A stretch of DNA of 64,000 nt from contig NC_012804.1 in assembly GCF_000022365.1 (NCBI RefSeq), positions 1,116,001 to 1,180,000 on the forward strand, read 5' to 3'. How positions within the stretch are numbered: the stretch's first letter is position 1; each line of letters begins with the position of its first letter. The DNA comes from Thermococcus gammatolerans EJ3 (GTDB taxonomy: Archaea; Methanobacteriota_B; Thermococci; Thermococcales; Thermococcaceae). Under the pieces are notes generated by a model that ran no database searches, was not told where the DNA came from, and saw only the letters and a list, made by a program, of their open reading frames with translations. Shown in pieces: positions 1 through 64,000 of the stretch. The translations under genes were made by a program, and so were the position numbers.

Positions 1-1608
1 TGTTGCTGGACCGCAGATATGGGTGCCTCCACCGCCCTCAGAAGTCGTTGTGGTTGTTGTAGTCTTGTGGGTTGTAGTTCCGGTGTGGATTGGGGCTGTG
101 GAGGTTGTGGGGGTTGTGGTAGTCTTGCTGCTCGTTGTAGTCGGTTTGCTCGTCGTGGTGGTTTCGTGGGTTGTCGTTGTTTGGTGGGTGGTAGTCGTAG
201 TTGTCCTGTGAGTGGCTGTTATGGTAGTGGTTGTAGTTATTTGGCTTGGGGACGTCGTAGTGGTAGTTGAGGAAGTTGTTTCCGAACTCATCACTGTCGT
301 GACAGTAGCGTCAGAGTCTTGTACTACCGCTTGCGAATCCATCACCTGCGCTTGGGAATCTTTAACACTTGCATTGAAATCACCGGGTTGAACAGTCGTA
401 TCTCCAACAGGGGCATTGGAGTCTCTCGGCAAGTTTGAGAGTGAACCATCTGGGGGGAGCCTGAGAACCCAAACGTCAGCAAGATCAGCGCCAAAGTTCC
501 AGCCTGCCACTATGATATCCCCGTTTGGTGCAACGGCAACTGCATAAGCCTCCTCCTCGTCACTCCCGCCGTATGTTTTTTGCCATTCCACGTTACCGTT
601 CTCGTCAAGCCTAAGAACCCAAACGTCATCTTCACCAGCGCCGAAGCTCCAAGTCCGACCCACCACTATGATATCCCCGTTTGGTGCAATTGCAACCGAA
701 TAAGCATCATCATCACTACTCCCGCCGTAGGTTTTCTGCCATTTCACGTTACCATTCCCATCCAGGCGGAGAACCCAAACGTCACTATCCCAATCACCAA
801 AGCTTTTAGTGTGACCTGTTACTATGATGTCCCCGTTCGGTGCAATGGCAACCGCGAAAGCTATATCACCTCTAATTCCGCCATAGGTTTTCTGCCATTT
901 CACGTTACCATTGGTATCAAGCCTAAGAACCAAAACATCTTCGTGAGTACCGAAGCTGTCCGTGGAGCCTGCTACTATAACGTCACCGTTGTCTGTAATG
1001 GCAACCGCATGACCCCAATCATAACTACTTCCACCGTAAGTCTTCTGCCATTTGACATTCCCATTCTCGTCTAGGCGAAGAACCCAAACGTCAGCTTTAC
1101 CAGCCCCGAAGCTTTCAGTTCCACCTACCACGATGATGTCTCCATTTTCTGCAATGGCAACCGAGCGAGCTACATCATAACCTTTACCGCCGTAGGTTTT
1201 CTGCCATTTCACGTTGCCGTTCTCGTCAAGCCTGAGAACCCAAACGTCAGCTTTACCGGCTCCAAAGCTTTCAGTCCCGCCTGCCACTATAACGTCACCG
1301 TTATCCGCGACTGCAACCGCAGCAGCCCAATCCTTGTCACTTCCACCGTAAGTCTTCTGCCACTTAACATTACCCTCGCTATCGAGCCTGAGAACCCAAA
1401 CGTCGCCATAACCAGCTCCGAAGCTTTCAGTATAGCCTGCGACTATAATGTCTCCGTTTGGAGCAATAGCAACCGCGCGAGCCGTATCTTCACATTCCCC
1501 TCTGTATGTTTTGGCCCAGTGAGTGTTTTCTTCTGCAATCACCTTTCCCGCAGGAATCAGGGTCCCTAAGATGAGGAGGAGCCCCACGAAGACGAACATC
1601 CTCTTCAT
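1..1608 (-). CDS. Secreted seven-repeat beta-propeller-like protein with Thr-rich stalk and CGP-CTERM start (partial)
   Basis: Reading the minus strand from ATG 1608 gives 536 codons without a stop, so the gene continues past position 1. A signal peptide (about residues 1-25) is followed by seven copies of a ~52-residue unit with the cores 'NGDIIVAG', 'DVWVLRLD' and 'NVKWQKTYGG', fitting a seven-bladed propeller. Next come a linker and about 80 residues very rich in Thr, then Gly-rich residues and an 'ICGPA' end. In Thermococcales a Thr-rich stalk followed by Cys-Gly-Pro and a hydrophobic tail is the CGP-CTERM surface-anchoring signal; the tail lies beyond the edge. The start is preceded by a GGGGGTGG ribosome site. 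Substrate and role are unknown. Confidence 0.85.
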   Translation of the reverse strand, partial: MKRMFVFVGLLLILGTLIPAGKVIAEENTHWAKTYRGECEDTARAVAIAPNGDIIVAGYTESFGAGYGDVWVLRLDSEGNVKWQKTYGGSDKDWAAAVAVADNGDVIVAGGTESFGAGKADVWVLRLDENGNVKWQKTYGGKGYDVARSVAIAENGDIIVVGGTESFGAGKADVWVLRLDENGNVKWQKTYGGSSYDWGHAVAITDNGDVIVAGSTDSFGTHEDVLVLRLDTNGNVKWQKTYGGIRGDIAFAVAIAPNGDIIVTGHTKSFGDWDSDVWVLRLDGNGNVKWQKTYGGSSDDDAYSVAIAPNGDIIVVGRTWSFGAGEDDVWVLRLDENGNVEWQKTYGGSDEEEAYAVAVAPNGDIIVAGWNFGADLADVWVLRLPPDGSLSNLPRDSNAPVGDTTVQPGDFNASVKDSQAQVMDSQAVVQDSDATVTTVMSSETTSSTTTTTSPSQITTTTTITATHRTTTTTTHQTTTTHETTTTSKPTTTSSKTTTTPTTSTAPIHTGTTTHKTTTTTTTSEGGGGTHICGPAT

Positions 1609-1676
1609 GGTGCCACCCCCTGGCATTAATCATAGGTTTACTTCTGCTGTTTTTCACAATGAATTCTCTCCGAACC

Positions 1677-1685
1677 TTTATAAAA
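1677..1685 (-). promoter_or_regulatory. TATA box for the secreted propeller protein
   Basis: On the minus strand TTTTATAAA lies about 70 bases upstream of ATG 1608. This predicts a leader of roughly 45-50 nt that includes the GGGGGTGG ribosome site. Confidence 0.5.
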
Positions 1686-1770
1686 GCCATACTGACGACA
1701 CTCGGTCGATTTTCGATAACTGCTGAGAATATTTTTAACGGGGAACAATAATTTTGGCTCATGAAAAAGG

Positions 1771-1779
1771 TTTTATAGG
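1771..1779 (+). promoter_or_regulatory. TATA box for the 77-aa gene at 1811
   Basis: TTTTATAGG preceded by a purine-rich BRE-like stretch (GAAAAAGG) lies about 35 bases upstream of ATG 1811. The predicted start of transcription falls just ahead of the GGTGAT ribosome site. Confidence 0.5.
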
Positions 1780-1810
1780 CCTTCTTCTTTAAAATAAAAC
1801 GGTGATGGCT

Positions 1811-2044
1811 ATGCAAATTCTCGAAGTTGACATCAAACTCCCCTATCGAGAAAGGGGAAGCGTGCTGAGCCGCCTCCTTTCCAAGGTCTCCGGCAGGATT
1901 AAGGACATACACTTCCTTCCGCCCGATGCAACCGGTATGTCCGAGATCAGGATGGAACTGATTGGTGGTAAAGAGCTCGTTCAGGAGCTTAGAAAAGTTG
2001 TAAAGATCGGAAAGTTATCATTCAAGGTGCTTTCGGAAGCCTAA
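1811..2044 (+). CDS. Conserved small protein of unknown function (77 aa)
   Basis: I do not recognise a named family. The 77-residue product has no membrane segment or signal peptide and alternates short strands and helices (begins MQILEVDIKL), a size and pattern compatible with a small alpha/beta fold such as an ACT-like domain; that comparison is only inference. I chose ATG 1811 over GTG 1802 and ATG 1805 because GGTGAT at 1801-1806 sits at proper spacing only for 1811. It is transcribed alone between the divergent secreted protein and the convergent GGGP synthase. Confidence 0.7.
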   Translation: MQILEVDIKLPYRERGSVLSRLLSKVSGRIKDIHFLPPDATGMSEIRMELIGGKELVQELRKVVKIGKLSFKVLSEA

Positions 2045-2055
2045 AGGCTTTCTCC

Positions 2056-2814
2056 TTAGATTTTGACCCCCGAGTTTAACTCCTCAAGCTTTTTCCTTGC
2101 CTTCTCAATCGAGCCAGCCTTTTCTACCGCAGTTCCTGTAACGATGATGTCGGCCCCCGCTTCAACCGCCCTCCTCGCCTGTTCCTTCGTCCGGATTCCA
2201 CCCCCAACGATGAGCGGAACGTCTATGACCTTCCTAACGAGGGCAATCATCTCGGGCGGAACCGGCTGTGGGGCACCGCTACCCGCTTCAAGGTAAACGA
2301 GGCGCATGCCGAGGTACTGGCCGGCTAAGGCGTACGCGGCGGCGATCTTCGGCTTGTGTCTCGGTATTGGCTTCGCATCGCCGACCCAGCCGACGGTTTC
2401 GCCGGGCTCGATTATCAGGTAGGCCATCGGAATAGGCTCTATCCCATAGCGCTTGACGGTGAATGCTCCCAACGCCTGGGAGCCCGTTATGAAGAACGGA
2501 TTCCGCGAGTTGAGGAGGCTCATGAAGAATATCGCGTCCGCGTACCTGCTTATCCCGCCGTGCGAGCCTGGGAAGAGAATTACTGGCAGGCTGGAGGACT
2601 CCTTTATAGCCCTCACAACGCTGTCGAGGACCTCTCCCTCGGCCCCTGTTGAACCGCCGACCATTATCGCGTCAACGCCTATAGCCTCGCTCATCTCTGC
2701 TATCTTTCCGGCCGTTTCCGGCGAAACGTCGTCCGGGTCGAGGAGAACGAAGTGGAGCTTCTCCTTCTTCAGCTTCTCGTGAATGTAGCGCTCAACCTTT
2801 CCAATTTCAAGCAT
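2056..2814 (-). CDS. Geranylgeranylglyceryl phosphate synthase (GGGPS)
   Basis: Makes the first ether bond of archaeal lipids by joining sn-glycerol-1-phosphate to geranylgeranyl diphosphate, in the cytosol or at the membrane face. The 252-residue product is a TIM barrel of family length with the expected phosphate and substrate motifs: 'LLDPDD' near residue 24, 'GGSTGAEG' near 53, 'PGSHGGIS' near 83, 'YLEAGSGAP' near 175 and 'GGGIRTKEQA' near 205. It ends 12 bases from the convergent 77-aa gene. The start ATG 2814 follows GGAGGGATAAAA. Confidence 0.95.
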   Translation of the reverse strand: MLEIGKVERYIHEKLKKEKLHFVLLDPDDVSPETAGKIAEMSEAIGVDAIMVGGSTGAEGEVLDSVVRAIKESSSLPVILFPGSHGGISRYADAIFFMSLLNSRNPFFITGSQALGAFTVKRYGIEPIPMAYLIIEPGETVGWVGDAKPIPRHKPKIAAAYALAGQYLGMRLVYLEAGSGAPQPVPPEMIALVRKVIDVPLIVGGGIRTKEQARRAVEAGADIIVTGTAVEKAGSIEKARKKLEELNSGVKI

Positions 2815-2862
2815 TTTTATCCCTCCAAAAATTCTTTAATCATCACAGTGAACGTTATGAAA

Positions 2863-3060
2863 TCAGAACCGCTTTCGTTCCCTGACATCCTCAAGCACTT
2901 CCTCGACGTTTACCTCGACGGGGATTCCCTCAATCTCCTCGAGCAGGTCCCATATCGTCTCTCCAACGATTACCTTAACTTTTGCCCTCTTATGGAGGTT
3001 AACCTTCTTCGGGGGCCTGAACGTCGTGCCGTCGTAGACGGCCTCGATGACCGTTCCCAT
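2863..3060 (-). CDS. AF2212/DUF104-type antitoxin-like protein (65 aa)
   Basis: The 65-residue product starts 'MGTVIEAVYDGTTFRPPKKV' and resembles DUF104 (AF2212-like) antitoxins: a short N-terminal strand pair with the 'YDGxxFxPxxxV' pattern and an acidic C-terminal helix. Members normally precede a PIN-domain (VapC) toxin. Here no toxin follows: the next gene downstream is GGGP synthase. The gene directly upstream (3062-3499) is a DUF123 protein whose stop codon is one base from this start, so the two are probably co-transcribed. It may be a solitary antitoxin or a repurposed regulator. Confidence 0.7.
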   Translation of the reverse strand: MGTVIEAVYDGTTFRPPKKVNLHKRAKVKVIVGETIWDLLEEIEGIPVEVNVEEVLEDVRERKRF

Positions 3061-3061
3061 G

Positions 3062-3499
3062 TTACCACCGTATTTCCATTATTTCTTCTTGGCTTTTAAC
3101 GATTTTCCAGCTCAGTCCGAGCTCCTCGAGGATTCTTCTTAGAATTTCATCGGGTTCGTCCTCAAAGCGGTAGAGGTTGGTGCTCACCTTAACATCGCCC
3201 GCCCCAAAGCCAGGGATTGCTTCGCCAAAGCGGGAAACCTCGCGCGAGAGGTCCTCCTCAAGCTTCACCTCGCTCGGAATGAGGTAGGCCCTCAGGAGCT
3301 CTGCCTCACTGAGAAGGTAATCAATGTGCCAGTGAAGCTTCTTCTCCCGCCGAAAGTGCCTCGCGACGCGCTTTTCGAGGGAGTTCATGGCCGAGCCGAC
3401 GTAGACGTAGTAACCCGGCTCGAGTTCAAAGGTTCTCCCCTTGGTGCGAACCGTTTTCCCCTCTCCAAGCCGGATGATGAGGAGGTAAGAGCCCTTCAT
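3062..3499 (-). CDS. DUF123 / GIY-YIG-like protein (145 aa)
   Basis: The product matches DUF123, a GIY-YIG-related family in archaea and thermophiles, sometimes fused to endonuclease III. Visible hallmarks are 'GSYLLIIRL' at the N-terminus, 'GYYVYVGSAMNSLEKRVARH' near residue 35 (the GIY-YIG-like strand and Arg helix) and 'HWHIDYLL' near 60. Whether it cuts DNA is unknown. Start ATG 3499 has GGTGAGG at good spacing; the longer frame lacks one. It lies upstream of and nearly abuts the DUF104 gene. Confidence 0.8.
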   Translation of the reverse strand: MKGSYLLIIRLGEGKTVRTKGRTFELEPGYYVYVGSAMNSLEKRVARHFRREKKLHWHIDYLLSEAELLRAYLIPSEVKLEEDLSREVSRFGEAIPGFGAGDVKVSTNLYRFEDEPDEILRRILEELGLSWKIVKSQEEIMEIRW

Positions 3500-3520
3500 A
3501 CTCCTCACCTTCCACTGAGG

Positions 3521-3530
3521 GTTTATAAAC
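3521..3530. promoter_or_regulatory. Palindromic TATA box shared by divergent genes
   Basis: GTTTATAAAC is a perfect palindrome between the divergent starts at 3499 (minus) and 3562 (plus). It lies about 27 and 36 bases from the two start codons, and no other TATA-like element serves either gene well. Confidence 0.45.
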
Positions 3531-3561
3531 TTCAGGCTCAATATCACGTTAGGTGTTAGAT

Positions 3562-3951
3562 ATGGACGAAGACCGGGAAAAGAGAAAACCCGTTGACGAC
3601 TTCGCGTGGCAGGAATATGACAGGGATGAGTTCAGGAAGATGTTTCCAGCACTCGCAAAGGAACTCGAAGAGGGTAAGGGCATCGGAATAGACGCTTACC
3701 GCAGCTCCGTTGAGGAGGGTGAGGAGCTAGCCGAGCCGAGAAACTTCGCCGGCTACAACCCAACGGTAATAGATTTCCTCAGAAGATGCGAGACCGACGA
3801 TGAGGCGCTGGAGATAATCAACTGGATGGAGAGTAGGGGTGAGATAACGCCCGAAATCGCGAAGGAGCTCAGGATAACGCTTGCTAAGAAGGGAGTTAGA
3901 GCTTTCGGGCCTAAGAAGGAGTGGGGATGGTACGAGAGGCACGGTAGATGA
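3562..3951 (+). CDS. DUF2095 family protein (129 aa)
   Basis: An acidic soluble 129-residue protein of unknown function matching the archaeal DUF2095 family. It has an N-terminal charged helix ('YDRDEFRKMFPALAKELEEG'), a central 'GYNPTVIDFLRRC' segment and a C-terminal 'KEWGWYER'. ATG 3562 is preceded by AGGTG at 3551-3555, which selects it over GTG 3553. It stands before the aminoacylase gene but that gene has its own ribosome site and upstream AT-rich element, so co-transcription is uncertain. Confidence 0.75.
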   Translation: MDEDREKRKPVDDFAWQEYDRDEFRKMFPALAKELEEGKGIGIDAYRSSVEEGEELAEPRNFAGYNPTVIDFLRRCETDDEALEIINWMESRGEITPEIAKELRITLAKKGVRAFGPKKEWGWYERHGR

Positions 3952-4006
3952 GATGCCTATCGAAAGGTTAATATTTTCCTTGTTACAATCCCCTCTGGTG
4001 GTTTCC

Positions 4007-5158
4007 ATGACGTTTAACCCCGTTTTTGAGGCGGAAAAAATCAAGGATCTGATAATCTCGTGGAGACGTGACTTTCACATGTACCCGGAGCTCAAGTACG
4101 AGGAGGAGAGAACCTCAAAGATCGTTGAGGAGCACCTCAGGGAGTGGGGCTACTCAATCAAGCGTGTTGGAACCGGAATTATAGCGGATATCGGCGACGG
4201 CGAGAAAACCATCGCCCTTCGCGCCGATATGGACGCGTTGCCAATCCAGGAGGAGAACGACGTCCCCTATAAGTCCCGCATCCCCGGAAAGATGCACGCC
4301 TGCGGTCACGACGCCCACACGGCAATGTTGCTTGGAGCGGGCAAGATAATAGCGGAGCACGCCGAGGAGTTCAACGGCAGGGTAAGGCTTATCTTTCAGC
4401 CGGCGGAGGAGGGAGGAAACGGGGCTGTTAAAATGATCGAAGGCGGTGCTCTGGAGGGCGTTAACGCGATCTTCGGCTTTCACGTCTGGATGGACCTTCC
4501 GAGCGGTGTTATAGGGATAAGAGAAGGGCCGTTCTTGGCGGGTGCTGGCATATTCAGCGGGAAGCTTGTAGGAAAGGGGGGTCATGGAGCGGCACCCCAC
4601 GAGGCGAGGGATCCCCTGCCCGCGCTTGCAGAGCTTATCCTTGCCTATCAGACCATAGTTAGCAGGAACGTCGATCCGATCGAGACCGGAGTAGTAAGCG
4701 TTACTTCGGTTCACGCGGGAACGGCCTTCAATGTCATTCCAGAAAAGGCCGAGTTCAAGGGCACCTTCCGGTTCTTCAAGGGGGAGGTCGGCGAGCTGAT
4801 AAAGAGGAGGATGGACGAAATTGCCAGGGGTGTGGCCATTGCCCACAACCTTGAGTACGAGCTCAGCATCGATGAACTAACCCCTCCCACGATCAACGAC
4901 CCCGAGATGGCAGGGTTCGCGCGGAAGGTCGCGGAAAAATACGGCCTGAAGTACGGCGAAGTTCCGCCCACGATGGGAGCTGAGGACTTCTCGTTCTACC
5001 TCCAGAGGGTTCCGGGAGCGTTTTTGGCCCTGGGAATAAGGAACGAGGAGAAGGGCATTATCTACCCGCACCACCATCCAAAGTTTGACGTCGACGAGGA
5101 CGTCCTCCACCTTGGAACTGCGATGGAAGTTGCCCTGGCCCTTGAGTTCCTCAGGTGA
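4007..5158 (+). CDS. M20 family aminoacylase / carboxypeptidase
   Basis: A 383-residue metal-dependent amidohydrolase of the M20D group, like the thermococcal carboxypeptidase/aminoacylase that removes N-acyl groups or C-terminal residues from N-blocked substrates. Metal ligands are visible in 'MHACGHDAHTAMLLGAG' (about residues 94-110), 'QPAEEGGNGAV' near 134 and 'GAEDFSFY' near 325; the lid domain is in the middle. ATG 4007 with GGTGG upstream is preferred to the long N-terminal extension. Its 3' end overlaps the convergent GNAT gene by 8 bases. Confidence 0.92.
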   Translation: MTFNPVFEAEKIKDLIISWRRDFHMYPELKYEEERTSKIVEEHLREWGYSIKRVGTGIIADIGDGEKTIALRADMDALPIQEENDVPYKSRIPGKMHACGHDAHTAMLLGAGKIIAEHAEEFNGRVRLIFQPAEEGGNGAVKMIEGGALEGVNAIFGFHVWMDLPSGVIGIREGPFLAGAGIFSGKLVGKGGHGAAPHEARDPLPALAELILAYQTIVSRNVDPIETGVVSVTSVHAGTAFNVIPEKAEFKGTFRFFKGEVGELIKRRMDEIARGVAIAHNLEYELSIDELTPPTINDPEMAGFARKVAEKYGLKYGEVPPTMGAEDFSFYLQRVPGAFLALGIRNEEKGIIYPHHHPKFDVDEDVLHLGTAMEVALALEFLR

Positions 5159-5993
5159 GTTCCTTCGCGAGTATCTCTATTCTTCCAACCTCTCTCGTGT
5201 CTGCTACTTCTAAATCCTCCGCGAGCACGGTCAGTACCCTCTCGAAGCCCAGAGCCTTAGCCCTGCCGAGAACTGTCCCCAAATCGTCAATTCTGCCCCA
5301 GAGGAGGAGTGCAACACCGTCTCTTCCCGGCAGGTTTCTGAAGGCGTAGAAGGACTCGCCGGCTTTTCCGCTTTCAACGGTGTAGTGAATTCCCGCTATG
5401 TTGTCCTTAAACGCCGAAAAGTACATGCTGTAAGAGCTTTGGAAACGGCCGGCAACCAGTTGGAGGTTTTTAACCTCCTCCCAGCTAAACTCAAGTGGCC
5501 GTATGTTCGCATCATCGGCTCTCTTACCCGCAGGAATCCACACCGTCCTGCCCCCGAAGACCTCAACATCAAAGCCCAGCCTCTCGTAGAAGCCCTTTGC
5601 ATCCTCATCTGGCTGGGTCGTCGACATCTCGGCTCCCCTTTCTCTGGCCAAGCCCTCAACGAACTCCATAAGCGCTCTCCCAATTCCCCTGCCCCGGTAA
5701 TCAGGATGGACTTCAATGACGTCAATGTGGGCGATTCTTCGAACTTTTCCCCCGATGGGCTCTTCTGAAAAGAGAACCTCGACTTCCCCTACGATCTTTC
5801 CGTCAAGCTCTGCGACGGCTACAAGCTGGTCGTCGAGCAGGAGGTTGTTGAGGTGAATCGCGAGCGTCTCAGTGGCCATCCACGGGCCGCCCCGAATGTA
5901 GCGGTCGTAAATGCCGCCGCTGAGGTTCTCGTCGGCAGTGTGAACCTCAACTATCTCGTGAACGTCCTCAAGGGTTGCCAGACGAACCCTCAT
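5151..5993 (-). CDS. GNAT family N-acetyltransferase
   Basis: A 280-residue protein with an N-terminal GNAT fold (about 1-150) including the acetyl-CoA loop '[14 protein letters not shown]' and '[18 protein letters not shown]'. The C-terminal ~130 residues look like a second, degenerate alpha/beta domain. The acceptor is unknown. Start ATG 5993, preceded by GGTGAG, overlaps the end of the upstream phosphoglycolate phosphatase gene by 26 bases, so translation is probably coupled. Confidence 0.85.
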
Positions 5994-6711
5994 CGCCCTC
6001 ACCGAGATAGCCGAACTTCCTTAGAATATGGACTATCGCCTCAGCCCCACCGTCGCCGTACGGTTTCTCGGTTACGTAGTCGGCTTTCTCCTTGAGGCTC
6101 TCTGGGGCCTGGGCGATTGCCACCCGGTATCCAACGACGCGGAAGGCGTCCAAATCGTTCTCCCCATCTCCAACATGGGCGACCTCGCTCGGTTTAATAC
6201 CCAGGTACTCACAGGCCTTTTCTATGCCTGCGCCCTTGTTTATCCAGGGCTTCTTCACGTGGATTGCAAAGCCAGAATCGACGGCGACGAGGTTGAGCCC
6301 AAGCTCCTCGATGATCTCCCGCACCGCTTCAACGGGAACCGTTCTCAGAACCACCAGCCCGGCCTTCCTTTCCATCGTGGAGTAGCTCAGCTTCGCCTCG
6401 GGATAGCGCCTCTTGAGCTCACTCCAGAGTATCCACTCCTCGTCCATGTCAGTCAGAAAAACGCGCTTCCTCATAGTTCCCTCCCCTTTCAGGGAGAGTG
6501 CGCCCCCGTCCTCCGCTATGACGGGCCCGCTGGTTCCGATAAAAACCGCCGCGGCCTCCGCAAACGGAACGGAATTGCCAGTAACGAGCATCACCGGGAC
6601 GCCAAGTCTTTCAGCCAGCCTTATCGCCTTCAGGGCGTCGATGCTTAGGGTTCTGTCGCGATAGGTTATCGTGCCGTCTATATCGAGTGATATGGCTTTT
6701 ATTTTCCCCAT
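5968..6711 (-). CDS. Phosphoglycolate phosphatase, archaeal HAD type
   Basis: Hydrolyses 2-phosphoglycolate or similar small phosphates. The 247-residue product has all HAD motifs in order: the nucleophile loop 'LDIDGTIT' at residue 9, 'VTGNS' near 43, a conserved Lys in the cap-proximal region, and '[12 protein letters not shown]' near 188. The C2-type cap lies between. Length and motifs agree with the TA0175-like archaeal phosphatase family. It is the first gene of a pair with the GNAT protein. Confidence 0.9.
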
Positions 6712-6745
6712 TTTCCTTCACCAGCGGAGAAAGGGGACGGTTGTA

Positions 6746-7741
6746 TTAAACCTTTCCGGCTAAGGCAATGAGACTTTTTTCTCCTGCTTTTATTCTGTAG
6801 GCCCTTAGTCTTCCCTCAAGGAAAAGCCTTATCGCCTCAAGCGTCTTCTCCTTCTTAAAGAGCTCGTTTCTGGCATCTTCGACGCTCATCTCCCTAAAGC
6901 GCACTTTAAAACTGGGCCTCAGCTGGGCGAGGCGGTGCAGATATGCATTCGAAACGACGCCAATCCTCGCGTAACCGCCGGTGGTTTGAGCGTCGCGCAT
7001 CATCACGATTGGCTTTCCGTTAGGGGGAACTTGAACAGTCCCGGGGACGAGCGGGCCGGTGACTATCCCAGCCCCTTTCTCGGAATGTTCTATCGTCCTT
7101 CCGTCGAGGCGGTAGCCCATCCTGTCCGATTCCGGCGTTATTGTGTAGGCCTCGCTGAGGAACATTCTCACGCCCTCCTCTGTGAAATGGTCCAAATCCG
7201 GGCCGAGAACGACGCCGACGGTTATCTCCTCCGCCGAGTAGTCCGGCCTCAGCTCCTCGGGAAGTCTGCACCCCTCTTTGCCAGTCAATATTGCGTAGCC
7301 GAGGGTAAGTTTATCGCCCTCACTCAACGGCCGTCCAAGGTTAGCTCTGGCGTAGGTCGAGCAACTACCCAGAAGCTTCTCGCACTTTATTCCTCCGGCA
7401 AAGGCTATGTAGCCATAAAGACCGCTCTTCAGCACCCCTACTTCGAGAACGTCGCCCCTCTTTGCCCAGTAACTAGTCCAAGGATCAACTGGAGCCCCGT
7501 TGAGCTTCACATCGACGTCACCGGCAACGGCGAAGACCGCTGAAGCGTTGAACTTAATAGTTGGCCCCATCAGGAGGAACTCGAGGAGGGGAGCATCGCA
7601 GGGGTTTCCGACGAGGTAGTTAGCTATCCTTGCTGAGTAATCGTCCATGTAGCCTGAAACCGGGACGCCAAGCTTTCGGTAGCCCTTCCTGCCGGAGTCT
7701 TGAACCGTCAGCAAAGAGGGAACTCGGAGGAGTTCAATCAT
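6746..7741 (-). CDS. pxpC: 5-oxoprolinase subunit C (biotin-dependent carboxyltransferase-like)
   Basis: Third enzyme subunit of the ATP-dependent 5-oxoprolinase PxpABC, which opens 5-oxoproline (formed readily from glutamine at high temperature) to glutamate. The 331-residue product is a KipA/carboxyltransferase-like protein: 'LLTVQDSGRKGYRKLGVP' near residue 10, 'GYMDDYSARIAN', and 'SDRMGYRLDG' near 220 are family signatures. ATG 7741 overlaps the end of pxpB by 8 bases and is preceded by GGGGGCACG; the longer upstream extension is not needed. Confidence 0.92.
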   Translation of the reverse strand: MIELLRVPSLLTVQDSGRKGYRKLGVPVSGYMDDYSARIANYLVGNPCDAPLLEFLLMGPTIKFNASAVFAVAGDVDVKLNGAPVDPWTSYWAKRGDVLEVGVLKSGLYGYIAFAGGIKCEKLLGSCSTYARANLGRPLSEGDKLTLGYAILTGKEGCRLPEELRPDYSAEEITVGVVLGPDLDHFTEEGVRMFLSEAYTITPESDRMGYRLDGRTIEHSEKGAGIVTGPLVPGTVQVPPNGKPIVMMRDAQTTGGYARIGVVSNAYLHRLAQLRPSFKVRFREMSVEDARNELFKKEKTLEAIRLFLEGRLRAYRIKAGEKSLIALAGKV

Positions 7742-8420
7742 TTTCGTGCCCCCATTCGGCTTTGTAGAGCTCCTTGAACTCCTCCTCATCAATCGGCACG
7801 AACTTTACCCTGTCGCCGGGCCTCAGGAGCGTTGGCGGTTTCCTCGATGGGTTGAAGAGCCTCAGCGGGGTTCTGCCGATGAGCCTCCAGCCGCCGGGGC
7901 TCTCGATTGGATAAATCCCAGTCTGCTCTCCGGCTATCCCCACCGAACCCGCCGGAACTTTCAGGCGGGGCTTTTCCAGCCGGGGCGTTGCTATTCTCTC
8001 GTCCATCCCACCGAGATAGGCGAATCCCGGGAGAAAGCCGAGGAAGTAGACGCGGTAGATGGGCCTGGAGTGTATCTCGATGACCTCCTCCGGAGTCAGG
8101 CCGTTGTATTCCGCTACGAACTCCAAATCCGGGCCGTGCTCACCGCCGTAAAGAACGGGAATCTCAACGAGCCTTCCCTCGAACCTCTCAGCCGAGAACT
8201 CAATTCTTTCGATTGCCTGCTTGACTCCTTCGAAGTCTATGAGCTTGGCATCGTAGATTACGGCGAGGGAGGAGTAAGAGGGAACGACTTCGACGAGCCA
8301 CTCAAAGCCCGCTTTCTCTATCGCCCCCGCGAGGGCGTGAACGCGGTCGTTGGTCTCTTCGTCAATGACCTCTCCGAAGGAGATGAGCAACCCCGAGTCT
8401 CCAAGGGGCTTGAAGTTCAT
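7734..8420 (-). CDS. pxpB: 5-oxoprolinase subunit B (KipI/allophanate hydrolase subunit 1 family)
   Basis: The 228-residue product carries family motifs 'PLGDSGLLISFG' near the start, 'YGGEHGPDLEFVA' near 128, 'FLGFLPGFAYLGGMD' near 155, 'RLEKPRLKVPAGSVGIAG' and 'SPGGWRLIGRTP'. It works with PxpA and PxpC in 5-oxoproline hydrolysis. I start it at ATG 8420: GGTGAG is at proper spacing and the codon forms an ATGA overlap with the stop of the small gene upstream (8417-8560). Confidence 0.92.
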   Translation of the reverse strand: MNFKPLGDSGLLISFGEVIDEETNDRVHALAGAIEKAGFEWLVEVVPSYSSLAVIYDAKLIDFEGVKQAIERIEFSAERFEGRLVEIPVLYGGEHGPDLEFVAEYNGLTPEEVIEIHSRPIYRVYFLGFLPGFAYLGGMDERIATPRLEKPRLKVPAGSVGIAGEQTGIYPIESPGGWRLIGRTPLRLFNPSRKPPTLLRPGDRVKFVPIDEEEFKELYKAEWGHEND

Positions 8421-8560
8421 GGTCTCACCCATTCACGCTCCCATTCCTTTCGAATCTTCCTAGGGTCAAAGTCCTCCGTAAATGCTCCAAACGCCGAGTT
8501 AAGGTCTCTCAGAAACTCTTCCATGTTTTCTTTCTTCGGGGCTTTCTTCTGAGTGTTCAT
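8417..8560 (-). CDS. 47-aa small protein inside the pxp operon
   Basis: A short frame fills the gap between pxpA and pxpB exactly. Its ATG (8560-8558) overlaps the pxpA stop as ATGA, and its stop (8419-8417) overlaps the pxpB start as ATGA. The peptide starts [10 protein letters not shown] and ends EREWVRP; it is charged, rich in Lys/Glu/Arg, with a probable amphipathic helix around residues 12-45 and no membrane segment. The two ATGA junctions are strong evidence that it is translated. Function is unknown; a coupling peptide or a small subunit of the 5-oxoprolinase complex is possible. Confidence 0.75.
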
Positions 8561-9324
8561 CTCAGAAATTCCCCCATCGGCACTACCTTAACCCCCTCCC
8601 GCTCAAGGACCTCCCTGACCTGCCTCGCTATCTCAACGGCCTTCGGATTGTCGCCGTGGACGCAGATTGTATCTGCCCTGAGCTCAATCCACTCGCCGTT
8701 GATTGCTCTAACCCCGCCGTCCTTGACCATCGAGACCACGCGCTCCGCTATTTCTTCCTTATCATGGATAACCGCTCCGGGCTTCGAACGGGGGACGAGG
8801 GTTCCGTCCGGGTTGTATGCCCTGTCAGCGAAGACCTCGTGGGCCACCTTAATGCCCATCTCCTCCGCTATCTGGGCCGGTTTTGAGCCTGAGAGAGCCA
8901 CGAATATCAGGTTCCTGTCGAAATCGGCTATTCCCTCTATGACGGCCCTTGCGAGCTCTTCCTCTTTAACGAGGGCGTTGTAAAGTGCCCCGTGCGGTTT
9001 GACGTGCTGGAGTTCGAGGCCTTCAGCCCTCGTGAACGCGTAGAGCGCTCCAATCTGGTAGAGGACATAATTGCGAGCTTCCTCTGGCGTGAGCTTCATG
9101 TACCTCCTCCCGAAGCCCATCAAATCGGGATAACCTGGGTGCGCGCCGACGGCGACTCCTTTCTCCTTCGCGAGCCTGACGGTCTTTCTCATGACAATCG
9201 GGTCGCCGGCGTGCCAGCCGGTAGCGACGTTGGCGCTGGTTATGTACTTCATGACCTCCTCGTCGAGGCCCAACGTGTACCGCCCGAAGCTCTCCCCAAG
9301 GTCGGAGTTCAAATCAACCCTCAT
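8557..9324 (-). CDS. pxpA: 5-oxoprolinase subunit A (LamB/YcsF family)
   Basis: First gene of the pxp operon. The 255-residue product is a family-length LamB/YcsF protein: '[12 protein letters not shown]' at residue 3, '[13 protein letters not shown]' near 34, '[15 protein letters not shown]' near 61, 'VKPHGALYN' near 104 and '[17 protein letters not shown]' near 160. ATG 9324 with GGTGGGAGC upstream is the natural start; a longer open frame upstream is not family sequence. It ends in the ATGA junction that opens the 47-aa gene. Confidence 0.93.
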
Positions 9325-9382
9325 GCTCCCACCGGTTTCATTTCGACGGAAATCTAAAAAAGCCTTTCCCGGAGCTTGAACC

Positions 9383-9886
9383 ATGCAGGTAATAGACACC
9401 GCCATCTTCATCCAGGGGATAGACGTCGAGGGCTTCACGACGCCGAAGGTCGTTGAAGAGGTCAAGGACCCGGAGTCGAGGCTCTTCCTGGAGAGCCTGA
9501 TAAGCGCGGGAAAGGTTAAGGTGCTCGTTCCATCAAAGGAGAGCGTTGAGGTGGTTATGGAAGCCGCAAGGAAAACGGGTGAGCTCAACGAGCTTAGCGA
9601 AGCTGATATTGAGGTTCTCGCCCTGGCTTATGAGCTCAAAGCTACCCTCCTCACTGACGACTACAACCTCCAGAACATTGCAAAAACCCTCGGGATTCCC
9701 TTCAAGACCCTCAAGCGCGGAATTAAGCGCGTGATACGCTGGAACTACGTCTGCATCGGCTGTGGAAAGCGGTTTTCTGAGATGCCCCCTGGAGGAGTCT
9801 GCCCCGACTGCGGGAGCCCTGTGAGGTTGATCCCAAAGAGAAGGCGGAGAAAAAAGCGGAGAAAGAAAGGACAAGATCAGGGATAG
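9383..9886 (+). CDS. nob1: Endonuclease Nob1 (PIN domain plus zinc ribbon)
   Basis: The PIN-domain nuclease that trims the 3' end of 16S rRNA during small-subunit maturation. The 167-residue product has the PIN acidic residues in '[10 protein letters not shown]' at residue 3, '[11 protein letters not shown]' near 73 and '[10 protein letters not shown]' near 90. A zinc ribbon follows (CxxC near 123 and CxxC near 139) and then a strongly basic tail. Start ATG 9383 follows GGAGC. The 3' end overlaps the convergent amidase gene by 10 bases. Confidence 0.93.
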
Positions 9887-10848
9887 ATGTCCACGACTAT
9901 TCTGTCCGGGTTTGAGAGGACGAAGTCGCTGTATGGCAAATACGGGCTGTTGAGCTCGACAACGATAAAAACTGTGTTTCCGCTCTGGGTGGCGTATATC
10001 AGCGGGGCAGTGCCCGAGCCGGTGTATGTGTAGTACCATCCGTTGTAGCTCGCCCATCCAAGGTTCGCCAGCTGGGCGTTGTCCACCTGGATGACGAGGT
10101 GGTAGCCGTTGGAGTAATAGGTGTAGTAAACGTGGTAGCTGGCCTTCTCGCTAACGTCCAGAACGACCCTGAAGTAGCTTCCGTGGTCCGCGAACCTCAC
10201 ACCAGTTACCACTGGAACCGGGTCATGAACGGGAACTCCGAAGTACCTCTGGACGCCGTGGAGAATGGCGTAGGCATATTTCCACTGATAGGCCTCATCG
10301 CTTATTATGCTTGCATCATAGGAGTTCGTCACGAAGCCGGTCTCGATGAGTATGGCGGGCATCCTGGTGTATTTGATAACGTAGAAGCCAGCGCTCTTAA
10401 CGCCCCTGTTCCTGAGGGGGATGAGTTTTGATATCTCCTCGTCAACGTACGTCGCTAGGGTCTTTCCCCTGCTGGAGGTGTAGTAGTGGTAGACCTCGAA
10501 TCCGCTCGCCGAGCTCGGCCCGGCGTTGGCGTGTATACTGATGAAGATATCACAGTCGGCTGAGTTCGCTATCTGTACCCTTCCTGAGAGCGTGACGAAG
10601 TAGTCCCCGTTCCTTGTAAGGACTACCCTCGCACCGTCCCTTTCCAGGACTTGGGCAACTTTGAGAGCTATCGCCAGGTTCACGTCCTTCTCCACCACGT
10701 ATCCGACTGCACCAGGGTCTTTCCCACCGTGGCCGGCATCAACGCAGATGGTGTACCCGCTTAGATTTGAGGCGCTGGCCCCCGTTGTTGGTATCCACAG
10801 GAGGGCGCTAAGGAACAAAAATGCTACAAACAGTGCTCTAAATTTCAT
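9877..10848 (-). CDS. Secreted N-acetylmuramoyl-L-alanine amidase-like hydrolase (Amidase_3) with AMIN-like domain
   Basis: A signal peptide (about 1-27, ending near 'GASAS') precedes a zinc amidase domain at about 33-205. All the expected zinc/catalytic residues are visible: '[11 protein letters not shown]', the Glu of 'VEKDVNLAI', 'SIHANAG' and 'LIETGF'. The C-terminal ~110 residues form a strand-rich AMIN-like domain ending 'DRIVVDIYP'. In bacteria this family cleaves peptidoglycan, which Thermococcales do not make, so the substrate here is unknown. ATG 10848 was chosen for spacing from GAGGTG; ATG 10851 is also possible. Confidence 0.88.
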
Positions 10849-10895
10849 CATCCCCACCTCTATGCCATTGGTGAACTGTTATCCAAAAAAAGTCT

Positions 10896-10904
10896 ATTAT
10901 AAAG
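10896..10904 (-). promoter_or_regulatory. TATA box for the secreted amidase
   Basis: CTTTATAAT on the minus strand lies about 50 bases upstream of the amidase start, predicting a leader of about 25-30 nt. Confidence 0.5.
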
Positions 10905-10985
10905 CTTGTGCGGATTATCCTGTGCAGTTAGGGCCTGAATAGGTTTGTACATGGTCTGAATGCGGTAGTTTCAAAGAAAAAGGAG

Positions 10986-11519
10986 TCAGAGCCTCAGGTA
11001 GGGAATCACCTCGTCGTAAACCTCGCTCCAGTCCACGACGCCGACCCTCTTTTTAACACCTTTCTCAATCAGCTCTAAAATCTCATTCACAACCTCTTCC
11101 GGCGTCTTTCCTGTCGTGTCGACCTCTATGACGTTCTCGTTCTCCTCAAGCGCTTCCACGAGGATTACATCGACAAGCTCGGCCTCGACGTTTTCTCCAA
11201 CTTTCTCCCTCGAATAGCCCCTCTCGGTTAACCTCTCGCCGATTAGTCTCGGGTGCGCCCTAAGTACAACCACGAGGTCTGCGTTGAGGAAATGACTAAG
11301 ATGCCCGTCAACGACGACGTTCTTCCCCTTGAAGTCTCGCTCGAAGTTGTAAGTTAACTCATCAACCTCGACTTCGAGCTCGTCCCCCTTCATCTCGCCG
11401 ATGCCCTTCTCTATCGCATAGTCCCTTAAGCTAACGTACTCGTAGCCGAGCTTTTCCGCCAAAAGCTTTGAAACCGTCGTCTTCCCCACCCCGGGTGTCC
11501 CGGTTACCGCGATTATCAT
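10986..11519 (-). CDS. Adenylate kinase family protein, Fap7/AK6 type
   Basis: A 177-residue P-loop NTPase with '[16 protein letters not shown]' at residue 5, a mid-region '[11 protein letters not shown]' (Walker B-like) and '[17 protein letters not shown]', typical of the Fap7/AK6 branch. These proteins have adenylate kinase/ATPase activity and assist small ribosomal subunit maturation, which fits its location one gene from nob1. Start ATG 11519 is the only sensible choice because the P-loop follows at once. Confidence 0.9.
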
Positions 11520-11547
11520 GCCACCACCGTACTTGGTTCACCCTAAG

Positions 11548-11557
11548 CTTTTAAAAA
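11548..11557 (+). promoter_or_regulatory. TATA box predicting a leaderless transcript for the radical SAM gene
   Basis: CTTTTAAAAA is centred about 24 bases upstream of ATG 11577, with no ribosome site between, so transcription should begin at or next to the start codon. Confidence 0.45.
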
Positions 11558-11576
11558 CCCAGCCCGAGTTTCGAGC

Positions 11577-12656
11577 ATGTACGAGTTCACCGAGGACTTC
11601 AAGCTCAGGCGAATCACAAAGTACGAGCTGGACGGCGTCGATGAGCGGGACGATTTGGTGGTTATCCCTCCGTCGAGCAAAGCGGGCCCGTGCGGGAGCT
11701 ACTGCCTCTTCTGCTACCTCCGCCAGAATCCGCCCGAGATGATTTACAAGGTTTCCTTCCACGACACCCTGAACGACCCGGAGCTCGAGAGGAGGATTGC
11801 CTACGTGAGCGAGCACTATCCCGAGCTGTGGATTCGGGTTACCGACACGGCTGGAAACGTCGGGCTGGACAAGAAAAGGATTGAGAGCCTCTGGAAAGCG
11901 GGCCTCGACGAGATGCAGATTTCCGTCCACACGACGAAGAAGGAGAGGCGAATCGCCCTCATGAGGAGCCCGCTCGCGGGGAGGCTGATAGACCTCCTCC
12001 CACTCGTCGCCGAGACATTCAGGGTCATAGCGGACATAATCCTGACGCCCGGCTACAACGTCGATGACATCGGCGAGATAATAGAAGATTTGGCCTCGAT
12101 GGGTGTTGCCGAGGTCAGGCTCTTTCCCGTCGGCGTGACGCGATACAACAGGGACGTTAGACCTCTAACGAGGGACGAGCTAATCTTCGTTAAGGAGACG
12201 GCCCTCGACGTCGGGCGGGAGACGGGAATAAGGGTCGTGATTCCGCCTATCTTCAAGGCTTTGCTTGGGGAGTTCAGGCTTGACATCGGGCCCTTTGAAA
12301 TCGAGCCAGAGATGCCGACGTACATACTGACGGGCGAGCTGGCCTATCCAGAACTCAGAAGAATCTTCCCAAGGATTCCCGTCGTGGCGGTTAAAAACGA
12401 GTTCTTCGGCGGGAACATAGGGACGGCGGGCCTGCTCACGGGCAGGGACGTTCTCAGAACCGTTGAAAAGCTTCCAGAGGTCGACCTTGGCCTTATCCTG
12501 CTTCCCGAGCTGATGTTCTACGGCGACAGAACACTGGACGGCTTCACGCGAGAGGAGCTCGTTTCGAGAATCCTCGTGGAGAAGGGCTACATCGTCGAGA
12601 GCGCCCTTGAGCCGGTTGAAATACCGCGCGTTCTTGAGAAGGTTGGGGCAGTTTAA
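11577..12656 (+). CDS. Radical SAM protein with DUF512 C-terminal domain
   Basis: A 359-residue radical SAM enzyme of the COG1625 type. The [4Fe-4S] cluster motif is CxxxCxxC in '[13 protein letters not shown]' near residue 40. The barrel continues through '[16 protein letters not shown]' and '[13 protein letters not shown]', and the C-terminal half ('[21 protein letters not shown]') matches DUF512. The reaction is not known. It stands alone, divergent from the Fap7-like kinase gene, and its TATA position predicts a leaderless mRNA. Confidence 0.88.
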
Positions 12657-12737
12657 CGCCCCGGACCGGCTCGGCGCTCATAGGGTATATCATCGCCTTC
12701 GCTCATCCCGTCTTGGATTCCTCACGGCCGGCCCGGG

Positions 12738-12797
12738 ACGGCGTCAGGGCCAGTCCTCGTCATCAACATCAGTGCAATTCGCTGTCATCATCCGCGC
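12738..12797 (-). ncRNA. C/D box guide sRNA
   Basis: On the minus strand the order is C box ATGATGA (12791-12785), a 12-nt guide, D' box CTGA (12772-12769), a short spacer, C' box TTGATGA (12766-12760), a second 12-nt guide, and D box CTGA (12747-12744). Both guides are exactly 12 nt, the archaeal norm. A TATA box at 12818-12826 predicts transcription starting just upstream of the C box. The guides (CAGCGAATTGCA and CGAGGACTGGCC) should direct 2'-O-methylation five bases upstream of D' and D in rRNA or tRNA; I could not assign the targets. Confidence 0.85.
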
Positions 12798-12798
12798 T

Positions 12799-13197
12799 TC
12801 AACCTTGAAGGTAGTAGGATATAAGCTTTCTCAGCTCGATGTTCCTGTTCAGGGGGAGCCTCAAGAAGCGTCTCAGCTGGTTGTTCTCAGCTATCAGGCC
12901 AGAGAGCTCGATTGCAAGGATTTTGTTGTCCTCGCTCAGTCCGTAGGCCTTGTATCGGAGCGGGGCGTATTCCTTTTCAAGCTTCCAGACCCTTTTTTCA
13001 AGCTCTTCTGCCTTTCTCTCGAGCTCTTCAAGCTCTCCCTTTGACTCCCCGAACTCCCCTATAAGGGCGATTTCAGCGACCCTCTCAGGGGGGACTCTGT
13101 ATCGCTCCGCGAGTCTCTCAATCTCGGCCCATAGAGCCTCGTCAATTTCGATCTCAATCTTCCCAAAGCCTCTATCGGGTTTGATTGTGAGCTTCAT
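12799..13197 (-). CDS. Conserved coiled-coil protein A next to AlkA (132 aa)
   Basis: No family recognised. The N-terminal ~50 residues ('KIEIEIDEALWAEIERLAER...VAEIALIGEF') look like a strand followed by helix-helix, similar to small DNA-binding or dimerisation modules. Residues ~52-110 are a coiled coil ('LEELERKAEELEKRVWKLEK'). Its ATG 13197 forms an ATGA overlap with the stop of the next coiled-coil gene, so it is the last gene of the operon PP-loop ATPase - AlkA - coiled-coil B - coiled-coil A. Confidence 0.65.
   Translation of the reverse strand: MKLTIKPDRGFGKIEIEIDEALWAEIERLAERYRVPPERVAEIALIGEFGESKGELEELERKAEELEKRVWKLEKEYAPLRYKAYGLSEDNKILAIELSGLIAENNQLRRFLRLPLNRNIELRKLISYYLQG
12818..12826 (-). 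promoter_or_regulatory. TATA box for the C/D box sRNA
   Basis: CTTATATCC with a preceding GAGAAAG BRE-like element lies within the last codons of the coiled-coil gene, about 25 bases upstream of the predicted RNA 5' end near 12797. Confidence 0.55.
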
Positions 13198-13544
13198 CTT
13201 CGTTCACGCTCTGTGAACGAGTCGTTCACTATTCCTGAACTTCTCTTCTCATCAAGCCTTTTCCTGAGCTCCTCGTTCTCCTTTCTCAGCTTATCGCGCT
13301 CCGCCATCATCAGCTCCTTGTCTCTCAGGGCCTTCTTGTAGAACTCCCTCAGCTCGTTGAGCTGACCCTCCATTTCCCGGAGCTTCTCCTCGAGCTTTCC
13401 AATTTTCTCCCGAAGGAACTCCTCCCTCTCGGCCCTGAGGGTTTCCTCGACTTTGGGCAGGTTCCTCTCGATTAGGGCCCTAATGTCTTTTCCCTTCAGG
13501 GATTTGAACTTCTCGCGGGGAAGGACAATCACAACATCGCTCAT
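13194..13544 (-). CDS. Conserved coiled-coil protein B next to AlkA (116 aa)
   Basis: A 116-residue protein with a short N-terminal strand ('DVVIVLPREKFKSLKGKDI') followed by an almost continuous coiled coil from about residue 30 to 105, rich in Glu, Lys, Arg and Leu. ATG 13544 has a GGAGGAAGAG ribosome site and makes an ATGA overlap with the alkA stop. Both junctions of this gene are ATGA, so it is probably translated in step with its neighbours. Function unknown; pairing with protein A as a complex is inference. Confidence 0.65.
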   Translation of the reverse strand: MSDVVIVLPREKFKSLKGKDIRALIERNLPKVEETLRAEREEFLREKIGKLEEKLREMEGQLNELREFYKKALRDKELMMAERDKLRKENEELRKRLDEKRSSGIVNDSFTERERR

Positions 13545-14377
13545 CTCTTCCTCCTCTCCATCTCGGTCTTCCTGTCGTAGCAGGTGATGTAAAACGCCAG
13601 CAAACCCTTCCACTTCCCATAGGGCTCGATGATTTCCCTAACGTCCCTTTCTCTAACTTCTTTCGGCTTTTTATCAAAAATCTTCGCTATCCCCCTTCTC
13701 AGGCCCAGGTCTCCCGCTGGATAGACGTTTTTCCTCAGGCCATAGGCCAAAAACAGCTCCGCCGTCCACTTCCCTATCCCGCGGAACTTCGTGAGGTATT
13801 TGATGGCCTCATCAATGTCCCAGTCCCAGAGTTCGAGGTTCAGCTCGCCCTTCAGGTAGGATTCCGTGAGGGATTTTATGTAGCCCGCCCTGTAGCCGAG
13901 TCTGGCCTTTTTAAGTTCTTCCAGGCCTAGGGAGGCAATCTTCCCGGCGGTGGGAAAGGCGTAGAGCTCGCCAACGGGTTCTCCGGCGAGTTTGACGAGA
14001 TTTGCTATTGTCCGCTGGGCGAAGTCGAAGTTCACCTGCTGCTGGGCTATCACCTCGACGAGGGCCTGGTAGGGGCTCGGCGATGCGGGCATCGTTAGGC
14101 CGTAGAACTCCTCGATGAGGAACGAGAAGGGTGAGTCGCTTATCTCGGCGTAGAAGGAGTCCAAATCCGTGTCAAGGCCGAGAACGAAGGTTACCTTTTC
14201 CTTCGCTTCCTTCCTCTCCTTCCTTCCCCAGTCCTCGGGAAAGTGGAAGTCCCCGTCGTAGGCGACCACTCTGGCCTTCCCGCCGCCAAGCCTCAGTGCC
14301 TGATAAAAGGTGCCGTCCCTGAAGGCCCAGGTGCCGTTGCGTATCATTTCCTTCGCCGTTTTTTCAAGGTCTATCAA
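13541..14377 (-). CDS. alkA: DNA-3-methyladenine glycosylase, AlkA/HhH-GPD family
   Basis: Base-excision repair glycosylase that removes alkylated bases. The 278-residue product has an N-terminal AlkA-like domain, then the HhH-GPD core with 'KFRGIGKWTAELFLAYGL' (helix-hairpin-helix) near residue 200 and 'YPAGDLGLRRGI', which supplies the catalytic Asp. The Gln-rich 'ALVEVIAQQQVNFDFA' segment near 110 is a family hallmark. Its start overlaps the upstream PP-loop gene by 14 bases, and downstream it is coupled to two coiled-coil genes. Confidence 0.9.
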   Translation of the reverse strand: MIDLEKTAKEMIRNGTWAFRDGTFYQALRLGGGKARVVAYDGDFHFPEDWGRKERKEAKEKVTFVLGLDTDLDSFYAEISDSPFSFLIEEFYGLTMPASPSPYQALVEVIAQQQVNFDFAQRTIANLVKLAGEPVGELYAFPTAGKIASLGLEELKKARLGYRAGYIKSLTESYLKGELNLELWDWDIDEAIKYLTKFRGIGKWTAELFLAYGLRKNVYPAGDLGLRRGIAKIFDKKPKEVRERDVREIIEPYGKWKGLLAFYITCYDRKTEMERRKR

Positions 14378-14975
14378 CGTCCTCCCTCCACCCCAAAACC
14401 CTCGACTGGTAGTGACTCTTCGGGAAAATTTCGAGTGGGTCGATACCCCTCTCTCTGAGGAGGTGCCTCAGCTCGACCTCGTAGTCCGCCTTTTGTAGCT
14501 CCTCGCTCTCCCGGATTTCCACGACGAAGAGCCTTCCCGTAAGTTCCCGTATCGTCTTGTAGCCTAGGCCGAGGAGGGGCCTTATGTAGGCAACGCCAAA
14601 CCTGTCCTCCAGCGACCTCGCTTTAGGCAAATCGAGGAGCGGAACCCTGTCGTCCCTCCGGGTTCCATCGCTCACCCTTTCCACTTCGGGAAGGGACGCT
14701 AAGGCCTCCAAAGCCCTCTCGTGGATGAACTGTATCGCGTTGTTCGGGTGGCCGTCGCTTATGGCAATCTCCCCGGCTTTTTCGAGGATTTCACGGGGAA
14801 GCTCCAGAACTCGATGGGGAAAGCCGAGCCTTTCAGCGGTCTCCCTCGCGTACCTCCAGTTGTCGAGCAGGCCGAAGGTGACCGTTACGAGCTCGACCTC
14901 GTAGCCGAGCTGGCTTAGAATCCACGCGGCCAGGCTTGAGTCCTTTCCGCCGGAGTAGAGGTGGTGGACTTTCAT
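14364..14975 (-). CDS. PP-loop ATP pyrophosphatase-family protein (203 aa)
   Basis: The N-terminus carries the ATP-pyrophosphatase loop 'YSGGKDSSLAAW' (residues 6-17), as in asparagine synthetase-like, TtuA/TtcA and diphthamide ammonium ligase relatives. 'SDGTRRDDRVP' near 105 resembles the second nucleotide contact. There are no paired CxxC zinc motifs, so it is not a typical tRNA thiolase. The substrate is unknown. ATG 14975 is preceded by GGTGAT with four bases between, a spacing used repeatedly in this window. Confidence 0.8.
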   Translation of the reverse strand: MKVHHLYSGGKDSSLAAWILSQLGYEVELVTVTFGLLDNWRYARETAERLGFPHRVLELPREILEKAGEIAISDGHPNNAIQFIHERALEALASLPEVERVSDGTRRDDRVPLLDLPKARSLEDRFGVAYIRPLLGLGYKTIRELTGRLFVVEIRESEELQKADYEVELRHLLRERGIDPLEIFPKSHYQSRVLGWREDVDRP

Positions 14976-15084
14976 AGCTATCACCGGCTTTCGATGGGTG
15001 GGGCTTTATTAAGCTGATCCAAGATAGCTTTAAAAGGCCAACCTTTTTAAGGCCATTCCCAGCGAGAGGTTAGTGGTGAGAGAG

Positions 15085-15495
15085 ATGGAGAAACGCTTAC
15101 CCGGTAAGGTGAGAAGGTCGCTCCGCGCGAGATACTACGACATCGAACCGCGAGCGTGGATTGGTAAGAAGGGTCTCGCCGAGAGCGTGATTGAGGAGAT
15201 AAACACCCAGCTTGAGAAGGACGGTGTCCTTAAGGTTGAGATAAGGAAGGGAGCGCTCATCTCGACCGGAATGGACAGGAAGGCCATAGCGGAGAAGGTA
15301 GCCGAGCTCACCGACAGCGAGCTGATAGACGTCAGGGGCAAAAGGTTTATATTGTTCAAACCGAGGGAAGGCTGGGAAAGGTATTTAAGGCGCCTTGAAA
15401 GAAAGGCGTCGGCCGAGAGGCGGGAGAAGCCCGTCCGTAAAGTCAGGCTCGACATCGCTAACTTCAGGAAGAAGTTTAGAAAGGGGAGGGATTGA
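15085..15495 (+). CDS. YhbY/CRM-domain RNA-binding protein
   Basis: A basic 136-residue protein with a CRM (YhbY-like) domain: 'KAIAEKVAELTDSELIDVRGKRFILFKP' contains the helix, the GxxG-like turn and strands. The N-terminus ('LPGKVRRSLRARYYDIEPRAWIGKKGL') and the tail are strongly basic. CRM proteins associate with pre-ribosomal particles, which fits the gene for ribosomal protein S19e starting 3 bases downstream. ATG 15085 is chosen because GGTGA lies at good spacing upstream. Confidence 0.82.
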   Translation: MEKRLPGKVRRSLRARYYDIEPRAWIGKKGLAESVIEEINTQLEKDGVLKVEIRKGALISTGMDRKAIAEKVAELTDSELIDVRGKRFILFKPREGWERYLRRLERKASAERREKPVRKVRLDIANFRKKFRKGRD

Positions 15496-15498
15496 AAG

Positions 15499-15951
15499 AT
15501 GGCGACTGTCTATGACGTTCCCGGTGACCTGCTCGTCGAGAGGGTCGCCCAGAAGCTCAAGGAGATTGAGGAGATAAAGCCCCCGGAGTGGGCGCCCTTC
15601 GTCAAGACCGGAAGGCACAAGGAGAGGCTTCCCGAGCAGGAGGACTGGTGGTACTACAGGGTTGCCAGCATACTCAGAAAGGTCTACATCGACGGCCCGG
15701 TTGGAATTGAGAGGCTCAGGACCTGGTATGGAGGCAGGAAGAACCGCGGACACGCCCCGGAGCACTTCTACAAGGCTGGCGGAAGCATCATAAGGAAGGC
15801 CCTCCAGCAGCTTGAGGCGGCTGGCTTCGTCCAGAAGGTTCCGGGAGAGGGAAGGGTCATAACCCCGAAGGGCCAGAGCTTCCTCGACAAGATCGCCACC
15901 GAGCTCAAGAAGGAGCTTGAGGAGCAGATTCCGGAGCTCAAGAAGTACTGA
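15499..15951 (+). CDS. rps19e: Small ribosomal subunit protein S19e
   Basis: The 150-residue product is a full-length S19e: '[20 protein letters not shown]' at the N-terminus, '[20 protein letters not shown]' near 50, '[19 protein letters not shown]' near 76 and a winged-helix C-terminal half. S19e is needed for small-subunit head maturation. It begins 3 bases after the YhbY gene and is followed by pdcd5 with its own ribosome site. Confidence 0.96.
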
Positions 15952-16023
15952 GCTCCCCTTTTCTCACATCCACCCAATACCTTTTTAACTTCCACTTCTG
16001 AGCCTGAAACGGAGGTGAGGAGC

Positions 16024-16362
16024 ATGGCGGAGGACATAGAGGAGATCAGGAAGCGCAAGCTCATGGAACTTCAGAAGAGGTACCTCGAACAGCAGAAGGC
16101 CCAGGAGGAGGCAATAAAGCGGGAGATGGAGCTCCAGGCCCAGATTGACGCCATAATGAGAAAAATCCTGACCCCCGACGCGAGGGAGAGGCTCGGGCGC
16201 GTTAAGCTCGTCAAGCCCGAGCTCGCGAGGCAGGTTGAGCTCGTCCTCGTTCAGCTTTACCAGGCAGGCCAGATAAGGGAACCCATAGACGATGCCAAGT
16301 TGAAGAAGATACTGGCTCAGATCGACGCGAGGACGAGAAGGGAGTTCAGGATTAAGTGGTAG
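16024..16362 (+). CDS. PDCD5/TFAR19 family DNA-binding protein
   Basis: The 112-residue product is a typical archaeal PDCD5-like protein: a charged N-terminal helix (about 1-45), 'LTPDARERLGRVKLVKPELA' and a C-terminal three-helix core ending 'ILAQIDARTRREFRIKW'. Archaeal members are small DNA-binding proteins usually encoded beside S19e, as here. ATG 16024 has GGAGGTGAGG upstream; an ATG three codons earlier overlaps that site. Confidence 0.93.
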   Translation: MAEDIEEIRKRKLMELQKRYLEQQKAQEEAIKREMELQAQIDAIMRKILTPDARERLGRVKLVKPELARQVELVLVQLYQAGQIREPIDDAKLKKILAQIDARTRREFRIKW

Positions 16363-16376
16363 CGGACGGTGAAGAG

Positions 16377-16658
16377 ATGGAGATCAAGAGGATAATTGAG
16401 ATCCTCGACGAGAAGGGTGAGGTAAGCCTCGAGACATGGAAGGCGATCTCAGTTAAGAACAACCGGGACGGGACCGTTGACATACTTTACCGTAACCTCC
16501 ACCTTGGCAGTGACGATGATCCCGTGTTCCTGTGGATATACGCAAACGTCGTCAACGATGGGGACGAGGACGTCAGGGTTCTTGAGAGAATAACCTTCAA
16601 GAGGGAAGACCTCGCATGGATACTCCGCTACGTTCCTGCCAAGAAGGGCGGGAAGTAA
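16377..16658 (+). CDS. Conserved hypothetical protein (93 aa)
   Basis: A soluble acidic 93-residue protein with no family I can name; a helix ('MEIKRIIEILDEKGEVSLETW') is followed by alternating strands ('GTVDILYRNLHLGSDDDPVFLWIYANVV'). It follows pdcd5 by 14 bases with GGTGAAGAG ahead of ATG 16377, so it is part of the YhbY-S19e-PDCD5 transcript. Its last codons abut the TFB promoter. Confidence 0.7.
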   Translation: MEIKRIIEILDEKGEVSLETWKAISVKNNRDGTVDILYRNLHLGSDDDPVFLWIYANVVNDGDEDVRVLERITFKREDLAWILRYVPAKKGGK

Positions 16659-16666
16659 GTGGGAAC

Positions 16667-16675
16667 ATTTATAAG
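16667..16675 (+). promoter_or_regulatory. TATA box for tfb
   Basis: CATTTATAAG follows immediately after the stop of the 93-aa gene and lies about 40 bases upstream of GTG 16712. The predicted leader is about 15 nt and contains the GGGGGTG ribosome site. Confidence 0.55.
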
Positions 16676-16711
16676 AGGCACTCGTATAGGGCCCGCCGTG
16701 GGGGTGTTTGG

Positions 16712-17614
16712 GTGAGTAAGAAGAGGGTCTGCCCCATCTGTGGTTCCACAGAGTTCATTTACGACCCCAGCAGGGGAGAGGTCGTTTGTAAAGTCTGCGG
16801 CTACGTCATCGAGGAAAACGTTGTCGATATGGGGCCCGAATGGAGGGCCTTTGACGCGAGCCAGAGGGAGAAGAGGGCCCGTGCAGGCGCCCCCGAGAGT
16901 ATACTCCTCCATGATAAAGGCCTGTCAACCGACATAGGCATAGACCGCTCCCTCACCGGTCTGATGAGGGAGAAGATGTACCGTCTGAGAAAGTGGCAGT
17001 CACGCCTAAGAGTCAGCGATGCCGCCGAGCGTAACCTCGCCTTCGCCTTAAGCGAGCTTGACAGACTCGCCAGCAATCTCCGCCTTCCAAGGCACGTTGA
17101 AGAGGAGGCTGCAAGACTCTACAGAGAAGCGGTCAGGAAAGGCCTCATAAGGGGTCGCTCCATTGAAAGCGTCATAGCGGCGTGTGTTTACGCCGCCTGC
17201 AGGCTGCTCAAGATCCCGAGGACCCTCGACGAGATAGCAGAGGTTTCCCGCGTCGATAAGAAGGAGATCGGCAGGAGCTTCCGCTTCATAGCGAGACACC
17301 TCAACCTTACCCCCAAGAAGCTCTTCGTCAAGCCGACCGACTACGTGAGCAAGTTCGCTGACGAGCTGGGCCTGAGTGAAAAGGTCAGACGGAGGGCAAT
17401 AGAACTGCTGGAGGAGGCCTACGAAAAGGGCCTCACGAGCGGAAAGAGTCCAGCCGGCCTCGTTGCAGCGGCACTCTACATAGCCGGCATAATGGAAGGG
17501 GAGAGAAGAACCCAGCGCGAGGTGGCGGAAGTCGCGCGCGTTACAGAGGTAACGGTAAGAAACAGGTACAAAGAGCTAATAGAGAAGCTCAACCTCAAGG
17601 TTCCGATAAGCTGA
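16712..17614 (+). CDS. tfb: Transcription initiation factor B (TFB)
   Basis: Archaeal TFIIB homologue that bridges TBP on the TATA/BRE element and RNA polymerase. The 300-residue product has an N-terminal zinc ribbon (CPICG near residue 7, CKVCG near 26), the B-reader region 'GPEWRAFD' and two cyclin-like repeats (about 105-200 and 205-300) with 'VIAACVYAACRLLKIPRTLDEIA' and 'GLVAAALYIAGIMEG'. The GTG start at 16712 is supported by GGGGGTG at proper spacing and by the known TFB N-terminus. It converges tail to tail with fen1. Confidence 0.95.
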   Translation: MSKKRVCPICGSTEFIYDPSRGEVVCKVCGYVIEENVVDMGPEWRAFDASQREKRARAGAPESILLHDKGLSTDIGIDRSLTGLMREKMYRLRKWQSRLRVSDAAERNLAFALSELDRLASNLRLPRHVEEEAARLYREAVRKGLIRGRSIESVIAACVYAACRLLKIPRTLDEIAEVSRVDKKEIGRSFRFIARHLNLTPKKLFVKPTDYVSKFADELGLSEKVRRRAIELLEEAYEKGLTSGKSPAGLVAAALYIAGIMEGERRTQREVAEVARVTEVTVRNRYKELIEKLNLKVPIS

Positions 17615-18634
17615 TCACCGGAACCAGCTCTCGAGTGTTCTCTGTTTTCCTGCCTTTACGGCTTTCTTCAGCCTCTCAAGTCCGTTTTTAACGCGTTCCT
17701 CGCTGAAGTCGTGCTCGTCGCAGAGGAACTTGAGGATGCCCTCCTCGTCCGGCTCGCGCCACTTAAGCTCGTAGTCGTCCGTAACCGGCGGGTTGAGGAA
17801 GAACTCCTTTATCGCGTACAGATCAACGTCGCTATCTTTTTGATACTTCTTCAGCGGATCCTTTGAGCGCTTGACGATGGTCAGGGCTTTTTTTGGACCT
17901 ATTCCCTTGATTCCGCCGGGGTTGTAGTCAGTACCGACCAGAATGGCCAGCTCGATTAACTTCTCCCTGTCAATTCCCAGCTCCCTGAGCACTTCCTCAA
18001 GGACTATCAGCTCCGGCTTGACCTCCACGTAGACGTTCTTTCCCGGGAGCTTTCTCCTCCCCGTTATCGTGAGGTTTCTGACCAGTCTTGGCGCGCCAAA
18101 GAGAAGTGAATCGTAGTCCTGGCTCGCGGAGGCGTAAACCCTCTTCTTGGCGGCCATATAGGCTGCCTGGGCCTCACCCTCGCTCGGGGCCTGCACGACT
18201 GGGACGCCCATGAGCCCAAGGAGCTTCTTGGCGTCCTCGATGAGGGTTTCATTCAGCTTTGTCGCCCTCATGGCGTACTTCTTGGCTTCCTCAATCTCGC
18301 CCCTCTCAAGGGCCTCGTGCCACTTCTCCTCGGCCTCTTCGCGAGCTTCGCGTCTTTTTTCGAGCTCTTTTTTCTTGAAAGCGGGTGGTTCGCCATCGAA
18401 GACATAGGCCGGCTTTATGCCAGCCTCCATCAGGTTGATCGTCCTGTAGAAGAACCCGCTCAGGTGAGAGGTTATCCTGCCCTTTGAATCCATGAGCGGC
18501 GTTCCATCGCGCTGCCTTATTGTTGAGAGAAACTGGTACATGGCGTTGAACGCATCTATCGCGACCTTTTTACCATAGAGGTTCTCGAGCTCGATCTCCT
18601 TCCTCGGAACCAGCTCGCCTATCTGGACACCCAT
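17615..18634 (-). CDS. fen: Flap endonuclease 1
   Basis: Structure-specific nuclease that removes 5' flaps in replication and repair. The 339-residue product has the N domain with '[14 protein letters not shown]' and '[15 protein letters not shown]', the I domain with '[13 protein letters not shown]' and '[12 protein letters not shown]' (metal-binding acids), '[18 protein letters not shown]' (H2TH), and a C-terminal PIP box 'QRTLESWF' for PCNA. ATG 18634 follows GGTGGTGAAG. It abuts tfb end to end. Confidence 0.96.
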
Positions 18635-18678
18635 CTTCACCACCCAAGAAAAGTTGGGAAAGGGGTATTTTAGGGTTT

Positions 18679-18739
18679 GCCTCCGTCTACCGGGTTCTCA
18701 TCACATCTCAGGGAGGGGAAGGGTCGTCATCGGCTAAAC
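18679..18739 (-). ncRNA. Probable C/D box guide sRNA in the psiE 3' end
   Basis: Minus strand: C box CCGATGA (18733-18727), a 15-nt guide, D' CTGA (18711-18708), 3-nt spacer, C' GTGATGA (18704-18698), a 12-nt guide GAACCCGGTAGA, and a D-like CGGA (18685-18682). The ends can pair: GTTT-A-GCC on the 5' side with GGC-AAAC on the 3' side, seven pairs with one bulge. The D box U-to-G change would turn the K-turn U-U pair into U-G. No TATA box is evident, so it may be processed from the psiE transcript. Confidence 0.55.
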
Positions 18740-19189
18740 TTTCTTAATTCCATGAGTGATGAGGAACTCCTCGTGCTTTGTCCTTCTCTGTCTCTCCTGG
18801 ACGTAGATCCAGCCCATCACGAATATTAAAGCCGCCATGCCAAAGAGCGTCTGCCAGCCGAGCTGATTGTAGTCGGGGGTTATTATGATCTTCCTCACCA
18901 TCGCCAGAACACCGAGCTCAACGACGTTTCTCATGCTGACGTGATGCTCCTTGACGTACATGGTCAGCAGTTCGAAGATTTCAAGGAAGATTATGACGAG
19001 GACTATCTGGTGCAAAACATCTTCGACATGGAGGGCATGGATGGTATCGGTTACCAGATGGAACATCATGTAGACTACATAGCCCATAGTTATCGTTGCG
19101 AGACCTATGACTACCATGTCAAAGAGCATGCCGAGCCACTTGAGCAGAAGGTTTTCAAAGGTGCCGATGTCGTGATGTCTCCTTACCAT
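18734..19189 (-). CDS. PsiE family membrane protein
   Basis: The 151-residue product has four predicted membrane helices (about 17-42, 52-72, 78-98 region and 112-135) with 'HVEDVLHQIVLVIIFLEIFELLTMYVKEHHVSM', the hallmark stretch of the phosphate-starvation-inducible PsiE family. Function is unknown beyond association with phosphate stress in bacteria. ATG 19189 lies 8 bases after AGGTGG; GTG 19201 is an alternative. The final codons overlap the probable C/D RNA. Confidence 0.78.
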   Translation of the reverse strand: MVRRHHDIGTFENLLLKWLGMLFDMVVIGLATITMGYVVYMMFHLVTDTIHALHVEDVLHQIVLVIIFLEIFELLTMYVKEHHVSMRNVVELGVLAMVRKIIITPDYNQLGWQTLFGMAALIFVMGWIYVQERQRRTKHEEFLITHGIKKV

Positions 19190-19409
19190 CCGCACACCCA
19201 CCTAAAGGTGATTGATTATTCTAAAAACTTTTCGGAGAATCTAAAAGTTATCTGAAAGCCTAATCTCCCCTCTGGAAGGCCCTGAACGTTCCGTTTCAAA
19301 CCTGCGGTTTTTTAACGTCCGTCGAGTTGAACATCGGCAAAAAGAGAGGAGAAAGGTTTTAACGGCTTTTACAGACGTAAAACTGTAAGTGTCATTCGAG
19401 GTGATAAAA

Positions 19410-20801
19410 ATGGTTGACCCGAACATCGAGGCCCTTTTCAAGCCGAAGAGCATCGCCGTCATAGGCGCTTCGGAGAAACCGGGAAAGATAGGCTACGCGA
19501 TTATGAAAAACCTCGTGGAGTACGGCTACGAGGGCAAAATATACCCCGTCAACATCAAGGGCGTTGAGATAAAGATTGGCAACCGCGTCTTCAAGTCCTA
19601 CAAGAGCATCCTCGATGTCCCCGATGAGGTGGATATGGCGGTTATAGTCGTTCCAGCCAAGTTCGTCCCCCAGGTCGTTGAGGAGTGCGGAAAGAAAGGC
19701 GTCAAGGTTCTCCCGATTATAAGTTCCGGTTTCGGCGAGCTAGGTCCTGAGGGCAAGAAGATCGAGCAGCAGCTCGTTGAGACTGCCCACAAGTATGGAA
19801 TGAGGATCCTCGGCCCGAACATCTTCGGGGTTGTGTACACCCCCGAGAAGCTCAACGCAACCTTTGGGCCAACCGACGTAATGCCCGGAAAGCTGGCCCT
19901 CATCAGCCAGAGCGGTGCTCTGGGAATAGCCCTTATGGGCTGGACTATCCTGGAGAAAGTCGGCCTTTCGGCGGTCGTTAGCATAGGAAACAAGAGCGAC
20001 ATCGACGATGCAGACCTGCTCGAGTACTTCGAAACTGATGAGAACACAAAGGCCATACTCATCTATATGGAGGGTGTCAAGGACGGAAGGCGCTTTATGG
20101 AGGTTGCGAAGAAGGTCAGCAAGGTCAAGCCGATCGTCATTATTAAGGCGGGGAGGAGCGAGCGCGGTGCCAAGGCTGCCGCTTCCCACACAGGCTCTCT
20201 GGCTGGAAGTGACAAGATTTATGACGCCGCCTTCAAGCAGGCCGGAATTATAAGGGCCCTTACAATAGGAGAGGCCTTCGACTACGCGAGAACCCTCAGC
20301 AATCTGCCCGAGCCAGCCGGGGAGAACCTCGTCATACTCACAAACGGCGGTGGAATAGGCGTCATGGCCACCGACGCGGCCGAGGAAGCAGGCCTGCACC
20401 TCTACGACGACCTCGATGAGCTCAAGGTATTCTCAAACTATATGCCTCCCTTTGGTTCCTACAAGAACCCCGTTGACCTTACAGGTATGGCCGGTGCCGA
20501 GAGCTACGAGGGGGCAATTAAAGCGGCCCTCGAGCACCCGGAGATGCACAGCATAGCCGTCCTCTACTGTCAGACGGCAGTTCTTGACCCGAGGGATTTG
20601 GCCGACATAGTCATCCGTGAGTACAACGCCAGCGGAAGAAAGAAGCCGCTCGTCGTTGCCATCGTCGGTGGAATCGAGGCCAAGGAAGCCATCGACAGGC
20701 TCAACGAGGAGGGAATCCCAGCCTATCCGGAGCCGGAGAGGGCCATAAAGGCTCTGGCAGCGCTCTACCGCTGGAGCAGGTGGAAGGCCAGGGGGAGATG
20801 A
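19410..20801 (+). CDS. ADP-forming acyl-CoA synthetase, alpha subunit
   Basis: Forms the alpha subunit of an archaeal NDP-forming acyl-CoA synthetase, which makes ATP from acyl-CoA, ADP and phosphate at the end of sugar or amino-acid fermentation. The 463-residue product has the CoA-binding Rossmann domain ('KSIAVIGASEKPGKIGYAI'), the ligase-CoA domain and the phosphohistidine in 'AASHTGSLAG' (His260). No ATP-grasp beta subunit is encoded beside it; Thermococcales often keep it elsewhere. ATG 19410 follows GAGGTGAT; a TTTTAAC element lies about 50 bases upstream. Confidence 0.92.
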   Translation: MVDPNIEALFKPKSIAVIGASEKPGKIGYAIMKNLVEYGYEGKIYPVNIKGVEIKIGNRVFKSYKSILDVPDEVDMAVIVVPAKFVPQVVEECGKKGVKVLPIISSGFGELGPEGKKIEQQLVETAHKYGMRILGPNIFGVVYTPEKLNATFGPTDVMPGKLALISQSGALGIALMGWTILEKVGLSAVVSIGNKSDIDDADLLEYFETDENTKAILIYMEGVKDGRRFMEVAKKVSKVKPIVIIKAGRSERGAKAAASHTGSLAGSDKIYDAAFKQAGIIRALTIGEAFDYARTLSNLPEPAGENLVILTNGGGIGVMATDAAEEAGLHLYDDLDELKVFSNYMPPFGSYKNPVDLTGMAGAESYEGAIKAALEHPEMHSIAVLYCQTAVLDPRDLADIVIREYNASGRKKPLVVAIVGGIEAKEAIDRLNEEGIPAYPEPERAIKALAALYRWSRWKARGR

Positions 20802-20861
20802 TTTCCCCTGTTTTTCAAAACCTTTTTATACCGCTTTGGCGTAACCCATTAGGGTGTCTGT

Positions 20862-21650
20862 ATGGCGGGTCACCTGAGGATCATGGGTGTTCTTGTTTTT
20901 CTAATCGGCCTCCTTCTCACGGCAACGTACAGCCGACCTAACTGTTCGGGGATCGCCTGTACGTCCCCCGGTTTTCCCGTCCTCGAGCTCTCGGAGTACA
21001 GAGTGGAAAACGGTGGAAGCGTTGACGCCTACGTTCTTGCCTTTGAAGGGAACTGTAGCGGTAAAGTCCACAGCGTTTTCTCTAACAAGGGAAACGTAAG
21101 GTTCCAGAGAAAAGGGCCGGTTTACGTCGCTGACAGAATGGAACACTTTGAGGCCTTTTACGTTCCCGGATGCAGGGGAAACCTGACGGTCTACACTGTC
21201 AAAACGTACCTCTCCAACGTTACCCGCCCAAACGTCACATACGATATTGGGGGCTACCTCTTCCTAGGCGATTACAGCCTGCCCCTCAGGGAGTTCTACA
21301 TGAGGATCTCGGGCAGGGTGAACCCAAGGGTCACGACAAGGCTCGAACTCTCCCTCGCGGAGAATTTTGGGACGTATGAGGCCACTTACCTCAACGGCAC
21401 CCTCCATCTGGGGGATGTACTCTACCAGAGGTCCCTTGAGGGAATACTCGTGAAGAACGGGACGCTGGTCAGGGAAATGGTCGTTTACGATAACCCTGCC
21501 CCTTACCTCAGGTTTAAAAACTGCGTTGAGCACTACAACGAAACCTTAGAAGCCTGCCGGGCCAGCGGCTCCCCGGAGTACCAGCTTCCCCTCGGGCTCG
21601 GCCTCATGCTCGCGGGCATCGCCCTCTTCGCTTACGGGATGAAGTTTTAA
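20862..21650 (+). CDS. Secreted or membrane-anchored protein, unknown function (262 aa)
   Basis: The sequence shows an N-terminal hydrophobic segment (about 7-24), a ~210-residue external domain with about seven Asn-X-Ser/Thr sequons and paired Cys, and a C-terminal membrane helix (about 242-260). This is a type of bitopic surface protein common in Thermococcales, but I recognise no named domain. Start ATG 20862 is preceded by AGGGTG and by a TTTTTATAC TATA box at 20823-20831, so it is its own transcription unit. Confidence 0.7.
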   Translation: MAGHLRIMGVLVFLIGLLLTATYSRPNCSGIACTSPGFPVLELSEYRVENGGSVDAYVLAFEGNCSGKVHSVFSNKGNVRFQRKGPVYVADRMEHFEAFYVPGCRGNLTVYTVKTYLSNVTRPNVTYDIGGYLFLGDYSLPLREFYMRISGRVNPRVTTRLELSLAENFGTYEATYLNGTLHLGDVLYQRSLEGILVKNGTLVREMVVYDNPAPYLRFKNCVEHYNETLEACRASGSPEYQLPLGLGLMLAGIALFAYGMKF

Positions 21651-21682
21651 GTCCCTTCCCCCATTTTCCTTCGGTGGTGGCA

Positions 21683-22390
21683 TTGATCATAGCGCTCATC
21701 AGCGACATCCACTCGAACCTGGAGGCGCTCGAAGCTGTCTGGAATGAGATCAAGGATGCCGACGCTTTCCTCTGCATGGGTGACTTGATCGGTTACGGGG
21801 CTAGTCCAAACGAGGTCGTTGACTTTGTGAGGCGACAGATGGAGAGGAGAACCTTCCTCTGCGTCCGCGGAAACCACGACAACGCGATTGCCTTCGGGGC
21901 GGACTGGGGCTTCAACCCCTACGCGAGGCAGGCTGTACGGTGGCATCAGCGGGTCATGACGATAGAAAACCTCGAGTTTCTCCGGCGACTGCCGGTGAGA
22001 CAGCTTTTTGAGGACGACACAGGAAGGAGCTACATCCTCATTCACGGCTCCCCGAGGGCTCCCCTGGACGAGTACCTCTTCCCCTGGCTCCCTGAGAGTG
22101 AGTTTAAAGCAGTTTTGAGCTACGTCCGTCAGGACGACCTCCTAGTCGGCCACACTCACGTGCCAATGCTGAAGGTGATCGAGGGAAGGAGGATAATAAA
22201 CCCCGGATCGGTGGGCCAGCCGAGGGACGGGAACTGGAGGGCTAGCTATGCGATAATCGATACGGAAAGAGAACCACCGGACAACATCGAGTTCCACCGT
22301 GTGGAGTATGATGTAGAAGAAGCCGCCAGAAAGATAATAGAGGCGGGTCTGCCGATGTTTCTGGCCAATAGGCTCTTCGAGGGTTATTAA
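21683..22390 (+). CDS. Metallophosphoesterase (YfcE/MJ0936-like)
   Basis: A ~235-residue calcineurin-like phosphodiesterase with the motif series 'ALISDIHSNLEALEAV' (D-x-H), 'CMGDLIGYG' (GD), 'CVRGNHDNA' (GNHD), 'LIHGSP' (H) and 'LVGHTHVPM' (GHTH). The physiological phosphodiester is unknown. The start is uncertain: TTG 21683 has GGTGG at ideal spacing, while GTG 21674 and 21677 overlap that site. The 3' end overlaps the convergent PRC-barrel gene by 4 bases. Confidence 0.9.
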   Translation: MIIALISDIHSNLEALEAVWNEIKDADAFLCMGDLIGYGASPNEVVDFVRRQMERRTFLCVRGNHDNAIAFGADWGFNPYARQAVRWHQRVMTIENLEFLRRLPVRQLFEDDTGRSYILIHGSPRAPLDEYLFPWLPESEFKAVLSYVRQDDLLVGHTHVPMLKVIEGRRIINPGSVGQPRDGNWRASYAIIDTEREPPDNIEFHRVEYDVEEAARKIIEAGLPMFLANRLFEGY

Positions 22391-22671
22391 CGGTGTCTTA
22401 TTCCCCGGAGCTTCGATTTTACTGCCAGCTTGCTGGAATCGATGATTATGACCTCACCGATGCTCCGTACCGCACTCACTGGGATTAGAAGAAGACCCTC
22501 ATGGTCAGTGACGAACTCGCTCGTGTCAAGATCCTCGTCCGGTTCCGCGACTATAACGAGGAGTTCCCCGGTTTTCTCGTCGAAGCTGAGATCGTAAACC
22601 CATCCAAGCCTGATTCCCGTGTCCGTGATAAGCTCGACGTCCCTGAGCTTTGAAGCGAGTATCTTAACCAT
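22387..22671 (-). CDS. PRC-barrel domain protein
   Basis: A 94-residue single PRC-barrel domain: 'ASKLRDVELITDTGIRLGWVYDLSFDEKTGELL' and 'GLLLIPVSAVRSIGEVIII' are the barrel strands. Stand-alone archaeal PRC-barrel proteins include the CdpB/CdpA group of cell-division factors, but one short protein cannot be assigned to these by eye. ATG 22671 follows GGTGTTGAAG, and an AAGTTTTATAC promoter element lies about 40 bases upstream. Confidence 0.85.
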   Translation of the reverse strand: MVKILASKLRDVELITDTGIRLGWVYDLSFDEKTGELLVIVAEPDEDLDTSEFVTDHEGLLLIPVSAVRSIGEVIIIDSSKLAVKSKLRGIRHR

Positions 22672-22784
22672 CTTCAACACCCCTCCATTTTACGGTGTGC
22701 TTAAATCATCACGATCGTATAAAACTTTTTCCACACGGCGATACAGAATCGAAAACCAAAAAGTCTATCAATGATGGGAGTGAG

Positions 22785-23513
22785 CTAACCCGGGCGATGA
22801 AGAGATTCATCCCTCCTGACGGGGACTCGCTCCCCCCGAGATGAAGACGCGGTCCCCCCTCGAGCCCCTTTTAGTTCTCCTCCGATTATTTCTAGTGTTT
22901 TGTTGGTGATTTTTTGTAGTCTTGGATCGTGGGAGGTGATTATCATTGGAACCCTCCCCTTGAGCGCTGAGAGAACATTAACAACAGCCTCCGAATTCTC
23001 CGCGTCAAGCATCGAAGTCGGCTCGTCGAGGAGCAAGAGACCCGGATCATCAGAAAGCACCATCAACAACTCAGCCCTCTTTAGCTCACCCCCACTCAGC
23101 TGGTCCGGATGCTTATCGAGGATGGTTTTAATGTTGAGTTCCTCCGCGAGCTCTCGCACTAAACTTTCATTAAGGCTTCTTCCCCTGCCTTTTGCGTAGA
23201 AGATGATGTTCTCCCACACGGTCAGCTCGTTTATCATCCTGCCCTCCTGCGTGAGGTAGCCAATCCTCCGCCTGATCGCTAAAGCGCGTTTCTCGTCCTT
23301 TGGTTTAAGCCCGAAAACTTTGACTGTTCCGTGTATTGGCTGGACTAAGCCGAGGATTGCTTTGAGGATTGTTGTCTTCCCGCTTCCAGATGGCCCCATG
23401 ATGAGGAGTACTTCTCTATCATTCAAGCTGAAGGTGACTCCCCTTAACGCCAAAACTCCACCCGTGTAGGTTTCGTACTTTACAAAAACGTCCTTAAACT
23501 CGACAACGGTCAT
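22785..23513 (-). CDS. ABC transporter ATP-binding protein (LolD/MacB-like)
   Basis: A 242-residue ATPase with Walker A 'GPSGSGKTT', Q-loop 'YLTQEGRM', signature 'LSGGELKR', Walker B 'LLLLDEPTS' and switch His 'ITSHDPRL'. It pairs with the FtsX-like permease encoded directly upstream (stop and start are one base apart), giving a MacB-type transporter or mechanotransmission complex. The last ~20 residues are Arg- and Ser-rich and unlike usual family ends; they may be a lineage-specific tail. Confidence 0.9.
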   Translation of the reverse strand: MTVVEFKDVFVKYETYTGGVLALRGVTFSLNDREVLLIMGPSGSGKTTILKAILGLVQPIHGTVKVFGLKPKDEKRALAIRRRIGYLTQEGRMINELTVWENIIFYAKGRGRSLNESLVRELAEELNIKTILDKHPDQLSGGELKRAELLMVLSDDPGLLLLDEPTSMLDAENSEAVVNVLSALKGRVPMIITSHDPRLQKITNKTLEIIGGELKGARGGTASSSRGERVPVRRDESLHRPG

Positions 23514-23514
23514 T

Positions 23515-25563
23515 TCACCACCCCCATATGTGCGGCGGCCGGAAAAGCGACTCAACAATGAACTTGCCTCCCGTAAAGGTTATCTCGGCGCGAGTGTAGA
23601 CAAGCCCGATGTAAGCATCCACGAAGGCCACCAAAAACGCAGTGATGAGCAGACTCAGCACGACCACAAAGATGAGCTGAGACGTCATGAACTTCAGAAA
23701 CGACCCCCTTACTTCCGTTTTTTCCATTCCCCTGATGCCCGAATACAAGCTAATCCTGAGGTATTGTCTGAATGAAAGCGCCGCAAGAACCGCGATGGAG
23801 AGCAAGCCGAAAAGCGCGAACCACGTTCCCAGTGCGCTGAGGTATCTCCCGAAGATATCGAGGGAGACAGTTTCCGGATATCCAACGACTGCCAAGTACT
23901 CGTTCCTGTATATCTCCTCCAGAACCCTGTGGATTGAGGTGATCCTCGGGATCAGTGCGATTGAGAGGGAGTAGGCGGAGAACGTTATCACCTGTCCGTA
24001 GTTCTTCAGCCACCTGAAGTAGTATCTCGTATCAAAGGGCCGCTCCAGCAAAGAGAGGCCCCACACGCACATCCTCTGAAAGAGCGATCCAACGAACAGG
24101 CCGAGCAGCGGGATCAACGCCGTCAGCATCGCGAGAAAGATCGAGAGTCCCCCGTAACCTCTGGCCAAGAGGACGGTCTCGTTTATCCTCGCGTATCCGA
24201 GGGCGATGAGCACTCCCATGAACGCTATAGCCGAAGCGATTACCTTTGACGACAGGTTGAAAGAGGCCGCCCTATCCGAGATCGCCACGGAAACCAGAAC
24301 GAGGATCACCACCGCAAGCTCCGCGGAAACCGGTAAGCCCCTGCCAGTTGTTTCCTCGAAGATCCTGTAGGCAGCTAGGGAAACTCCGATTGTGAGCAGA
24401 AAGACGGCCGTTTTCTGAATTAGCGTTACTTTACTACTGATCCCCCGGAGGGAGAGCACTTCGAGGTCTTTTCTCAGGTCGGAGAACATGCTCGCTCCGG
24501 AGTAGATCAGCATGAGGAAGAGCGGCAGGTAGAACACAACGAGCAGTCCGCCGAAGAGGCCGAAGAACTTCAAAGTCTGGCTCCCTGAGTTCTTCACAAT
24601 GGTGAGTATATCCGACTTCTCAAGCTCCGGTCCTATGAGCTTCCCCATCATGCACCACTTTTTCCTGTTCTCCAAAAGGATCTGGCTTAGTTTGTACTCC
24701 AGCTCCTTGGGGGTTATGGAGAGCCACGTCCCGTTTAGGTAGGCCCAATCATCCCCAAAAACTATCATCGGCCTGTTCCTGCATCTCTCTTCTTGATAAA
24801 ACTTCACCGTTGAGTTTATTATCCTGTCGGGGATCTCCTTCTTTAGGGCCTTCTCCAAAACGCTGGGATCGCGGTGTATGCTCCGAAAGTTGACGGCGAT
24901 GTAGACGGGAAGTACGTAGCCGCTTGAGTTTATCAAAAGCGAGTTTCCGCGCCTGATGCAGGCGTTGACGGCCCATTCCCTCAGCGGGGCCGCCACCTGA
25001 ACGTACTCAACCTCCTTGTTCTCGAGCAGGGGATACTCCTTAAAGATGCCGTACGCTTTCCTCAGCTCTACACTTCCGTTGAAAACCCTTGAGATCACGT
25101 CCCCGGCTGAGATATTTCCGTTCAGCCTCTCCTTCAGCAGAACTATGGAGGAGCTGGAGAAGTTTCCTCCAAAGCCGAACGCCCTCAGATCTTTGGGGGT
25201 CTCAAAGAGGTACACAACGACGTTCACCGTGTGGTTGTCAATCCTCACGGGCTTTAGCAGGGACCACGAAAACGCTATCAGAACGCCGCTTTCCGTGCTG
25301 TTGTTTGAAGTTCCTGCCCTGAGATCCTCGATGGCAGTTCTCAGCTCTTCCGTCAGGTTCGTCGAGTTTCTCCCGAAGTCCAGCATAACCCTGTAAACTG
25401 AGTGGGGGCGGTATTCCTTGAAGCCGTATTCGAGGTTCGCGTCGACGAGCGTTCCGACCTGAGAGACGAGGTTCAGCATGATGAGGGAGATTATGAAGAC
25501 CATTCCCAACAGGAAGCCGAGGCTCCTCTTTTTGATGAGGATCTTCAGAGCGTGGCGGATCAC
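23515..25563 (-). CDS. FtsX-like ABC transporter permease (682 aa)
   Basis: The first membrane helix (about 15-35) is followed by a large external region (about 36-325) with many glycosylation sequons and several Cys, then a cluster of helices with an FtsX-like segment ('FYLPLFLMLIYSGASMFSDLRKDLEVLSLRGIS' region near 345-380) and further helices to residue ~660. The fold agrees with type VII ABC systems. The GTG start at 25563 has GGGTGAT upstream. It lies between a secreted protein gene and the ATPase gene, so the three probably form one complex or pathway. Confidence 0.85.
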   Translation of the reverse strand: MIRHALKILIKKRSLGFLLGMVFIISLIMLNLVSQVGTLVDANLEYGFKEYRPHSVYRVMLDFGRNSTNLTEELRTAIEDLRAGTSNNSTESGVLIAFSWSLLKPVRIDNHTVNVVVYLFETPKDLRAFGFGGNFSSSSIVLLKERLNGNISAGDVISRVFNGSVELRKAYGIFKEYPLLENKEVEYVQVAAPLREWAVNACIRRGNSLLINSSGYVLPVYIAVNFRSIHRDPSVLEKALKKEIPDRIINSTVKFYQEERCRNRPMIVFGDDWAYLNGTWLSITPKELEYKLSQILLENRKKWCMMGKLIGPELEKSDILTIVKNSGSQTLKFFGLFGGLLVVFYLPLFLMLIYSGASMFSDLRKDLEVLSLRGISSKVTLIQKTAVFLLTIGVSLAAYRIFEETTGRGLPVSAELAVVILVLVSVAISDRAASFNLSSKVIASAIAFMGVLIALGYARINETVLLARGYGGLSIFLAMLTALIPLLGLFVGSLFQRMCVWGLSLLERPFDTRYYFRWLKNYGQVITFSAYSLSIALIPRITSIHRVLEEIYRNEYLAVVGYPETVSLDIFGRYLSALGTWFALFGLLSIAVLAALSFRQYLRISLYSGIRGMEKTEVRGSFLKFMTSQLIFVVVLSLLITAFLVAFVDAYIGLVYTRAEITFTGGKFIVESLFRPPHIWGW

Positions 25564-25588
25564 CGCATATCACCCGTACTCATCTTCG

Positions 25589-26464
25589 TTATCCGCAGCC
25601 GAAGCGTTCTGGCCTCACGAGGTTGTACCAGGCCCAGAACAGCCTGAGATACTTATCGTCCACTGCCTCGTGGTTTGTCGTGTGCATGTCCTCGTACTTC
25701 CACCACGCCGCGAGGTATGCCAGCGAGGGTCCGAATAGGGCCTCGGCATAGGGATCGGCCCGGATTTCATTGTAAACGCGCTTCAGCGTCGCGGCGCTCT
25801 TCTCCGGGCTGTAGTTTGCAAAGAGGTAGTCAGGTATCGATCCGTTGGATATGCCCCGGTAGAGGAAGTGGAGCAGGGCCGATCTCGTATCGACAACCCA
25901 CGATCCCGAGAACGGCCGGTAAGTATCTGAAACAATTGCCTTCAGCTCCATGCTGAGGTTGTACAGATCCTCGTAGGAAAACTTTGGCTCCCCGTACACC
26001 TCAAGGGCCTTCTCTTTGTAGGCATCAAAGTTCCTGAGGCGCTCGTTCAGCGCGCAGATATCATCTCTCAGCCCTATGAGGGCCCATTTCTTCTTTATTA
26101 TCATGCCCCCGACGTCTTCCCTCAGGTCGTTGAGGAGGAGAACCCCGATCAGGTCGCGCCTCGATTCCTCCCTCGCGGAGAGATTTCTGAAGAGCTCGAT
26201 GTTCTCCCGGGCGGTTTGGTTGAGAACCGTTGCGTTGGTGGTGATTGTCCCGTTGCAGGGGTTGGGATCGAGCTTGTCCCAGAGGTGGTTTCCGTTGATC
26301 GCTCTGTTGATGGTTGAGTTGGTTTCATAGTCGGTAAAGATCTTTAAGAAAATCGAAGGCTTTTCCCTGGAACTGCTGGGAGGTTTCGATGGGTTACGGC
26401 CGATGGAAACGTACCCCACGAGCAGGATGAGAACCAGAATCAGGCCAAGGTAAGCCTTCCTCAC
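25589..26464 (-). CDS. Signal-anchored external protein upstream of the FtsX-like transporter (291 aa)
   Basis: An N-terminal hydrophobic anchor (about 5-20) precedes a ~265-residue mostly helical external domain with sequons ('NSTINRAIN', 'NATVLNQTA', 'NLSMELK'). No named family seen. It is the first gene of an operon with permease (25 bases downstream) and ATPase, which suggests an accessory or ligand-binding role for that transporter. GTG 26464 is selected because GGTGAT plus four bases precedes it, the same arrangement as at 1811 and 14975. Confidence 0.68.
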   Translation of the reverse strand: MRKAYLGLILVLILLVGYVSIGRNPSKPPSSSREKPSIFLKIFTDYETNSTINRAINGNHLWDKLDPNPCNGTITTNATVLNQTARENIELFRNLSAREESRRDLIGVLLLNDLREDVGGMIIKKKWALIGLRDDICALNERLRNFDAYKEKALEVYGEPKFSYEDLYNLSMELKAIVSDTYRPFSGSWVVDTRSALLHFLYRGISNGSIPDYLFANYSPEKSAATLKRVYNEIRADPYAEALFGPSLAYLAAWWKYEDMHTTNHEAVDDKYLRLFWAWYNLVRPERFGCG

Positions 26465-26581
26465 AGCCATCACCATCGCTTTTATTACGGCTGGAGTAAA
26501 ACATGGACACTCCCCCTAATAAATATTTTGGCTGGTTATCCTTTGGAGGGTCAATGCTATAAACCGCGTCTCCAATCAAGT

Positions 26582-27313
26582 ATGATGAGCGGTTTGAGAA
26601 TAAGCTCAATAGAAGAGTTTCCTCGCGACATAATCCCGATTGAGATACCGCCCAGCGTGGTTATACTCCGGGGCATAGGCTGGGACTCCAACGTCTACCT
26701 CGTCAGGAGTGGTGAAGAGGCTCTCATAGTGGACACCGGAACCGGCGTCAACTGGCACGTCTATGCTGAAATCTGGACGAAAAACGGCTACCTCCGGGGA
26801 ATAAAGCGGGCGGTGATCTTCAACACGCACGAGCACTTCGACCACGTTGGCGGGAACAGGGCCTTCAGAGAGTGGCTGGAAGGTCTCGGTATTAAAGTTC
26901 TCTTCGCGGCCCACGAGATAACCGCCAGAACCCTCGAGCGGGGGGACGACTACGTGATCCTCGGCTACGCCTACGGCAGGCCCTTTGAGCCCCAGCCGGT
27001 TGAGATGAAGCTTAACGAGGGGGACAGGATCAAAATCGGCTCCCTTGAACTCCGCCTTATCCACACGCCGGGTCACACGGCAGGGAGTGCCTGCCTCTAC
27101 CTTGAGGAAGGGAATACCAAAATAATGTTCACGGGCGATACCGTCTTTAACGGAACGGTCGGAAGGGTTGACCTTCCAACCGGGAACGGATGGGAGCTCA
27201 GGGAGAGCCTTGAGCGGCTTCTCGAGTTTGAAGTGGACTTCGGCCTGCCGGGTCATGGAAGGCCAATAACCGAGTGGAGGAGGAACTTGGAAAAAGTCCT
27301 GGGGCTGGTATGA
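26582..27313 (+). CDS. MBL-fold metallo-hydrolase
   Basis: A 243-residue metallo-beta-lactamase-fold hydrolase with 'NTHEHFDHVGG' (HxHxDH), 'HTPGHTAGS', 'MFTGDTVF' and 'LPGHGRPI', a complete two-metal site as in glyoxalase II-like enzymes. Substrate unknown. There is no ribosome site ahead of ATG 26582 (ATG 26585 is adjacent), but CTATAAA sits about 24 bases upstream, so the mRNA is probably leaderless. Its stop overlaps the next gene as ATGA. Confidence 0.88.
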   Translation: MMSGLRISSIEEFPRDIIPIEIPPSVVILRGIGWDSNVYLVRSGEEALIVDTGTGVNWHVYAEIWTKNGYLRGIKRAVIFNTHEHFDHVGGNRAFREWLEGLGIKVLFAAHEITARTLERGDDYVILGYAYGRPFEPQPVEMKLNEGDRIKIGSLELRLIHTPGHTAGSACLYLEEGNTKIMFTGDTVFNGTVGRVDLPTGNGWELRESLERLLEFEVDFGLPGHGRPITEWRRNLEKVLGLV

Positions 27314-27564
27314 TGAGGAAGGGCTCTCTAAAGGAGGTTCTGGCGAAGATCAAGCACGACCCCCGGGAGGATGAGCGGGACTACTACATCGTTATCGAGC
27401 ACCGGGGAGCTTACGGTAACGAGAAGAAGATCCCGGTCGAGATGATCGAGCTTGGACACGGCTACTTCTTCATTGGAGAAACACAGATTCCCTATCACCG
27501 CATCATCAGAGTCGTGAAGGGGAACGGAAAGGTGGTGTGGGAGAAAAGAAGGCGGAAGCAATAG
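27310..27564 (+). CDS. UPF0248 / DUF504 family protein
   Basis: The 84-residue product is a small basic archaeal DUF504 protein: 'GSLKEVLAKIKHDPREDERDYYIVIEHRG' and 'IPYHRIIRVVKGNGKVVWEKR' are diagnostic. The family is sometimes labelled RNA repair or RNA-ligase associated, but the role is not settled. Its ATG overlaps the stop of the MBL-fold gene (ATGA), so the two are co-translated. It ends base to base with the convergent ferritin-DUF835 gene. Confidence 0.85.
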   Translation: MMRKGSLKEVLAKIKHDPREDERDYYIVIEHRGAYGNEKKIPVEMIELGHGYFFIGETQIPYHRIIRVVKGNGKVVWEKRRRKQ

Positions 27565-28539
27565 TCACTCTATCCTTTCCATGTTGGCCCTCAATATGGC
27601 CCAGCTCGTGGGTGTAAACGCTTCCTTTTCTGCGGAGACTATAAGGTAAAAACCCCTCTCTATCGCCAGATCCCTCAAATCAAGGAGGAACTTTATCAGG
27701 TCTTTCTCAGTTGTTTCCAAGAGTAAGTACTCGGCGCTTTCAAGGAGGACGGCTCTGAGATTTTCCGACGAGACACATTCGGCTATGTCTTCTGCCTTGT
27801 CAAGGAGGAGCTTGGGGGGGAGGGTTCTGACACCGCTCATCTTCATTGCACTCTCAGAGAGCCAGAGAACTGGGACGTCAATTTTCATCCACGAGCGGAT
27901 CTTCTTCGGGTGCTCCCGTGTTATCACAAGCCCCCTATCTTCTCCGATTACGTCGAGGAATGTGTAGCGTGCCTTCGCCCTGTCCTCAAAAAGGTAACCC
28001 CCTGGTTCCAGGGCTTCCAAGGATATTTTCCTCCTCTTCATCTTTGAGACGAGTTCGTAGACCTTCCTTATTCTTTCGTAGTGCTCCTCCTCCATGAGTG
28101 CGAGCTGTGCGAATAAAGCCCTGGCCTCCTCGTCCTCTGCTTTGGTCGAGAGTATCTCGTAGGTCCTCTTCGCAAAGAGTTCACTCTCCATGCAATACTC
28201 AAGGGCGTGGAGGTAGTCTTCAACCTTTTCAAACTCAGGATAGAAGGGCGCAACCTCTACGGGGGGAGCATCTACCTTAACCGGCTCCTCGTCGGGAAAG
28301 AGCTTTTTGAAGAGCTTGTAAAGCCTTTCTTTGTGCCCAAGGCTCTCATCACTCATCTGGAGAAAGAGCGCCCTAACGCTTGGCCTTTTGGCTTTCTGGG
28401 CCAGCTCTGCGTAATATTTTGCCTCGTCCTCTTCGTTGAAGATCGCGTAGCTCAGGGCCTCCTTGAAGGAGAGCGATTTCAGCTTATCGACAACCTCACT
28501 GAGATAACTCTCCAGTCTCTCCCTATTAAAGCTTACCAA
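27565..28539 (-). CDS. Ferritin-like/rubrerythrin domain fused to DUF835
   Basis: The N-terminal ~165 residues form a four-helix ferritin-like domain with di-iron-type motifs ('IFNEEDEAKYYAELAQKA', 'ESLGHKERL', 'CMESELFAKRTYEIL', 'MEEEHYERI'). Residues ~175-320 match DUF835 ('VITREHPKKIRSW', 'VPVLWLSESA', 'LLETTEKDLIKFLLDLRD'), a domain seen in archaeal signalling proteins. The combination suggests an iron/peroxide sensor or a scaffolded rubrerythrin. The start is unsure: TTG 28539 has GGTGAAG at good spacing, GTG 28548 overlaps it. Confidence 0.8.
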   Translation of the reverse strand: MVSFNRERLESYLSEVVDKLKSLSFKEALSYAIFNEEDEAKYYAELAQKAKRPSVRALFLQMSDESLGHKERLYKLFKKLFPDEEPVKVDAPPVEVAPFYPEFEKVEDYLHALEYCMESELFAKRTYEILSTKAEDEEARALFAQLALMEEEHYERIRKVYELVSKMKRRKISLEALEPGGYLFEDRAKARYTFLDVIGEDRGLVITREHPKKIRSWMKIDVPVLWLSESAMKMSGVRTLPPKLLLDKAEDIAECVSSENLRAVLLESAEYLLLETTEKDLIKFLLDLRDLAIERGFYLIVSAEKEAFTPTSWAILRANMERIE

Positions 28540-28616
28540 TGCCTTCACCGTTTTCTTAATCTTCCGTATTGAAGAAAAGCTTTTCTATGGATGGCGAACC
28601 TTCGATGGGGATGGTG

Positions 28617-29372
28617 ATGATCGACGCTCATGCTCACGTTGAGATGTTCAAGGGGAAGATTCCAGAGGTCGTTGAGGAGAGCCGGAAAAGGCTGAAGCTC
28701 ATAGTCGACTCCATAACGGAGTATCGGAAGTTCCACGTCTGGAAAAGCTGGGACGCTTTAAAGCCATACTTCGGTTTCATTCAGCCAACCCTCGGCTACG
28801 CACCGAACGAGGCGAGGAGGGGAAACTGGGAGAAAGTGAAACGGGTTGAGGAGTTTATACGGGAGCACGCCGGCGAGATCGTGGCAATCGGCGAGATCGG
28901 GCTGGACTTTTACTACGCGAGGACAGAGGCCGAGAGGAGGAACCAGAGGGAAATCTTCGCCCACTTTCTGGGCTTAGCAGTTGAGCTCGAGCTCCCCGTT
29001 GTTCTGCACGCGAGGGACGCCGAGAAGGAAGTCTTCGAGGCAATCGAAAAAGCGGGCGTTAATGCTTACTTTCACTCCTACAGCGGGCCGGAGGAGCTGG
29101 CCCTTGAAATAGCGCGGGCCGGACACTTCGTGGGGATAAACACTGGGATAGATTTCATTCCAGAGGTAAGAAAGGCCGCGGAAGTTGTTCCACTTGAGAA
29201 CATCCTGGTTGAGACAGATTCACCCTACATAAGCCCGTACAAGGGACAGAAAAACTACCCGTGGAACGTGGAGTACGCCATCAGGCGGATAGCCGAGCTG
29301 AGGGCTCTGACCTTCGAGGAGGTTGAGAGAATAACCGAGGAGAACGTCCTCAGATTCTTTGAGTTGGGGTGA
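28617..29372 (+). CDS. TatD family metal-dependent hydrolase
   Basis: A ~251-residue TIM-barrel hydrolase related to TatD DNases: 'MIDAHAHVEMF' (HxH), 'IGEIGLDFYY' (metal Glu), 'PVVLHARDAEKEVFE', 'AYFHSYSG' and 'ILVETDSPYISP' (catalytic Asp). It may act as a 3'-5' nuclease or another phosphoesterase. Several in-frame ATGs cluster at the start; 28617 best fits spacing from GGGG and the family N-terminus. Confidence 0.85.
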   Translation: MIDAHAHVEMFKGKIPEVVEESRKRLKLIVDSITEYRKFHVWKSWDALKPYFGFIQPTLGYAPNEARRGNWEKVKRVEEFIREHAGEIVAIGEIGLDFYYARTEAERRNQREIFAHFLGLAVELELPVVLHARDAEKEVFEAIEKAGVNAYFHSYSGPEELALEIARAGHFVGINTGIDFIPEVRKAAEVVPLENILVETDSPYISPYKGQKNYPWNVEYAIRRIAELRALTFEEVERITEENVLRFFELG

Positions 29373-29377
29373 GGGGA

Positions 29378-29671
29378 ATGATAGAGGTTCCGGAGGTTGA
29401 AGAGGTTAAGGCACTCCTGGAGGAACTCGGAGAGTTCGGACTGGTGAATGCCATAGACTCGTTCCTGGTGTTAAATGAGGGTCTGGAGAGCAAAAAGGGA
29501 AAGGAGTTCATAGAGGTTTCCGTACTCGGCTTCCTCGAGGGCATATTGCTCGCACTGAAGTCAAAAGTCGATGATCCCCGAGTCGGAGAGCTCTACGAGA
29601 AGGTCAGGAAAAGAAGGGCAGAGCTAGATGAGCTGTTCCGAAAGCCGAGGGTACCCTACTTGGAGGAGTGA
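29378..29671 (+). CDS. Conserved hypothetical protein downstream of TatD (97 aa)
   Basis: An acidic, largely helical 97-residue protein with no membrane segment; I recognise no family. It starts 5 bases after the TatD stop with GGGTGAGGGGA as ribosome site, so it is probably in the same transcript. It converges base to base with the DUF59 gene. Confidence 0.65.
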   Translation: MIEVPEVEEVKALLEELGEFGLVNAIDSFLVLNEGLESKKGKEFIEVSVLGFLEGILLALKSKVDDPRVGELYEKVRKRRAELDELFRKPRVPYLEE

Positions 29672-30022
29672 TCACCCCTCCGCGAGCAGGAGGCCCAGTT
29701 CGTTGTACACTTTAACCCTCTCAAAGCCCTCTTTCTTTAGGGCCTCCACAACGTCCCTCAGGATCCTGTTCTGAACGTTTATGGCGAGCATTCGACAGAA
29801 ATGGCATTCGGGGGTGGAGCGAGCCATTAGGAGAAAGACCTCGACGCGTTTCCCTTCAACTGTGAGGCCGTAAACGAGTCCCTCCTCAACCACGTTCAGA
29901 CCGGTTTCAGGGTCATCAATGTCCTCAAGGATTCGAACGACCTTCCTGACTTCCCCGGGCAGATATTTCTTTGATCCTGTTACTTTCTGTTTTCTGGACC
30001 GCAGAAAGCTCAGTAATCCCAT
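29672..30022 (-). CDS. DUF59/MIP18-like iron-sulfur assembly protein 1
   Basis: A 116-residue protein with the DUF59 pattern 'VVRILEDIDDPETGLNVVEEGLVYGLTVEGKRVEVFLLM' and a CxxC in 'TPECHFCRML'. MIP18/SufT-like proteins help place Fe-S clusters in target enzymes. A basic N-terminal tail of ~20 residues is unusual. It lies 3 bases downstream of a second DUF59-like gene, so two paralogous factors are made together. Confidence 0.8.
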   Translation of the reverse strand: MGLLSFLRSRKQKVTGSKKYLPGEVRKVVRILEDIDDPETGLNVVEEGLVYGLTVEGKRVEVFLLMARSTPECHFCRMLAINVQNRILRDVVEALKKEGFERVKVYNELGLLLAEG

Positions 30023-30025
30023 CTA

Positions 30026-30385
30026 TCACACCTTTTCAGGACTGAGGTCTTCCGGTTTGTAACCTTTCTTGTTTTCAAACTTCCCAACGATGTTGTTGCC
30101 GAGGTCGTAGACGTAGACGTTGTTGAACTTGATGAGGGCGAAGCGCTCCATTATATCCCCGATTATCTTGGAGTAGGCTATCGGGGTCTCTCCGATAATG
30201 TTGTATTCGGCATGACTCTCAAACCGGAGCCAGATCTTGAGCGTGTCGTCGCTCACCTCAAGGCCGGCTATAACTCCAGAATCGAGAATATCGCCGCCGG
30301 TAACGGGATCGGTTATCTTCCTCAGCTCCTCGATGACGGCCTTATATGGCTCGGGCCACTTTCTATCCGGGGTGTAGATCTTCAT
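30026..30385 (-). CDS. DUF59/MIP18-like iron-sulfur assembly protein 2
   Basis: The 119-residue product has 'VIEELRKITDPVTGGDILDSGVIAGLEVSDDTLKIWLRF', the DUF59 strand-turn-strand core, but no Cys in the usual active position, unlike its neighbour. It could be a scaffold partner of protein 1. ATG 30385 follows a GGTGAGAAC ribosome site. Confidence 0.72.
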   Translation of the reverse strand: MKIYTPDRKWPEPYKAVIEELRKITDPVTGGDILDSGVIAGLEVSDDTLKIWLRFESHAEYNIIGETPIAYSKIIGDIMERFALIKFNNVYVYDLGNNIVGKFENKKGYKPEDLSPEKV

Positions 30386-30415
30386 GTTCTCACCGGAGGG
30401 AGTTTGAGAGGGCAG

Positions 30416-31024
30416 TTATAAGGCTTTTTGGCCAGATCTGTCCACGTCAATGCGCGTGAGATAAAGCTCGAGGCCGAGGAGCGTTCCGACCCAGAGGACA
30501 ATGGAGAGGAAGTACATCGCGAACGCGATTAAACTGCCGTAGTTTACAGCGTTGACGAGGGTAAATGCCACAAAGAGCCATGCGGAGATCCTCGCTATCT
30601 TTCCGTGCGGCTGGGGAATATAGCGGTAAAAGGCGACCGCGTCTATCATCAGCAGGATTGAGAGGGCCGAGAACATCATGATGGCGTAATGGGACTTACG
30701 GGCGCTTATCCCGATCGAAGCCACCATTACCGTCGCCTGAACGAGCATCTCGAGCTTAGGCTGAACCAGACCGCTCTCCGAGAGAGTGTACGCTATAAGA
30801 ACGGGACCAAACATTACGAGAAAGGCCTCCCATGAGTGTGTTGTCCTGCAGGCGTAGGCCACGAAGCCTATAGCCGTTAGGATTCCTCCGATCAGAATAA
30901 GGAGGGATAGCCCTCGCGTTCCCAGTCTGAGCTTCTCGACCTTCCGGGTTAGATCCCACATGAGGATTATTCCAACCAGCACCAGCGGACCGGTTATAGA
31001 CATAAGTAGATTGTACTCCAGCAT
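30416..31024 (-). CDS. Six-helix membrane protein, unknown function
   Basis: The 202-residue product has about six hydrophobic helices (near 8-25, 38-60, 66-84, 93-108, 115-132, 145-185) joined by short basic loops. No family was recognised; some similarity in layout to archaeal KinB-type sensor membrane modules is only an impression. ATG 31024 is preceded by GATGAG. Confidence 0.65.
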   Translation of the reverse strand: MLEYNLLMSITGPLVLVGIILMWDLTRKVEKLRLGTRGLSLLILIGGILTAIGFVAYACRTTHSWEAFLVMFGPVLIAYTLSESGLVQPKLEMLVQATVMVASIGISARKSHYAIMMFSALSILLMIDAVAFYRYIPQPHGKIARISAWLFVAFTLVNAVNYGSLIAFAMYFLSIVLWVGTLLGLELYLTRIDVDRSGQKAL

Positions 31025-31114
31025 AAGCGCTCATCTCTAAAACAAACGGTGTCGAGCCTTTAAACCTTTCCACCGGAATAGCGTAAAACGCAAAAGAGGG
31101 AAAGGATTTCAACC

Positions 31115-31462
31115 TCACTCAAGCTGAACCTCGTTCTCCCAGAGGCCGTGGATGTTGCAGTAGCTGAGCGCGTAGAGCTTGCCCTTTTTCTGGGTCTTGA
31201 AGAAGAAGACCGCCCTAGGCTCGGTCAGCGGGTCGCTGTGGTTGCTGAACTCAGCCCTGCCAACGAGAACGGGGAAGTTCTCCTCCTCAGGGTGGAACCA
31301 GAGCTCTATCCACGCTATGTGGTGCTCGGGCGTGTTCGGGTGCGGTATCTCCTTTCCAACGCTGACCTCGACCTTGACGAGGTCGCCGTCCTTCTCGTAC
31401 TCTATAACGGGGACGTGCTTCTCCCCCTTCCAGTCTCCACTCTTTATGGTTCCGCTAAGCAT
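31115..31462 (-). CDS. sor: Superoxide reductase (neelaredoxin type)
   Basis: Reduces superoxide to peroxide without making O2, using electrons from rubredoxin. The 115-residue product contains every ligand of the FeHis4Cys site: 'GEKHVPVIE' (Glu and first His), 'HPNTPEHHIAWIELWF' (two His) and 'YCNIHGLW' (Cys and last His). It lacks the desulforedoxin domain, as in Pyrococcus. ATG 31462 follows GGTGGTTGAG. A CCTTATAAGG TATA box lies about 60 bases upstream. Confidence 0.96.
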   Translation of the reverse strand: MLSGTIKSGDWKGEKHVPVIEYEKDGDLVKVEVSVGKEIPHPNTPEHHIAWIELWFHPEEENFPVLVGRAEFSNHSDPLTEPRAVFFFKTQKKGKLYALSYCNIHGLWENEVQLE

Positions 31463-31621
31463 CTCAACCACCTCCACTTTTCAATGTCTTAGCATCGAAC
31501 TTATGTTGTTTATTCGGCCTTATAAGGTTTGTGGTTCAAACCCGTGAAGTGGAAAAACAAAACCTTCAATTGCAGTATTATGTAATTGAGCAATTAACTT
31601 TTTCGAGTTTTGTTTAATACT

Positions 31622-31900
31622 TCAGTCACCACCGATGTAGTCTAGGGTCTCATCTATAAGATCCTCAAAGGCATCCTCGTCGATCTCCTCGATCCTGAGC
31701 TCGAACCTCTTTCCAAGGCTCCACCTGATCACCAGCGGGCCCTTATTCGTCTCGGCTATTATGAGGCCGAAGGGCATGTCACCGGCCCAGTGGTGCTTGG
31801 CAAAGCTCACCTCAAAGCCCCGCTTTTTCAGTTCCTCCATTATTCTCTCAAAGGTTTTTAAAGGTCCCTCCGTCGTTCTCGCGAATCCTGCGTAGGGCAT
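31622..31900 (-). CDS. Conserved hypothetical protein (92 aa)
   Basis: A soluble 92-residue alpha/beta protein ('TFERIMEELKKRGFEVSFAKHHWAGDMPFGLIIAETN'), no family recognised. Start ATG 31900 follows GAGGTGAGG. It is separated from the superoxide reductase gene by an AT-rich 159-base gap and may be monocistronic. Confidence 0.65.
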   Translation of the reverse strand: MPYAGFARTTEGPLKTFERIMEELKKRGFEVSFAKHHWAGDMPFGLIIAETNKGPLVIRWSLGKRFELRIEEIDEDAFEDLIDETLDYIGGD

Positions 31901-31979
31901 CTCCTCACCTCAGTTCTATTTTTCTACTTTTAAATTCGAGATTAGAACTTAAAAGATTTTTGTTCAAGATAAAGAAAGT

Positions 31980-32771
31980 TCAAAAGACGGAATTCAGCCT
32001 TCCTCCGTCCACCGGAATCATGGCCCCGTTGATGTAAGAACCGAGGTCGCTGGCGAGGAACGCAACGAGGTATCCTATTTCCTCCGGCTCCCCAAGCCTT
32101 CCAGCTGGTATGGGCTTCGCGTACTCCGCAAGGGCCTCTTCGATGGTCTTTCCTTCCCTCTTCGCCCTGTCCTCCGCGAGCTGAATCACCCTGTCGGTTC
32201 TTATTATGCCGGGCATTATTCCGTTCACCGTTATGCCCTTTGGACCGAGCTCCTTCGCGAGGGTTCTCACGAGACCAGCCATCGAAATTCTGACGACGTT
32301 GCTCAGGGCTATGTTCGGAATTGGCTCCTTTATAGCGACGCTCGTCGAGTAAATGATTCTCCCGAATCCCTTACGCTCCATAGCCGGAACGATGGCCCTC
32401 GTGAGGTAAACTGCCGGGTACAGGAGCAGCCTCACGGCCTTTTCCCAGTCTTCCATGCTCATCTCCATGAAGTAACCCGGCTTCGGCCCGCCCGTCGAGA
32501 AGAAGAACACGTCGGGCTCTCCTATCTCGGAGAGTTCCCTCACAGTTCGCTCAAGGTCTTCCCTCTTGGTCAGATCGGCGATGATGTAGCTCACGTCAAC
32601 GCTGCTCTCGCTCATTATCTTCTCCCGCGCCTTTTTGAGGTTCTCCTCGCTGCGCGAGAGCAGTATGACGTCCGCACCGGCTCTCGCTAAGACTCTCGCA
32701 ACCCCAAAGCCGATTCCCTTGCTCGACGCCGTTGTGAAGGCCAGCCTGCCCGAGAGGTCTATTCCTATCAT
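31980..32771 (-). CDS. Short-chain dehydrogenase/reductase family protein with atypical active site
   Basis: A 263-residue Rossmann-fold SDR with the cofactor motif 'TTASSKGIGFGVARVLARAG', 'ADLTKREDLER' and 'VNGIMPGIIRTDRV'. The Ser of 'YSTSVAIKEP' is in place, but where YxxxK is expected the sequence reads SNVVR, so both catalytic Tyr and Lys are replaced. It may catalyse another reaction or be regulatory. Start ATG 32771 follows GGTGGTTGCT. Confidence 0.88.
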   Translation of the reverse strand: MIGIDLSGRLAFTTASSKGIGFGVARVLARAGADVILLSRSEENLKKAREKIMSESSVDVSYIIADLTKREDLERTVRELSEIGEPDVFFFSTGGPKPGYFMEMSMEDWEKAVRLLLYPAVYLTRAIVPAMERKGFGRIIYSTSVAIKEPIPNIALSNVVRISMAGLVRTLAKELGPKGITVNGIMPGIIRTDRVIQLAEDRAKREGKTIEEALAEYAKPIPAGRLGEPEEIGYLVAFLASDLGSYINGAMIPVDGGRLNSVF

Positions 32772-32816
32772 AGCAACCACCGTGAAGAGTTGGCCTTTCT
32801 CCCTAAATCTTTTGTG

Positions 32817-33893
32817 TCAGGTCACCTTCTCCAGCCCGTCCTTTTTGACGATGTAAGTATCCTCGTGCTTTATAGCACCCTCAGGAATCATTAGCGGGGA
32901 GTGGACGATGCTCAGAACCATGTTCTCGCGAACCTTTTCTGCCCTCGTGGGCACAACTATCGTGGGCATCGGGAGTTCCTCGATTAGAAGGCCGACGCTG
33001 TGGGTGTAACCGGCTATGTAAGCATCGCCGAATCCCCTCTCCCTGAAGAAGCTAGCTAGCTTTCTCTCAACGGTGTTCAATACAACGCCAACCTTCGTCT
33101 CCCGTAGGGCGAGTTCGTAAGCTTCCTTCTTGACGTCCATCGCCTCCCTGACCCTCCCGCCGGGTTCACCAACGGTGAACGTTCTCGCGATATTGGCGTG
33201 GTAGTGGTTCCAGTCGGTCCCTATAACGACGGTAACAACACCGTTCTCCGGGACCTTTAGATCGCGGAACGGTTCGGCGTGAACCCTTGGAGTCGTCGAG
33301 ACGTAGACCTTTGGCTCCTCACTTCCAAGGAGCATGAGCTCCCTCATCACCTCAGCCGCTATCTCAAGCTCGCTGAGGCCCGGTTTTATCACGTCCTCGG
33401 CGACGCTCATTCCCTTCCGCGCTATCTCCCCCGCCTTCCGAATGTTCTCAAGCTCCCAGTCGTCCTTTATCATCCTCAGGCCCATCGTGAGGTCGAGTAC
33501 ATCAACCACCTCCACCGTCGGGTTAAGCCTCTGGAAGAGCTTGAGGAAGAGAAGGTAAGCGTCCCTCTCGACGCCGAACTCCAGACCAACCCTCTCCATG
33601 CCGTTCCTGTGAATCCAGCCCACGACGCCACCCATCAGATCCTCAACGCGCTGGTACTCAACCACGTTTTCAATCCAGCTTCTTTCCCTGAAGAGTTCCG
33701 CCTCCTCCTTAACGACGAAAACTACCGGCTCTCCCTCGGAAGGAATCAGAAGGCTCGGCCTGAGCCACTTGGTTCCGGTGAAATATATGAAACTGGAGAG
33801 CGTCCTGATGACGGCACCATCTATCTCGTTCTTTCTCAAAAGCTCTTGAAAGCGCTCAACTCGTTTCTTGAAAATCTCGGGGTTACCCCTCAT
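32817..33893 (-). CDS. M24-family (creatinase/prolidase-fold) protein lacking several metal ligands
   Basis: The 358-residue product has the N-terminal creatinase domain and the C-terminal pita-bread fold of Xaa-Pro dipeptidases. Compared with the family pattern D..D..H..E..E, the first Asp is Val in 'VVIGTDWNHY', the second is Asn in 'HANIARTF', the His is kept in 'YTHSVGL', and the first Glu of the 'IEPG' motif is Val in 'SIVHSPL'. It is therefore probably not a normal metallopeptidase. ATG 33893 follows GGAGGG. Its first codons overlap the tail of a decayed DUF438 gene. Confidence 0.82.
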   Translation of the reverse strand: MRGNPEIFKKRVERFQELLRKNEIDGAVIRTLSSFIYFTGTKWLRPSLLIPSEGEPVVFVVKEEAELFRERSWIENVVEYQRVEDLMGGVVGWIHRNGMERVGLEFGVERDAYLLFLKLFQRLNPTVEVVDVLDLTMGLRMIKDDWELENIRKAGEIARKGMSVAEDVIKPGLSELEIAAEVMRELMLLGSEEPKVYVSTTPRVHAEPFRDLKVPENGVVTVVIGTDWNHYHANIARTFTVGEPGGRVREAMDVKKEAYELALRETKVGVVLNTVERKLASFFRERGFGDAYIAGYTHSVGLLIEELPMPTIVVPTRAEKVRENMVLSIVHSPLMIPEGAIKHEDTYIVKKDGLEKVT

Positions 33894-34368
33894 ACCAATC
33901 CCTCCAATCAAGTAGTCTCTTCTCGCCCTCTATCCTTTTATACTCTCCGATGCCCCCAGTAATCTTCAGGGTTCCCAGGTAGTTTCCGTTTTTGTCAATG
34001 AGGGGACATACTTAATGAGATGTACTTCCGGCCAAACCTGAGCCAGAACGTTGCCTCTTTTTCCTTCCTCCTTAAAAAGCCCACAAGATTCGTCCCTGTC
34101 TATAACGGTAACGTCAACGAGAGGGGGCCATCAAATATACCCTTAAGCTTCTCGATGCTCACGAAACCGGTACCAAGATCTATGCCCCCGCGCCTCAGCC
34201 GGCCGTTATCAACCCAGGGCGGTCCTTAATGATCTGCTGGACGTCCTTTGAAAGGCTGAGAAGTTCCTCCGCACTCAAAGGGTTGGAGACCCTCTTAATC
34301 TTCGTGGTCTTCCCCTGATACCCGATAATGAATCGGGATTCTAACGCTTGTGGCGAAAGGTTTATCAA
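33883..34368 (-). pseudogene. Decayed DUF438/PAS-domain gene
   Basis: Between two genes lie conserved-looking peptides on the minus strand that change frame three times. In order they are: 'NPLSAEELLSLSKDVQQII' then a stop; 'GIDLGTGFVSIEKLKGIFDG' then a stop; 'DVTVIDRDE' running to 'GNVLAQVWPEVHLIKYVPS' then a stop; 'IDKNGNYLGTLKITGGIGEY' and 'RIEGEKRLLDW'. The last parts match the PAS domain end of DUF438 proteins. Two or more frameshifts and a deletion between 'VIDRDE' and 'KEEGKRG' make it nonfunctional. Its end runs into the start of the M24-like gene. Confidence 0.75.
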
Positions 34369-34398
34369 TTAGGGCGACCTAATTAAAACGGTGATCGG

Positions 34399-34860
34399 AT
34401 GAACTATCTAAATATTGCGGTCTTCGACGAAGACGGAACCGAGAAGCCCCTGAAGGATCTGGTTCTCGGCAGGTGGACGGTTCTCTACTTCTATCCCAAG
34501 GATAACACGCCCGGCTGTACGACCGAGGCAAGGGAGTTCACCGAGCTCATAGACGAGTTCGAAAAGCTCGGCTTTCAGGTGATTGGCGTCTCAAGGGATT
34601 TGCCAAAAAGCCACGCTCGCTTCAAGGAGAAGCACAATCTGAAGGTAAGGCTCATTAGCGATCCGAACGCTGAGCTCCACAGGGCTTTGGGGGTGTGGGG
34701 CAAGAAGAAGCGCTACGGAAGGGAGTACGAGGGAGCGATTAGGAGCACCTTTATACTGGATCCCAACGGGAAGATAGTCTGGGAGAAGCGCAACGTCCGC
34801 GCGAAGGGTCACGCGGCGAAAGTTTTGGAAGTGGCCAAAGGCCTAATCGGCAAAGAATAG
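34399..34860 (+). CDS. Peroxiredoxin, Bcp type (1-Cys)
   Basis: Thiol peroxidase of the Bcp/PrxQ family. The 153-residue product has the peroxidatic Cys40 in 'NTPGCTTEAREF' and no other Cys, so it lacks a resolving Cys of its own. Start ATG 34399 follows GGTGATCGG, and a TTTATCAA element lies about 30-40 bases upstream. It is followed 13 bases later by a ferritin-like gene, making a small oxidative-stress operon. Confidence 0.93.
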   Translation: MNYLNIAVFDEDGTEKPLKDLVLGRWTVLYFYPKDNTPGCTTEAREFTELIDEFEKLGFQVIGVSRDLPKSHARFKEKHNLKVRLISDPNAELHRALGVWGKKKRYGREYEGAIRSTFILDPNGKIVWEKRNVRAKGHAAKVLEVAKGLIGKE

Positions 34861-34873
34861 AGGGGGTGCTTTT

Positions 34874-35350
34874 ATGGACGAGCTTGAGGCTTTAGCTTTA
34901 GCCCTGGAGGTTGAGAAGGCAGAGATGCGCTTTTATCTCGATCTCGCAAGGCGGACGAAGGACGAGAAAGCTAAGAAGATGTTCCTTTTCCTCGCCAAGG
35001 AAGAGGCCGACCACTGGGAACAGTTCGAGGAGAGGTTCCTCGAGCGCGTTGCCGAGGAGTGCAAGTTGCCAGCCGTAAGCGAAGAGCTCCTCGAAAAGCT
35101 CCTCGTCAAGGCTGAGGAGATTGAAAGCGAAGTCGATGCCGTGAGGATTGGAATGGAACAGGAAAAGCTCACGTGGGAGTTCTACGAGAGGGCCGCGAAG
35201 GAAGCAAGGCACGATTCAGTTAGGAGGCTCTTCGAGGAGCTGGCGAGGATAGAGAAGGCCCACTACGAGCTACTCAAAGCCCAGTACGACGCGGTCATGA
35301 AGACGGGCATCTGGATGGACTACCAGGACTTCAGCCTTGAGGTTGATTGA
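34874..35350 (+). CDS. Ferritin-like di-iron protein (rubrerythrin family, no rubredoxin domain)
   Basis: A 158-residue four-helix protein with two ExxH-type pairs: 'EKAEMRFYLDLARR' plus 'EEADHWEQFEERF', and 'EQEKLTWEFYERAAKEA' plus 'RIEKAHYELLKAQY'. There is no C-terminal CxxC rubredoxin domain, so it is an erythrin-like peroxidase or iron-handling protein. It is directly downstream of bcp with GGGGGTG as ribosome site. Confidence 0.88.
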   Translation: MDELEALALALEVEKAEMRFYLDLARRTKDEKAKKMFLFLAKEEADHWEQFEERFLERVAEECKLPAVSEELLEKLLVKAEEIESEVDAVRIGMEQEKLTWEFYERAAKEARHDSVRRLFEELARIEKAHYELLKAQYDAVMKTGIWMDYQDFSLEVD

Positions 35351-35396
35351 CGCTTTCTTTTTAGCAGATTTTAAGGATTTGAAATGAGGTGATACC

Positions 35397-35699
35397 ATGT
35401 TGGCCAAATATCCGTTTGAGTTGCCGAAGGATAGGCCGTTGAGCAAAAGGGAAATCGCCCAGGCCCTACGCTGGGCCATCGAGGCCGAGCTTGACGCGAT
35501 AAGTTTCTATGAGCAGCTGGCGGAGCACATCGAGGATGAAAAGATAAGGCACGTCTTCCTTGATGTAGCAAACGAGGAGAAGGAGCACTTCGGGGAGTTC
35601 CTGGCGGTTCTCTTCGCCGTTGACGAGGAGCTCGCGAAGTACATGAAGGAGGGCTTTGAGGAGGTTGAAGAAGAAACTGGGATAAAGGTGGAGCTTTGA
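35397..35699 (+). CDS. Encapsulated-ferritin-like protein (100 aa)
   Basis: The product has the compact two-helix ferritin module of encapsulin cargo: 'EAELDAISFYEQLAEHIEDE' and 'VANEEKEHFGEFLAVLF' (Glu and ExxH ligands), followed by 'GFEEVEEETGIKVEL'. This is the arrangement of the ferritin-like segment fused to the encapsulin shell in Pyrococcus, but here the protein stands alone and no shell gene lies nearby. Such modules oxidise iron as annular multimers. Start ATG 35397 follows GAGGTGATACC; a T-rich stretch follows the stop. Confidence 0.8.
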   Translation: MLAKYPFELPKDRPLSKREIAQALRWAIEAELDAISFYEQLAEHIEDEKIRHVFLDVANEEKEHFGEFLAVLFAVDEELAKYMKEGFEEVEEETGIKVEL

Positions 35700-35715
35700 G
35701 CTTTTTCTTTTTCAT
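35700..35715 (+). terminator. T-rich terminator after the ferritin-like gene
   Basis: Two T-runs (CTTTTTCTTTTTC) directly follow the stop codon, the usual archaeal termination signal. Confidence 0.4.
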
Positions 35716-35817
35716 CCGGCCACACATCGCTAAGTGATAACTTGCAAGTCTCTGTATTTTCTTGCTGATGATGGCCTATGTTTGAAGTACAAACCAAGAA
35801 AAGAAGAGAAGATGAAA

Positions 35818-37047
35818 CTAGGAACTCCACTCGACGAGCTTCCTGACGGCTTCCCTCAGCTTTGCCTCGTCCTCCTCGGTCGGCATCCCCTTGCTCTCTA
35901 TTGTCGCCACGTGGTCGAACTTGCTCCTCGTTATAAGGGTTTCTATCTTCCTTCCAGCGACGCCACCCCAGCCGTAGGCACCGACGATTAGGACGGGCTT
36001 CTCGTAGTTGGCCTTGTCGAGTATCTCGAGGAGGGCGTAGCGTATCGTGGGGTGTATCTCAGCCTCGTAGGTCGAGGCGCCTATTACCAGTGCCTCCGCA
36101 CTCGGAACCTCGCCGAGAATGTCGCTCACCGCTGGAGCCTCCTTATCGGTGAAGCGGTAAACGACGGGCTTCTTTCCGAGCTTCTTCAGCTCGTCAATAA
36201 CGATTTTCATTCTCCTCTCGACGAAGCCGTACATCGAGTCGTAGATGACGAGAACTTTGTCCTTCTCCGGGACTCCGGCCCCAACGCGTTCGTAGAACTC
36301 GAATATCCTTTTGGGGTTCTTGCACCAGGCCAGGCCGTGTCCTGGGAGAATCATCTTGGCCTCCTCGACTATGCCGAGCTTCTTGAGCTTGTTAATGCTC
36401 TGGACGATGTACTTGTGGTAGTGACCGATAACCGTGACGATGTACTTGGTAACGTAGGGCAGGTAGCGCTTTACGACCTCCTCGTCGCTGTCGTCTATCG
36501 TCTCTGGAATTGAGTAACCGCCGCCAGCGTCGCAACCGAAGATGATTTTGTCCTCGACGAGGTAGGTTATCATGCTGTCGGGCCAGTGAACCCAGGGAAT
36601 CGTTATGAAGCGGAAGGTCTTTCCACCGATGCTGAGCTCTTCCCCGTCCTTGACGACCTTGAAGTTCTTGACGGCCTCTTTTCCGTAGAAGCCCTCAACG
36701 AGGTTCCTCGCGAAGGCCGTCCCTATGAGCTGGGCCCTGTGGCCGTTTGCTTCAAGGAACGCTGGAAGGGCGCCGCTGTGGTCGGGCTCTGTGTGGTTGA
36801 GGATGACGTGGGTTATTTCCTTGGGGTCCACGAGCTTCTTAAGCTCTTCGAGGAAAAGGTCGGTGTAATCGGCCTTCGTCAGGTCAACGAGGACGTTGGC
36901 CCCGTCGAGCTTGACGAGGTACGCGTTATAGGTTATCCCCTCGGGGATGTACCAGGCCGCCTCGAAGTACTTAATCTCGTCATCATCGACCCTGATGATG
37001 TAAATTTCGGGGTCAGTGCAGAGCTTCTCAACTCTGGTCTTTACCAT
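35818..37047 (-). CDS. fprA: FprA/flavodiiron protein (A-type flavoprotein)
   Basis: Reduces O2 (or NO) to water using electrons from rubredoxin, in the cytosol. The 409-residue product has a metallo-beta-lactamase domain with di-iron ligands in 'NHTEPDHSG' and 'PWVHWPDSM', 'IFGCDAGGGY' and 'VIGHYHKYI', then a flavodoxin domain with 'VIYDSMYGFVERR' and 'GAYGWGGVAG'. ATG 37047 follows GGTGATAGTC. A palindrome just below the TATA box probably controls it. Confidence 0.95.
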   Translation of the reverse strand: MVKTRVEKLCTDPEIYIIRVDDDEIKYFEAAWYIPEGITYNAYLVKLDGANVLVDLTKADYTDLFLEELKKLVDPKEITHVILNHTEPDHSGALPAFLEANGHRAQLIGTAFARNLVEGFYGKEAVKNFKVVKDGEELSIGGKTFRFITIPWVHWPDSMITYLVEDKIIFGCDAGGGYSIPETIDDSDEEVVKRYLPYVTKYIVTVIGHYHKYIVQSINKLKKLGIVEEAKMILPGHGLAWCKNPKRIFEFYERVGAGVPEKDKVLVIYDSMYGFVERRMKIVIDELKKLGKKPVVYRFTDKEAPAVSDILGEVPSAEALVIGASTYEAEIHPTIRYALLEILDKANYEKPVLIVGAYGWGGVAGRKIETLITRSKFDHVATIESKGMPTEEDEAKLREAVRKLVEWSS

Positions 37048-37065
37048 GACTATCACCGGTTTTAG

Positions 37066-37087
37066 TTCGGTTTTCCGAATAAAAAGA
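37066..37087 (-). promoter_or_regulatory. fprA promoter: TATA box with adjacent TTCGG-CCGAA palindrome
   Basis: The minus-strand TATA element TTTTTATT (37085-37078) overlaps a perfect palindrome TTCGG-TTTT-CCGAA (37066-37079). The palindrome lies between TATA and the start of transcription, the usual position of an archaeal repressor site. Confidence 0.5.
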
Positions 37088-37177
37088 TTTTCACGCGAAA
37101 AGAGGGGCTTTGGTTTTCAGAATATCCTTGCACAGACCGAAGAATCCCGAGGCAGTAGAAAACCGCACCCTCGAGAG

Positions 37178-37279
37178 TCAATCAGCTCCTCTGCGGAATC
37201 TTCTTTTCCTCTTCCGGCGGACTGCACTCTGACTTGGGGCACCACCTAGAGCCTCTGCAAAGGCAGGATTGAAGGGCAT
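37178..37279 (-). CDS. Possible 33-aa basic peptide downstream of the YwiC-like gene
   Basis: ATG 37279 lies 5 bases after the stop of the membrane protein gene, with GTGAGG upstream. The peptide begins MPFNPAFAEALGG and ends in a strongly basic stretch (RRKRKRRFRRGAD). Position and ribosome site support translation, but it is short and the composition could arise by chance. Confidence 0.35.
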   Translation of the reverse strand: MPFNPAFAEALGGAPSQSAVRRKRKRRFRRGAD

Positions 37280-37284
37280 GGCCC

Positions 37285-38028
37285 TCACGTCAGGTAGAGT
37301 ACCGCCAGCGTTAGGACGTAGAGGAGCATCACGCTCCTGAAGACGCTCCAACCAAGCTTTTTGATGTCCTCTATCCTGGCCACGTAGGTGGTGTCCTTCA
37401 GGTTTCTCACGAGCCTGACCGTTGGCTCGATGAGGGCTATTGCAAGGTAGGGGTTGTAGAGAACCACAATGAATGCAGGAAGCCACGCCATGAGGGGGTA
37501 CTTTCGCGGGAACTTCCTGAAGGCAAGCTTCGTCTCGACGTAGGCCGCTCCGATGGCCTCGTAGTAAGCCAGGAGGAACCAGAAGACGAGGACCCTGTCA
37601 GTGAAAGGCTTGCCCGCCACGGCCGGAGCGAAGAGGGCCGGGACAGCAGGTAGGAGGTTGCCGAGCGCATACGTTACCGGGTTCTTCCAGCCCTTGGCGC
37701 GGGAGAAAGCGAAGTGAAGGGTGAAGAGGACGCCGACGATGGTGAGGGGAATTAGGAGCTCATTAACCGTCCCCCAGTAGAGCGCGGGGAGGAGGTACGC
37801 CAGACCGTTGAGTCCCAGCGCGATGGCCATGTCCTTCATCTTCCATGCTCGATAGGAGTCAAAGGCGTAGTCGAAGGTGAAGAACGTTAACAGAGCGACG
37901 GCGAGACCGATTAGCCAGCCCCTCAGGTCGGCACCGCTGAGGAGTAAGCCACCAATCATGGCAAGGATTATCGTTCCTCCCGCCCCTGGCTCCCTCGGCA
38001 CTTTGAAGATTTTCATTTTAACCTTCAT
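37285..38028 (-). CDS. YwiC-like integral membrane protein
   Basis: A 247-residue protein with about eight hydrophobic helices and an N-terminal cytosolic 'KIFKVPREPGAGG' segment as in the YwiC-like family. The central 'FDYAFDSYRAW' is similar in place to the first polar motif of UbiA-type prenyltransferases, but the metal-binding Asp pattern is not complete. No function is known. ATG 38028 follows GGTGTTGCT. Confidence 0.6.
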   Translation of the reverse strand: MKVKMKIFKVPREPGAGGTIILAMIGGLLLSGADLRGWLIGLAVALLTFFTFDYAFDSYRAWKMKDMAIALGLNGLAYLLPALYWGTVNELLIPLTIVGVLFTLHFAFSRAKGWKNPVTYALGNLLPAVPALFAPAVAGKPFTDRVLVFWFLLAYYEAIGAAYVETKLAFRKFPRKYPLMAWLPAFIVVLYNPYLAIALIEPTVRLVRNLKDTTYVARIEDIKKLGWSVFRSVMLLYVLTLAVLYLT

Positions 38029-38103
38029 AGCAACACCGAGAAGAGTACCGTTATGCGTTTAAAGGCCTTATGGGACAAAAATGGGGAGTAAAAAGCCGAG
38101 AAA

Positions 38104-38715
38104 TCAGGCGAAGGTAACGCTCCTGTCCTTCAGCGAGCGGTTGAGCAGGTCGGCGTGTTCAAGGGTGACCTGGTACTCGGCGAGCTTCTCGAGCTTGAGC
38201 TCCTCGCCGTCGAGGAGTATCTTGTTGACGTAGACCTTGCCCTCGTCGAAGCCAACGGTGTAGACGAAGAGGTCCTTCTTGCTCAGGTACTCCCTAATCT
38301 TCTCGTCCTTGAGGGCCTCGGCAAGACCTCCAGCGGCGAAAATCCTGACGTGGATGACGAAAGCACCGGGAACGTCCTTCTCGGCGAACTGCCTGAGGGT
38401 CTCGACGAATACCTCCTTGGTTTCCTCTATCGGAGTCTCACCGCCAAACTGGAGGACGGTGACCTGGGGAGCGAACTCCTTGACGCGCTCCGCAATCTCT
38501 GCCTCCTTGCCCTTCTCGGCAAGGAAGTGGTAGGTAACGCCACCGCTGAGGGTTATGAAGGTCGCCTCGGTCGCGGTCGCTATGCTGGAGCAGATTATGT
38601 TCCTGCTGGCAACGACGGCAACTTTGTTGAGGCCAAGGTCAGCCAGGACCTTTCCAACGAGCCTTCCTGTCAGGGTCCTAAGGTAAATCTCCTCCTCAAA
38701 GGTCGTCTTCGCCAT
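38104..38715 (-). CDS. Conserved hypothetical soluble protein (203 aa)
   Basis: No named family recognised. The 203-residue alpha/beta protein begins with a helix ('TTFEEEIYLRTLTGRLVGKVLADLG') and has 'VVASRNIICSSIATATEATFITLSGGVTYHFLAE', suggesting a regulatory small-molecule or profilin-like fold; that is only inference. It has an unusually distinct promoter: TATA-like TTATATTTT about 70 bases upstream and a perfect ACCCAC-TTAT-GTGGGT palindrome near the predicted transcription start. ATG 38715 follows GGGAGG. Confidence 0.7.
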   Translation of the reverse strand: MAKTTFEEEIYLRTLTGRLVGKVLADLGLNKVAVVASRNIICSSIATATEATFITLSGGVTYHFLAEKGKEAEIAERVKEFAPQVTVLQFGGETPIEETKEVFVETLRQFAEKDVPGAFVIHVRIFAAGGLAEALKDEKIREYLSKKDLFVYTVGFDEGKVYVNKILLDGEELKLEKLAEYQVTLEHADLLNRSLKDRSVTFA

Positions 38716-38729
38716 ACCATAACCTCCCT

Positions 38730-38745
38730 ACCCACTTATGTGGGT
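38730..38745. promoter_or_regulatory. Palindromic operator ACCCAC-TTAT-GTGGGT
   Basis: Perfect 6-base arms with a 4-base AT centre lie 15-30 bases upstream of ATG 38715, near the start of transcription predicted from the TATA-like element at about 38775-38790. A dimeric repressor site is likely. Confidence 0.45.
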
Positions 38746-39046
38746 TTGTTCTCGATACTGACCAGTGATGTTCTAAAATATAACCTTTTTGGTTTCCCTA
38801 ATGAACTTTTAGTAGGCTAATCTAAAACACCTCTAGCGAAACGACGAATTTCCCCGAACTTTTCGGAGAGAAATTGGCATTTTAATTACACAAAGGTGAG
38901 TTTTTGGAGAACTGCCAAGGAAATGCCCGAATATCTTCACATATCTTCACTTTGACGGTTCAGTTTAATGGTTCGGTACGCAAACTTATAGGGATCGAAA
39001 ACTTCAGAACAAGGGGAAAGGCCCGTCAACGGTGCCGTGAGGCTCA
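38746..39046. other. Intergenic region upstream of the 203-aa gene
   Basis: No convincing gene. It holds the TATA-like element at about 38775-38790 (minus), a CCGAA-CTT-TTCGG palindrome at 38854-38866, and a tandem 10-base direct repeat ATATCTTCAC at 38931-38950. The right side is the 3' flank of the quinone-synthesis operon. Confidence 0.5.
38931..38950. repeat. Tandem 10-bp direct repeat
   Basis: ATATCTTCAC occurs twice in a row in the intergenic gap. It may be a binding site or chance. Confidence 0.5.
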
Positions 39047-39736
39047 TCAGGGCCTCTCCAGAACGAGAATAAACGCTATTCTCGGGAAGAGCCAGCGAAG
39101 GCTTTTTACTCTAAAGCCCCTCTTCTCAAACTCCCCTCTAAGTTCCTCAGGGGAGGGAAAGGCATCTATCGAGCTGACGAGGTGCTCGTAGGCTTTTCCG
39201 TTGCCTGTCGTTAGCTTCCCGATGATGGGAACCACAGTTCTTGTGTATAGCCAGGCCATCTTCCCCAGGAGCGATGGGCTTTTTGAGAACTCAAGGATTA
39301 GGAGCTTTCCTCCGGGCTTCAGAACTCGGTGGAGTTCCTTTATTGCCCGCTCCCTGTCGGAGAAGTTCCTTATGCCGAATGCGATGCTAACAACATCGAA
39401 ACCCTCATCGGGATAGGGCATCTCCTCAGCGGTTCCAACGCTCAGCTTCGCAAAGGGAACCTTCCTCCTCGCTATCCTGAGCATCTCCTCACTGCAGTCG
39501 AGGCCGTAGAACTCCCCCGATAAATTTCTTTTTTCAAGGCTCCTCCTCATACAGAGTATCATGTCCCCCGTTCCACATGCAACGTCGAGGATTTTTAACG
39601 GCCTTTCTTGAACTTCTATGAACTTTAAAACCTCCTCGCAGGCCTTCCTACGCCAGAGTTTGTCAAGGCCGAGGCTTATCAGCCTGTTGGTCAAGTCGTA
39701 GCGCTCCGCGATGCTGTCAAAAAGTTCCTTTACCAA
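39047..39736 (-). CDS. ubiE: UbiE/MenG-type quinone C-methyltransferase
   Basis: SAM-dependent C-methylation of a prenylated quinol is the known family role. The ~229-residue product has 'FDSIAERYDLTNRLISLGLDKLWRR' (family signature), the SAM motif 'LDVACGTGDM', 'AFGIRNFSDRERAIKELHRVLKPGGKLLILEFSK' and 'SIDAFPSPEELRGEFEKRGF'. These distinguish it from general methyltransferases. It is last in a six-gene operon; the TTG start at 39736 has GGGAGGG upstream and overlaps the ABC ATPase end by 20 bases. TTG 39751 is an alternative. Confidence 0.9.
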   Translation of the reverse strand: MVKELFDSIAERYDLTNRLISLGLDKLWRRKACEEVLKFIEVQERPLKILDVACGTGDMILCMRRSLEKRNLSGEFYGLDCSEEMLRIARRKVPFAKLSVGTAEEMPYPDEGFDVVSIAFGIRNFSDRERAIKELHRVLKPGGKLLILEFSKSPSLLGKMAWLYTRTVVPIIGKLTTGNGKAYEHLVSSIDAFPSPEELRGEFEKRGFRVKSLRWLFPRIAFILVLERP

Positions 39737-40349
39737 GTTCCTCCCTCCCAAGGACTTTCTTTATCTTCGCGGGTCTTCCTCCTATGAGGTAAACCCTGTC
39801 GGCGACCTTGAAGAGCTCCTCGAGCTGGTGCGAGACGACCAGAACACCTTTTCCAGAATTGGCTAATTCCCGAATTATGAAAAGAAGTTCTTCCTTAGAA
39901 CGCGCGTCGAGGCCAGTAAAAGGTTCATCCAGAATCAGAACGTCGAAGTCCATGAGCAGGGCGCGCAGGATGGAAGCCTTCCTCCTCGTCCCCCCGCTGA
40001 CCTCCTTTGGGTAGAGGTCGAGGTAGCTCTCCAGGCCGAGCCTCTCGACGTATTCGAGCCTGCACTCCCTACCCCTGAAGCGGGCGGGCAGGCAGACGTT
40101 GTCCCTCAGCCTCTTCCACGGCAAAAGGTAGTCCTCCTGATAGAGGACGGATGGGTTCTTTACAAAGACTTCGCCTGAGTCTGGCTCTATGACACCCGCC
40201 AAAATCTTCACGAGGGTGCTCTTTCCAGTCCCGTTCGGCCCGATGAGGCCGATCACCTCTCCCGCGCTAACCTCAAGGCTAACCTCGTCGAGTATAAGCT
40301 CGTTGAAGGACTTTCTCAGATTTTTCACCAGTACCAGCCTTTCACCCAT
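39717..40349 (-). CDS. ABC transporter ATP-binding protein (SsuB/TauB-like) in the quinone operon
   Basis: A 210-residue ATPase with Walker A 'GPNGTGKST', Q-loop 'LYQEDYLLPWKRLRDNV' (the LPW after the Q-loop is typical of nitrate/sulfonate/taurine-type systems), signature VSGGT, Walker B 'VLILDEPFTGLD' and 'VVSHQLEE'. It is slightly short for the group. ATG 40349 follows GAGG and overlaps the permease gene by 25 bases. Confidence 0.88.
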   Translation of the reverse strand: MGERLVLVKNLRKSFNELILDEVSLEVSAGEVIGLIGPNGTGKSTLVKILAGVIEPDSGEVFVKNPSVLYQEDYLLPWKRLRDNVCLPARFRGRECRLEYVERLGLESYLDLYPKEVSGGTRRKASILRALLMDFDVLILDEPFTGLDARSKEELLFIIRELANSGKGVLVVSHQLEELFKVADRVYLIGGRPAKIKKVLGREELGKGTF

Positions 40350-41053
40350 TCCTCGAGCCTCCTGAGGAGCAACTGGTCGAGGGTTATCATGAGAAGGATT
40401 AAGAGCAACGCCCACGCGAAGACTCCAGCTTTGATTCCCAAATCGTAGGAGTAGACGAGCTGGTAGCCGATTCCGCCGGCAGAGCCAAAGGCCTCGGCAA
40501 CGACGCTTATCCTGAGCGCTATTCCCAGGGCCACTCTGCCTGCCGAAACCATCTCGGGGAGCGTTCCAGGGACGATGAAGTGCCGGTAGAGCTGAAGCTT
40601 TGAGGGTTTGAGCAGGACCACCAGCGGGCGGTATTTTTCTATCACCTTTTCGCTTGAGCTCACCCCAGCCGAAAGCAGTGCTGGAAAAGATGCCATCGCG
40701 GTAACGAGTATCGTCGCGATTGAACTCGTAACGCCGAAGAGCATTATGAAGACTATCGTCCAGACGAGAACCGAGACGCTCTGGAGGAAGACGTTTAAAG
40801 CGTTCAGAAAGTCCCTGAAGGCCCTTGAGTACAGCGCTAAAAGCATCGCGAGGCCCGTCAGGAGGGAAGCGACCAGAAAGCCAGAGAAGCTGTGGTAGAG
40901 CGTCAGCAGAAGCGAGGAGAGGATTAGGGAAAGTCCGACCTCGCGGTAGAAGGCCAGAGTCTCCGCTGGGGTTGGGATTAGGGCCGGATACAGGTGGGAC
41001 AGGACAAGCCACGAGGCCACTGCAAATAGGAAAAGGTAGAGCCAGCCCCTCAT
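40325..41053 (-). CDS. ABC transporter permease (SsuC/TauC-like) in the quinone operon
   Basis: A 242-residue permease with about six helices and the BPD_transp_1 loop 'HFIVPGTLPEMVSAGRVALGIALRISVVAEAFG', the EAA-like contact with the ATPase. It belongs to the group importing nitrate, sulfonates, taurine or aromatic and pyrimidine acids. ATG 41053 lies 2 bases after the binding-protein stop. Its partner genes flank it. Confidence 0.9.
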   Translation of the reverse strand: MRGWLYLFLFAVASWLVLSHLYPALIPTPAETLAFYREVGLSLILSSLLLTLYHSFSGFLVASLLTGLAMLLALYSRAFRDFLNALNVFLQSVSVLVWTIVFIMLFGVTSSIATILVTAMASFPALLSAGVSSSEKVIEKYRPLVVLLKPSKLQLYRHFIVPGTLPEMVSAGRVALGIALRISVVAEAFGSAGGIGYQLVYSYDLGIKAGVFAWALLLILLMITLDQLLLRRLEEWVKGWYW

Positions 41054-41055
41054 GC

Positions 41056-42018
41056 TCAACCCCTGTAGAAGATGTCGAGGTTCTCGGGGTTCTCCCTGAG
41101 GTAACCCCCGAGGTAGGCCAGCTTCCACTCGCTCTTGATACCCCTTATCAGTTCGTCGTTGAGACCCTCGTCGTTGACCTCCGTTCTGCCGTAGAGAACA
41201 TCAAGCGTTTTGCCCTCAAGGTGGTAGAGCTCTCCGAGGATTTCCTTAGTCTCGGCTGGATTCTCCTTCCAGAACTCGGCGCTCTCAATCTGAGCCTTTA
41301 TGAAGGCATGGACCAAATCCTTGTGCTTTTCGAGGAAGTCCTCCCTGACGACCCAGACGAGCATTACCGCTGGGCCATTAACTATGCCGCGCTCCCTGGC
41401 CTCGTTCCAGAGCTCTGAAAACGTCGCTATTACCGTGTAGTTCTTGACTATCAGCTGGCTCACAATCGGCTCCCAGATTACAACGGCGTCAACGCTTTTG
41501 AGCGAGTCCTCAACCGAGCCGGGCGGGACGTTCACGACTGTGTAATCATCTGGAGTAAGGTTATAGAGAACCTTCATGTAGGCCTGGAAGAGCTTGAAGG
41601 TTCCCGAGGCGACGACGGCACCGATTTTCTTACCCTTCAGCTCGGCTGGCTTCATCTTCTCCTTCCCGATTATCGCCTGGTTCTGGAGCATGTCAACGCC
41701 GATGATTTTAATCTTGACCCCACTCTGGGCAAGCTTAGCGGCCATCTCGGCGGGAATGACCGCGAAGTCCGTCTCGCCCTTTTCGAGGGCCGCTATTATG
41801 TCAGGGGTCTTGCCGAGCCTGAGAACCTCGACCTTGAAGCCGTTCTCCCTGTCGAAGCCTTTAGCCTCCATGACGTCGAGAGTGCTGATTCCTCCAAGCA
41901 ATGTTGCGGCTTTAACGGTGGGAATCTCCGTTCCCGTTGGTTTCGTCGAGTTCGAGCCTATGCAACCCGAAACCACCACAACCAGCCCAATTAGGAGCAA
42001 CGCCAGGACCTTCCTCAT
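41056..42018 (-). CDS. ABC transporter substrate-binding lipoprotein (NMT1/SsuA-like)
   Basis: A 320-residue binding protein with a lipobox-type signal ('LLIGLVVVVSGC') that anchors it outside the membrane. The mature part has the type II periplasmic-binding fold of NMT1/SsuA proteins ('GGISTLDVMEAKGFDRENGF', 'FAVIPAEMAAKLAQSGV', 'VDAVVIWEPIVSQLI'). Ligands of this family include sulfonates, nitrate and aromatic acids. It starts one base after the prenyltransferase gene, inside a quinone-synthesis operon, which suggests an aromatic precursor as ligand (inference). Confidence 0.9.
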   Translation of the reverse strand: MRKVLALLLIGLVVVVSGCIGSNSTKPTGTEIPTVKAATLLGGISTLDVMEAKGFDRENGFKVEVLRLGKTPDIIAALEKGETDFAVIPAEMAAKLAQSGVKIKIIGVDMLQNQAIIGKEKMKPAELKGKKIGAVVASGTFKLFQAYMKVLYNLTPDDYTVVNVPPGSVEDSLKSVDAVVIWEPIVSQLIVKNYTVIATFSELWNEARERGIVNGPAVMLVWVVREDFLEKHKDLVHAFIKAQIESAEFWKENPAETKEILGELYHLEGKTLDVLYGRTEVNDEGLNDELIRGIKSEWKLAYLGGYLRENPENLDIFYRG

Positions 42019-42915
42019 TCAAACCCCTCCCAAAAGCTTGTCCGCTATGGCCGAGAGCGTGAGGATTAGGCCGATTGGAATGTTGAGGTTGAAGGCCTTT
42101 GGAACGTTGTCAAGGCTCTTCCAGACGATTAGGTTCTCGTAGAGGATTAGAGCGCTTCCAACGAGCCAGCCAGCCAAGTAAACCCATCCGAGGTCGTAGA
42201 GGAACCCAGCAAGGCCAAAGAGGGCTATAGCGAGAAGGTGGAAGGCGAGGGCAATTTTGAGGGCATTCTCTATGCCAAACCTAGCGGGAATGCTCCCGAT
42301 TCCGTGCTCAGCGTCGAACTCGTAGTCCATTATCGCGTATATCGTGTCAAAGCCCGCCACCCAGAAGAGGACGCCGAAGAAGAACGCCCAGGGAACCCGC
42401 GCGAGGACTTCTATGAAAGGAGCGTTTCCTCCAGCTGCTATCGTTCCTCCAGCGACCGCCAGGGCGAGCGTTAATCCGAGGTGGAGATGGGGGAAGCTGT
42501 GCTTCCTCTTCGCCCCCGAGTAGCTCATCGCTATTAACCAGGGAATCGGGCTTAGTAAAGCAGTCCAGCGGTTGAGGAGAACCGCCGAAACGAAGTAAAC
42601 CACTGAGCCAACGACGACGAGCCACCAGGCGTCGCTCACCTTCACCGACCCCTTAATCAGCGGCCTGTTCCACGTCCTCGGGTTCTGGCTGTCTATGTCG
42701 AGGTCGGCTATGTTGTTGTAGGCCAGTGCAGCTGTTCTAAGCCCGAGGAGGGCAAGACTCATCAGGATTATCTCGGCCCAGGTAACGTGGAAACCGCTGA
42801 GGAACGCCCCGACGTAAGCGTAGGGCAGGCTGAAGAGCGTGTGCTCTATCCTGACGAGCCTCATCAACGCGTGAAACCTGCTCGCTTTACTGACTTCACC
42901 GGGGTCGAAGGCCAT
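42019..42915 (-). CDS. ubiA: UbiA-family prenyltransferase (4-hydroxybenzoate/MqnP-like)
   Basis: An integral membrane enzyme that attaches a polyprenyl chain to an aromatic acid. The 298-residue product has about nine helices and both Asp-rich motifs: 'NNIADLDIDSQNPRTWNRPL' and 'YAIMDYEFDAEHGIGSIPAR'. The 'GFDTIYAIMDYEFD' form is that of 4-hydroxybenzoate-type and futalosine-pathway (MqnP) enzymes rather than of geranylgeranylglyceryl or MenA enzymes. ATG 42915 is one base after the UbiD stop; the long upstream extension overlaps that gene and is rejected. Confidence 0.9.
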   Translation of the reverse strand: MAFDPGEVSKASRFHALMRLVRIEHTLFSLPYAYVGAFLSGFHVTWAEIILMSLALLGLRTAALAYNNIADLDIDSQNPRTWNRPLIKGSVKVSDAWWLVVVGSVVYFVSAVLLNRWTALLSPIPWLIAMSYSGAKRKHSFPHLHLGLTLALAVAGGTIAAGGNAPFIEVLARVPWAFFFGVLFWVAGFDTIYAIMDYEFDAEHGIGSIPARFGIENALKIALAFHLLAIALFGLAGFLYDLGWVYLAGWLVGSALILYENLIVWKSLDNVPKAFNLNIPIGLILTLSAIADKLLGGV

Positions 42916-42916
42916 C

Positions 42917-44362
42917 TCAACCACCGAGGTACTTTTTGAAGAGGTCTTCAAGCCTTCTGAGGACTTCTGGGTTCTCTTTAACCTCCTCAACGACCCTGCC
43001 GTCCATCTCCTCGGGGAACTTTCTGGTCGCATCAATTCCGAGCTTGCTCCCGAGCGGGGGCCTCGGAACGGCCGGGTCGAGCGCATCTGTGTGTGCCTTT
43101 GGAATCACCAGAACGTCCCGCTCGGGGTTCACGAAGGAAGCTATTGCCCATATCACCTGGTTTATGTCGTGGGGGTTTATGTCTTCGCTGACAACCACTA
43201 TGACCTTCGTCAGCGCCATCTGTCCCGTTCCCCAGAGCGCGTTGAGAACCTTTTTTCCGTGCCCGGGGTAGCGCTTCTTTATCGAGACTATCGCGACACC
43301 CTGAAAGACGCCATATTCTGGGAAGTTCACATCAACGACCTCGGGCAGGACGACCCTCATCAACGGAAGGAAAATCCTCTCGATAGCCTTTCCGATTACG
43401 GCATCTTCCAACGGCGGTTTCCCGACGACGGAGCCGTAGTAAATCGGATTGTCGCGGTAGTAAACCCTCTCGGCGTGGAAAACGGGGTAGAGCTCGTTCC
43501 TCTCGCTCGGCTTATCGTAGAAGCCGAAGTGGTCGCCGAAGGGGCCTTCTTCGCTCAGCTCGTCAACCTGAACGTAGCCCTCTATGACGGCTTCAGCGTT
43601 TGCTGGAACGAGGACGCCGTTGGGCAGGCGGTAGAGCTCCAAACCCGAACCTCGGACGAAGCCCGCGAAGAGGAGCTTGTCCATAGGATAGGGAACGGGC
43701 GAAACGGCGGTGAGGAGAGTTCCAATGTCGGAGCCGATGGCTATCGCGACGGGCATTTTACCGCCGTTTCTCTCGAGGTAGTCCCTCCAGGCCTGACTTC
43801 CGCGCTTGTGAACCTGCCAGTGGATTACACCCCTCTCGCCATCGAGGAGCATGACGCGGTAGACGCTGATGGAGTTCACTCCCTTCGGGTCCGAGAAGCA
43901 GATGAGCGGGTAGGTGAGGTAGCGCGAACCGTCCTTCGGCCAGGTTTTAAAGGCTGGGACAAAGTTCAGGGGCTCGTCTTCCACCACATTTCTCGTGAAC
44001 TCGGCTTTCCTCACGAGCTTAGGCAGATAGTTGCCCAGCTCCCTGAGCTTCCCCAGCGACGACAGCTTGTCGGATAATCCAAGGGGCAAACTTTCCATTA
44101 GCTTGAGCGGTCTCTCGCCGATTTCCTCAAGCCTTTCAACGCCGAGGGCTTCCCTAACTGTCTCGACGCTCGTGAAGAGGTTTCCCGCTACTCTCCACTC
44201 TGGATGGCCCTTAACGCGCTCGAAGAGAACGGCTCCAGCCTTATCGTACATCACTCTCCTCAGAAACGCGGGAATCTCAAGCTCGGGCGAGAGTTCTTCC
44301 TCAACCCTAATCAGCTCGTTTCTCGCCTCAAGCCATTCCAGATAGTCGCGCATGTCTCTCAT
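42917..44362 (-). CDS. ubiD: UbiD-family (de)carboxylase (UbiD/MqnL-like)
   Basis: A prenyl-FMN-dependent decarboxylase, here most likely removing the carboxyl group of the prenylated aromatic acid. The 481-residue length is typical. Motifs include 'GVNSISVYRVMLLDGERGVIHW' (Mn and prFMN site), 'KRGSQAWRDY', 'AIAIGSDIGTLLTA', and 'LSEEGPFGDHFGFYDKPS', the Glu-rich catalytic loop. First gene of the six-gene operon; ATG 44362 follows GGAGGTG. No UbiX flavin prenyltransferase is visible in this window, so the cofactor must be made from elsewhere. Confidence 0.92.
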   Translation of the reverse strand: MRDMRDYLEWLEARNELIRVEEELSPELEIPAFLRRVMYDKAGAVLFERVKGHPEWRVAGNLFTSVETVREALGVERLEEIGERPLKLMESLPLGLSDKLSSLGKLRELGNYLPKLVRKAEFTRNVVEDEPLNFVPAFKTWPKDGSRYLTYPLICFSDPKGVNSISVYRVMLLDGERGVIHWQVHKRGSQAWRDYLERNGGKMPVAIAIGSDIGTLLTAVSPVPYPMDKLLFAGFVRGSGLELYRLPNGVLVPANAEAVIEGYVQVDELSEEGPFGDHFGFYDKPSERNELYPVFHAERVYYRDNPIYYGSVVGKPPLEDAVIGKAIERIFLPLMRVVLPEVVDVNFPEYGVFQGVAIVSIKKRYPGHGKKVLNALWGTGQMALTKVIVVVSEDINPHDINQVIWAIASFVNPERDVLVIPKAHTDALDPAVPRPPLGSKLGIDATRKFPEEMDGRVVEEVKENPEVLRRLEDLFKKYLGG

Positions 44363-44476
44363 GGGAGCACCTCCGGGAGAACCCTCACAATCTCTCCAGC
44401 CTTAGACTTTATTTAACTTAACCTCCTTAGAATTGCTCCCCGTTCATTTTGACACTTGAAAAAAGGAAAAGAAAAC

Positions 44477-45472
44477 TCAGTAGTAGCCCTCGGCCTCGGT
44501 GACCTTCCCGCCGAACATCTTGTAGACGTAGAGGGTGTAGGCCATGATGATTACCGCCAGGATTACTGAGACTCCGAGGACGGCCTTGAGGGTCAGCGGT
44601 GACGCCGCGAGGTCGTGTATGCTGAGCTTGAAGTTCGGGTCGGTGGTCGAGATGACCCAGTAGGGGTACATGCTGTAGTAAACGAGGAACACCACGAGCG
44701 GGAAGGCCAGCCAGCTTATGTAGAACGCCAGCCTCTCCTCGCCCTTCTTGATGAGGTGGCCGTCGAGCAGTCCAGCCACGAGGATTACCAGCGTCAGTCC
44801 AAGGCCAAGTGGAGTCATGAGCCTCTCGAACCTCAGCGGGGCCCAGATTTTCATGCCGATTACAGTCAGGAGCAGTAAGACCACCGTCAGGAGCCAGAAC
44901 TTGAAGGCGTAGCCCCTGAGCTCCTCCTGAAGCTTTCCGGTGGTCTTGTAGACGCCCCAGTTGGCACCGTGCCATATTGTGGCGAAGAGTATGAAGAGAC
45001 CGACGATGAGCGGGTATGGCCTGAAGAGCGTAAGCAGTGAGCCGTGGAAGCCATTGGCGTCTATGGGAATTCCCATGACGAGGTTGCCGACGACGACTCC
45101 GACAACGAGCGGTATCAGCGCGCTGACGAGGGCGAAGAGCTTGTCCCAGAGTTCCTTGTTCTTGTTCCTGAACTCGAAGCCGACGGCTCTGAATATCAGG
45201 AGGAACGCCAGGAGCCATATTGCGAGGTAGAAGGTGCTGAAGAGCGTTGCGTACAGGGCGGGCCACATGGCGAAGAGCCCCGCTCCCCAGGTGATGAACC
45301 AGACCTCGTTGCCGTCCCAGACAGGGCCGATGGTGTTGATGAGGATGTCCCTGTCCTTCTGGTTCTTGATGAGGGCAAGCAGTGCACCTATACCGAGGTC
45401 AAAGCCATCAAAGGCCAGGTACATTCCGAGGAGGAAGGCGGAAAAGTAAAACCAGGCAGTCGCGTAGTCCAT
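44477..45472 (-). CDS. cydB: Cytochrome bd-type quinol oxidase subunit II
   Basis: Membrane subunit with about eight to nine helices that accompanies CydA. The 331-residue product shows 'YLAFDGFDLGIGALLAL' and 'IGPVWDGNEVWFITWGAGLFAMWP', the signature segment of CydB, and 'ANWGVYKTTG'. The ATG at 45472 overlaps the cydA stop (TGATG), so the two subunits are co-translated; GTG 45475 is a possible alternative. The gene order cydA-cydB is the usual one. Confidence 0.95.
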   Translation of the reverse strand: MDYATAWFYFSAFLLGMYLAFDGFDLGIGALLALIKNQKDRDILINTIGPVWDGNEVWFITWGAGLFAMWPALYATLFSTFYLAIWLLAFLLIFRAVGFEFRNKNKELWDKLFALVSALIPLVVGVVVGNLVMGIPIDANGFHGSLLTLFRPYPLIVGLFILFATIWHGANWGVYKTTGKLQEELRGYAFKFWLLTVVLLLLTVIGMKIWAPLRFERLMTPLGLGLTLVILVAGLLDGHLIKKGEERLAFYISWLAFPLVVFLVYYSMYPYWVISTTDPNFKLSIHDLAASPLTLKAVLGVSVILAVIIMAYTLYVYKMFGGKVTEAEGYY

Positions 45473-46983
45473 CACTGACCACCTCCCGCGACGCTAACGG
45501 CAGGGGTCGGCTTCGCGGTGACGTCACCCTCAACGGGCTCGGGACCCTCCCTGATGAGCTTCCTGACGAAGTGGAGCCAGATGTAGAACAGCACGCTGTA
45601 GACCACGACGAAGCCTATGAGGGTTATCAGCACGTGGGTCGCCGAGACGTTCGGTGAAACTCCCGTGTTGGTTGTTACCATGCCCCAGACCATCCAGGGC
45701 ATCCTACCGACCTCGTGGGTGAACCAGCCGGCCTCACTGGCGAGCCAGGGGAGCGGGACGGTAACGACCAGCACCTTTAGGAACCACCTGGCGTCGTAGA
45801 GCTTGCCGAGCAGGAGGAGGAGCACTCCAATGAGTCCTATCAGTATGAAGAGCGTTCCGAGGCCTATCATGACGCGGTAGGCGTAGAACATGAAGGCCAC
45901 CGGCAGGGCTTCCTCAAGAACCTTGACCATCTGCTCGTTGGCGTCCGGGGCGTTGGGGTCAACGCCGTGAGCCTTCATGAGGGTCTCGATGAACTCCTTC
46001 CTGTCCTTCTCGCTGGCGAAGTTCGGGTTGTTGAGAACCTGCTCGTACCAGACGTATCTGGCCGCGTCGTGGAGTCCCATAACTTCGGCGTTCCAGTCAC
46101 CGAACGAGAGCCAGCTGAGGAGCTTTGGAATCCCTATGGCGGCTTTAACCTCCTGGTTCTTCTCGTCAACTATTCCAAATATTATCATGGGTGCACCCTT
46201 CTCTGTCTTGAAGAGTCCCTCGTCGGCGGCGAGCTTGGTCGGCTGGTACTTGGCGATGACCTGGCCCTCCGCGTGGCCCGTTGGGTAGAGCTGTATTACC
46301 GCGCTTATCGCGAGGACGACCACACCTATTGCAACTGCCGAGCGGGCGACCTGGACGTGCCTCTTCTTGAGGAGGTAGTAGGCACCGACGGCTGCGACTA
46401 TGTAGGCCCCGGTGAGTATGGCGGAGTTGATTGTGTGGGTGTACTGGCTCACAAGGAGCGGGTTGAAGACCGCCCCCATGAAGTCGGTGAGCTCGGCCCT
46501 GCCGTTCTGGATTATGTAGCCTGTTGGGGTCTGCTGCCAGCTGTTTGCGATGAGAATCCACAGGCCAGAGAGGCTCGAACCGATGAACACGAAGAACGAT
46601 GAAATCCATGTTATCGCCCTCGGAAGCCTGTCCATGCCGAAGAGAAGCACGCCGAGGAACGTTGACTCCAGCGCGAAGGCGAAGAGACCCTCGAGCATCA
46701 GTGGAGGACCGAAGATCGAGCCGACGAACACTGAGTACTGCGACCAGTTCGCTCCGAACTCGAACTCCATGACTATTCCCGTCGGGACACCGAGGACGAA
46801 GAATATCCCAAGCCACTTGCTGAAGAACTTCGCCGCCTTGTGCCACTGCTTCTCGTTGGTTATGGCCGCCATGGTCCAGAGCAGGAAGACCATGAAGGCC
46901 ATTCCTATGCTCGCGGGCACGAAAATCCAGTGGTAGCCCGCGGTCAGGGCGAACTGTATTCTCGACAGCAGTATCGGGTCCAT
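45472..46983 (-). CDS. cydA: Cytochrome bd-type quinol oxidase subunit I
   Basis: Oxidises quinol and reduces O2 to water. The 503-residue product has the heme ligands and proton-path residues of the family: His18 in 'TAGYHWIFVP', Glu in 'ALESTFLGVLLFG', His in 'SQYTHTINSAIL' and Met in 'YRVMIGLG'. The quinol loop motif QPxKLAAxE is intact ('YQPTKLAADEGLF'). 'GWFTHEVGRMPW' differs from the bacterial GRQPW by one residue. The Q-loop is short. ATG 46983 follows GAGGTGAGC; a TATA box lies about 50 bases upstream. Confidence 0.95.
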   Translation of the reverse strand: MDPILLSRIQFALTAGYHWIFVPASIGMAFMVFLLWTMAAITNEKQWHKAAKFFSKWLGIFFVLGVPTGIVMEFEFGANWSQYSVFVGSIFGPPLMLEGLFAFALESTFLGVLLFGMDRLPRAITWISSFFVFIGSSLSGLWILIANSWQQTPTGYIIQNGRAELTDFMGAVFNPLLVSQYTHTINSAILTGAYIVAAVGAYYLLKKRHVQVARSAVAIGVVVLAISAVIQLYPTGHAEGQVIAKYQPTKLAADEGLFKTEKGAPMIIFGIVDEKNQEVKAAIGIPKLLSWLSFGDWNAEVMGLHDAARYVWYEQVLNNPNFASEKDRKEFIETLMKAHGVDPNAPDANEQMVKVLEEALPVAFMFYAYRVMIGLGTLFILIGLIGVLLLLLGKLYDARWFLKVLVVTVPLPWLASEAGWFTHEVGRMPWMVWGMVTTNTGVSPNVSATHVLITLIGFVVVYSVLFYIWLHFVRKLIREGPEPVEGDVTAKPTPAVSVAGGGQ

Positions 46984-47032
46984 AACCGCTCACCTCAGTT
47001 TATCCTTCAAACTAAATTTACCGATACTCAAA

Positions 47033-47049
47033 CTTATAATGTTTTCGGA
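47033..47049 (-). promoter_or_regulatory. cydA promoter: TATA box with TTCCGAAAAC element
   Basis: The minus strand reads TTCCGAAAAC directly upstream of ATTATAAG, so a BRE-like element overlapping a TCCGAAA sequence precedes the TATA box. The predicted leader is about 25-30 nt. Confidence 0.5.
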
Positions 47050-47100
47050 ACCTATACTAAGGGTGGTCATCACACAGATGAAAATTTTGGAAAAAGAAAG

Positions 47101-47304
47101 CTAAACTTTTGCCTTCGGACTGTTGGCGGAGGGCATCCCGTGCCTGTGGAAGACCCAGATCATGTAGCCTATTCCGAAGAGCATCCCCGGCACTACCCAG
47201 ACAACGTTGTGGAGCAGAAACGCTATCAGTACGAAAGCCAGTGCAAGTACTATTGCTACAAGACCCGCAACGACCTCTCGATTAGTCTCGATCTGCGCGG
47301 ACAT
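47101..47304 (-). CDS. Small two-helix membrane protein upstream of cydAB (67 aa)
   Basis: A short N-terminal cytosolic stretch (MSAQIETNREV) precedes two hydrophobic helices (about 12-31 and 34-52) and a basic tail with 'FHRHGMPS'. No family recognised. It is encoded on the same strand just upstream of cydA, with GAGGTGG before ATG 47304 and its own TATA box, and its promoter region is shared with the divergent SQR-like gene. Size and place suggest an accessory subunit comparable to CydX/CydZ, but this is inference. Confidence 0.65.
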   Translation of the reverse strand: MSAQIETNREVVAGLVAIVLALAFVLIAFLLHNVVWVVPGMLFGIGYMIWVFHRHGMPSANSPKAKV

Positions 47305-47337
47305 ACGACCACCTCAAACTGTATTTAGAACAATTTA

Positions 47338-47415
47338 TTCTTATATCTCTTTCGGACGAGTCTTTTTCCGAACTCAAACGGTGCGATAATCGAAAGAGTT
47401 ATATACTCATTCGGA
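47338..47415. promoter_or_regulatory. Divergent promoter region with three TTCGGA/TCCGAA elements
   Basis: For the minus gene, TATA GATATAAG (47347-47340) is preceded by TCCGAAA. For the plus gene, CGAAAGA (47391-47397) and TATA GTTATATACT (47398-47407) precede the SQR-like gene. TTCGGA at 47351-47356 and TCCGAA at 47367-47372 form an inverted repeat with a 10-base gap, and a third TTCGGA lies at 47410-47415. Confidence 0.5.
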
Positions 47416-47449
47416 CAAACATCAAAGTAGGAGTACTGGAGGTGCGGGT

Positions 47450-48598
47450 ATGGCCAAGGTGTTGGTTCTCGGAGGGGGCACCGCGGGTCTCATTGCGGCG
47501 CGCTACCTTAAAGCTGAGGCTGACAGGCTGAAGCTCGACGTTGACGTGACGATGGTGACCGCGAGCGAGAGGCACTACATGCCACCACTCTTCATGGAGG
47601 TCGCGCTCGGCTCGGCAGAGGCTCACGAAACCTGGGCTCCGATAAAGAACGCCGAGAAGGTCTACGGTTTCAGGGTTGACATCGATAGAGTAACTAAGAT
47701 TGACCTCGATAACAGACAGGTAAAGACCGAGGGAGGAAAGGTTTACGACTACGACTACCTCTTCCTCGGCCTCGGCGTCAAGTACGCCTGGGACAAGTAC
47801 AAAGGCCTTGCCGAGCACGGCTACCACAACTACACCCTTGAAGGCGCACTCGAGCTGAGAAAGGCTCTCTACGGGTTCAAAGGAAAGAGGATAGTCATCT
47901 ACGCCCCCGAAGTGCCCTACAGGTGCGGCATTTATCCCTACGAGATGGGGCTCGCGCTCAGGGCCTACTTCGAGGCCAAGGGACTCAACGACGTTGAGAT
48001 AAAGGTCGTTCATCCCGGTGACGGTCCCGCGAGGAGCCTCGGCCCGACCGTGAGCAGGTTCTTCGAGAAGGAGTTCGAGAAAGCCGGAGTGGAGTTCATC
48101 CACCACGACGGGCACGAGAGAATAACCGAGGGCAAACTTGTAACCAAAAACCTCGAGCTCGACTACGACCTACTCATCAAGGTCCCGCCCATAGCGATTC
48201 CCGACGTCATGGCCTTCATGGCCGATAGCCAAGACCCGCGCTGGGCCAAGGTTAAGGGTCCTGACTTCCGCTACCCCGGCTACGATGATGTTTACGTCGT
48301 CAGCGAGGCGAGCATGCCACCCTTAGGGCTCTTAACGGCTGGTGTCCCGCTCCACAACGCGGCGGTAGTTTCTGCAACGAGCATACTCCACCAGGTGCAT
48401 GGAGGCTATCCGATAGCCGAATTTGTCCCGACGATGTGCCTCGGCGTGGGTTATCACACGGGCTTCACGGCCAACTGCGAGTATAGGTGGACGGGGAGCA
48501 AGTACGAGAGAACCTGCTACCTGCTCTTCAAGAGCCCCCTCATAAAGGAGATGAAGGCCTCCTTCTACAGGGGCTGGCTTGACAGTTTGAGGCTGTGA
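47450..48598 (+). CDS. Sulfide:quinone oxidoreductase-like FAD protein
   Basis: A 382-residue pyridine nucleotide-disulfide-family flavoprotein with FAD motif 'VLVLGGGTAGLIAARYLKAE', 'YDYDYLFLGLGVKY' and 'VYVVSEAS'. Cysteines in 'PEVPYRCGIYPYE' and 'VPTMCLGVG' lie where SQRs carry catalytic thiols, and two more Cys are near the end. SQR passes electrons from sulfide to membrane quinone. Substrate cannot be fixed by eye; a related sulfide or NAD(P)H dehydrogenase is possible. First gene of a six-gene operon with a DUF1641 partner; ATG 47450 follows GGAGGTGCGG. Confidence 0.82.
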   Translation: MAKVLVLGGGTAGLIAARYLKAEADRLKLDVDVTMVTASERHYMPPLFMEVALGSAEAHETWAPIKNAEKVYGFRVDIDRVTKIDLDNRQVKTEGGKVYDYDYLFLGLGVKYAWDKYKGLAEHGYHNYTLEGALELRKALYGFKGKRIVIYAPEVPYRCGIYPYEMGLALRAYFEAKGLNDVEIKVVHPGDGPARSLGPTVSRFFEKEFEKAGVEFIHHDGHERITEGKLVTKNLELDYDLLIKVPPIAIPDVMAFMADSQDPRWAKVKGPDFRYPGYDDVYVVSEASMPPLGLLTAGVPLHNAAVVSATSILHQVHGGYPIAEFVPTMCLGVGYHTGFTANCEYRWTGSKYERTCYLLFKSPLIKEMKASFYRGWLDSLRL

Positions 48599-48608
48599 GG
48601 TGAGGAAG

Positions 48609-49028
48609 ATGAGCGAGCTCAAGCTTACCCCCGAAGAGGTTGCCGCCGTTAGGGAACTTGTCGAGGTTGCCGTAGCTCTGAAGAAGGGCGGAACCCTCGG
48701 ACTGCTCAAGTCCTTCACCGAGAACGGCGACAGGTTACTCGAAACAATCTCCGAAGAGAAGGCCCTTTTGAGGCTCGCCGCGATAGGAAATTCAGCCCTC
48801 GAACCGGTCAGGGAAATTGAGGCAGAGAAGGTAAACGACATCAGCATGAACGTTGAGGAACTTGTCAACGCCCTTCTCAGGGCCCTCGCAGAGACAAACC
48901 CGAAGGAGGTTCCAAAGGTCGGGATGACGGGAGCGATTGGCTACCTCCGCGACGAGGACGTTCAGAAGGGCCTCGGCTTCCTATTGACCCTTGCGAAGAA
49001 CCTCGGTAGGGTTTTGAACGAGAAGTGA
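48609..49028 (+). CDS. DUF1641 protein, SQR-associated
   Basis: A 139-residue helical acidic protein ending in the DUF1641 signature 'GYLRDEDVQKGLGFLLTLAKNLG'. DUF1641 proteins are regularly encoded beside SQR-type flavoproteins in archaea and bacteria, which supports the assignment of the gene 10 bases upstream. Biochemical role unknown. ATG 48609 follows GAGGTGAGGAAG. Confidence 0.85.
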   Translation: MSELKLTPEEVAAVRELVEVAVALKKGGTLGLLKSFTENGDRLLETISEEKALLRLAAIGNSALEPVREIEAEKVNDISMNVEELVNALLRALAETNPKEVPKVGMTGAIGYLRDEDVQKGLGFLLTLAKNLGRVLNEK

Positions 49029-49057
49029 TTCTTTCCCTTCTTTTTGGAGGTGGAACC

Positions 49058-49954
49058 GTGAGGGTTCTCTTCACCTACATGGGAGCGCCGACGACACCCG
49101 ACGAAGTTGAGGACTTCATATTCCGCTTTCTCTACGACGTGAGGAAGGACATAGGACTCGACGTGCCGGGGGCCAGGGCGATAATCAGGGGCATAGCCAA
49201 GGCCCGCGCCCGGGCAGTCAGGGGCCACTACGCGGTTATGGGCGGAAGAAGCCCTCTTGTGGATTACATGCGAGAGATAGCCGAGCTGGTGAGTGAGAGA
49301 ACAGGTTATGAGATAACCCTCGGCATGTGCTATTCCAGACCTCTCCTTGAAGAACTGAGCGACGGCTTCGACCTCGTCTTTCCGCTCTACCACGTCTACT
49401 CCAGCTCGACGACCGAGAGGTGCCTGATTAAAATCAGAGAGCTCTTCGGTGAGAGACCCTACATCAGAGAGTGGTGGGGCAACGAGAGGTTCATAGCGTG
49501 GGTCAGGCACAACATCGAGAAGGGTTTGGCGGAGAGCGGTTTTGAGAACCCCCACGTCGTCCTGAGCGTCCACAGCCTGCCAAGGAAGGTCATCGAAGGG
49601 GGCGACCCCTACCTGAAAAGCCACACAGAGCTGGCGAAGAGGGTCATGAAGGCCTTCGACTTCGAGTGGGAGATGGCCTTCCAGAGCAGGTTCGGCAAAG
49701 GTGACTGGCTCGGGCCGGAGATTCCAGAAGTTCTGGAGAGACTTAAGGAGGAGGGCGTTGAGGAGGTCTTAGTTTACCCCCTCAGCTTCCTCGTTGAGAA
49801 CGTCGAGACGCTTTATGAGCTCGACGTTGAATACCGGAAAAAAGCCGAGGAGCTCGGGCTGAGGTTTTACCGGGCTAAGCTCGACCACAGGCACGATTAC
49901 CTTATCTCGGCGATAGCCCAAGAGCTTAGGAGGTGGGAAGATGGGAAGGCTTAG
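49058..49954 (+). CDS. hemH: Ferrochelatase (HemH/CpfC-like)
   Basis: Inserts Fe2+ into protoporphyrin IX or coproporphyrin III. The 298-residue product has N-terminal 'LFTYMGAPTTPDEVEDFIFRF', the catalytic His172 in 'VVLSVHSLP', 'GGDPYLKSHTELAKRV', 'FQSRFGKGDWLGP' and the catalytic Glu250 in 'VETLYELDVEY'. The residue equivalent to the second metal-path His (SEH in human) is Asn248. The GTG start at 49058 is preceded by GGAGGTGGAACC. It lies in the SQR operon beside cydAB, so heme for the oxidase is the likely purpose. Confidence 0.9.
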   Translation: MRVLFTYMGAPTTPDEVEDFIFRFLYDVRKDIGLDVPGARAIIRGIAKARARAVRGHYAVMGGRSPLVDYMREIAELVSERTGYEITLGMCYSRPLLEELSDGFDLVFPLYHVYSSSTTERCLIKIRELFGERPYIREWWGNERFIAWVRHNIEKGLAESGFENPHVVLSVHSLPRKVIEGGDPYLKSHTELAKRVMKAFDFEWEMAFQSRFGKGDWLGPEIPEVLERLKEEGVEEVLVYPLSFLVENVETLYELDVEYRKKAEELGLRFYRAKLDHRHDYLISAIAQELRRWEDGKA

Positions 49955-50270
49955 GGACGCTTTCATAGCCTACGTCTTCGGCTTCGTTGGGGGTATTCCC
50001 CTGCTCCTCATGAAGGACACGGACGAGCTGACAAAGCTTCATGCGGCCTACTCCAGCGTGGTGGGCTTCTTCTTCTGGATTGCCTTCATGGGAGCATGGC
50101 ACATGTACCCGGGTTATCCTGAGTTCGGCTGGTCGCTCTACGTCTTGGCCCTCTGGTACGTCTACGCGCTTTTCGGGGTCTGGAAGATGCTGAGGGGTAA
50201 GACCTACAGGATTCCCGGCGTCGAGGGACTGGCCAAAAAGCTCGTTAGAGTAATAGCCCCAGCCGTGTGA
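49941..50270 (+). CDS. Small membrane protein in the SQR operon (109 aa)
   Basis: About three to four hydrophobic helices (near 7-22, 36-55, 62-82) and a basic C-terminal tail; no named family, though layout resembles DUF4870-type proteins. It overlaps the ferrochelatase end by 14 bases with GGAGGTGGG upstream of ATG 49941. A role in heme or porphyrin handling is possible only from context. Confidence 0.7.
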   Translation: MGRLRDAFIAYVFGFVGGIPLLLMKDTDELTKLHAAYSSVVGFFFWIAFMGAWHMYPGYPEFGWSLYVLALWYVYALFGVWKMLRGKTYRIPGVEGLAKKLVRVIAPAV

Positions 50271-50279
50271 GGGGTGAAA

Positions 50280-51275
50280 ATGAGACGATCCATCGTCGCC
50301 CTGTTTTTCACCGTTATGCTCCTCTCGGGAGTGCCCGTTCTGGCGGATGAGTTCACCGAGGAGGGGAACGCCTTCATGGAGGACTTCATAAAGGCCATGA
50401 ACACCGGCAACTACTCCCTCATAGAGCCCCACCTGAGCGAGAGGCTCAGGAACGAGCTCGGGGAGAGGGAGTTTGCCCAGCTCAGGGGCTTCACGATGGA
50501 GAACTACGGCCGGTTGCTGTCCTTCAGCTTCGTCAACGAGAGTCGTGAAGGGGATATGGTGAAGCTGGAATACGAGGTCAAGGCGGAGAAAGGGGCCTTT
50601 CCGATCGCCTTAACCTATGAGAACGGCGAGCTCGTTGGAATCGGCCTAGGGGTAAGGGCAAAGCCAAATCCAGCGGGAATGGTCGCGATGATTCTCGGCA
50701 CTCTGCTCGTCCTGGGGGCGTTTTACTTCATCCAAAAGCCAGTTACTCCAGACCTCGTCCTCGGAGCTGGGATAGCGCTCGGTCTGTCGGTTCTCATCCC
50801 CTTCTACGGGATAATCTCGCTCGTCGTGGCGTACTCCACGCTCTCCCGCGCCCTGTTCACGGCCTTTACAACCGCCCTGACTGTCGAGGCCGTCAAGTTC
50901 TACTTCGCCCGCAACAGGGACGGCCTTTCCATAGGCCTCGGGCTCGGACTTGGCCAGTATGTCCTCCTCTCCATCGGCACCTTCGTGGCGACGAACTTCA
51001 TAATGCAACTACCCGTTTCCTTCACGGGGGCAACGTACTGGGCCTTCCTCTTCGCGCTAACGTTTACGGCTTTCCACGCGCTTTCGGCTGAGACGTATTC
51101 GAAGCTCCGCGACGGTAGGTTGCTCCTTCTCCTCGCATTCATCGAGGGGCTCGCGCTTGCGATGGAGTCGCTTTCGCGTCTCGGCCCTTCGCTGTTGCTT
51201 GTCTTACTGGGAATAGCGGTGGGACTCAGGCTCGGAGGTGTCATCGATGGAATCGCTGGACGAGAGGCTCGTTGA
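50280..51275 (+). CDS. Signal peptide, DUF3887-like domain and polytopic membrane protein (331 aa)
   Basis: The N-terminal signal (about 1-22, ending 'VPVLADE') leads a ~95-residue external domain ('AFMEDFIKAMNTGNYSLIEPHLSERLRNEL') like DUF3887/NTF2-type proteins. About seven or eight membrane helices follow from residue ~125 to the end, similar in layout to YhfC/PrsW-like proteins. No catalytic motif was identified. ATG 50280 follows GGGGTGAAA; its end overlaps the polyprenyl synthase start by 29 bases. Confidence 0.65.
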   Translation: MRRSIVALFFTVMLLSGVPVLADEFTEEGNAFMEDFIKAMNTGNYSLIEPHLSERLRNELGEREFAQLRGFTMENYGRLLSFSFVNESREGDMVKLEYEVKAEKGAFPIALTYENGELVGIGLGVRAKPNPAGMVAMILGTLLVLGAFYFIQKPVTPDLVLGAGIALGLSVLIPFYGIISLVVAYSTLSRALFTAFTTALTVEAVKFYFARNRDGLSIGLGLGLGQYVLLSIGTFVATNFIMQLPVSFTGATYWAFLFALTFTAFHALSAETYSKLRDGRLLLLLAFIEGLALAMESLSRLGPSLLLVLLGIAVGLRLGGVIDGIAGREAR

Positions 51276-52167
51276 AGCACTTGAGGGGAGCGTTGAGCTC
51301 GCGAAGAAAATCGGGGAGTACATAATCCGGAGCGGGGGGAAGAGGATAAGGCCGAGGATAACCCTGGCAGTTTCGAAAGGCCTCGGACTCGACGAGAACG
51401 ATGCCCTCGACCTCGCCTCGGCGATAGAGCTAATCCACACCGCCAGCTTAGTTCACGACGACGTCATTGATTTGGCGGAGAAGAGGAGGAACAACCCCAC
51501 CGTCGTCATGCGCTGGGGGCCCGAGCTTGCCGTCCTCAGCGGGGATTTTCTCTTCGTCCGCGCGCTGAGGATTATAGCCAAAAAGAAGGCCGCGATGGTG
51601 GACTACGTCGCCAAAGCCGTCGAGGACATGGTCAAGGGTGAAATCCTTCAGGAAGCCGTGCGCGGGAGCGTCCATCTCGACCTCGACACGTACTACGAGA
51701 TAATAGACAGGAAGACAGGAAAGCTTTTCGGAGCCGCCTTTGCGCTTCCCGCCTACTACCTCGAAAAGCCCTACTGGATGGAGCTCGACAAAGCCGGAAC
51801 GCTCGTCGGAAGGGCGTTCCAGATAGTTGACGACGTTCTCGATTACTTCCCCGGAACCGGAAAGGACCGCTTCAAGGATTTGCTCAACGGAAAGGCGACC
51901 CTCCCGCTGATCCTCTACACCGAGCGCTACGGCTCTTCATTCGTCGAAAAGATTCTTAAGAACCCGAGCGAAGAGAACCTGCTCAATCTCTTTGAGAGGA
52001 TGATGAATGCTGGTGTGTTCGAGGAATCTCTAAAAATAGCCAGGGGATACGTGGACGGGGCTCTGAAGCTCATTGGAGACCTGCCCTTCGATGGGAGCGA
52101 GGTTGTGAGGCTTGTTTCCGGATACTTTGAGGGGGTCTTCAAAAGGGTCAGGACTTCAGGTAGTTAG
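51247..52167 (+). CDS. Polyprenyl diphosphate synthase, probably long-chain
   Basis: Type E prenyl synthase of 306 residues with the two Asp-rich motifs 'LVHDDVIDLAEKRRNNPTV' and 'QIVDDVLDYF', plus 'GGKRIRPRITL'. In this family the fifth residue before the first Asp motif controls length: aromatic residues give C15-C20, Ala gives long chains. Here the stretch is 'HTASLVHDDVID', with Ala at that place, as in hepta- and octaprenyl synthases. That fits a quinone side chain rather than C20 lipid synthesis. ATG 51247 follows GGAGGTG. Confidence 0.9.
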   Translation: MESLDERLVEALEGSVELAKKIGEYIIRSGGKRIRPRITLAVSKGLGLDENDALDLASAIELIHTASLVHDDVIDLAEKRRNNPTVVMRWGPELAVLSGDFLFVRALRIIAKKKAAMVDYVAKAVEDMVKGEILQEAVRGSVHLDLDTYYEIIDRKTGKLFGAAFALPAYYLEKPYWMELDKAGTLVGRAFQIVDDVLDYFPGTGKDRFKDLLNGKATLPLILYTERYGSSFVEKILKNPSEENLLNLFERMMNAGVFEESLKIARGYVDGALKLIGDLPFDGSEVVRLVSGYFEGVFKRVRTSGS

Positions 52168-52220
52168 TCTATCATGTTTCACAAAAATGTACATTTGGCT
52201 AAATTCCTTTCGGGAATAAA

Positions 52221-52237
52221 CGAAAAGCTTTAAAAAG
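52221..52237 (+). promoter_or_regulatory. BRE/TATA of the Mrp antiporter operon
   Basis: CGAAAAG followed by CTTTAAAAAGG is a strong Thermococcales BRE/TATA pair. Transcription should start near 52257, about 30 nt ahead of ATG 52286; a leaderless start at ATG 52256 cannot be excluded. Confidence 0.55.
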
Positions 52238-52285
52238 GTTCGTTAGACAAACCGAATGGATTTTAATCCGACTGGGGGGTCAGTC

Positions 52286-53773
52286 ATGATTGGCCTTCTC
52301 GCGACCTTAGCGTTCACGGTCCCGCTCATCGGTGGGTTAATCCTCTTCAGGCTCGACGAGAGAAAAGCAGACGTGGTAATGCTAGCTTCATTCATAACGG
52401 CGATGCTCCTCCAGCTCGGCGTTGCAGTCATTTATCTCCTCGACCACGAGGAGCTGATTCACATCGCCTACCTCAAGAGCACCCAGTTCGGCGAGGTCTA
52501 TGGTATAATAATCGACCCCATGAGCGTTCTAATCGGAACGGTCGTTGCAGTTGCTGGCTTCATATTCATGTTCTACGGCGTCGAGTACATGAGCGAAAGA
52601 AACGTCGGCCATCCCGGAGGAAAGGGAAGGGGCCTCTTCTACGCCTGGATGACGCTCTTTGAAGGTGCCACCCTCGGCTTCATATACTCCTCGACCTTCC
52701 TCGGCCTGCTCATCTTCTTCGAGCTGATGGGTTTGGCATGCTGGGGCGTCGTGAGCTTCTACAACACTCCCGCAGGCAGGAGGGCCGGCTTCAAGGCCTT
52801 CATAATCCCGAACGTGGGAGCTATGATAGGCTTTTACACGGCAATCTACATCGGCCTCACCCAGCTCCACGATTTAAGTCTGTTCTCGCTCCCGAAGGTC
52901 TCACCGGAGGTTAAGCCCTGGCTGTTCCTGGCTCTTCTCATAGCGGGATACACCAAGAGCGCCCAGTTCCCGACTTACTCGTGGATTCCGGACGCGATGG
53001 AGGCGCCGACTCCAGCGAGCGCTTTCCTTCACGGCGCGGCGATGGTTGAGATGGGCGTCTACCTCGTCGCGAGGGTTATCCAGTTCATAGGGCCCTTGCC
53101 AGTCTGGATTTTCTACTTCATGGCCGTAATGGTCTCGCTCACGCTCCTAATCCCGATACTCAACTACCCCGTCCAGAAGGACGCGAAGAGACTGCTCGCT
53201 TACTCGACTGTGGCAGAGGCGGGAATAATGTTCGTTGGCCTGACCTACGCCGTCCTCGGCCTTACTGGCAAAGCACCGGGCTTCGACGTCGGCCTCAAAG
53301 CCGCGATGTTCCAGCTGACAACTCACGCCTTCGTCAAGGGCCTGGCCTTCCTCACCGCTGGAACCTTCACGTACTCCCTCGGAACCCTTGACCTGAGGCA
53401 GATAAGTGGCCTCAGGAAACTCCTGCCGGTAAACGGCCTCGCTTGGACGGTGGCACTCCTCGGTTTAGCGGGCCTACCTCCTATGGGAATAGCATTCAGC
53501 AAGGCGGAACTGCTGACTAACCTGAGCCTTGTCAGGGTCTCCGCTCTGGCCTGGCTTCCGATACTGATGGTGCTGGCGGATTCGGCAGTCTTCCTCTGGG
53601 TCGGCCTCAAGTGGATAACGAGGAACGTCTTCGGCAGGCCAAAAGCAGTTAGGGCCCCAACCCACCCGATAATAACCGCGTCGCTCGTGACCCTCATCGT
53701 CCTGACGCTGGTCTCGGCTTACCTCGCCTATCCACTCGTTGAGGAGATAACCTTCTACGGGGTGATACCATGA
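52286..53773 (+). CDS. NuoL/MrpA-D-like antiporter subunit 1 of the Mrp operon
   Basis: A 495-residue ion-translocating subunit with about 14 helices. The charged residues of active antiporter modules are present: Glu in 'LIFFELMGLACWG', Lys in 'AGYTKSAQFPTYSWIPDAMEAPTPASAFLHGA' and Lys in 'TTHAFVKGLAFL'. It heads a nine-gene operon (D-like, second D-like, F, G, MbhD-like, B, C, E, D). ATG 52286 follows GGGGGGTC; its stop overlaps the next gene as ATGA. Confidence 0.88.
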   Translation: MIGLLATLAFTVPLIGGLILFRLDERKADVVMLASFITAMLLQLGVAVIYLLDHEELIHIAYLKSTQFGEVYGIIIDPMSVLIGTVVAVAGFIFMFYGVEYMSERNVGHPGGKGRGLFYAWMTLFEGATLGFIYSSTFLGLLIFFELMGLACWGVVSFYNTPAGRRAGFKAFIIPNVGAMIGFYTAIYIGLTQLHDLSLFSLPKVSPEVKPWLFLALLIAGYTKSAQFPTYSWIPDAMEAPTPASAFLHGAAMVEMGVYLVARVIQFIGPLPVWIFYFMAVMVSLTLLIPILNYPVQKDAKRLLAYSTVAEAGIMFVGLTYAVLGLTGKAPGFDVGLKAAMFQLTTHAFVKGLAFLTAGTFTYSLGTLDLRQISGLRKLLPVNGLAWTVALLGLAGLPPMGIAFSKAELLTNLSLVRVSALAWLPILMVLADSAVFLWVGLKWITRNVFGRPKAVRAPTHPIITASLVTLIVLTLVSAYLAYPLVEEITFYGVIP

Positions 53774-55656
53774 GCCTCTACTTCCTGGAGCTGGCCCTCG
53801 GACTGCTCTTCATCGCTTCGCTCGTCGGCCTCGCCTCGGGAAGGCGCGCCTACTACGTAACCCTCCTCGCGTCCTTCCCGCTCCTCGTGAGTGCGGTTGA
53901 GGGCTTAAACGGCATCTCGGGCGAGATAATTCCCTTCCTCCCGACGACGGTTAGAGTGGACTCCATCTCGGCCCTTTTCCTGCTCGTCACAGCTTTCATA
54001 ACGCTGGCCCTCTCGCTCTACCTGCTCTCCTATGGGGTAAAGGGCAACGAGAAGTTCATGGCTATGGCAACCAACATGGCACTCCTATCTGTTGTCCTGT
54101 TCCTCGTAACTGACAATCTCGAAAGACTTACCCTCGCCTACGAGCTCTTCGCGGTGTTTACCGCCGCCATGGTGCTCGCCTCTGAAACGAGGGGCTCAAG
54201 GAAGGCCACCTGGCGCTACCTCGTACTCACTCAGGTCTTCGGTATAATCCCACTCCTGATGGCGACCGGCTTGGCTTACGGTGCAGTTGGAGATTTACAC
54301 CACCTGACCTTTCACGGCCTTCGCGAGGACTTAGAGAACCTTCCTGTGAAACCTGTGTTCCTCCTCGTCCTCTTCCTCTCGGCCTCACTCGTCAGGAGCG
54401 GGGCGTTCCCCTTCCACGTCTGGGTTCCGAGGGTCTACCGCTCGCTCCCGAGCCCCTTTGTTCCGGTCTTCCTCCTCGGCGAGATCCTCGGGGTTTACAT
54501 GCTCCTCAGGGTTGTCCACTTCGTCCTCCCCGCTGGAGAAGCCTTCGGCTACACAGTTGCATTCCTCGGGACCGTAACGGCCTTCGCGACGCTCTACTCC
54601 TTCAGGGAAATCAGGCTCAAGCGTAAGTTCGCGTACCACAGCGTCATGGACGTTGGAATAGCCTACTTCGCCCTCGGTAGCTCCCTCGTTCTCAAAGGAA
54701 GTTTCCTCGGAACCGTTGCCCTCCTCGGAGCTTTGCTCCACCTCCTCTACCAGACCCTCTACAAGAGCGCCTTCTTCTTTGGCCTCGGCGCGATAGAGCA
54801 CTACGGTGAGGAGCCGAACATCTGCTCCATGAGGAAGCTCTTGAAGGGTCACGTCATAGCGCTCCTCGTTACCCTCTCCGTTTTTTCAATGGCGGGAGTT
54901 CCGCCGCTTTCAGCCTTCGTGAGCAAGTGGCTCATCTACACGGCTTCAATGGGCACGACCAACGTCCTCCTCTGGCTGATGGTTGTCACGGTGGCCTTCC
55001 TTGGGATATTTCCTCTGGCGTCAATAGTCCAGGTCAGAAGGATAAACAGGCTCATATGCAAGCGCGAGGTTGAGAGGGAAGAGGTTCCCTTCCTGATAAG
55101 GGCAGTCACCGGAACGGTCTCGCTCGTGAGCTTTCTCGTGGCCGTGTTCCCGTTTATCCTGCTCCCCTGGCTGACGGGTTCGCTCGAAGAACTCGGCTAC
55201 CCCCTGCCCGAGAGTGCATCCCATCTCTTCCTCGGAAGTCCGGGCTCTTTCATAGCACTCATCACGCTCGTGACAATGACTTTCATCGGCTGGAAAATCG
55301 GAAAGATGCCAACCGAGCGCGTCAGCGAGCTACTCCTTATCTTCTACAACATGGGCGACATCCTCAGATTCACGGCCGACTACTTCCTCTCGGTGGGCAA
55401 GGACTTTTACCTCAAACGCATACTCCCCATCATAAAGGTCGTTCCAAGGCACGAGGTGCCCATTATCAAGGACTACGACGACGCGCTAGATTATCCGGTG
55501 AGGCACCTCGACGAGGCCATGTTCATGCCCCTCATAAGGGCCGTTGAGAGGCTTGCTCGCTGGGGCAGGAGCAGAAACCCCGACATGAACGCGCTCATGG
55601 GTGGCTTTGCCATAGCTATGGCCATCCTGATAATCCTCCTGGGGGTGTTCGCATGA
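53770..55656 (+). CDS. NuoL/HyfB-like antiporter subunit 2 of the Mrp operon (628 aa)
   Basis: A ~14-helix antiporter-like subunit with a C-terminal extension (from ~500) containing a lateral amphipathic region and a last helix. The conserved Lys of the KSAxxPxHxWLP motif is Arg here ('LVRSGAFPFHVWVPRVYRSL'), while the TM5 Glu ('TLAYELFAVFTAAM') and a later Lys ('QTLYKSAFFFGLGAIEH') are kept. It may be altered in ion pathway. Coupled to its neighbours by ATGA at both ends. Confidence 0.87.
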   Translation: MSLYFLELALGLLFIASLVGLASGRRAYYVTLLASFPLLVSAVEGLNGISGEIIPFLPTTVRVDSISALFLLVTAFITLALSLYLLSYGVKGNEKFMAMATNMALLSVVLFLVTDNLERLTLAYELFAVFTAAMVLASETRGSRKATWRYLVLTQVFGIIPLLMATGLAYGAVGDLHHLTFHGLREDLENLPVKPVFLLVLFLSASLVRSGAFPFHVWVPRVYRSLPSPFVPVFLLGEILGVYMLLRVVHFVLPAGEAFGYTVAFLGTVTAFATLYSFREIRLKRKFAYHSVMDVGIAYFALGSSLVLKGSFLGTVALLGALLHLLYQTLYKSAFFFGLGAIEHYGEEPNICSMRKLLKGHVIALLVTLSVFSMAGVPPLSAFVSKWLIYTASMGTTNVLLWLMVVTVAFLGIFPLASIVQVRRINRLICKREVEREEVPFLIRAVTGTVSLVSFLVAVFPFILLPWLTGSLEELGYPLPESASHLFLGSPGSFIALITLVTMTFIGWKIGKMPTERVSELLLIFYNMGDILRFTADYFLSVGKDFYLKRILPIIKVVPRHEVPIIKDYDDALDYPVRHLDEAMFMPLIRAVERLARWGRSRNPDMNALMGGFAIAMAILIILLGVFA

Positions 55657-55937
55657 ACTTTGAGGCCGTGTTCCTGGACGTCCTTTACTTCGCGGCCGTC
55701 ATCTACACGCTCGCTTTCGTCCTGTACGGAATTCGAGCCATTAAAGGACCAACGACCGCTGATATTATCCTCGCGGTGGACTGCCTCTCCTTCGACATGG
55801 CGGCGTTCATGGTTGTGCTGGGAATCTACTTCAAGTCCATAATGCTCGCGAGCGGTGCGATAATCCTCGCCCTGTGGGCCTTCATGCTGGACATCTACTA
55901 CACCAAGTACGTCCTCTACGGGGAGGTGGAGGTATGA
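55653..55937 (+). CDS. mnhF: Na+/H+ antiporter subunit MnhF/MrpF
   Basis: A 94-residue, three-helix protein with the MrpF signature 'AIKGPTTADIILAVDCLSFD'. It is a small structural subunit of the Mrp complex. Both junctions overlap neighbours by ATGA. Confidence 0.92.
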   Translation: MNFEAVFLDVLYFAAVIYTLAFVLYGIRAIKGPTTADIILAVDCLSFDMAAFMVVLGIYFKSIMLASGAIILALWAFMLDIYYTKYVLYGEVEV

Positions 55938-56392
55938 TTATCGAGGACGTCATCTTCGTCATCGGCTCGGTCGCGATACTAATCGGGGCCATCTACGACC
56001 TCATAGCGGCCATAGGCCTGCTCAGGTTTAAGGACTTCTACATGAGAACCCACGCAGCCACCGTTGGGACGATTGGAGGGGCTGTGTTACCCGTCTTTGG
56101 TGCGGGACTGGTGGCTCTCGTCTATCACCCCCTCGGCTCCCAGAGGTTCTTCATGGCGGGGATAGCGTTCACCGTTGGAGTTTTAATCCTCCTGATAGCA
56201 CCGACGGGAACACACTCGATAGTCTCGGCCGTCTATTTCGGAAGAGTCGGAAAGAAGCCGCCCTTAGTGGTTGACCAGCTCGAGGAGGACCTGCCGAAGA
56301 GGGAGGACGTTGCGGAGCTCGTCCGCGAGCATGAGGAGTTGCCCGGTGAGGAAGAAGAGCCAAAATTCACATTCAGGAGGCTGGTGAGATGA
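55934..56392 (+). CDS. mnhG: Na+/H+ antiporter subunit MnhG/MrpG
   Basis: Three membrane helices with the MrpG pattern 'GLLRFKDFYMRTHAATVGTIGG' and 'VGVLILLIAPTGTHSIVSAVYFG', then an acidic cytosolic tail of ~50 residues, longer than usual. ATG 55934 overlaps the mnhF stop (ATGA). Confidence 0.92.
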   Translation: MIIEDVIFVIGSVAILIGAIYDLIAAIGLLRFKDFYMRTHAATVGTIGGAVLPVFGAGLVALVYHPLGSQRFFMAGIAFTVGVLILLIAPTGTHSIVSAVYFGRVGKKPPLVVDQLEEDLPKREDVAELVREHEELPGEEEEPKFTFRRLVR

Positions 56393-56646
56393 TTGAGCTC
56401 CACCTGATAATCCTCGCGATAGTCGTTTCATTCGGCTTCGTCTTCAGCTACCTGGCAATGAAGGAGCACGACCTGCTCAAGGCCCTGGCTTTAAGCTCCG
56501 TCCAGTCAACCTTCTTCGCCCTCGGCTTCTACATCCTTGCGGCCCCTGACATAGTGCTGGCTTACCTCGCCATAGCGGTTGGAGCCTATACAGCCCTCGT
56601 AATCCTCGCCATAAGCAAAACGGAGCGCTACGAGGTGGGAGAATGA
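56389..56646 (+). CDS. MbhD/DUF4040-like subunit of the Mrp complex
   Basis: An 85-residue, three-helix protein ('ALALSSVQSTFFALGFYILAAPDIVLAYLAIAVGAYTALVILAI') matching the DUF4040/MbhD unit that in bacterial Mrp is the C-terminal part of MrpA. Here it is a separate gene as in archaeal Mbh and Mbs complexes. Overlaps both neighbours. Confidence 0.88.
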   Translation: MIELHLIILAIVVSFGFVFSYLAMKEHDLLKALALSSVQSTFFALGFYILAAPDIVLAYLAIAVGAYTALVILAISKTERYEVGE

Positions 56647-57410
56647 AGAGGGACGTTATCGTTGCCGTCTCGTTCCTGCTCGCGTTCCTGTTCATAGCCT
56701 ACGCCGTAGCCGTAAAAAATGTCCTCGGCCTTGGAGGAGTCGAGCTCAGGCCCCTCGGCGAGTTCTACCTGAGCCACTCCTTCGCCCACGAGGGCCTGAC
56801 CAGCCACAGCCCAGAGGTGGTTACGGCGATAGTGTGGAATTACAGGGGCTTCGATACCCTCTTCGAGACCTTCGTCTTCTTCCTCGCGATTATGGGAGCC
56901 TTCAGCGTGCTGAGACTAACGGACGAGCAGGAGAAGCTCGTGAAGGAGCTCGAGGCGAGGGAACCACACAGGCATATGGATTTAATCGTCAGGGCGATAA
57001 CGAAGCTCGTCGTGATAATGATAATCGCCATTTCGGCCTCGATAGCGCTCCACGGGCATCTAACGCCAGGAGGCGGCTTCCAAGGCGGTTCGGCAATGGC
57101 GGTCGCTTCATTGCTCCTCTTCGCGGCCTTCTCCAAGTTCACCCTCGAGAGGAAGGGCCTCACGGTGAAGCACACGGTCTCAGCCTATGCCCTCGGCCTG
57201 ACCTTAATCCTCGCAACGGTTCTCGCCCCAGTCTTCCTCTACGGCGGTAAGGTGCTCGAAATAAACCTCCTGCCTGGCGAGATGGGCCTCTTCAACCTCG
57301 ACGTCGGTGAGTACCTGGCGGTGACCTTCGGCTTCCTTACTGTGTTCCTCGTGCTCGGCGTTTCGGAGTGGATATTCAAGACCGTCCTCAGGGGGGAGGT
57401 GGATGATTGA
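56643..57410 (+). CDS. mnhB: Na+/H+ antiporter subunit MnhB with MbhE-like N-terminus
   Basis: The 255-residue product joins an N-terminal MbhE-like part (about 1-105, with two helices and 'EVVTAIVWNYRGFDTLFETFVFF') to an MnhB domain (about 110-250, 'HGHLTPGGGFQGGSAMA' signature). In many archaea these are two genes, so this is a fused form. Overlaps neighbours at both ends. Confidence 0.9.
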   Translation: MKRDVIVAVSFLLAFLFIAYAVAVKNVLGLGGVELRPLGEFYLSHSFAHEGLTSHSPEVVTAIVWNYRGFDTLFETFVFFLAIMGAFSVLRLTDEQEKLVKELEAREPHRHMDLIVRAITKLVVIMIIAISASIALHGHLTPGGGFQGGSAMAVASLLLFAAFSKFTLERKGLTVKHTVSAYALGLTLILATVLAPVFLYGGKVLEINLLPGEMGLFNLDVGEYLAVTFGFLTVFLVLGVSEWIFKTVLRGEVDD

Positions 57411-57789
57411 CCTTCTCCTGGCTTACATCACGCTGACGCTCTTCGGCATGGTACTCCTCGGAATCTATGGAGTCGTCACCCGCTCCAACCTGATTAAGAA
57501 AATCATCATGCTCAACATCTTGGGCGACGCGGTGAACATGCTCTTCATCCTGATCGGCTACCGCATCGTTTTCCCCGTATTCCCGTCCATCTATGAGGAA
57601 CACATAACTTTCGAGGAGTTCCTCAGCAGGGCAGTTGATCCTACCCCACAGGCGCTTGTTCTGACGGCGATAGTCATTGGGATGGCGATGAACATCCTGC
57701 TCGCCACATACGCGATACAGTTCTACCGCCTCCACGGGACGGTCGATGCAAGGGACATGGCCGAGATAATAGGGGGTGAGAGCGAATGA
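57403..57789 (+). CDS. mnhC: Na+/H+ antiporter subunit MnhC (NuoK-like)
   Basis: A 128-residue, three-helix NuoK homologue with 'LFGMVLLGIYGVVTRSNLIKKIIMLNILGDAVNMLFILIGY' and 'VDPTPQALVLTAIVIGMAMNILLATYAIQFYR', the MrpC signature. The insertion between helices 2 and 3 is a little longer than in bacteria. ATGA overlap with mnhE. Confidence 0.92.
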   Translation: MIDLLLAYITLTLFGMVLLGIYGVVTRSNLIKKIIMLNILGDAVNMLFILIGYRIVFPVFPSIYEEHITFEEFLSRAVDPTPQALVLTAIVIGMAMNILLATYAIQFYRLHGTVDARDMAEIIGGESE

Positions 57790-58283
57790 GGATCAGGTTC
57801 TCCCCCGCGACGTTCTTCATAGTGCTCGCCACCTACCTGTTTTACACGGGCTCTGCAACCGAATACGATGTAGTTACTGGCTCGGCGGTGGCCCTGATAG
57901 TTTCCTTCCTCGTCGGTCACTGGCTCGTGAAGAACGACCTCAAGTTCTTCTCACCGAAGAGGTGGCTCTACGCAGCCATATACTTCCTCCGCTACTTCTT
58001 CATTGAAGAAACTAAGACGCACATTGACGTCGCAAAGAGGGTCTTCACTCTCAAGGCTAACCCGGGCATCGTGAGGATTCCCCTTGAGGTGGAGAACGAC
58101 TATGGAAAGGTCCTCGTTGCCAACTCGATAACCAACACGCCCGGAACGGTAGTTGTGGACATAAGCGACGACGGGAAGTGGCTCTACGTCCACTGGATTG
58201 ACGTTTCCACGCTCGACGAGAAGGAAGTGAAGGAGAACGTGGTTGCCTACTTCGAGGACTACGCGAAGAAAATCTTTGACTGA
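57786..58283 (+). CDS. mnhE: Na+/H+ antiporter subunit MnhE
   Basis: A 165-residue protein with two to three N-terminal helices and a soluble ferredoxin-fold end: 'TLKANPGIVRIPLEV', 'ANSITNTPGTVVVDISDDGKWLYVHWIDV' is the MrpE signature. Ninth base after its stop begins mnhD. Confidence 0.92.
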   Translation: MRIRFSPATFFIVLATYLFYTGSATEYDVVTGSAVALIVSFLVGHWLVKNDLKFFSPKRWLYAAIYFLRYFFIEETKTHIDVAKRVFTLKANPGIVRIPLEVENDYGKVLVANSITNTPGTVVVDISDDGKWLYVHWIDVSTLDEKEVKENVVAYFEDYAKKIFD

Positions 58284-58292
58284 GGTGATAGC

Positions 58293-59873
58293 ATGGAGGT
58301 CGGAATAGTCCCGATTATCCCACTCGGCTTTGCGTTCTTCCTTCCCTTCATAGCCTTCATAACGGGCAGAAGAAGGGGCGTTGTGATAGCCTATTCCTTG
58401 GTGGGCCTGTTGGCGACGTTCATATCCACCCTGTGGTTGTTCAATGAGGTCTACTCCTCAAATGAGCCCTTGGTATATGCCTTGGGCAACTGGATAGCCC
58501 CAATCGGCATAGTCCTCGAAGTGGATTTAATGGGGGCGATCTTGGTTCTTTTAACGGCCTTCCTTTTCCTCCTGGCGGGAATTTACGCCGTCGAGTACCT
58601 TTCGCACGATCACGGCATTGAATTCTTCTATACCTCTCTCCTCGGCCTTGAGGCGGGACTCATTGGCCTGTTCATGACTGGAGATGCCTTCAACACCTTC
58701 GTCATGCTCGAGGTCACGGGAGCGAGCGCCTACGCCCTCGTGGGCTTTTACAGGAGCAGGAGCGAGGCCGTTGAAGGTGCCTTCAAGTACGGTATAAGCG
58801 GTGCAACGGCCACTACTCTCTACTTCCTCGCCCTCGGCTTCATCTACGCCTCCTTCGGAACCCTCAACATGGCCGACTTAAGCGCCAAGTTCCACGGGAT
58901 TTCCTTCCCCGTAACCACTAAGCTCTTCGGTGAGCCAACGCTCGCCCTCGCGATTTTCTTCGCGCTGACACTCTCGATGGTCATCGTCAAGAGCGCAATC
59001 TTCCCGGGCCACTACTGGTTGCCGTATGCGCACTCGGCCGCACCTTCGCCAGTTTCGGCACTGCTGAGCGGACTCGTTGTCAGCGGGGGTGTTTACCTAC
59101 TCGCGCGCTATCTCTACACGGTTTTCTATGACCTTCCGTTCTGGAAAACTCTTTCGGTAGTTCTCCTAGCCCTCGGAGCCGCTTCGGCCCTGCTATCCTC
59201 AATAATGATGGTGGTGCAGAAGGACGTGAAGAGGCTGGTGGCGTATTCGACGATACTCCACATGGGGTACCTCGTAATGGCACTCGGGGTGGGAACCCAG
59301 CTGGCGCTGACCGCTTTCCTCTACCACACCGTCAACCACGCGATAGCCAAGGGCATGCTCTTCCTCACGGTGGGAGCCTTCATACACCATGCGGGGACGA
59401 GAAAGATAGACGAACTCGCGGGGATTGGCAAAAAGATGCCCCTTACAACGGCGCTCTTCGGCCTGGCGACGCTCAGTCTCGTCGGCGTTCCCCCGCTCAA
59501 CGTCTTCTTCAGCAAGATGCTCATCTTCAACGCCCTCCTCCAGGTGAGCCCTCTCGTTGCCTCCGTCGTGGTAATCACAAGCGCAATAGCCGCTTGGGCA
59601 TACTTCCGGCTTTTCATAACCCTCTGGCGCGGAAAGCCGGTCGAGGGGCACCATCACGGCCATGATGAACACGAAGAGCCAGAGAGACACGAGGTCCCGC
59701 TCTTCGTGGCGGTGAACTTACTCCTCGGAACCCTCGTGGTCACGTTTGGGGTCTTCGCCCCGGTAATAATCGACAAGTTCTTCCACCCGGCCTCGGTTCA
59801 GGCGATGGATTGGCAGAGCTACGTTGACGCGGTGAAGAGGCTGGCGGAGACAACTTTCTCGGCCCTCGGCTAA
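58293..59873 (+). CDS. mnhD: Na+/H+ antiporter subunit MnhD
   Basis: A 526-residue antiporter subunit with about 14 helices. It keeps the functional charges: Glu in 'VMLEVTGASAYALVGFY', Lys in 'MVIVKSAIFPGHYWLPYAHSAAPSPVSALLSG' and Lys in 'NHAIAKGMLFL'. A His/Glu-rich loop near residue 450 ('HHHGHDEHEEPERHE') could bind metal. Last gene of the operon. ATG 58293 follows GAGGTGATAGC. Confidence 0.92.
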   Translation: MEVGIVPIIPLGFAFFLPFIAFITGRRRGVVIAYSLVGLLATFISTLWLFNEVYSSNEPLVYALGNWIAPIGIVLEVDLMGAILVLLTAFLFLLAGIYAVEYLSHDHGIEFFYTSLLGLEAGLIGLFMTGDAFNTFVMLEVTGASAYALVGFYRSRSEAVEGAFKYGISGATATTLYFLALGFIYASFGTLNMADLSAKFHGISFPVTTKLFGEPTLALAIFFALTLSMVIVKSAIFPGHYWLPYAHSAAPSPVSALLSGLVVSGGVYLLARYLYTVFYDLPFWKTLSVVLLALGAASALLSSIMMVVQKDVKRLVAYSTILHMGYLVMALGVGTQLALTAFLYHTVNHAIAKGMLFLTVGAFIHHAGTRKIDELAGIGKKMPLTTALFGLATLSLVGVPPLNVFFSKMLIFNALLQVSPLVASVVVITSAIAAWAYFRLFITLWRGKPVEGHHHGHDEHEEPERHEVPLFVAVNLLLGTLVVTFGVFAPVIIDKFFHPASVQAMDWQSYVDAVKRLAETTFSALG

Positions 59874-59915
59874 CCTTTTTACGCACCTTTTCCAACTCCT
59901 TACCGGTGCCAGTGA

Positions 59916-60457
59916 ATGGAAGTAGAGAAGTTCAAGTGGTCGGGCTTTGCCGGGGGTTTAATCTACTGGCTCTTCGTTGCATGGAGCGTAAGCCGAAACC
60001 CCTGGTTCTCCTTCTGGAGAAACGCACTGAGCGACCTTGGAGGGGCCAATGCGAACTCACCCTGGATTTACAACGCCGGCCTCGTGGTTACCTCATTCTT
60101 CGTGATGGCTTTTGCGGTCTATCTGGTGTTAACTGCCCTAAACAAGCTCCAGACGGTTGGCGGTTCCTACGTGAGCATTTCGGCGATTTTTCTGGCCCTA
60201 ATCGGTGTGTTCCACGAGGGAACGAGGCCTCACGGCTTCGTCTCGACGTACTTCTTCGTCCAGTTCTTCCTGGGGGTCCTGATTTACGGCCTCGGCTCGG
60301 GAGAAAAGTTAAGGTCGCCTCGCTCGTTCTCTTTGCCCTCGCGGTTATCGGGGCATTTTTCAAGTGGCCCTCAACTGCACTCTTGGAAACCTACGAGATT
60401 CTCCTCGTCATGGCCTTTACTCTCCTCATCGCGCTTTCTGGAGGTGGTGAAAGGTGA
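59916..60457 (+). pseudogene. DUF998-type membrane protein gene with a frameshift
   Basis: From ATG 59916 (ribosome site GGTGCCAGTGA) the frame encodes a DUF998-like membrane protein ('FAGGLIYWLFVAWSVSRNP', 'WRNALSDLGG'). After 'GVLIYGLGSGEK' near 60300 it turns into Ser/Arg-rich sequence, while the -1 frame continues with normal helix sequence 'ASLVLFALAVIGAFFKWPS' to 'LSGGGER' and a stop at 60457. One missing base around the GGGAGAAAAG run would explain this. It may be a real frameshift mutation, a sequencing error, or recoding. Confidence 0.75.
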
Positions 60458-60915
60458 GCGCGCCTTTTCCTCCGATAAGGCGAACGCCTGAGATGAAGAG
60501 TCGAATCCTTAAGCCTGAAGAGGCGGAGAAGGCTGTAGAGCTCGTCAGGCAGGCGTTATCTTTCTTCAGGGCGGGAGAACCGATAGTTCACCCCGACCAC
60601 GTGGACGTTCCGGTTCTCTACCTCGACTTCGCGATAGACCGGGTCCACTACGATCCGCGAACAGGTAATCCCAGCCCTAAGGGTGCACATCCACATACTG
60701 AGCCCCGCGCCGAAGGCGCTCGCGAGAGAATAGACGAGGTTCTCAAGGAAGCCCACGTTCTTGAGGGGGCCGAGTTCAGGGAACCTGAGGACTGCTGGGT
60801 CGTACCGGTAGCGTGGAAAAGCTTTATAATCCTGCACGTCCGCGTCTCGGCGGATGGAAGCGAGCTGATTCCAGATTATCATCTGACCCAAGAGGTGAGG
60901 CGACACGGTCTATAA
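60454..60915 (+). CDS. Conserved hypothetical protein (153 aa)
   Basis: A soluble 153-residue alpha/beta protein with no recognised family ('GEPIVHPDHVDVPVLYLDFAIDRVHYDPRTGNPSPKG'). The GTG start at 60454 overlaps the DUF998 stop and has GGTGGTGAAAG upstream; ATG 60493 is the alternative. Its 3' end overlaps the beginning of the permease coding sequence. Confidence 0.6.
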   Translation: MSAPFPPIRRTPEMKSRILKPEEAEKAVELVRQALSFFRAGEPIVHPDHVDVPVLYLDFAIDRVHYDPRTGNPSPKGAHPHTEPRAEGARERIDEVLKEAHVLEGAEFREPEDCWVVPVAWKSFIILHVRVSADGSELIPDYHLTQEVRRHGL

Positions 60916-61993
60916 CCCCAAGGAATTCCTGAGAAGGGAGTGGTTCCTGAGCCTTCTGCTCCTCATCTACGTCGGGTTAGTCTTAATAGACCTCTCCCTC
61001 CTCGAAAGAACTCCAGACCTCGTTGACTGGGGAAGCCTGAGCCTCATCACCGCCCTAATCATAACCTCGAAGGGCCTCGAGCTCTCAGGAGTCTTCAACA
61101 GGCTCGCACCGAGACTCGTTGAGGGGGCAAATGGTTCGAGCAGAAGACTGCTTCTCCTCCTGCTCCCCACGATAGCTCTCTCTTCAGCGCTGGCAATGAA
61201 CGATACAGCAATGCTCGTCTTCATTCCCCTCGTTGTAGTCCTCTCGGAGCTCTCGGGAATGGACAAGGCGAGGGCCGTGACACTCTCTGCAATAGCGGCC
61301 AACGTAGGTTCCGCCTTAACGCCGATAGGGAACCCCCAGAACATCATAATCTGGCGCGAGTATGGTTTGAGCTTCCTCGCGTTTGTTAGAGGCATGCTGC
61401 CATTCGTTCTAATCTGGCTTACCCTCTTGCTGGCATTCGTCATTTTATCTCCCTATGAGACGCTTTCGATTCGTTCTCTTCCTCCAGTCGCCTTTAGACG
61501 GGATTTGTTTGTAGTTTCTACTTCTCTGCTCGCCCTGAACATCTACCTCGGCGAAACCGGAAGGCATGAGCTCTCGATTGCGCTCACCCTGTTAGCCTTT
61601 CTCCTCCTCGAGAGGGACGTCCTTCTAAGCTTCGACTGGGTGCTCGTGCTCACCTTCGCGTTCATCTTCATAGACTTCAACGAGTTCTCGGCGTTGCTAC
61701 TCAAGGCGGGGTTCTCGCTTCCGACCGAGGGAGCTGGCCTCGTTCTGGCATCTGCAGGATTGAGCCAGCTGATAAGCAACGTCCCGGCGACGGTCGTCTT
61801 TCTCGGCTCAAAACCCGCGTGGCTTCCCTTGGCCCTCGGAGTGAACGTGGGTGGAACGGGAACGGTCGTAGGTTCCCTCGCCAACCTCATAGCGGTTAGA
61901 ATAGCGCGGGTTTCATTGAGGGACTTCCACAGGTACTCAATCGCATATTTTGCAGTCTCCATAGCGCTGATGATAGCAATACTGAGAATTTAA
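60905..61993 (+). CDS. SLC13/ArsB-NhaD-type permease, start codon unclear
   Basis: A ~360-residue ion-transporter-superfamily permease with two symmetrical halves: 'MNDTAMLVFIPLVVVLSELSG' and 'SALTPIGNPQNIIIWREYG' in the first, 'SQLISNVPATVVFLG' and 'NVGGTGTVVGSLANLIAVRIA' in the second. Coding potential begins at about 60905 ('VYNPKEFLRREWFLSLLLL'), but between the in-frame stop at 60896-60898 and ATG 61196 there is no ATG, GTG or TTG. Starting at 61196 would remove two or three helices. Either a rare start codon (ACG 60905) is used or the start has been lost. Confidence 0.75.
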   Translation, partial: TVYNPKEFLRREWFLSLLLLIYVGLVLIDLSLLERTPDLVDWGSLSLITALIITSKGLELSGVFNRLAPRLVEGANGSSRRLLLLLLPTIALSSALAMNDTAMLVFIPLVVVLSELSGMDKARAVTLSAIAANVGSALTPIGNPQNIIIWREYGLSFLAFVRGMLPFVLIWLTLLLAFVILSPYETLSIRSLPPVAFRRDLFVVSTSLLALNIYLGETGRHELSIALTLLAFLLLERDVLLSFDWVLVLTFAFIFIDFNEFSALLLKAGFSLPTEGAGLVLASAGLSQLISNVPATVVFLGSKPAWLPLALGVNVGGTGTVVGSLANLIAVRIARVSLRDFHRYSIAYFAVSIALMIAILRI

Positions 61994-62028
61994 CGGGAAA
62001 CGGGAAGAATAGAATAGAGGAAAGAAGC

Positions 62029-62679
62029 TCACTCGAGCTTCTTGTAGCAGAACCACCAGTCGTAGCACTCGATCTCGCCCTTGGCCTTGGCTTCCTCTCT
62101 CTGCTTCTTCTCCTCGATGTTGCTGGCCGGCGGGATGATAACCTTGTCGCCGATGAGCTCGTTCTCGGGCCACTTGTGCGGAAGGGCAACGCCGTTCTCG
62201 TCGCTGATCTTGAGGGCCTTGACGAGCCTGAGTATCTCGTCCCAGTCCCTCCCGACCTCGGCCGGGTAGTAGACTATCGCGCGAATGACGCCCTTGTCGT
62301 CAACGACAAAGACCGCCCTGGCGGTAATGGTGGCACCGCTCGGAATCATGCCAAGCTTCTCGGCGAGCTCACCGCGGTCGTCTGCTATGATGGGGAACTC
62401 AATCTCGACGCCGAGGTTCTCCTTAATCCACTCCATCCACTTGATGTGGCTGAAGACCTGGTCAACGCTGAGCCCGATCGGCTCGACGCCGAGCTCCCTG
62501 AACTTGTCGAGCCTCTTCTGCATGGCGTAGAACTCGGTCGTACAGACCGGGGTGAAGTCAGCCGGGTGGCTGAAGAGTATGAACCACTTGCCCTGCTCGG
62601 CGAAGTAGTCCGGGAGCTTTATCACTCCGTGGGTGGTCTTGACCTCAACCTCTGGGAACTTTTCTCCTATGACGACCAT
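62029..62679 (-). CDS. Peroxiredoxin, archaeal Prx6-type (2-Cys-like)
   Basis: Thiol peroxidase of 216 residues with the peroxidatic Cys46 in '[10 protein letters not shown]' and C-terminal Cys205 and Cys211 in '[13 protein letters not shown]', as in the decameric Aeropyrum and Pyrococcus enzymes. It reduces H2O2 and organic peroxides with a thioredoxin-type partner. ATG 62679 follows GAGGTGATGAAAG, and a strong promoter lies about 60 bases upstream. Confidence 0.96.
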
Positions 62680-62735
62680 CTTTCATCACCTCTTCATTTT
62701 TCTGTGTCGTCTTCACTATAAACCTCAGAGGTTCG

Positions 62736-62755
62736 AATATATAAGCTTTTCGGTT
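62736..62755 (-). promoter_or_regulatory. Peroxiredoxin promoter
   Basis: Minus strand: AACCGAAAAG followed by CTTATATATTC. The ACCGAAAA block directly before TATA resembles the cydA and 47304 promoters. Confidence 0.55.
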
Positions 62756-63021
62756 CGTTTTTGGGAAAATTCTTGACGGATAACCAGCGGTCTTTTAAAC
62801 CGCGTGGCGAGATGTACGGAGAATACTGAAATTGATCGTCACTGTATAAAACACGCCAATTTATCTTTGTCAAAATTGGAAACTGGGGAGCCCCCATTCG
62901 CCTTTAATTTTTCTAACATCGATCCACGTTGAACGACTTGTGGGCTGTTATTGGTATTCAGATTTTCCTGATCCGGAGCATTCCTCCTTTGGGTCTCACT
63001 CTCAGGCATCTTTCGTTAGAA
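62756..63021. other. Intergenic region between peroxiredoxin and ribD
   Basis: No convincing gene on either strand. One possible RNA hairpin: CCAGCGGT (62784-62791) can pair with ACCGCGTGG (62799-62807) with a single bulge and a CTTTTAA loop. The remainder is AT-rich without clear boxes. Confidence 0.4.
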
Positions 63022-63070
63022 TGTTCCAAAAACGGAACAAATTCTTTTAAGATTTGGAACAAAGGTTCAA
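63022..63070 (+). promoter_or_regulatory. Probable ribD control region with GTTCC/GGAAC inverted repeat
   Basis: TGTTCC-AAAAAC-GGAACA (63022-63039) is a perfect inverted repeat, followed by a TATA-like TTCTTTTAAG at 63042-63051 and another TTGGAAC at 63054-63060. The repeat lies just upstream of or on the BRE, a site suited to a regulator of riboflavin synthesis. Confidence 0.45.
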
Positions 63071-63072
63071 CC

Positions 63073-64000
63073 ATGAGCAACGAAGATGAGAGGTTCATGC
63101 GGCTGGCGCTCGAGCTGGCGAAGCGCGGTGAAGGCTGGGTGAACCCAAACCCCATGGTCGGGGCGGTCATCGTGAAAGACGGTAAAGTCATCGGCGTCGG
63201 CTGGCACAAGCGCTTCGGCGAGAAGCACGCCGAGGTTAACGCCATAGAGGACGCGAAAAGAAAGGGGCATGACGTCAGGGGTGCCACGATGTACGTAACG
63301 CTTGAACCCTGCTCCCACTGGGGGAAGCAGCCGCCCTGCGCCGACAGGATAATCAGGGAAGGCTTCAAGAGGGTTGTAGTTGCGATGGTGGATCCAAACC
63401 CGCTAGTCTCGGGTAGGGGAATCGAGAAGATGAAAAAGGCTGGAATAGAGGTTGAGGTGGGGGTTCTCGAAGACGAGGCGAGAAAGTTAAACGAGATTTT
63501 CATTAAATACGTGACGAAGAAAATGCCTTTCGTTTCAATCAAGCTCGCCTTAACCCTTGACGGGTTCATAGCCACTGAAACAGGCTCCTCCCAGTGGATA
63601 ACCGGAGAAAAGGCGAGGCAAAAGGTTCAGGAGCTCAGGAGGAGGCACATGGCAATAATGGTCGGCTCTGGAACGGTCTTGGCTGACAATCCGAGGCTCA
63701 ACTGCAGGCTGGAGAACTGCCCCGAGAAGATCAAGGTAATCCTCGATCGCTCCGGCAGAGTTGCAAAAGCCATCAGGGAGGGCAGAAAGTTCCGTCTTTT
63801 TGAAGACGGCAGGGTCATCTTTTTCACGGAAAAACCTGAGCTCTTCGAGGGAATAGCTGAAGCCTACCCGATAACCGAGCCGGGAGAAATCCTGAGGAAA
63901 CTTGGCGAGCTCGGCATCGACAGTGTCCTCATTGAGGGTGGAAGGATAACCTGCCAGTTTTTAAGCCATGCCGACAAGTTCTACCTCTTCTACGGGCCCA
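63073..64000 (+). CDS. ribD: Riboflavin biosynthesis protein RibD (bifunctional deaminase/reductase), partial
   Basis: The first ~309 residues are visible and the gene runs off the right edge. The deaminase domain has the zinc site 'EKHAEVNAI' (HAE) and 'EPCSHWGKQPPCADRI' (PCxxxGxxPPC); the reductase domain begins near residue 150 with 'PFVSIKLALTLDGFIATETG', 'IMVGSGTVLADNP' and 'LIEGG'. It deaminates and then reduces the pyrimidine intermediate of riboflavin. A fused bacterial-type RibD is notable because many archaea use a separate reductase. ATG 63073 has only a weak AAGGT ahead. Confidence 0.93.
   Translation, partial: MSNEDERFMRLALELAKRGEGWVNPNPMVGAVIVKDGKVIGVGWHKRFGEKHAEVNAIEDAKRKGHDVRGATMYVTLEPCSHWGKQPPCADRIIREGFKRVVVAMVDPNPLVSGRGIEKMKKAGIEVEVGVLEDEARKLNEIFIKYVTKKMPFVSIKLALTLDGFIATETGSSQWITGEKARQKVQELRRRHMAIMVGSGTVLADNPRLNCRLENCPEKIKVILDRSGRVAKAIREGRKFRLFEDGRVIFFTEKPELFEGIAEAYPITEPGEILRKLGELGIDSVLIEGGRITCQFLSHADKFYLFYGP

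Follow-up and report, generated by a model that had tools for sequence, protein, structure and literature searches.

Thermococcus is a standard strict anaerobe, and among the closest described counterparts of the locus considered here are fermenting Lactobacillales, which combine a bd oxidase with only the late steps of quinone synthesis and depend on external heme and quinone. Lactiplantibacillus plantarum carries menA and menG only and shows precursor-dependent aerobic respiration (PMC8303990), while Streptococcus agalactiae needs both heme and quinone to respire (PMC6030563). In Thermococcus gammatolerans itself, cydAB and ubi genes were already described by Zivanovic et al. in 2009, who took them for a transferred system that detoxifies O2 (PMC2718504), under the names tg1232-1233 (cydAB), tg1226 (ubiE), tg1230-1231 (UbiA/UbiD) and tg1241-1249 (Mbc2). 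The available portion of that paper leaves aside the pairing of SQR with DUF1641, the ferrochelatase, the missing pathways, the importer logic or the lost cassette, nor does its proteome section, as far as available, mention detection of island proteins. New here are the recognition of a syntenic unit, occurring in 10 of 37 Thermococcus genomes, in which cydA, SQR, ferrochelatase and a cluster UbiD co-occur, and the finding that upstream heme and quinone genes are missing and that T. gammatolerans has lost a cassette, leaving a 30-bp scar.

The window analysed is a stretch of 64,000 nucleotides from T. gammatolerans EJ3 (NC_012804.1, positions 1,116,001 to 1,180,000), to which all coordinates refer. 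The preliminary description had cydAB and a 67-aa gene facing a six-gene operon between 44477 and 52167, and every gene that it named is found in place. The cyd operon (minus strand) begins with the gene for a 67-aa protein having two hydrophobic stretches (47101..47304), followed by CydA, the subunit I of a cytochrome bd quinol oxidase (45472..46983; PF01654, E=1.8e-149), and CydB, subunit II (44477..45475; PF02322, E=3.7e-79; TIGR00203 over cut-off). Diverging from it on the plus strand are the genes for an SQR-like flavoprotein (47450..48598), a DUF1641 protein (48600..49028; PF07849, E=2.6e-13), the ferrochelatase HemH (49025..49954; PF00762, E=2e-60; TIGR00109 over cut-off), a 109-aa membrane protein (49941..50270; order kept in nine relatives at 57-93% identity), a 333-aa membrane protein (50274..51275; order kept in relatives, with a DUF3887-like N-terminus, below cut-off, in one of them) and a polyprenyl diphosphate synthase (PPS, 51238..52167; PF00348, E=6.3e-55). 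The boundaries drawn earlier were too narrow. A third operon (39047-44362, minus strand), running from UbiD to UbiE, adjoins the cyd side, and the true unit starts with UbiE and extends as far as PPS or beyond, spanning about 39.0-52.2 kb. In all cyd+ relatives PPS is followed by an Mrp-type antiporter operon (52256..59873, plus strand), the Mbc2 of the 2009 paper.

The arrangement is not a product of chance, because the gene order is conserved in nine Thermococcus genomes besides T. gammatolerans. An alignment of the ten intergenic regions further revealed that both divergent BRE/TATA-like promoters are conserved, that of the cyd operon at 47338..47355 on the minus strand (CCGAAAG-n-GATATAAGAA) and that of the SQR operon at 47386..47408 on the plus strand (ATAATCnAAAGnGTTATATAC). 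Six of 23 genus genomes carry CydA, and these six alone also carry SQR and HemH; within the genus HemH is confined to cyd+ genomes. The cluster UbiD is present in five of these six, the sixth being interrupted by a contig end, and UbiD copies with at least 83% identity within the genus are restricted to cyd+ genomes, as are copies of the Mrp-type operon with at least 85% identity (15 genus genomes searched). All eleven island genes tested are under purifying selection, with dN/dS of about 0.08-0.25 in pairwise comparisons of near relatives; a pseudogene island is rejected, since every gene is intact and dN/dS is low.

The solved structures nearest to CydA are those of E. coli bd-II and bd-I, with which the Thermococcus oxidase shares the heme ligands, the quinol-site Lys/Glu and the subunit pair, although it is a distant homologue accompanied by an extra 67-aa gene. 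That CydA keeps its heme ligands and quinol motif, as had been claimed, is borne out by H18, H183, M372, E98, E106, R370, K250 and E255, which align with the E. coli ligands and quinol residues and are invariant in nine genomes. The GRQPW of E. coli bd reads GRMPW in T. gammatolerans and some relatives. With membership in the CydA family, three heme ligands, the glutamates, the Q-loop Lys/Glu and an adjoining CydB all found, the prediction that CydAB is a quinol-oxidising cytochrome bd is supported, no key residue being absent. The 67-aa protein lies upstream of cydA in 10 of 10 genomes and had no match in family profile searches; it is a candidate small oxidase subunit, for which a CydX/CydS-like role is proposed without homology.

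The putative electron donor departs from that of the Lactobacillales, where NDH-2 takes the place of the sulfide-type donor proposed here. The flavoprotein found its best matches in Acidianus SQR (3h8i/3h8l), FCSD and human SQR (6mo6), to all of which it is only distantly similar; no curated family cut-off was reached, the best NCBIfam match being NF049943 (selenoprotein subtype) at 117 bits against a cut-off of 525. It shares with the Acidianus and human enzymes the FAD Rossmann fold family and two redox cysteines, Cys159 and Cys330, which align with their catalytic cysteines and are invariant in ten genomes. There is a single GxGxxG motif, for FAD, and a C-x(3)-PYE motif stands where the second nucleotide-binding (NAD) motif would be; for want of a second GxGxxG, an NDH-2 identity is rejected. 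An AlphaFold model based on ten close sequences had a mean pLDDT of 58, with the second half below 50. We infer from the sequence that sulfide is the electron donor, a reading weakened by this basis and by the distance from characterised SQRs. In contrast to those SQRs, the protein is paired with DUF1641, as the earlier pairing of the two had it. In Bacillus subtilis ForCE, ForE is the subunit that links formate dehydrogenase with menaquinone, and homology to ForE is presumed for DUF1641 proteins (PMC8808070). As in ForCE, a DUF1641-family subunit here adjoins the gene of a soluble dehydrogenase, but the catalytic partner is SQR-like rather than a formate dehydrogenase. The DUF1641 protein is thus likely to be a ForE-like, quinone-coupling partner of the SQR.

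The preliminary description had joined this island to the adjacent quinone operon as a short chain with every part present. Linkage and co-occurrence agree with such a chain, but its completeness does not stand, as no genes were found that would make the heme ring or the naphthoquinone nucleus. The quinone operon encodes, on the minus strand, a UbiD family decarboxylase (42917..44362; TIGR00148 over cut-off), a MqnP/UbiA-like UbiA prenyltransferase (42019..42921; PF01040; NF009609 over cut-off), an NMT1/SsuA-like ABC substrate-binding lipoprotein (41056..42018; PF09084, E=3e-15), the permease (40325..41050; PF00528) and ATPase (39717..40397; PF00005) of the same transporter, and a UbiE/MenG C-methyltransferase (39047..39742; TIGR01934, 218 bits, over cut-off). 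Only the late steps (UbiA, UbiD, UbiE) are therefore represented, together with a housekeeping UbiX. MqnA/MqnD were found in none of 37 genomes by a search whose controls matched, and MenD over cut-off in none of four, so that neither a complete futalosine nor a complete classical Men pathway is indicated. A ubiquinone-type pathway is disfavoured, as the cluster holds no hydroxylases and UbiD and UbiA are nearer to the MqnL and MqnP models (417 bits against a TIGR03701 cut-off of 496 for UbiD; 207 bits, below cut-off, for UbiA). PPS, whose best NCBIfam match is HepT-like and below cut-off, likely makes the quinone side chain. The transporter encoded at 39717-42018 is a candidate importer of a quinone precursor, a reading weakened by the resemblance of its binding protein to sulfonate/taurine binders (SsuA/TauA-like, below cut-off).

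The heme side shows the same truncation, only the last step being encoded in T. gammatolerans. HemH has the catalytic His/Glu, with His183 in an HSLP motif, and scores higher with protoporphyrin (mitochondrial-type) than with coproporphyrin ferrochelatases; its start probably lies about 13 codons further in. HemB was found in none of 23 Thermococcus genomes by a search that matched eight same-class genomes and controls, which speaks against de novo heme synthesis, and Storbeck et al. do not list hem or ahb genes for T. gammatolerans (PMC3004389). The relatives, Thermococcus sp. AM4 among them, carry a six-gene porphyrin/heme cassette between cydB and ubiD, encoding a FecCD-type importer (two Peripla_BP_2 proteins, a FecCD permease and an HmuV-like ATPase), a radical SAM protein nearest to AhbD and a HemG-like flavodoxin. 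For a coproporphyrin version of this cassette, the AhbD-like protein and the scores of HemH point in opposite directions. The cydB-ubiD gap is about 5.57-5.6 kb in these relatives but 114 bp in T. gammatolerans, where 30 bases (44358..44387, minus strand) are identical to the 3' end of a relative's importer ATPase gene, its last codons RVLPEVLP-stop. The junction indicates that the ~5.5-kb cassette has been lost apart from this scar. Heme supply is hence the weak point of the proposed chain in T. gammatolerans, and the loss weakens a heme-scavenging reading.

Late enzymes only, accompanied by a bd oxidase, are the pattern of precursor-dependent respiration. From what the DNA shows (which genes and residues are there, how they co-occur, which upstream genes are missing, and the loss of the cassette) we infer the substrates, import, direction and physiology of such a chain. 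The SQR-DUF1641 complex would oxidise sulfide made by the cell to polysulfide or sulfur and reduce a membrane naphthoquinone, and CydAB, perhaps with the 67-aa protein, would oxidise the quinol and reduce O2 to water. The quinone would be completed by prenylation (PPS and UbiA), decarboxylation (UbiD and UbiX) and methylation (UbiE) of an aromatic nucleus, probably a dihydroxynaphthoate, probably imported by the ABC transporter whose genes lie between those of UbiA and UbiE. In the relatives, imported porphyrin or heme would be processed by the AhbD-like protein, the HemG-like flavodoxin and ferrochelatase, of which set the last alone remains in T. gammatolerans. The main role is probably O2 removal at vent interfaces, with energy conservation through the bd proton-motive force as a bonus, perhaps passed on to a sodium gradient by the adjoining Mrp-type operon, a possible H+/Na+ converter. 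Late enzymes and embedded importer genes recur for both cofactors. We give slightly better than even chances to a precursor-dependent sulfide-quinone-O2 chain assembled only from scavenged heme and quinone precursors and serving mainly to remove O2. A bolder version appears somewhat unlikely: both cofactors would be completed from precursors of other vent microbes, a sulfide/sulfur shuttle would carry electrons from ferredoxin to O2, the sulfur product being re-reduced by the cell's own sulfur-reducing metabolism, and the co-inherited Mrp-type complex would turn the bd proton gradient into a sodium gradient for ATP synthesis. Compared with the Lactobacillales, the setting is an archaeal hyperthermophile with a UbiA/UbiD/UbiE-type late pathway, its own ferrochelatase and dedicated ABC transporters in the cluster.

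The lost cassette also fits a chain that works in the relatives and is decaying in T. gammatolerans, with CydAB devoid of heme and the remaining genes on their way out. In that genome a true TIGR04053 family member, a family for which no literature was found, is missing, and no further FecCD permease is peculiar to T. gammatolerans. Further, private amino-acid changes are in excess in its CydA (18 versus 2 and 10 in relatives) and SQR (48 versus 1 and 0). However, HemH, UbiD and UbiA show no acceleration, the remaining genes are all intact under the constraint described above, and the SQR excess could reflect an exchanged allele, as some residues match those of another genome (G019); we regard decay as unlikely. 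Comparably unlikely is that the flavoprotein is another quinone reductase, linked to organic persulfide, NADH or ferredoxin, with an oxidase that only detoxifies O2/ROS. Its distance from characterised SQRs, the peroxiredoxins, rubrerythrin-like protein and FprA in the wider window, and the view of cydAB as O2/ROS detoxification in the 2009 paper (PMC2718504) agree with this, whereas the two conserved cysteines, the replacement of the NAD motif by C-x(3)-PYE and the best matches to SQR/FCSD favour sulfide.

A fully endogenous chain, in which unknown archaeal routes make both nuclei and the ABC transporters carry other substrates such as sulfonates or iron, is improbable in our view. Being prototrophic for tyrosine, T. 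gammatolerans makes chorismate, which leaves room for an endogenous quinone route; the SsuA/TauA-like binding protein points the same way, and the absences concern HemB, MqnA/D and MenD only. Against it, porphobilinogen synthase, which all known de novo heme routes share, the archaeal Ahb route among them, is absent genus-wide in a search able to detect it elsewhere in the class, and one pattern of late enzymes plus importer recurs for both cofactors.

If true, a scavenging sulfide-quinone-O2 chain in about one quarter of the genus genomes searched would explain strains at oxic vent interfaces and would extend heme/quinone cross-feeding to archaea. Genomes with and without the importer cassette would offer a test bed for the gain and loss of respiration, and hemin with dihydroxynaphthoates should, on this reading, turn on O2 respiration.

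As to origin, the Thermococcus CydA stem measures 1.75 substitutions/site and the nearest non-Thermococcus matches, about 41% identical, are spread over many bacterial phyla, so that no donor lineage is named from this genome scan, which used short exact patterns. At 75 non-Thermococcus CydA loci, the DUF1641, HemH, UbiA and radical SAM genes occurred at none; only distant flavoprotein matches (22-25% identity) at three loci and two UbiD relatives (40-41% identity) were seen.

Gene and family searches of the window confirmed all of the named genes of the respiratory island and found them intact. The minus strand carries a 67-aa membrane gene, cydA and cydB and, after a gap of 114 bp, ubiD, ubiA, genes for the binding lipoprotein, permease and ATPase of an ABC transporter, and ubiE. 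On the plus strand lie the genes for an SQR-like flavoprotein, a DUF1641 protein, HemH, two membrane proteins and a polyprenyl synthase, followed by an Mrp-type operon. Two divergent BRE/TATA-like elements in the intergenic region are conserved in ten genomes, and dN/dS was ~0.08-0.25 for all 11 genes tested between T. gammatolerans and two relatives (G005 and G033). A 333-aa membrane protein (50274-51275) is fast-evolving (46-83% identity) and has a DUF3887-like N-terminus in relatives.

The core of the island, cydAB and the ubi genes, is already published. In its treatment of these genes, the 2009 genome paper names cydAB as tg1232-1233 with ubiE, UbiA and UbiD as neighbours, assigns cydAB and the ubi genes a transfer origin and proposes O2 protection as their role (PMC2718504). 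In a 2012 survey, the Thermococcus CydA clade comprised only T. gammatolerans and T. sp. AM4, and SQR was listed for Thermoplasmatales and Sulfolobales, with Thermococcus not among them. For T. gammatolerans, Storbeck et al. (2010) list neither hem nor ahb genes, and they name ferrochelatase for three Thermoplasmata only (PMC3004389). The present analysis adds a likely module for sulfide/menaquinone entry, the absence of upstream heme and quinone genes, a putative porphyrin cassette in relatives and its scarred loss in T. gammatolerans.

The best relatives of the flavoprotein (47450-48598) are Acidianus SQR, FCSD and human SQR. Its Cys159 and Cys330, aligned on the catalytic cysteines, are invariant in ten genomes, and its sole GxGxxG is the FAD motif. 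As it falls below every curated SQR cut-off in a curated family model search, an SQR-like mode of working has more support than membership of a named SQR type. DUF1641 is the domain of ForE, the Bacillus ForCE subunit that links formate dehydrogenase to menaquinone and is required for menaquinone binding (PMC8808070). We infer that the flavoprotein and the DUF1641 protein form a peripheral sulfide:quinone reductase. In T. gammatolerans, 48 amino-acid differences of the SQR are private, compared with 1 and 0 in two relatives; part of them match a third species (locus L015), and allele exchange or fast evolution is possible.

CydA retains its ligand and quinol residues, as the preliminary description had held: H18, H183, M372, E98, E106, R370, K250 and E255 align with E. 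coli bd-I/bd-II and are invariant across nine genomes, which places the protein, by sequence, with the quinol oxidases. Its phylogeny yielded a tight Thermococcus clade on a long stem. The closest outside matches (~41% identity) come from several phyla, Bacteroidota, Ignavibacteriota, Verrucomicrobiota and Chlamydiota, and no donor can be named because the genome scan relied on two short exact motifs. The same neighbourhood was found at none of 75 non-Thermococcus CydA loci.

Within Thermococcus, cydA occurs in 10 of 37 genomes, and the surrounding gene order is identical in nine relatives as far as contigs extend. CydA, SQR and HemH were found in the same six genomes (23 genus genomes searched for each), five of which have the cluster UbiD; the contig of the sixth ends before it. 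In genomes without cydA, the sole UbiD is a distant one (~34% identity) that presumably serves the mevalonate route. Since physical linkage explains the co-occurrence, it shows co-inheritance and not independent co-gain. The Mrp-type operon (52256-59873), which lacks redox subunits, adjoins the island in all cydA-carrying relatives, and close copies of its subunit at 52256 are confined to such genomes (15 genus genomes searched). It is Mbc2 in the part of the 2009 paper that deals with it (PMC2718504).

The interpretation in the preliminary description is partly supported: the residues of SQR and CydA fit it, but the claim that every part of a short chain is present is not supported. HemB was not found in any of 23 genus genomes, the same search being positive in eight same-class genomes; all 37 genomes searched for MqnA/MqnD came out negative, and MenD had no match over cut-off in any of four. 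Each cofactor pathway is therefore represented by late steps only: in the case of heme, metal insertion, and in that of the quinone, prenylation, decarboxylation and methylation, with UbiX encoded elsewhere in the T. gammatolerans genome. The simplest reading is that the aromatic nucleus of the quinone is imported, the candidate carrier being the SsuA/TauA-like ABC transporter between UbiA and UbiE. T. gammatolerans makes tyrosine and hence chorismate, which leaves room for an endogenous route yet to be recognised that may supply the nucleus instead. Beside the quinone operon, a 203-aa protein (38104-38715), 93% conserved in two relatives, had no match in family searches. In one relative (L024:4787-6802), UbiE is adjoined by ferritin-like, NAD-dependent epimerase-like and second small methyltransferase genes.

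For heme, the relatives are informative. Their cydB-ubiD gap is ~5.6 kb, compared with 114 bp in T. gammatolerans, and holds a six-gene cassette (L012:12089-17577; L018:3078-8571): a radical SAM/SPASM protein (TIGR04053, 523 bits against a cut-off of 395) whose nearest named function is that of the heme b synthase AhbD, two Peripla_BP_2 proteins, of which one is IsdE-like, a FecCD permease, a flavodoxin-fold protein closest to HemG and an HmuV-like ATPase closest to heme ABC ATPases. The cassette reads as a putative system for porphyrin or heme import and finishing, a context that suggests a role in porphyrin/heme processing for TIGR04053. T. gammatolerans has no TIGR04053 member over cut-off, and a FecCD permease corresponding to that of the cassette was not found. 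In its 114-bp gap, 30 bases still match the 3' end of the ATPase gene exactly, with RVLPEVLP-stop in frame; the cassette was therefore once present and then deleted, and these bases survived because the ubiD ribosome-binding site lies within them. Heme may now come from another transporter or from rich medium, or the chain may be in decay.

Most likely, the island encodes a chain running on scavenged cofactor precursors, in which sulfide electrons would enter through SQR-DUF1641, reduce a menaquinone-type quinone and be passed from quinol to O2 by CydAB. The sulfur metabolism of the cell can reduce the formed sulfur again, which, speculatively, would turn sulfide into a shuttle. The bd oxidase would build a proton gradient, whereas energy conservation in Thermococcus relies largely on sodium; as a speculation consistent with gene order, the proton gradient could be swapped for a sodium gradient by the co-inherited Mrp-type operon. 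Functionally, such a chain would come closest to the respiration of lactic acid bacteria, which depends on heme and quinone (PMC8303990; PMC6030563). Near the island (34399-37056 and 62029-62679) lie oxygen-defence genes, encoding peroxiredoxin-like, rubrerythrin/ferritin-like and FprA-type flavodiiron proteins and a second peroxiredoxin.

Follow-up and report, generated by a model that had tools for sequence, protein, structure and literature searches.

A ferrochelatase linked to the cytochrome bd oxidase of Thermococcus gammatolerans probably completes haem from a porphyrin that the cell does not make

The retention of ferrochelatase without the rest of the haem pathway has already been documented in Haemophilus influenzae, Strongyloides and filarial nematodes (PMC3596385). 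In archaea, Storbeck et al. 2010 named hemH only for Thermoplasmatales, and T. gammatolerans has neither hem nor ahb entries in their list (PMC3004389), so that the hemH of this species is unreported there. A late haem enzyme of archaea has been studied in Haloferax volcanii, where ahbD (HVO_2144) has norB, nirK and genes for blue copper proteins as neighbours and its deletion impairs anaerobic growth, a defect rescued by protohaem (Kosugi et al. 2017, PMC5746218). The cydAB-ubiD gene order of T. gammatolerans, identical to the locus discussed here, was described by Zivanovic et al. 2009 (PMC2718504), and lateral acquisition has already been proposed for the Thermococcus cydAB and quinone genes (PMC2718504, PMC3512248), whereas the ferrochelatase is not discussed in the portions of these two papers considered here. 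The T. gammatolerans ferrochelatase was not found described in the literature searched, and neither was the salvage block of its relatives presented below.

The gene belongs to a window of 64,000 nucleotides of the T. gammatolerans EJ3 genome, in which hemH occupies positions 49058..49954 (+) and encodes a protein of 298 aa. The GTG start at 49058 is common to relatives, the longer open reading frame beginning at 49025, and the complete genome (2,045,438 bp, one contig) contains a single ferrochelatase copy. HemH scored 204.9 bits (E 2e-60) against the Pfam family Ferrochelatase PF00762 (cut-off 27) and 162.6 bits against the NCBIfam hemH equivalog TIGR00109 (cut-off 124.6). Its catalytic residues His172 (SVHSLP), aligned with human H263 and B. 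subtilis H183, and Glu250 (ENVETLYEL), aligned with human E343, were invariant in the alignments. The AlphaFold model (pLDDT 88, pTM 0.89) has the two-domain ferrochelatase fold; its best PDB match was human ferrochelatase (Z 32.4, rmsd 2.3, 294 residues), with the coproporphyrin enzymes ranked after it (Z 29.6) and SirB (best 19.2) and CbiK giving Z scores of 19.2 and lower. The original prediction of a HemH/CpfC-type gene with catalytic His and Glu is borne out by these profile scores, residues and fold match, and on this basis the gene encodes a true ferrochelatase, with Fe2+ insertion as its predicted activity. HemH shares with human FECH and E. coli HemH (HemH/PpfC) the profile scores over cut-off, the fold, the catalytic His and Glu, a lip segment and a Met at the human M76 position, but has no mitochondrial or iron-sulfur extension, sits in a genome without the porphyrin pathway and, compared with the human enzyme, carries Asn248 in place of H341.

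HemH was detected in 19 of 94 Thermococcales genomes, all from one genus, and CydA in 18, each of which also has HemH. The sole mismatch is an 88%-complete draft (G066) with hemH on a 3.3-kb contig, broken at the contig end. The naive probability of this overlap, 2e-18, is uncorrected for kinship or linkage, and the co-occurrence may rest on few independent events because hemH and cydAB form one linked locus and share descent. In the window, the presumed haem consumer CydA (subunit I of the bd oxidase; 45472..46983, -) is followed on its strand by CydB (subunit II; 44477..45475, -), assigned by profile matches. CydA residues H18, H183 and M372, which we take to be the axial haem ligands, aligned with E. 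coli H19, H186 and M393, and the quinol loop GWFTHEVGRMPW was also conserved with the E. coli protein. This bd oxidase was the only haem-dependent respiratory oxidase identified in the analysis.

Divergent from cydAB, the hemH strand begins with a sulfide:quinone-oxidoreductase (SQR)-like FAD protein (47450..48598, +; profile matches) and, 1 bp after it, a DUF1641 protein (48600..49028, +). Downstream of hemH are a small membrane protein (49941..50270, +) that overlaps the hemH end by 14 bp, a second membrane protein with a weak DUF3887-like N-terminus (50274..51275, +) that follows after 3 bp, and a polyprenyl diphosphate synthase, presumably for the quinone tail (51238..52167, +; profile matches). 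The order SQR, DUF1641, hemH, two membrane proteins, polyprenyl synthase and Mrp-type subunits is conserved in relatives, and the two membrane proteins (49941-51275), tightly coupled to hemH here and kept beside it in relatives, are candidates for porphyrin or haem handling. As a separate observation, the SQR-like and DUF1641 genes (47450-49028) show a dN of 0.12 to the relatives G032 and G021, compared with 0.003-0.035 between these two, a pattern not seen in hemH next door; allele replacement is possible. Farther upstream in the window (27565-37056), genes of oxygen defence encode a rubrerythrin-DUF835 fusion, a peroxiredoxin, a rubrerythrin and an ODP-lactamase/flavodoxin (flavodiiron-like) protein.

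In profile searches, HemB and HemC were each found in 0 of 94 Thermococcales genomes, while both were found in 11 of 14 named control genomes, the positive controls including four archaea. ChdC was likewise absent from all 94 genomes (controls positive in 7 of 14), GlutR from the 8 tested, and no HemN C-terminal domain (HemN_C) was over cut-off in 8 genomes. The view that Thermococcales are without tetrapyrrole synthesis, from which the original prediction started, agrees with these counts, and the genome search for haem-pathway genes and chdC that it proposed thus found the early pathway and ChdC absent, as well as no gene of the AhbD-type family TIGR04053 over cut-off in T. gammatolerans. 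The genome does encode a radical-SAM/SPASM protein of 558 aa (C1:796786-798459) with an N-terminal extension of about 150 aa, which comes closest to the NirJ2 and AhbD models but scores far below their cut-offs. This protein was considered as a substitute decarboxylase and rejected, since its distribution is untied to HemH or CydA: it is scattered in Thermococcales, including genera without either protein, and is missing from several Thermococcus.

A conserved block of six genes (about 5 kb), missing from the window, separates cydB from ubiD in every relative that is assembled across this region. It encodes a TIGR04053 radical-SAM/SPASM protein, two binding proteins, a FecCD permease, a HemG-like Flavodoxin_5 protein and a haem-type ATPase. 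TIGR04053 was found in 16 Thermococcales genomes, all with HemH and CydA, while two further relatives break at contig ends. Generic families are matched by the importer genes (FecCD and Peripla_BP_2), whereas scores stay below the haem-specific equivalogs, with 217 bits for the ATPase against its best match, a haem ABC ATPase (cut-off 261), and 52.5 bits for a binding protein against IsdE (cut-off 298.65). The second binding protein (L040:16076-16945 and orthologs) is a weaker member of the Peripla_BP_2 fold that seems to lack a signal peptide, its sequence beginning with the mature domain, and could be a cytosolic tetrapyrrole carrier. The flavodoxin matched Flavodoxin_5 (PF12724) at 57.3 bits, and its best named match was HemG (NF008316) at 28.4 bits, far below the cut-off of 142. 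The radical-SAM protein of L040 reached 521.8 bits against TIGR04053 (cut-off 395) but only 305.8 bits against the AhbD equivalog TIGR04545 (cut-off 500).

The TIGR04053 family was not named in the literature searched. A Haloferax larsenii homologue also exceeds its cut-off (501.6 bits); its neighbours encode a halocyanin and a cbb3-type (NO reductase-like) subunit, and this neighbourhood, matching that of ahbD in H. volcanii, suggests that HVO_2144 belongs to the same family. The protein of the relatives differs from AhbD in its sub-threshold equivalog score, in a context in which no AhbC-AhbD pathway was seen, and in its absence from T. gammatolerans. TIGR04053 genes were observed beside halocyanin/NO-reductase-type genes in haloarchaea and beside nitrite reductase in Thermus; the family may mix reactions of haem b and haem d1 type, and the Thermus neighbourhood makes other haem-modifying roles possible. 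Together, the block seemingly represents an oxygen-independent porphyrin-salvage cassette, and the linked FecBCD-type importer strongly suggests porphyrin uptake in these relatives. The original prediction of porphyrin or coproporphyrin uptake is supported to this extent only, T. gammatolerans itself being without the block and coproporphyrin being the less likely substrate.

T. gammatolerans has lost the entire six-gene block. No orthologs were found by tblastn over the whole genome, which yielded only distant paralogs (best radical-SAM protein 32% identity, FecCD 31-40%). The ubiD-cydB junction (44363..44476) retains a 3' remnant of the block ATPase gene next to ubiD, together with 67 bp of unmatched sequence (44391-44457) for which no source was found by blast among the sequences gathered. 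The hemH gene is under strong purifying selection, with an overall dN/dS of 0.075-0.08 (0.075 to G032, compared with 0.077 between block-bearing relatives), and its T. gammatolerans branch carries 46 synonymous and 18 non-synonymous changes, with no relaxation; cydA and cydB gave 0.09 and 0.10 to G032. Since hemH is still constrained, either the chelatase still matters or the block loss is recent.

Given the absence of HemB, HemC and ChdC, the nearly identical genome sets of HemH and CydA and the conserved haem ligands of CydA, the best reading is that HemH finishes haem from a porphyrin that the cell does not make and feeds it to the bd oxidase, to which we assign a probability of about 0.6. 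It is proposed that the cell would take up a porphyrin set free by other microbes of the vent, with protoporphyrin IX or its porphyrinogen the likeliest, and that HemH would insert Fe2+ to give haem b for CydAB, an oxidase that needs three haems and reduces O2 with electrons from quinol. The originally predicted local conversion to haem for the bd oxidase is therefore in keeping with gene distribution and ligand conservation. In the relatives, the FecBCD-type importer would bring in porphyrin, the HemG-like flavodoxin could oxidise porphyrinogen with quinone or another acceptor, and the TIGR04053 enzyme could turn Fe-coproporphyrin (coprohaem) into haem b without oxygen, the three together widening the range of usable precursors. 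T. gammatolerans keeps the chelatase step only and, having lost the block, must rely on another uptake route. Against this reading stand the absence of the dedicated importer, the HemG-like gene and TIGR04053 from T. gammatolerans, in which no uptake route was identified, and the AhbD-type gene of the relatives: should HemH convert protoporphyrin straight to haem b, that gene would have no obvious role unless the cells use coproporphyrin or coprohaem as well. The literature searched yielded no haem spectrum, no enzyme assay and no growth test for any Thermococcus.

The choice of porphyrin bears on the role of the radical-SAM enzyme. HemH could metallate imported coproporphyrin III, with the TIGR04053 protein decarboxylating coprohaem to haem b in an AhbD-like manner, in which case T. 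gammatolerans would stall at coprohaem or use another radical-SAM enzyme. Of 18 relatives, 16 have the TIGR04053 gene adjoining cydB and the remaining two break at contig ends; the family apparently takes in the haloarchaeal AhbD type, and Lactococcus lactis plasmid pAH1-1 (1-3774) carries a parallel set, MFS-hemQ-MFS-hemH. The features of HemH itself, however, point towards protoporphyrin. The lip insertion of human ferrochelatase is missing from coproporphyrin enzymes, and its absence is said to admit coproporphyrin, its presence to exclude it (PMC9133952); in our alignment the lip segment is present in Thermococcus, human and E. coli, and the enzymes of B. subtilis, Lactococcus, Loigolactobacillus and Deinococcus lack it. 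At the metal-facing position HemH has Met8, where coproporphyrin enzymes carry Tyr or Phe (PMC9794026). In a tree of 17 sequences with long branches, in which the branching order within the protoporphyrin-type group is not resolved, protoporphyrin and coproporphyrin groups split with 100/100 support and Thermococcus falls on the protoporphyrin side with human and E. coli; a scan of the genome collection for HemH relatives matched Thermococcus only, its search patterns being too specific. Lip, Met and tree position make coproporphyrin the less likely and protoporphyrin IX the more likely substrate. The T. gammatolerans HemH is, moreover, still constrained though TIGR04053 is gone, and the proximity of TIGR04053 to nitrite reductase in Thermus means that family membership leaves the reaction unfixed, so that a coproporphyrin route is considered unlikely. 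That the enzyme instead handles a different metal (cobalt or nickel, for instance) or a different tetrapyrrole (such as sirohydrochlorin) could be argued from the fold that it shares with SirB and CbiX and from Asn248, which replaces the His of the human and B. subtilis enzymes and which the original prediction suggested might alter metal choice. Asn248 is invariant in 14 of 14 aligned Thermococcus copies, but the position is His in human, B. subtilis, Deinococcus and Leptospira, Cys in E. coli, Pseudoalteromonas and Acinetobacter, Asn in Lactococcus and Loigolactobacillus, and Gln in haloarchaea, and H341 has been assigned to the hydrogen-bond network of proton abstraction, with the metal entering from the opposite face (PMC9133952). 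The metal argument from Asn248 is weak for these two reasons and was dropped. Given also the full-length match to human ferrochelatase, far above the best SirB, the hemH equivalog score and the linkage to CydA, another metal or tetrapyrrole is highly improbable.

Other readings concern whether the route operates, and in which direction. The loss of a whole block from an otherwise complete genome and the ATPase remnant at the junction would fit a salvage route already broken in T. gammatolerans, with hemH, and perhaps cydAB, as relics of a recently lost function. Such decay is quite unlikely, as hemH, cydA and cydB are all undisrupted and show low dN/dS, that of hemH equals the value between block-bearing relatives, and the junction contains unmatched filler and is not a clean cut. 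Removal of iron from scavenged haem for iron supply, the reverse reaction, has been put forward for other organisms in which ferrochelatase alone is retained (PMC3596385); the strict co-occurrence of HemH with a haem-requiring oxidase and its conserved placement beside it make this very unlikely here. Finally, analogous enzymes can escape homology searches, and the 558-aa AhbD/NirJ2-like protein might be taken to belong to a de novo haem pathway that is hidden or has diverged strongly. This idea deserves next to no credence, as the HemB and HemC models that recognise most controls, archaea among them, find nothing in the 94 Thermococcales genomes, the 558-aa protein extends to genera that have neither HemH nor CydA, and hem and ahb genes are missing from what Storbeck et al. 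2010 list for this species (PMC3004389).

The metallation of a scavenged porphyrin for the bd oxidase may be accompanied by a similar economy in quinone synthesis. On the cydAB strand lie a UbiD-family decarboxylase (42917..44362, -; profile match), a UbiA/MqnP-type prenyltransferase (42019..43086, -), an NMT1-type ABC substrate-binding protein (41056..42018, -), an open reading frame whose C-terminal half is the ATPase of this same ABC transporter (39717..41012, -) and a UbiE/MenG methyltransferase (39047..39751, -), the last four assigned by profile matches. This quinone gene set, comprising UbiD, UbiA, UbiE and the polyprenyl synthase with the NMT1-type transporter inside the group, begins midway; MqnA and MqnD were absent from 8 of 8 genomes searched, and the quinone ring (39047-44362) may be scavenged as a precursor too. 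It is tentatively proposed, at somewhat less than even odds, that some Thermococcus possess a complete oxygen-independent haem-salvage cassette (FecBCD-type importer, HemG-like oxidase, ferrochelatase and AhbD-like decarboxylase) that serves a single bd oxidase, and beside it a comparable set, equipped with an importer of its own, for salvaging quinone precursors, so that the laterally gained oxidase would travel with the means to finish its haem and quinone. The pAH1-1 cassette, likewise combining portable transporters with late haem enzymes, is a bacterial analogue of such a late-haem salvage set, but relies on a peroxide-dependent ChdC/HemQ and a coproporphyrin-type HemH, whereas in Thermococcus the block combines an ABC importer with a HemG-like flavodoxin and a radical-SAM enzyme. 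Thermococcus resembles the known ferrochelatase-only auxotrophs (PMC3596385) in keeping ferrochelatase while the remaining pathway is missing, and differs from them as a free-living hyperthermophilic archaeon in which hemH is locked to a bd oxidase and, in relatives, is also tied to an importer and oxygen-independent enzymes of late-haem type.

Thermococcales have been taken to be without tetrapyrroles, and how the bd oxidase present in some of them is loaded with haem had been an open question, to which the locus offers a concrete, testable answer in the metallation of scavenged porphyrin. As T. gammatolerans has naturally lost the block with the importer and radical-SAM genes, comparing it with block-bearing relatives could tell a protoporphyrin route from a coproporphyrin one. 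Should the proposed reading hold, these archaea would need porphyrin shared by other vent microbes to respire oxygen or to defend themselves against it, and the partial completion of haem by auxotrophs would extend to hyperthermophilic archaea.
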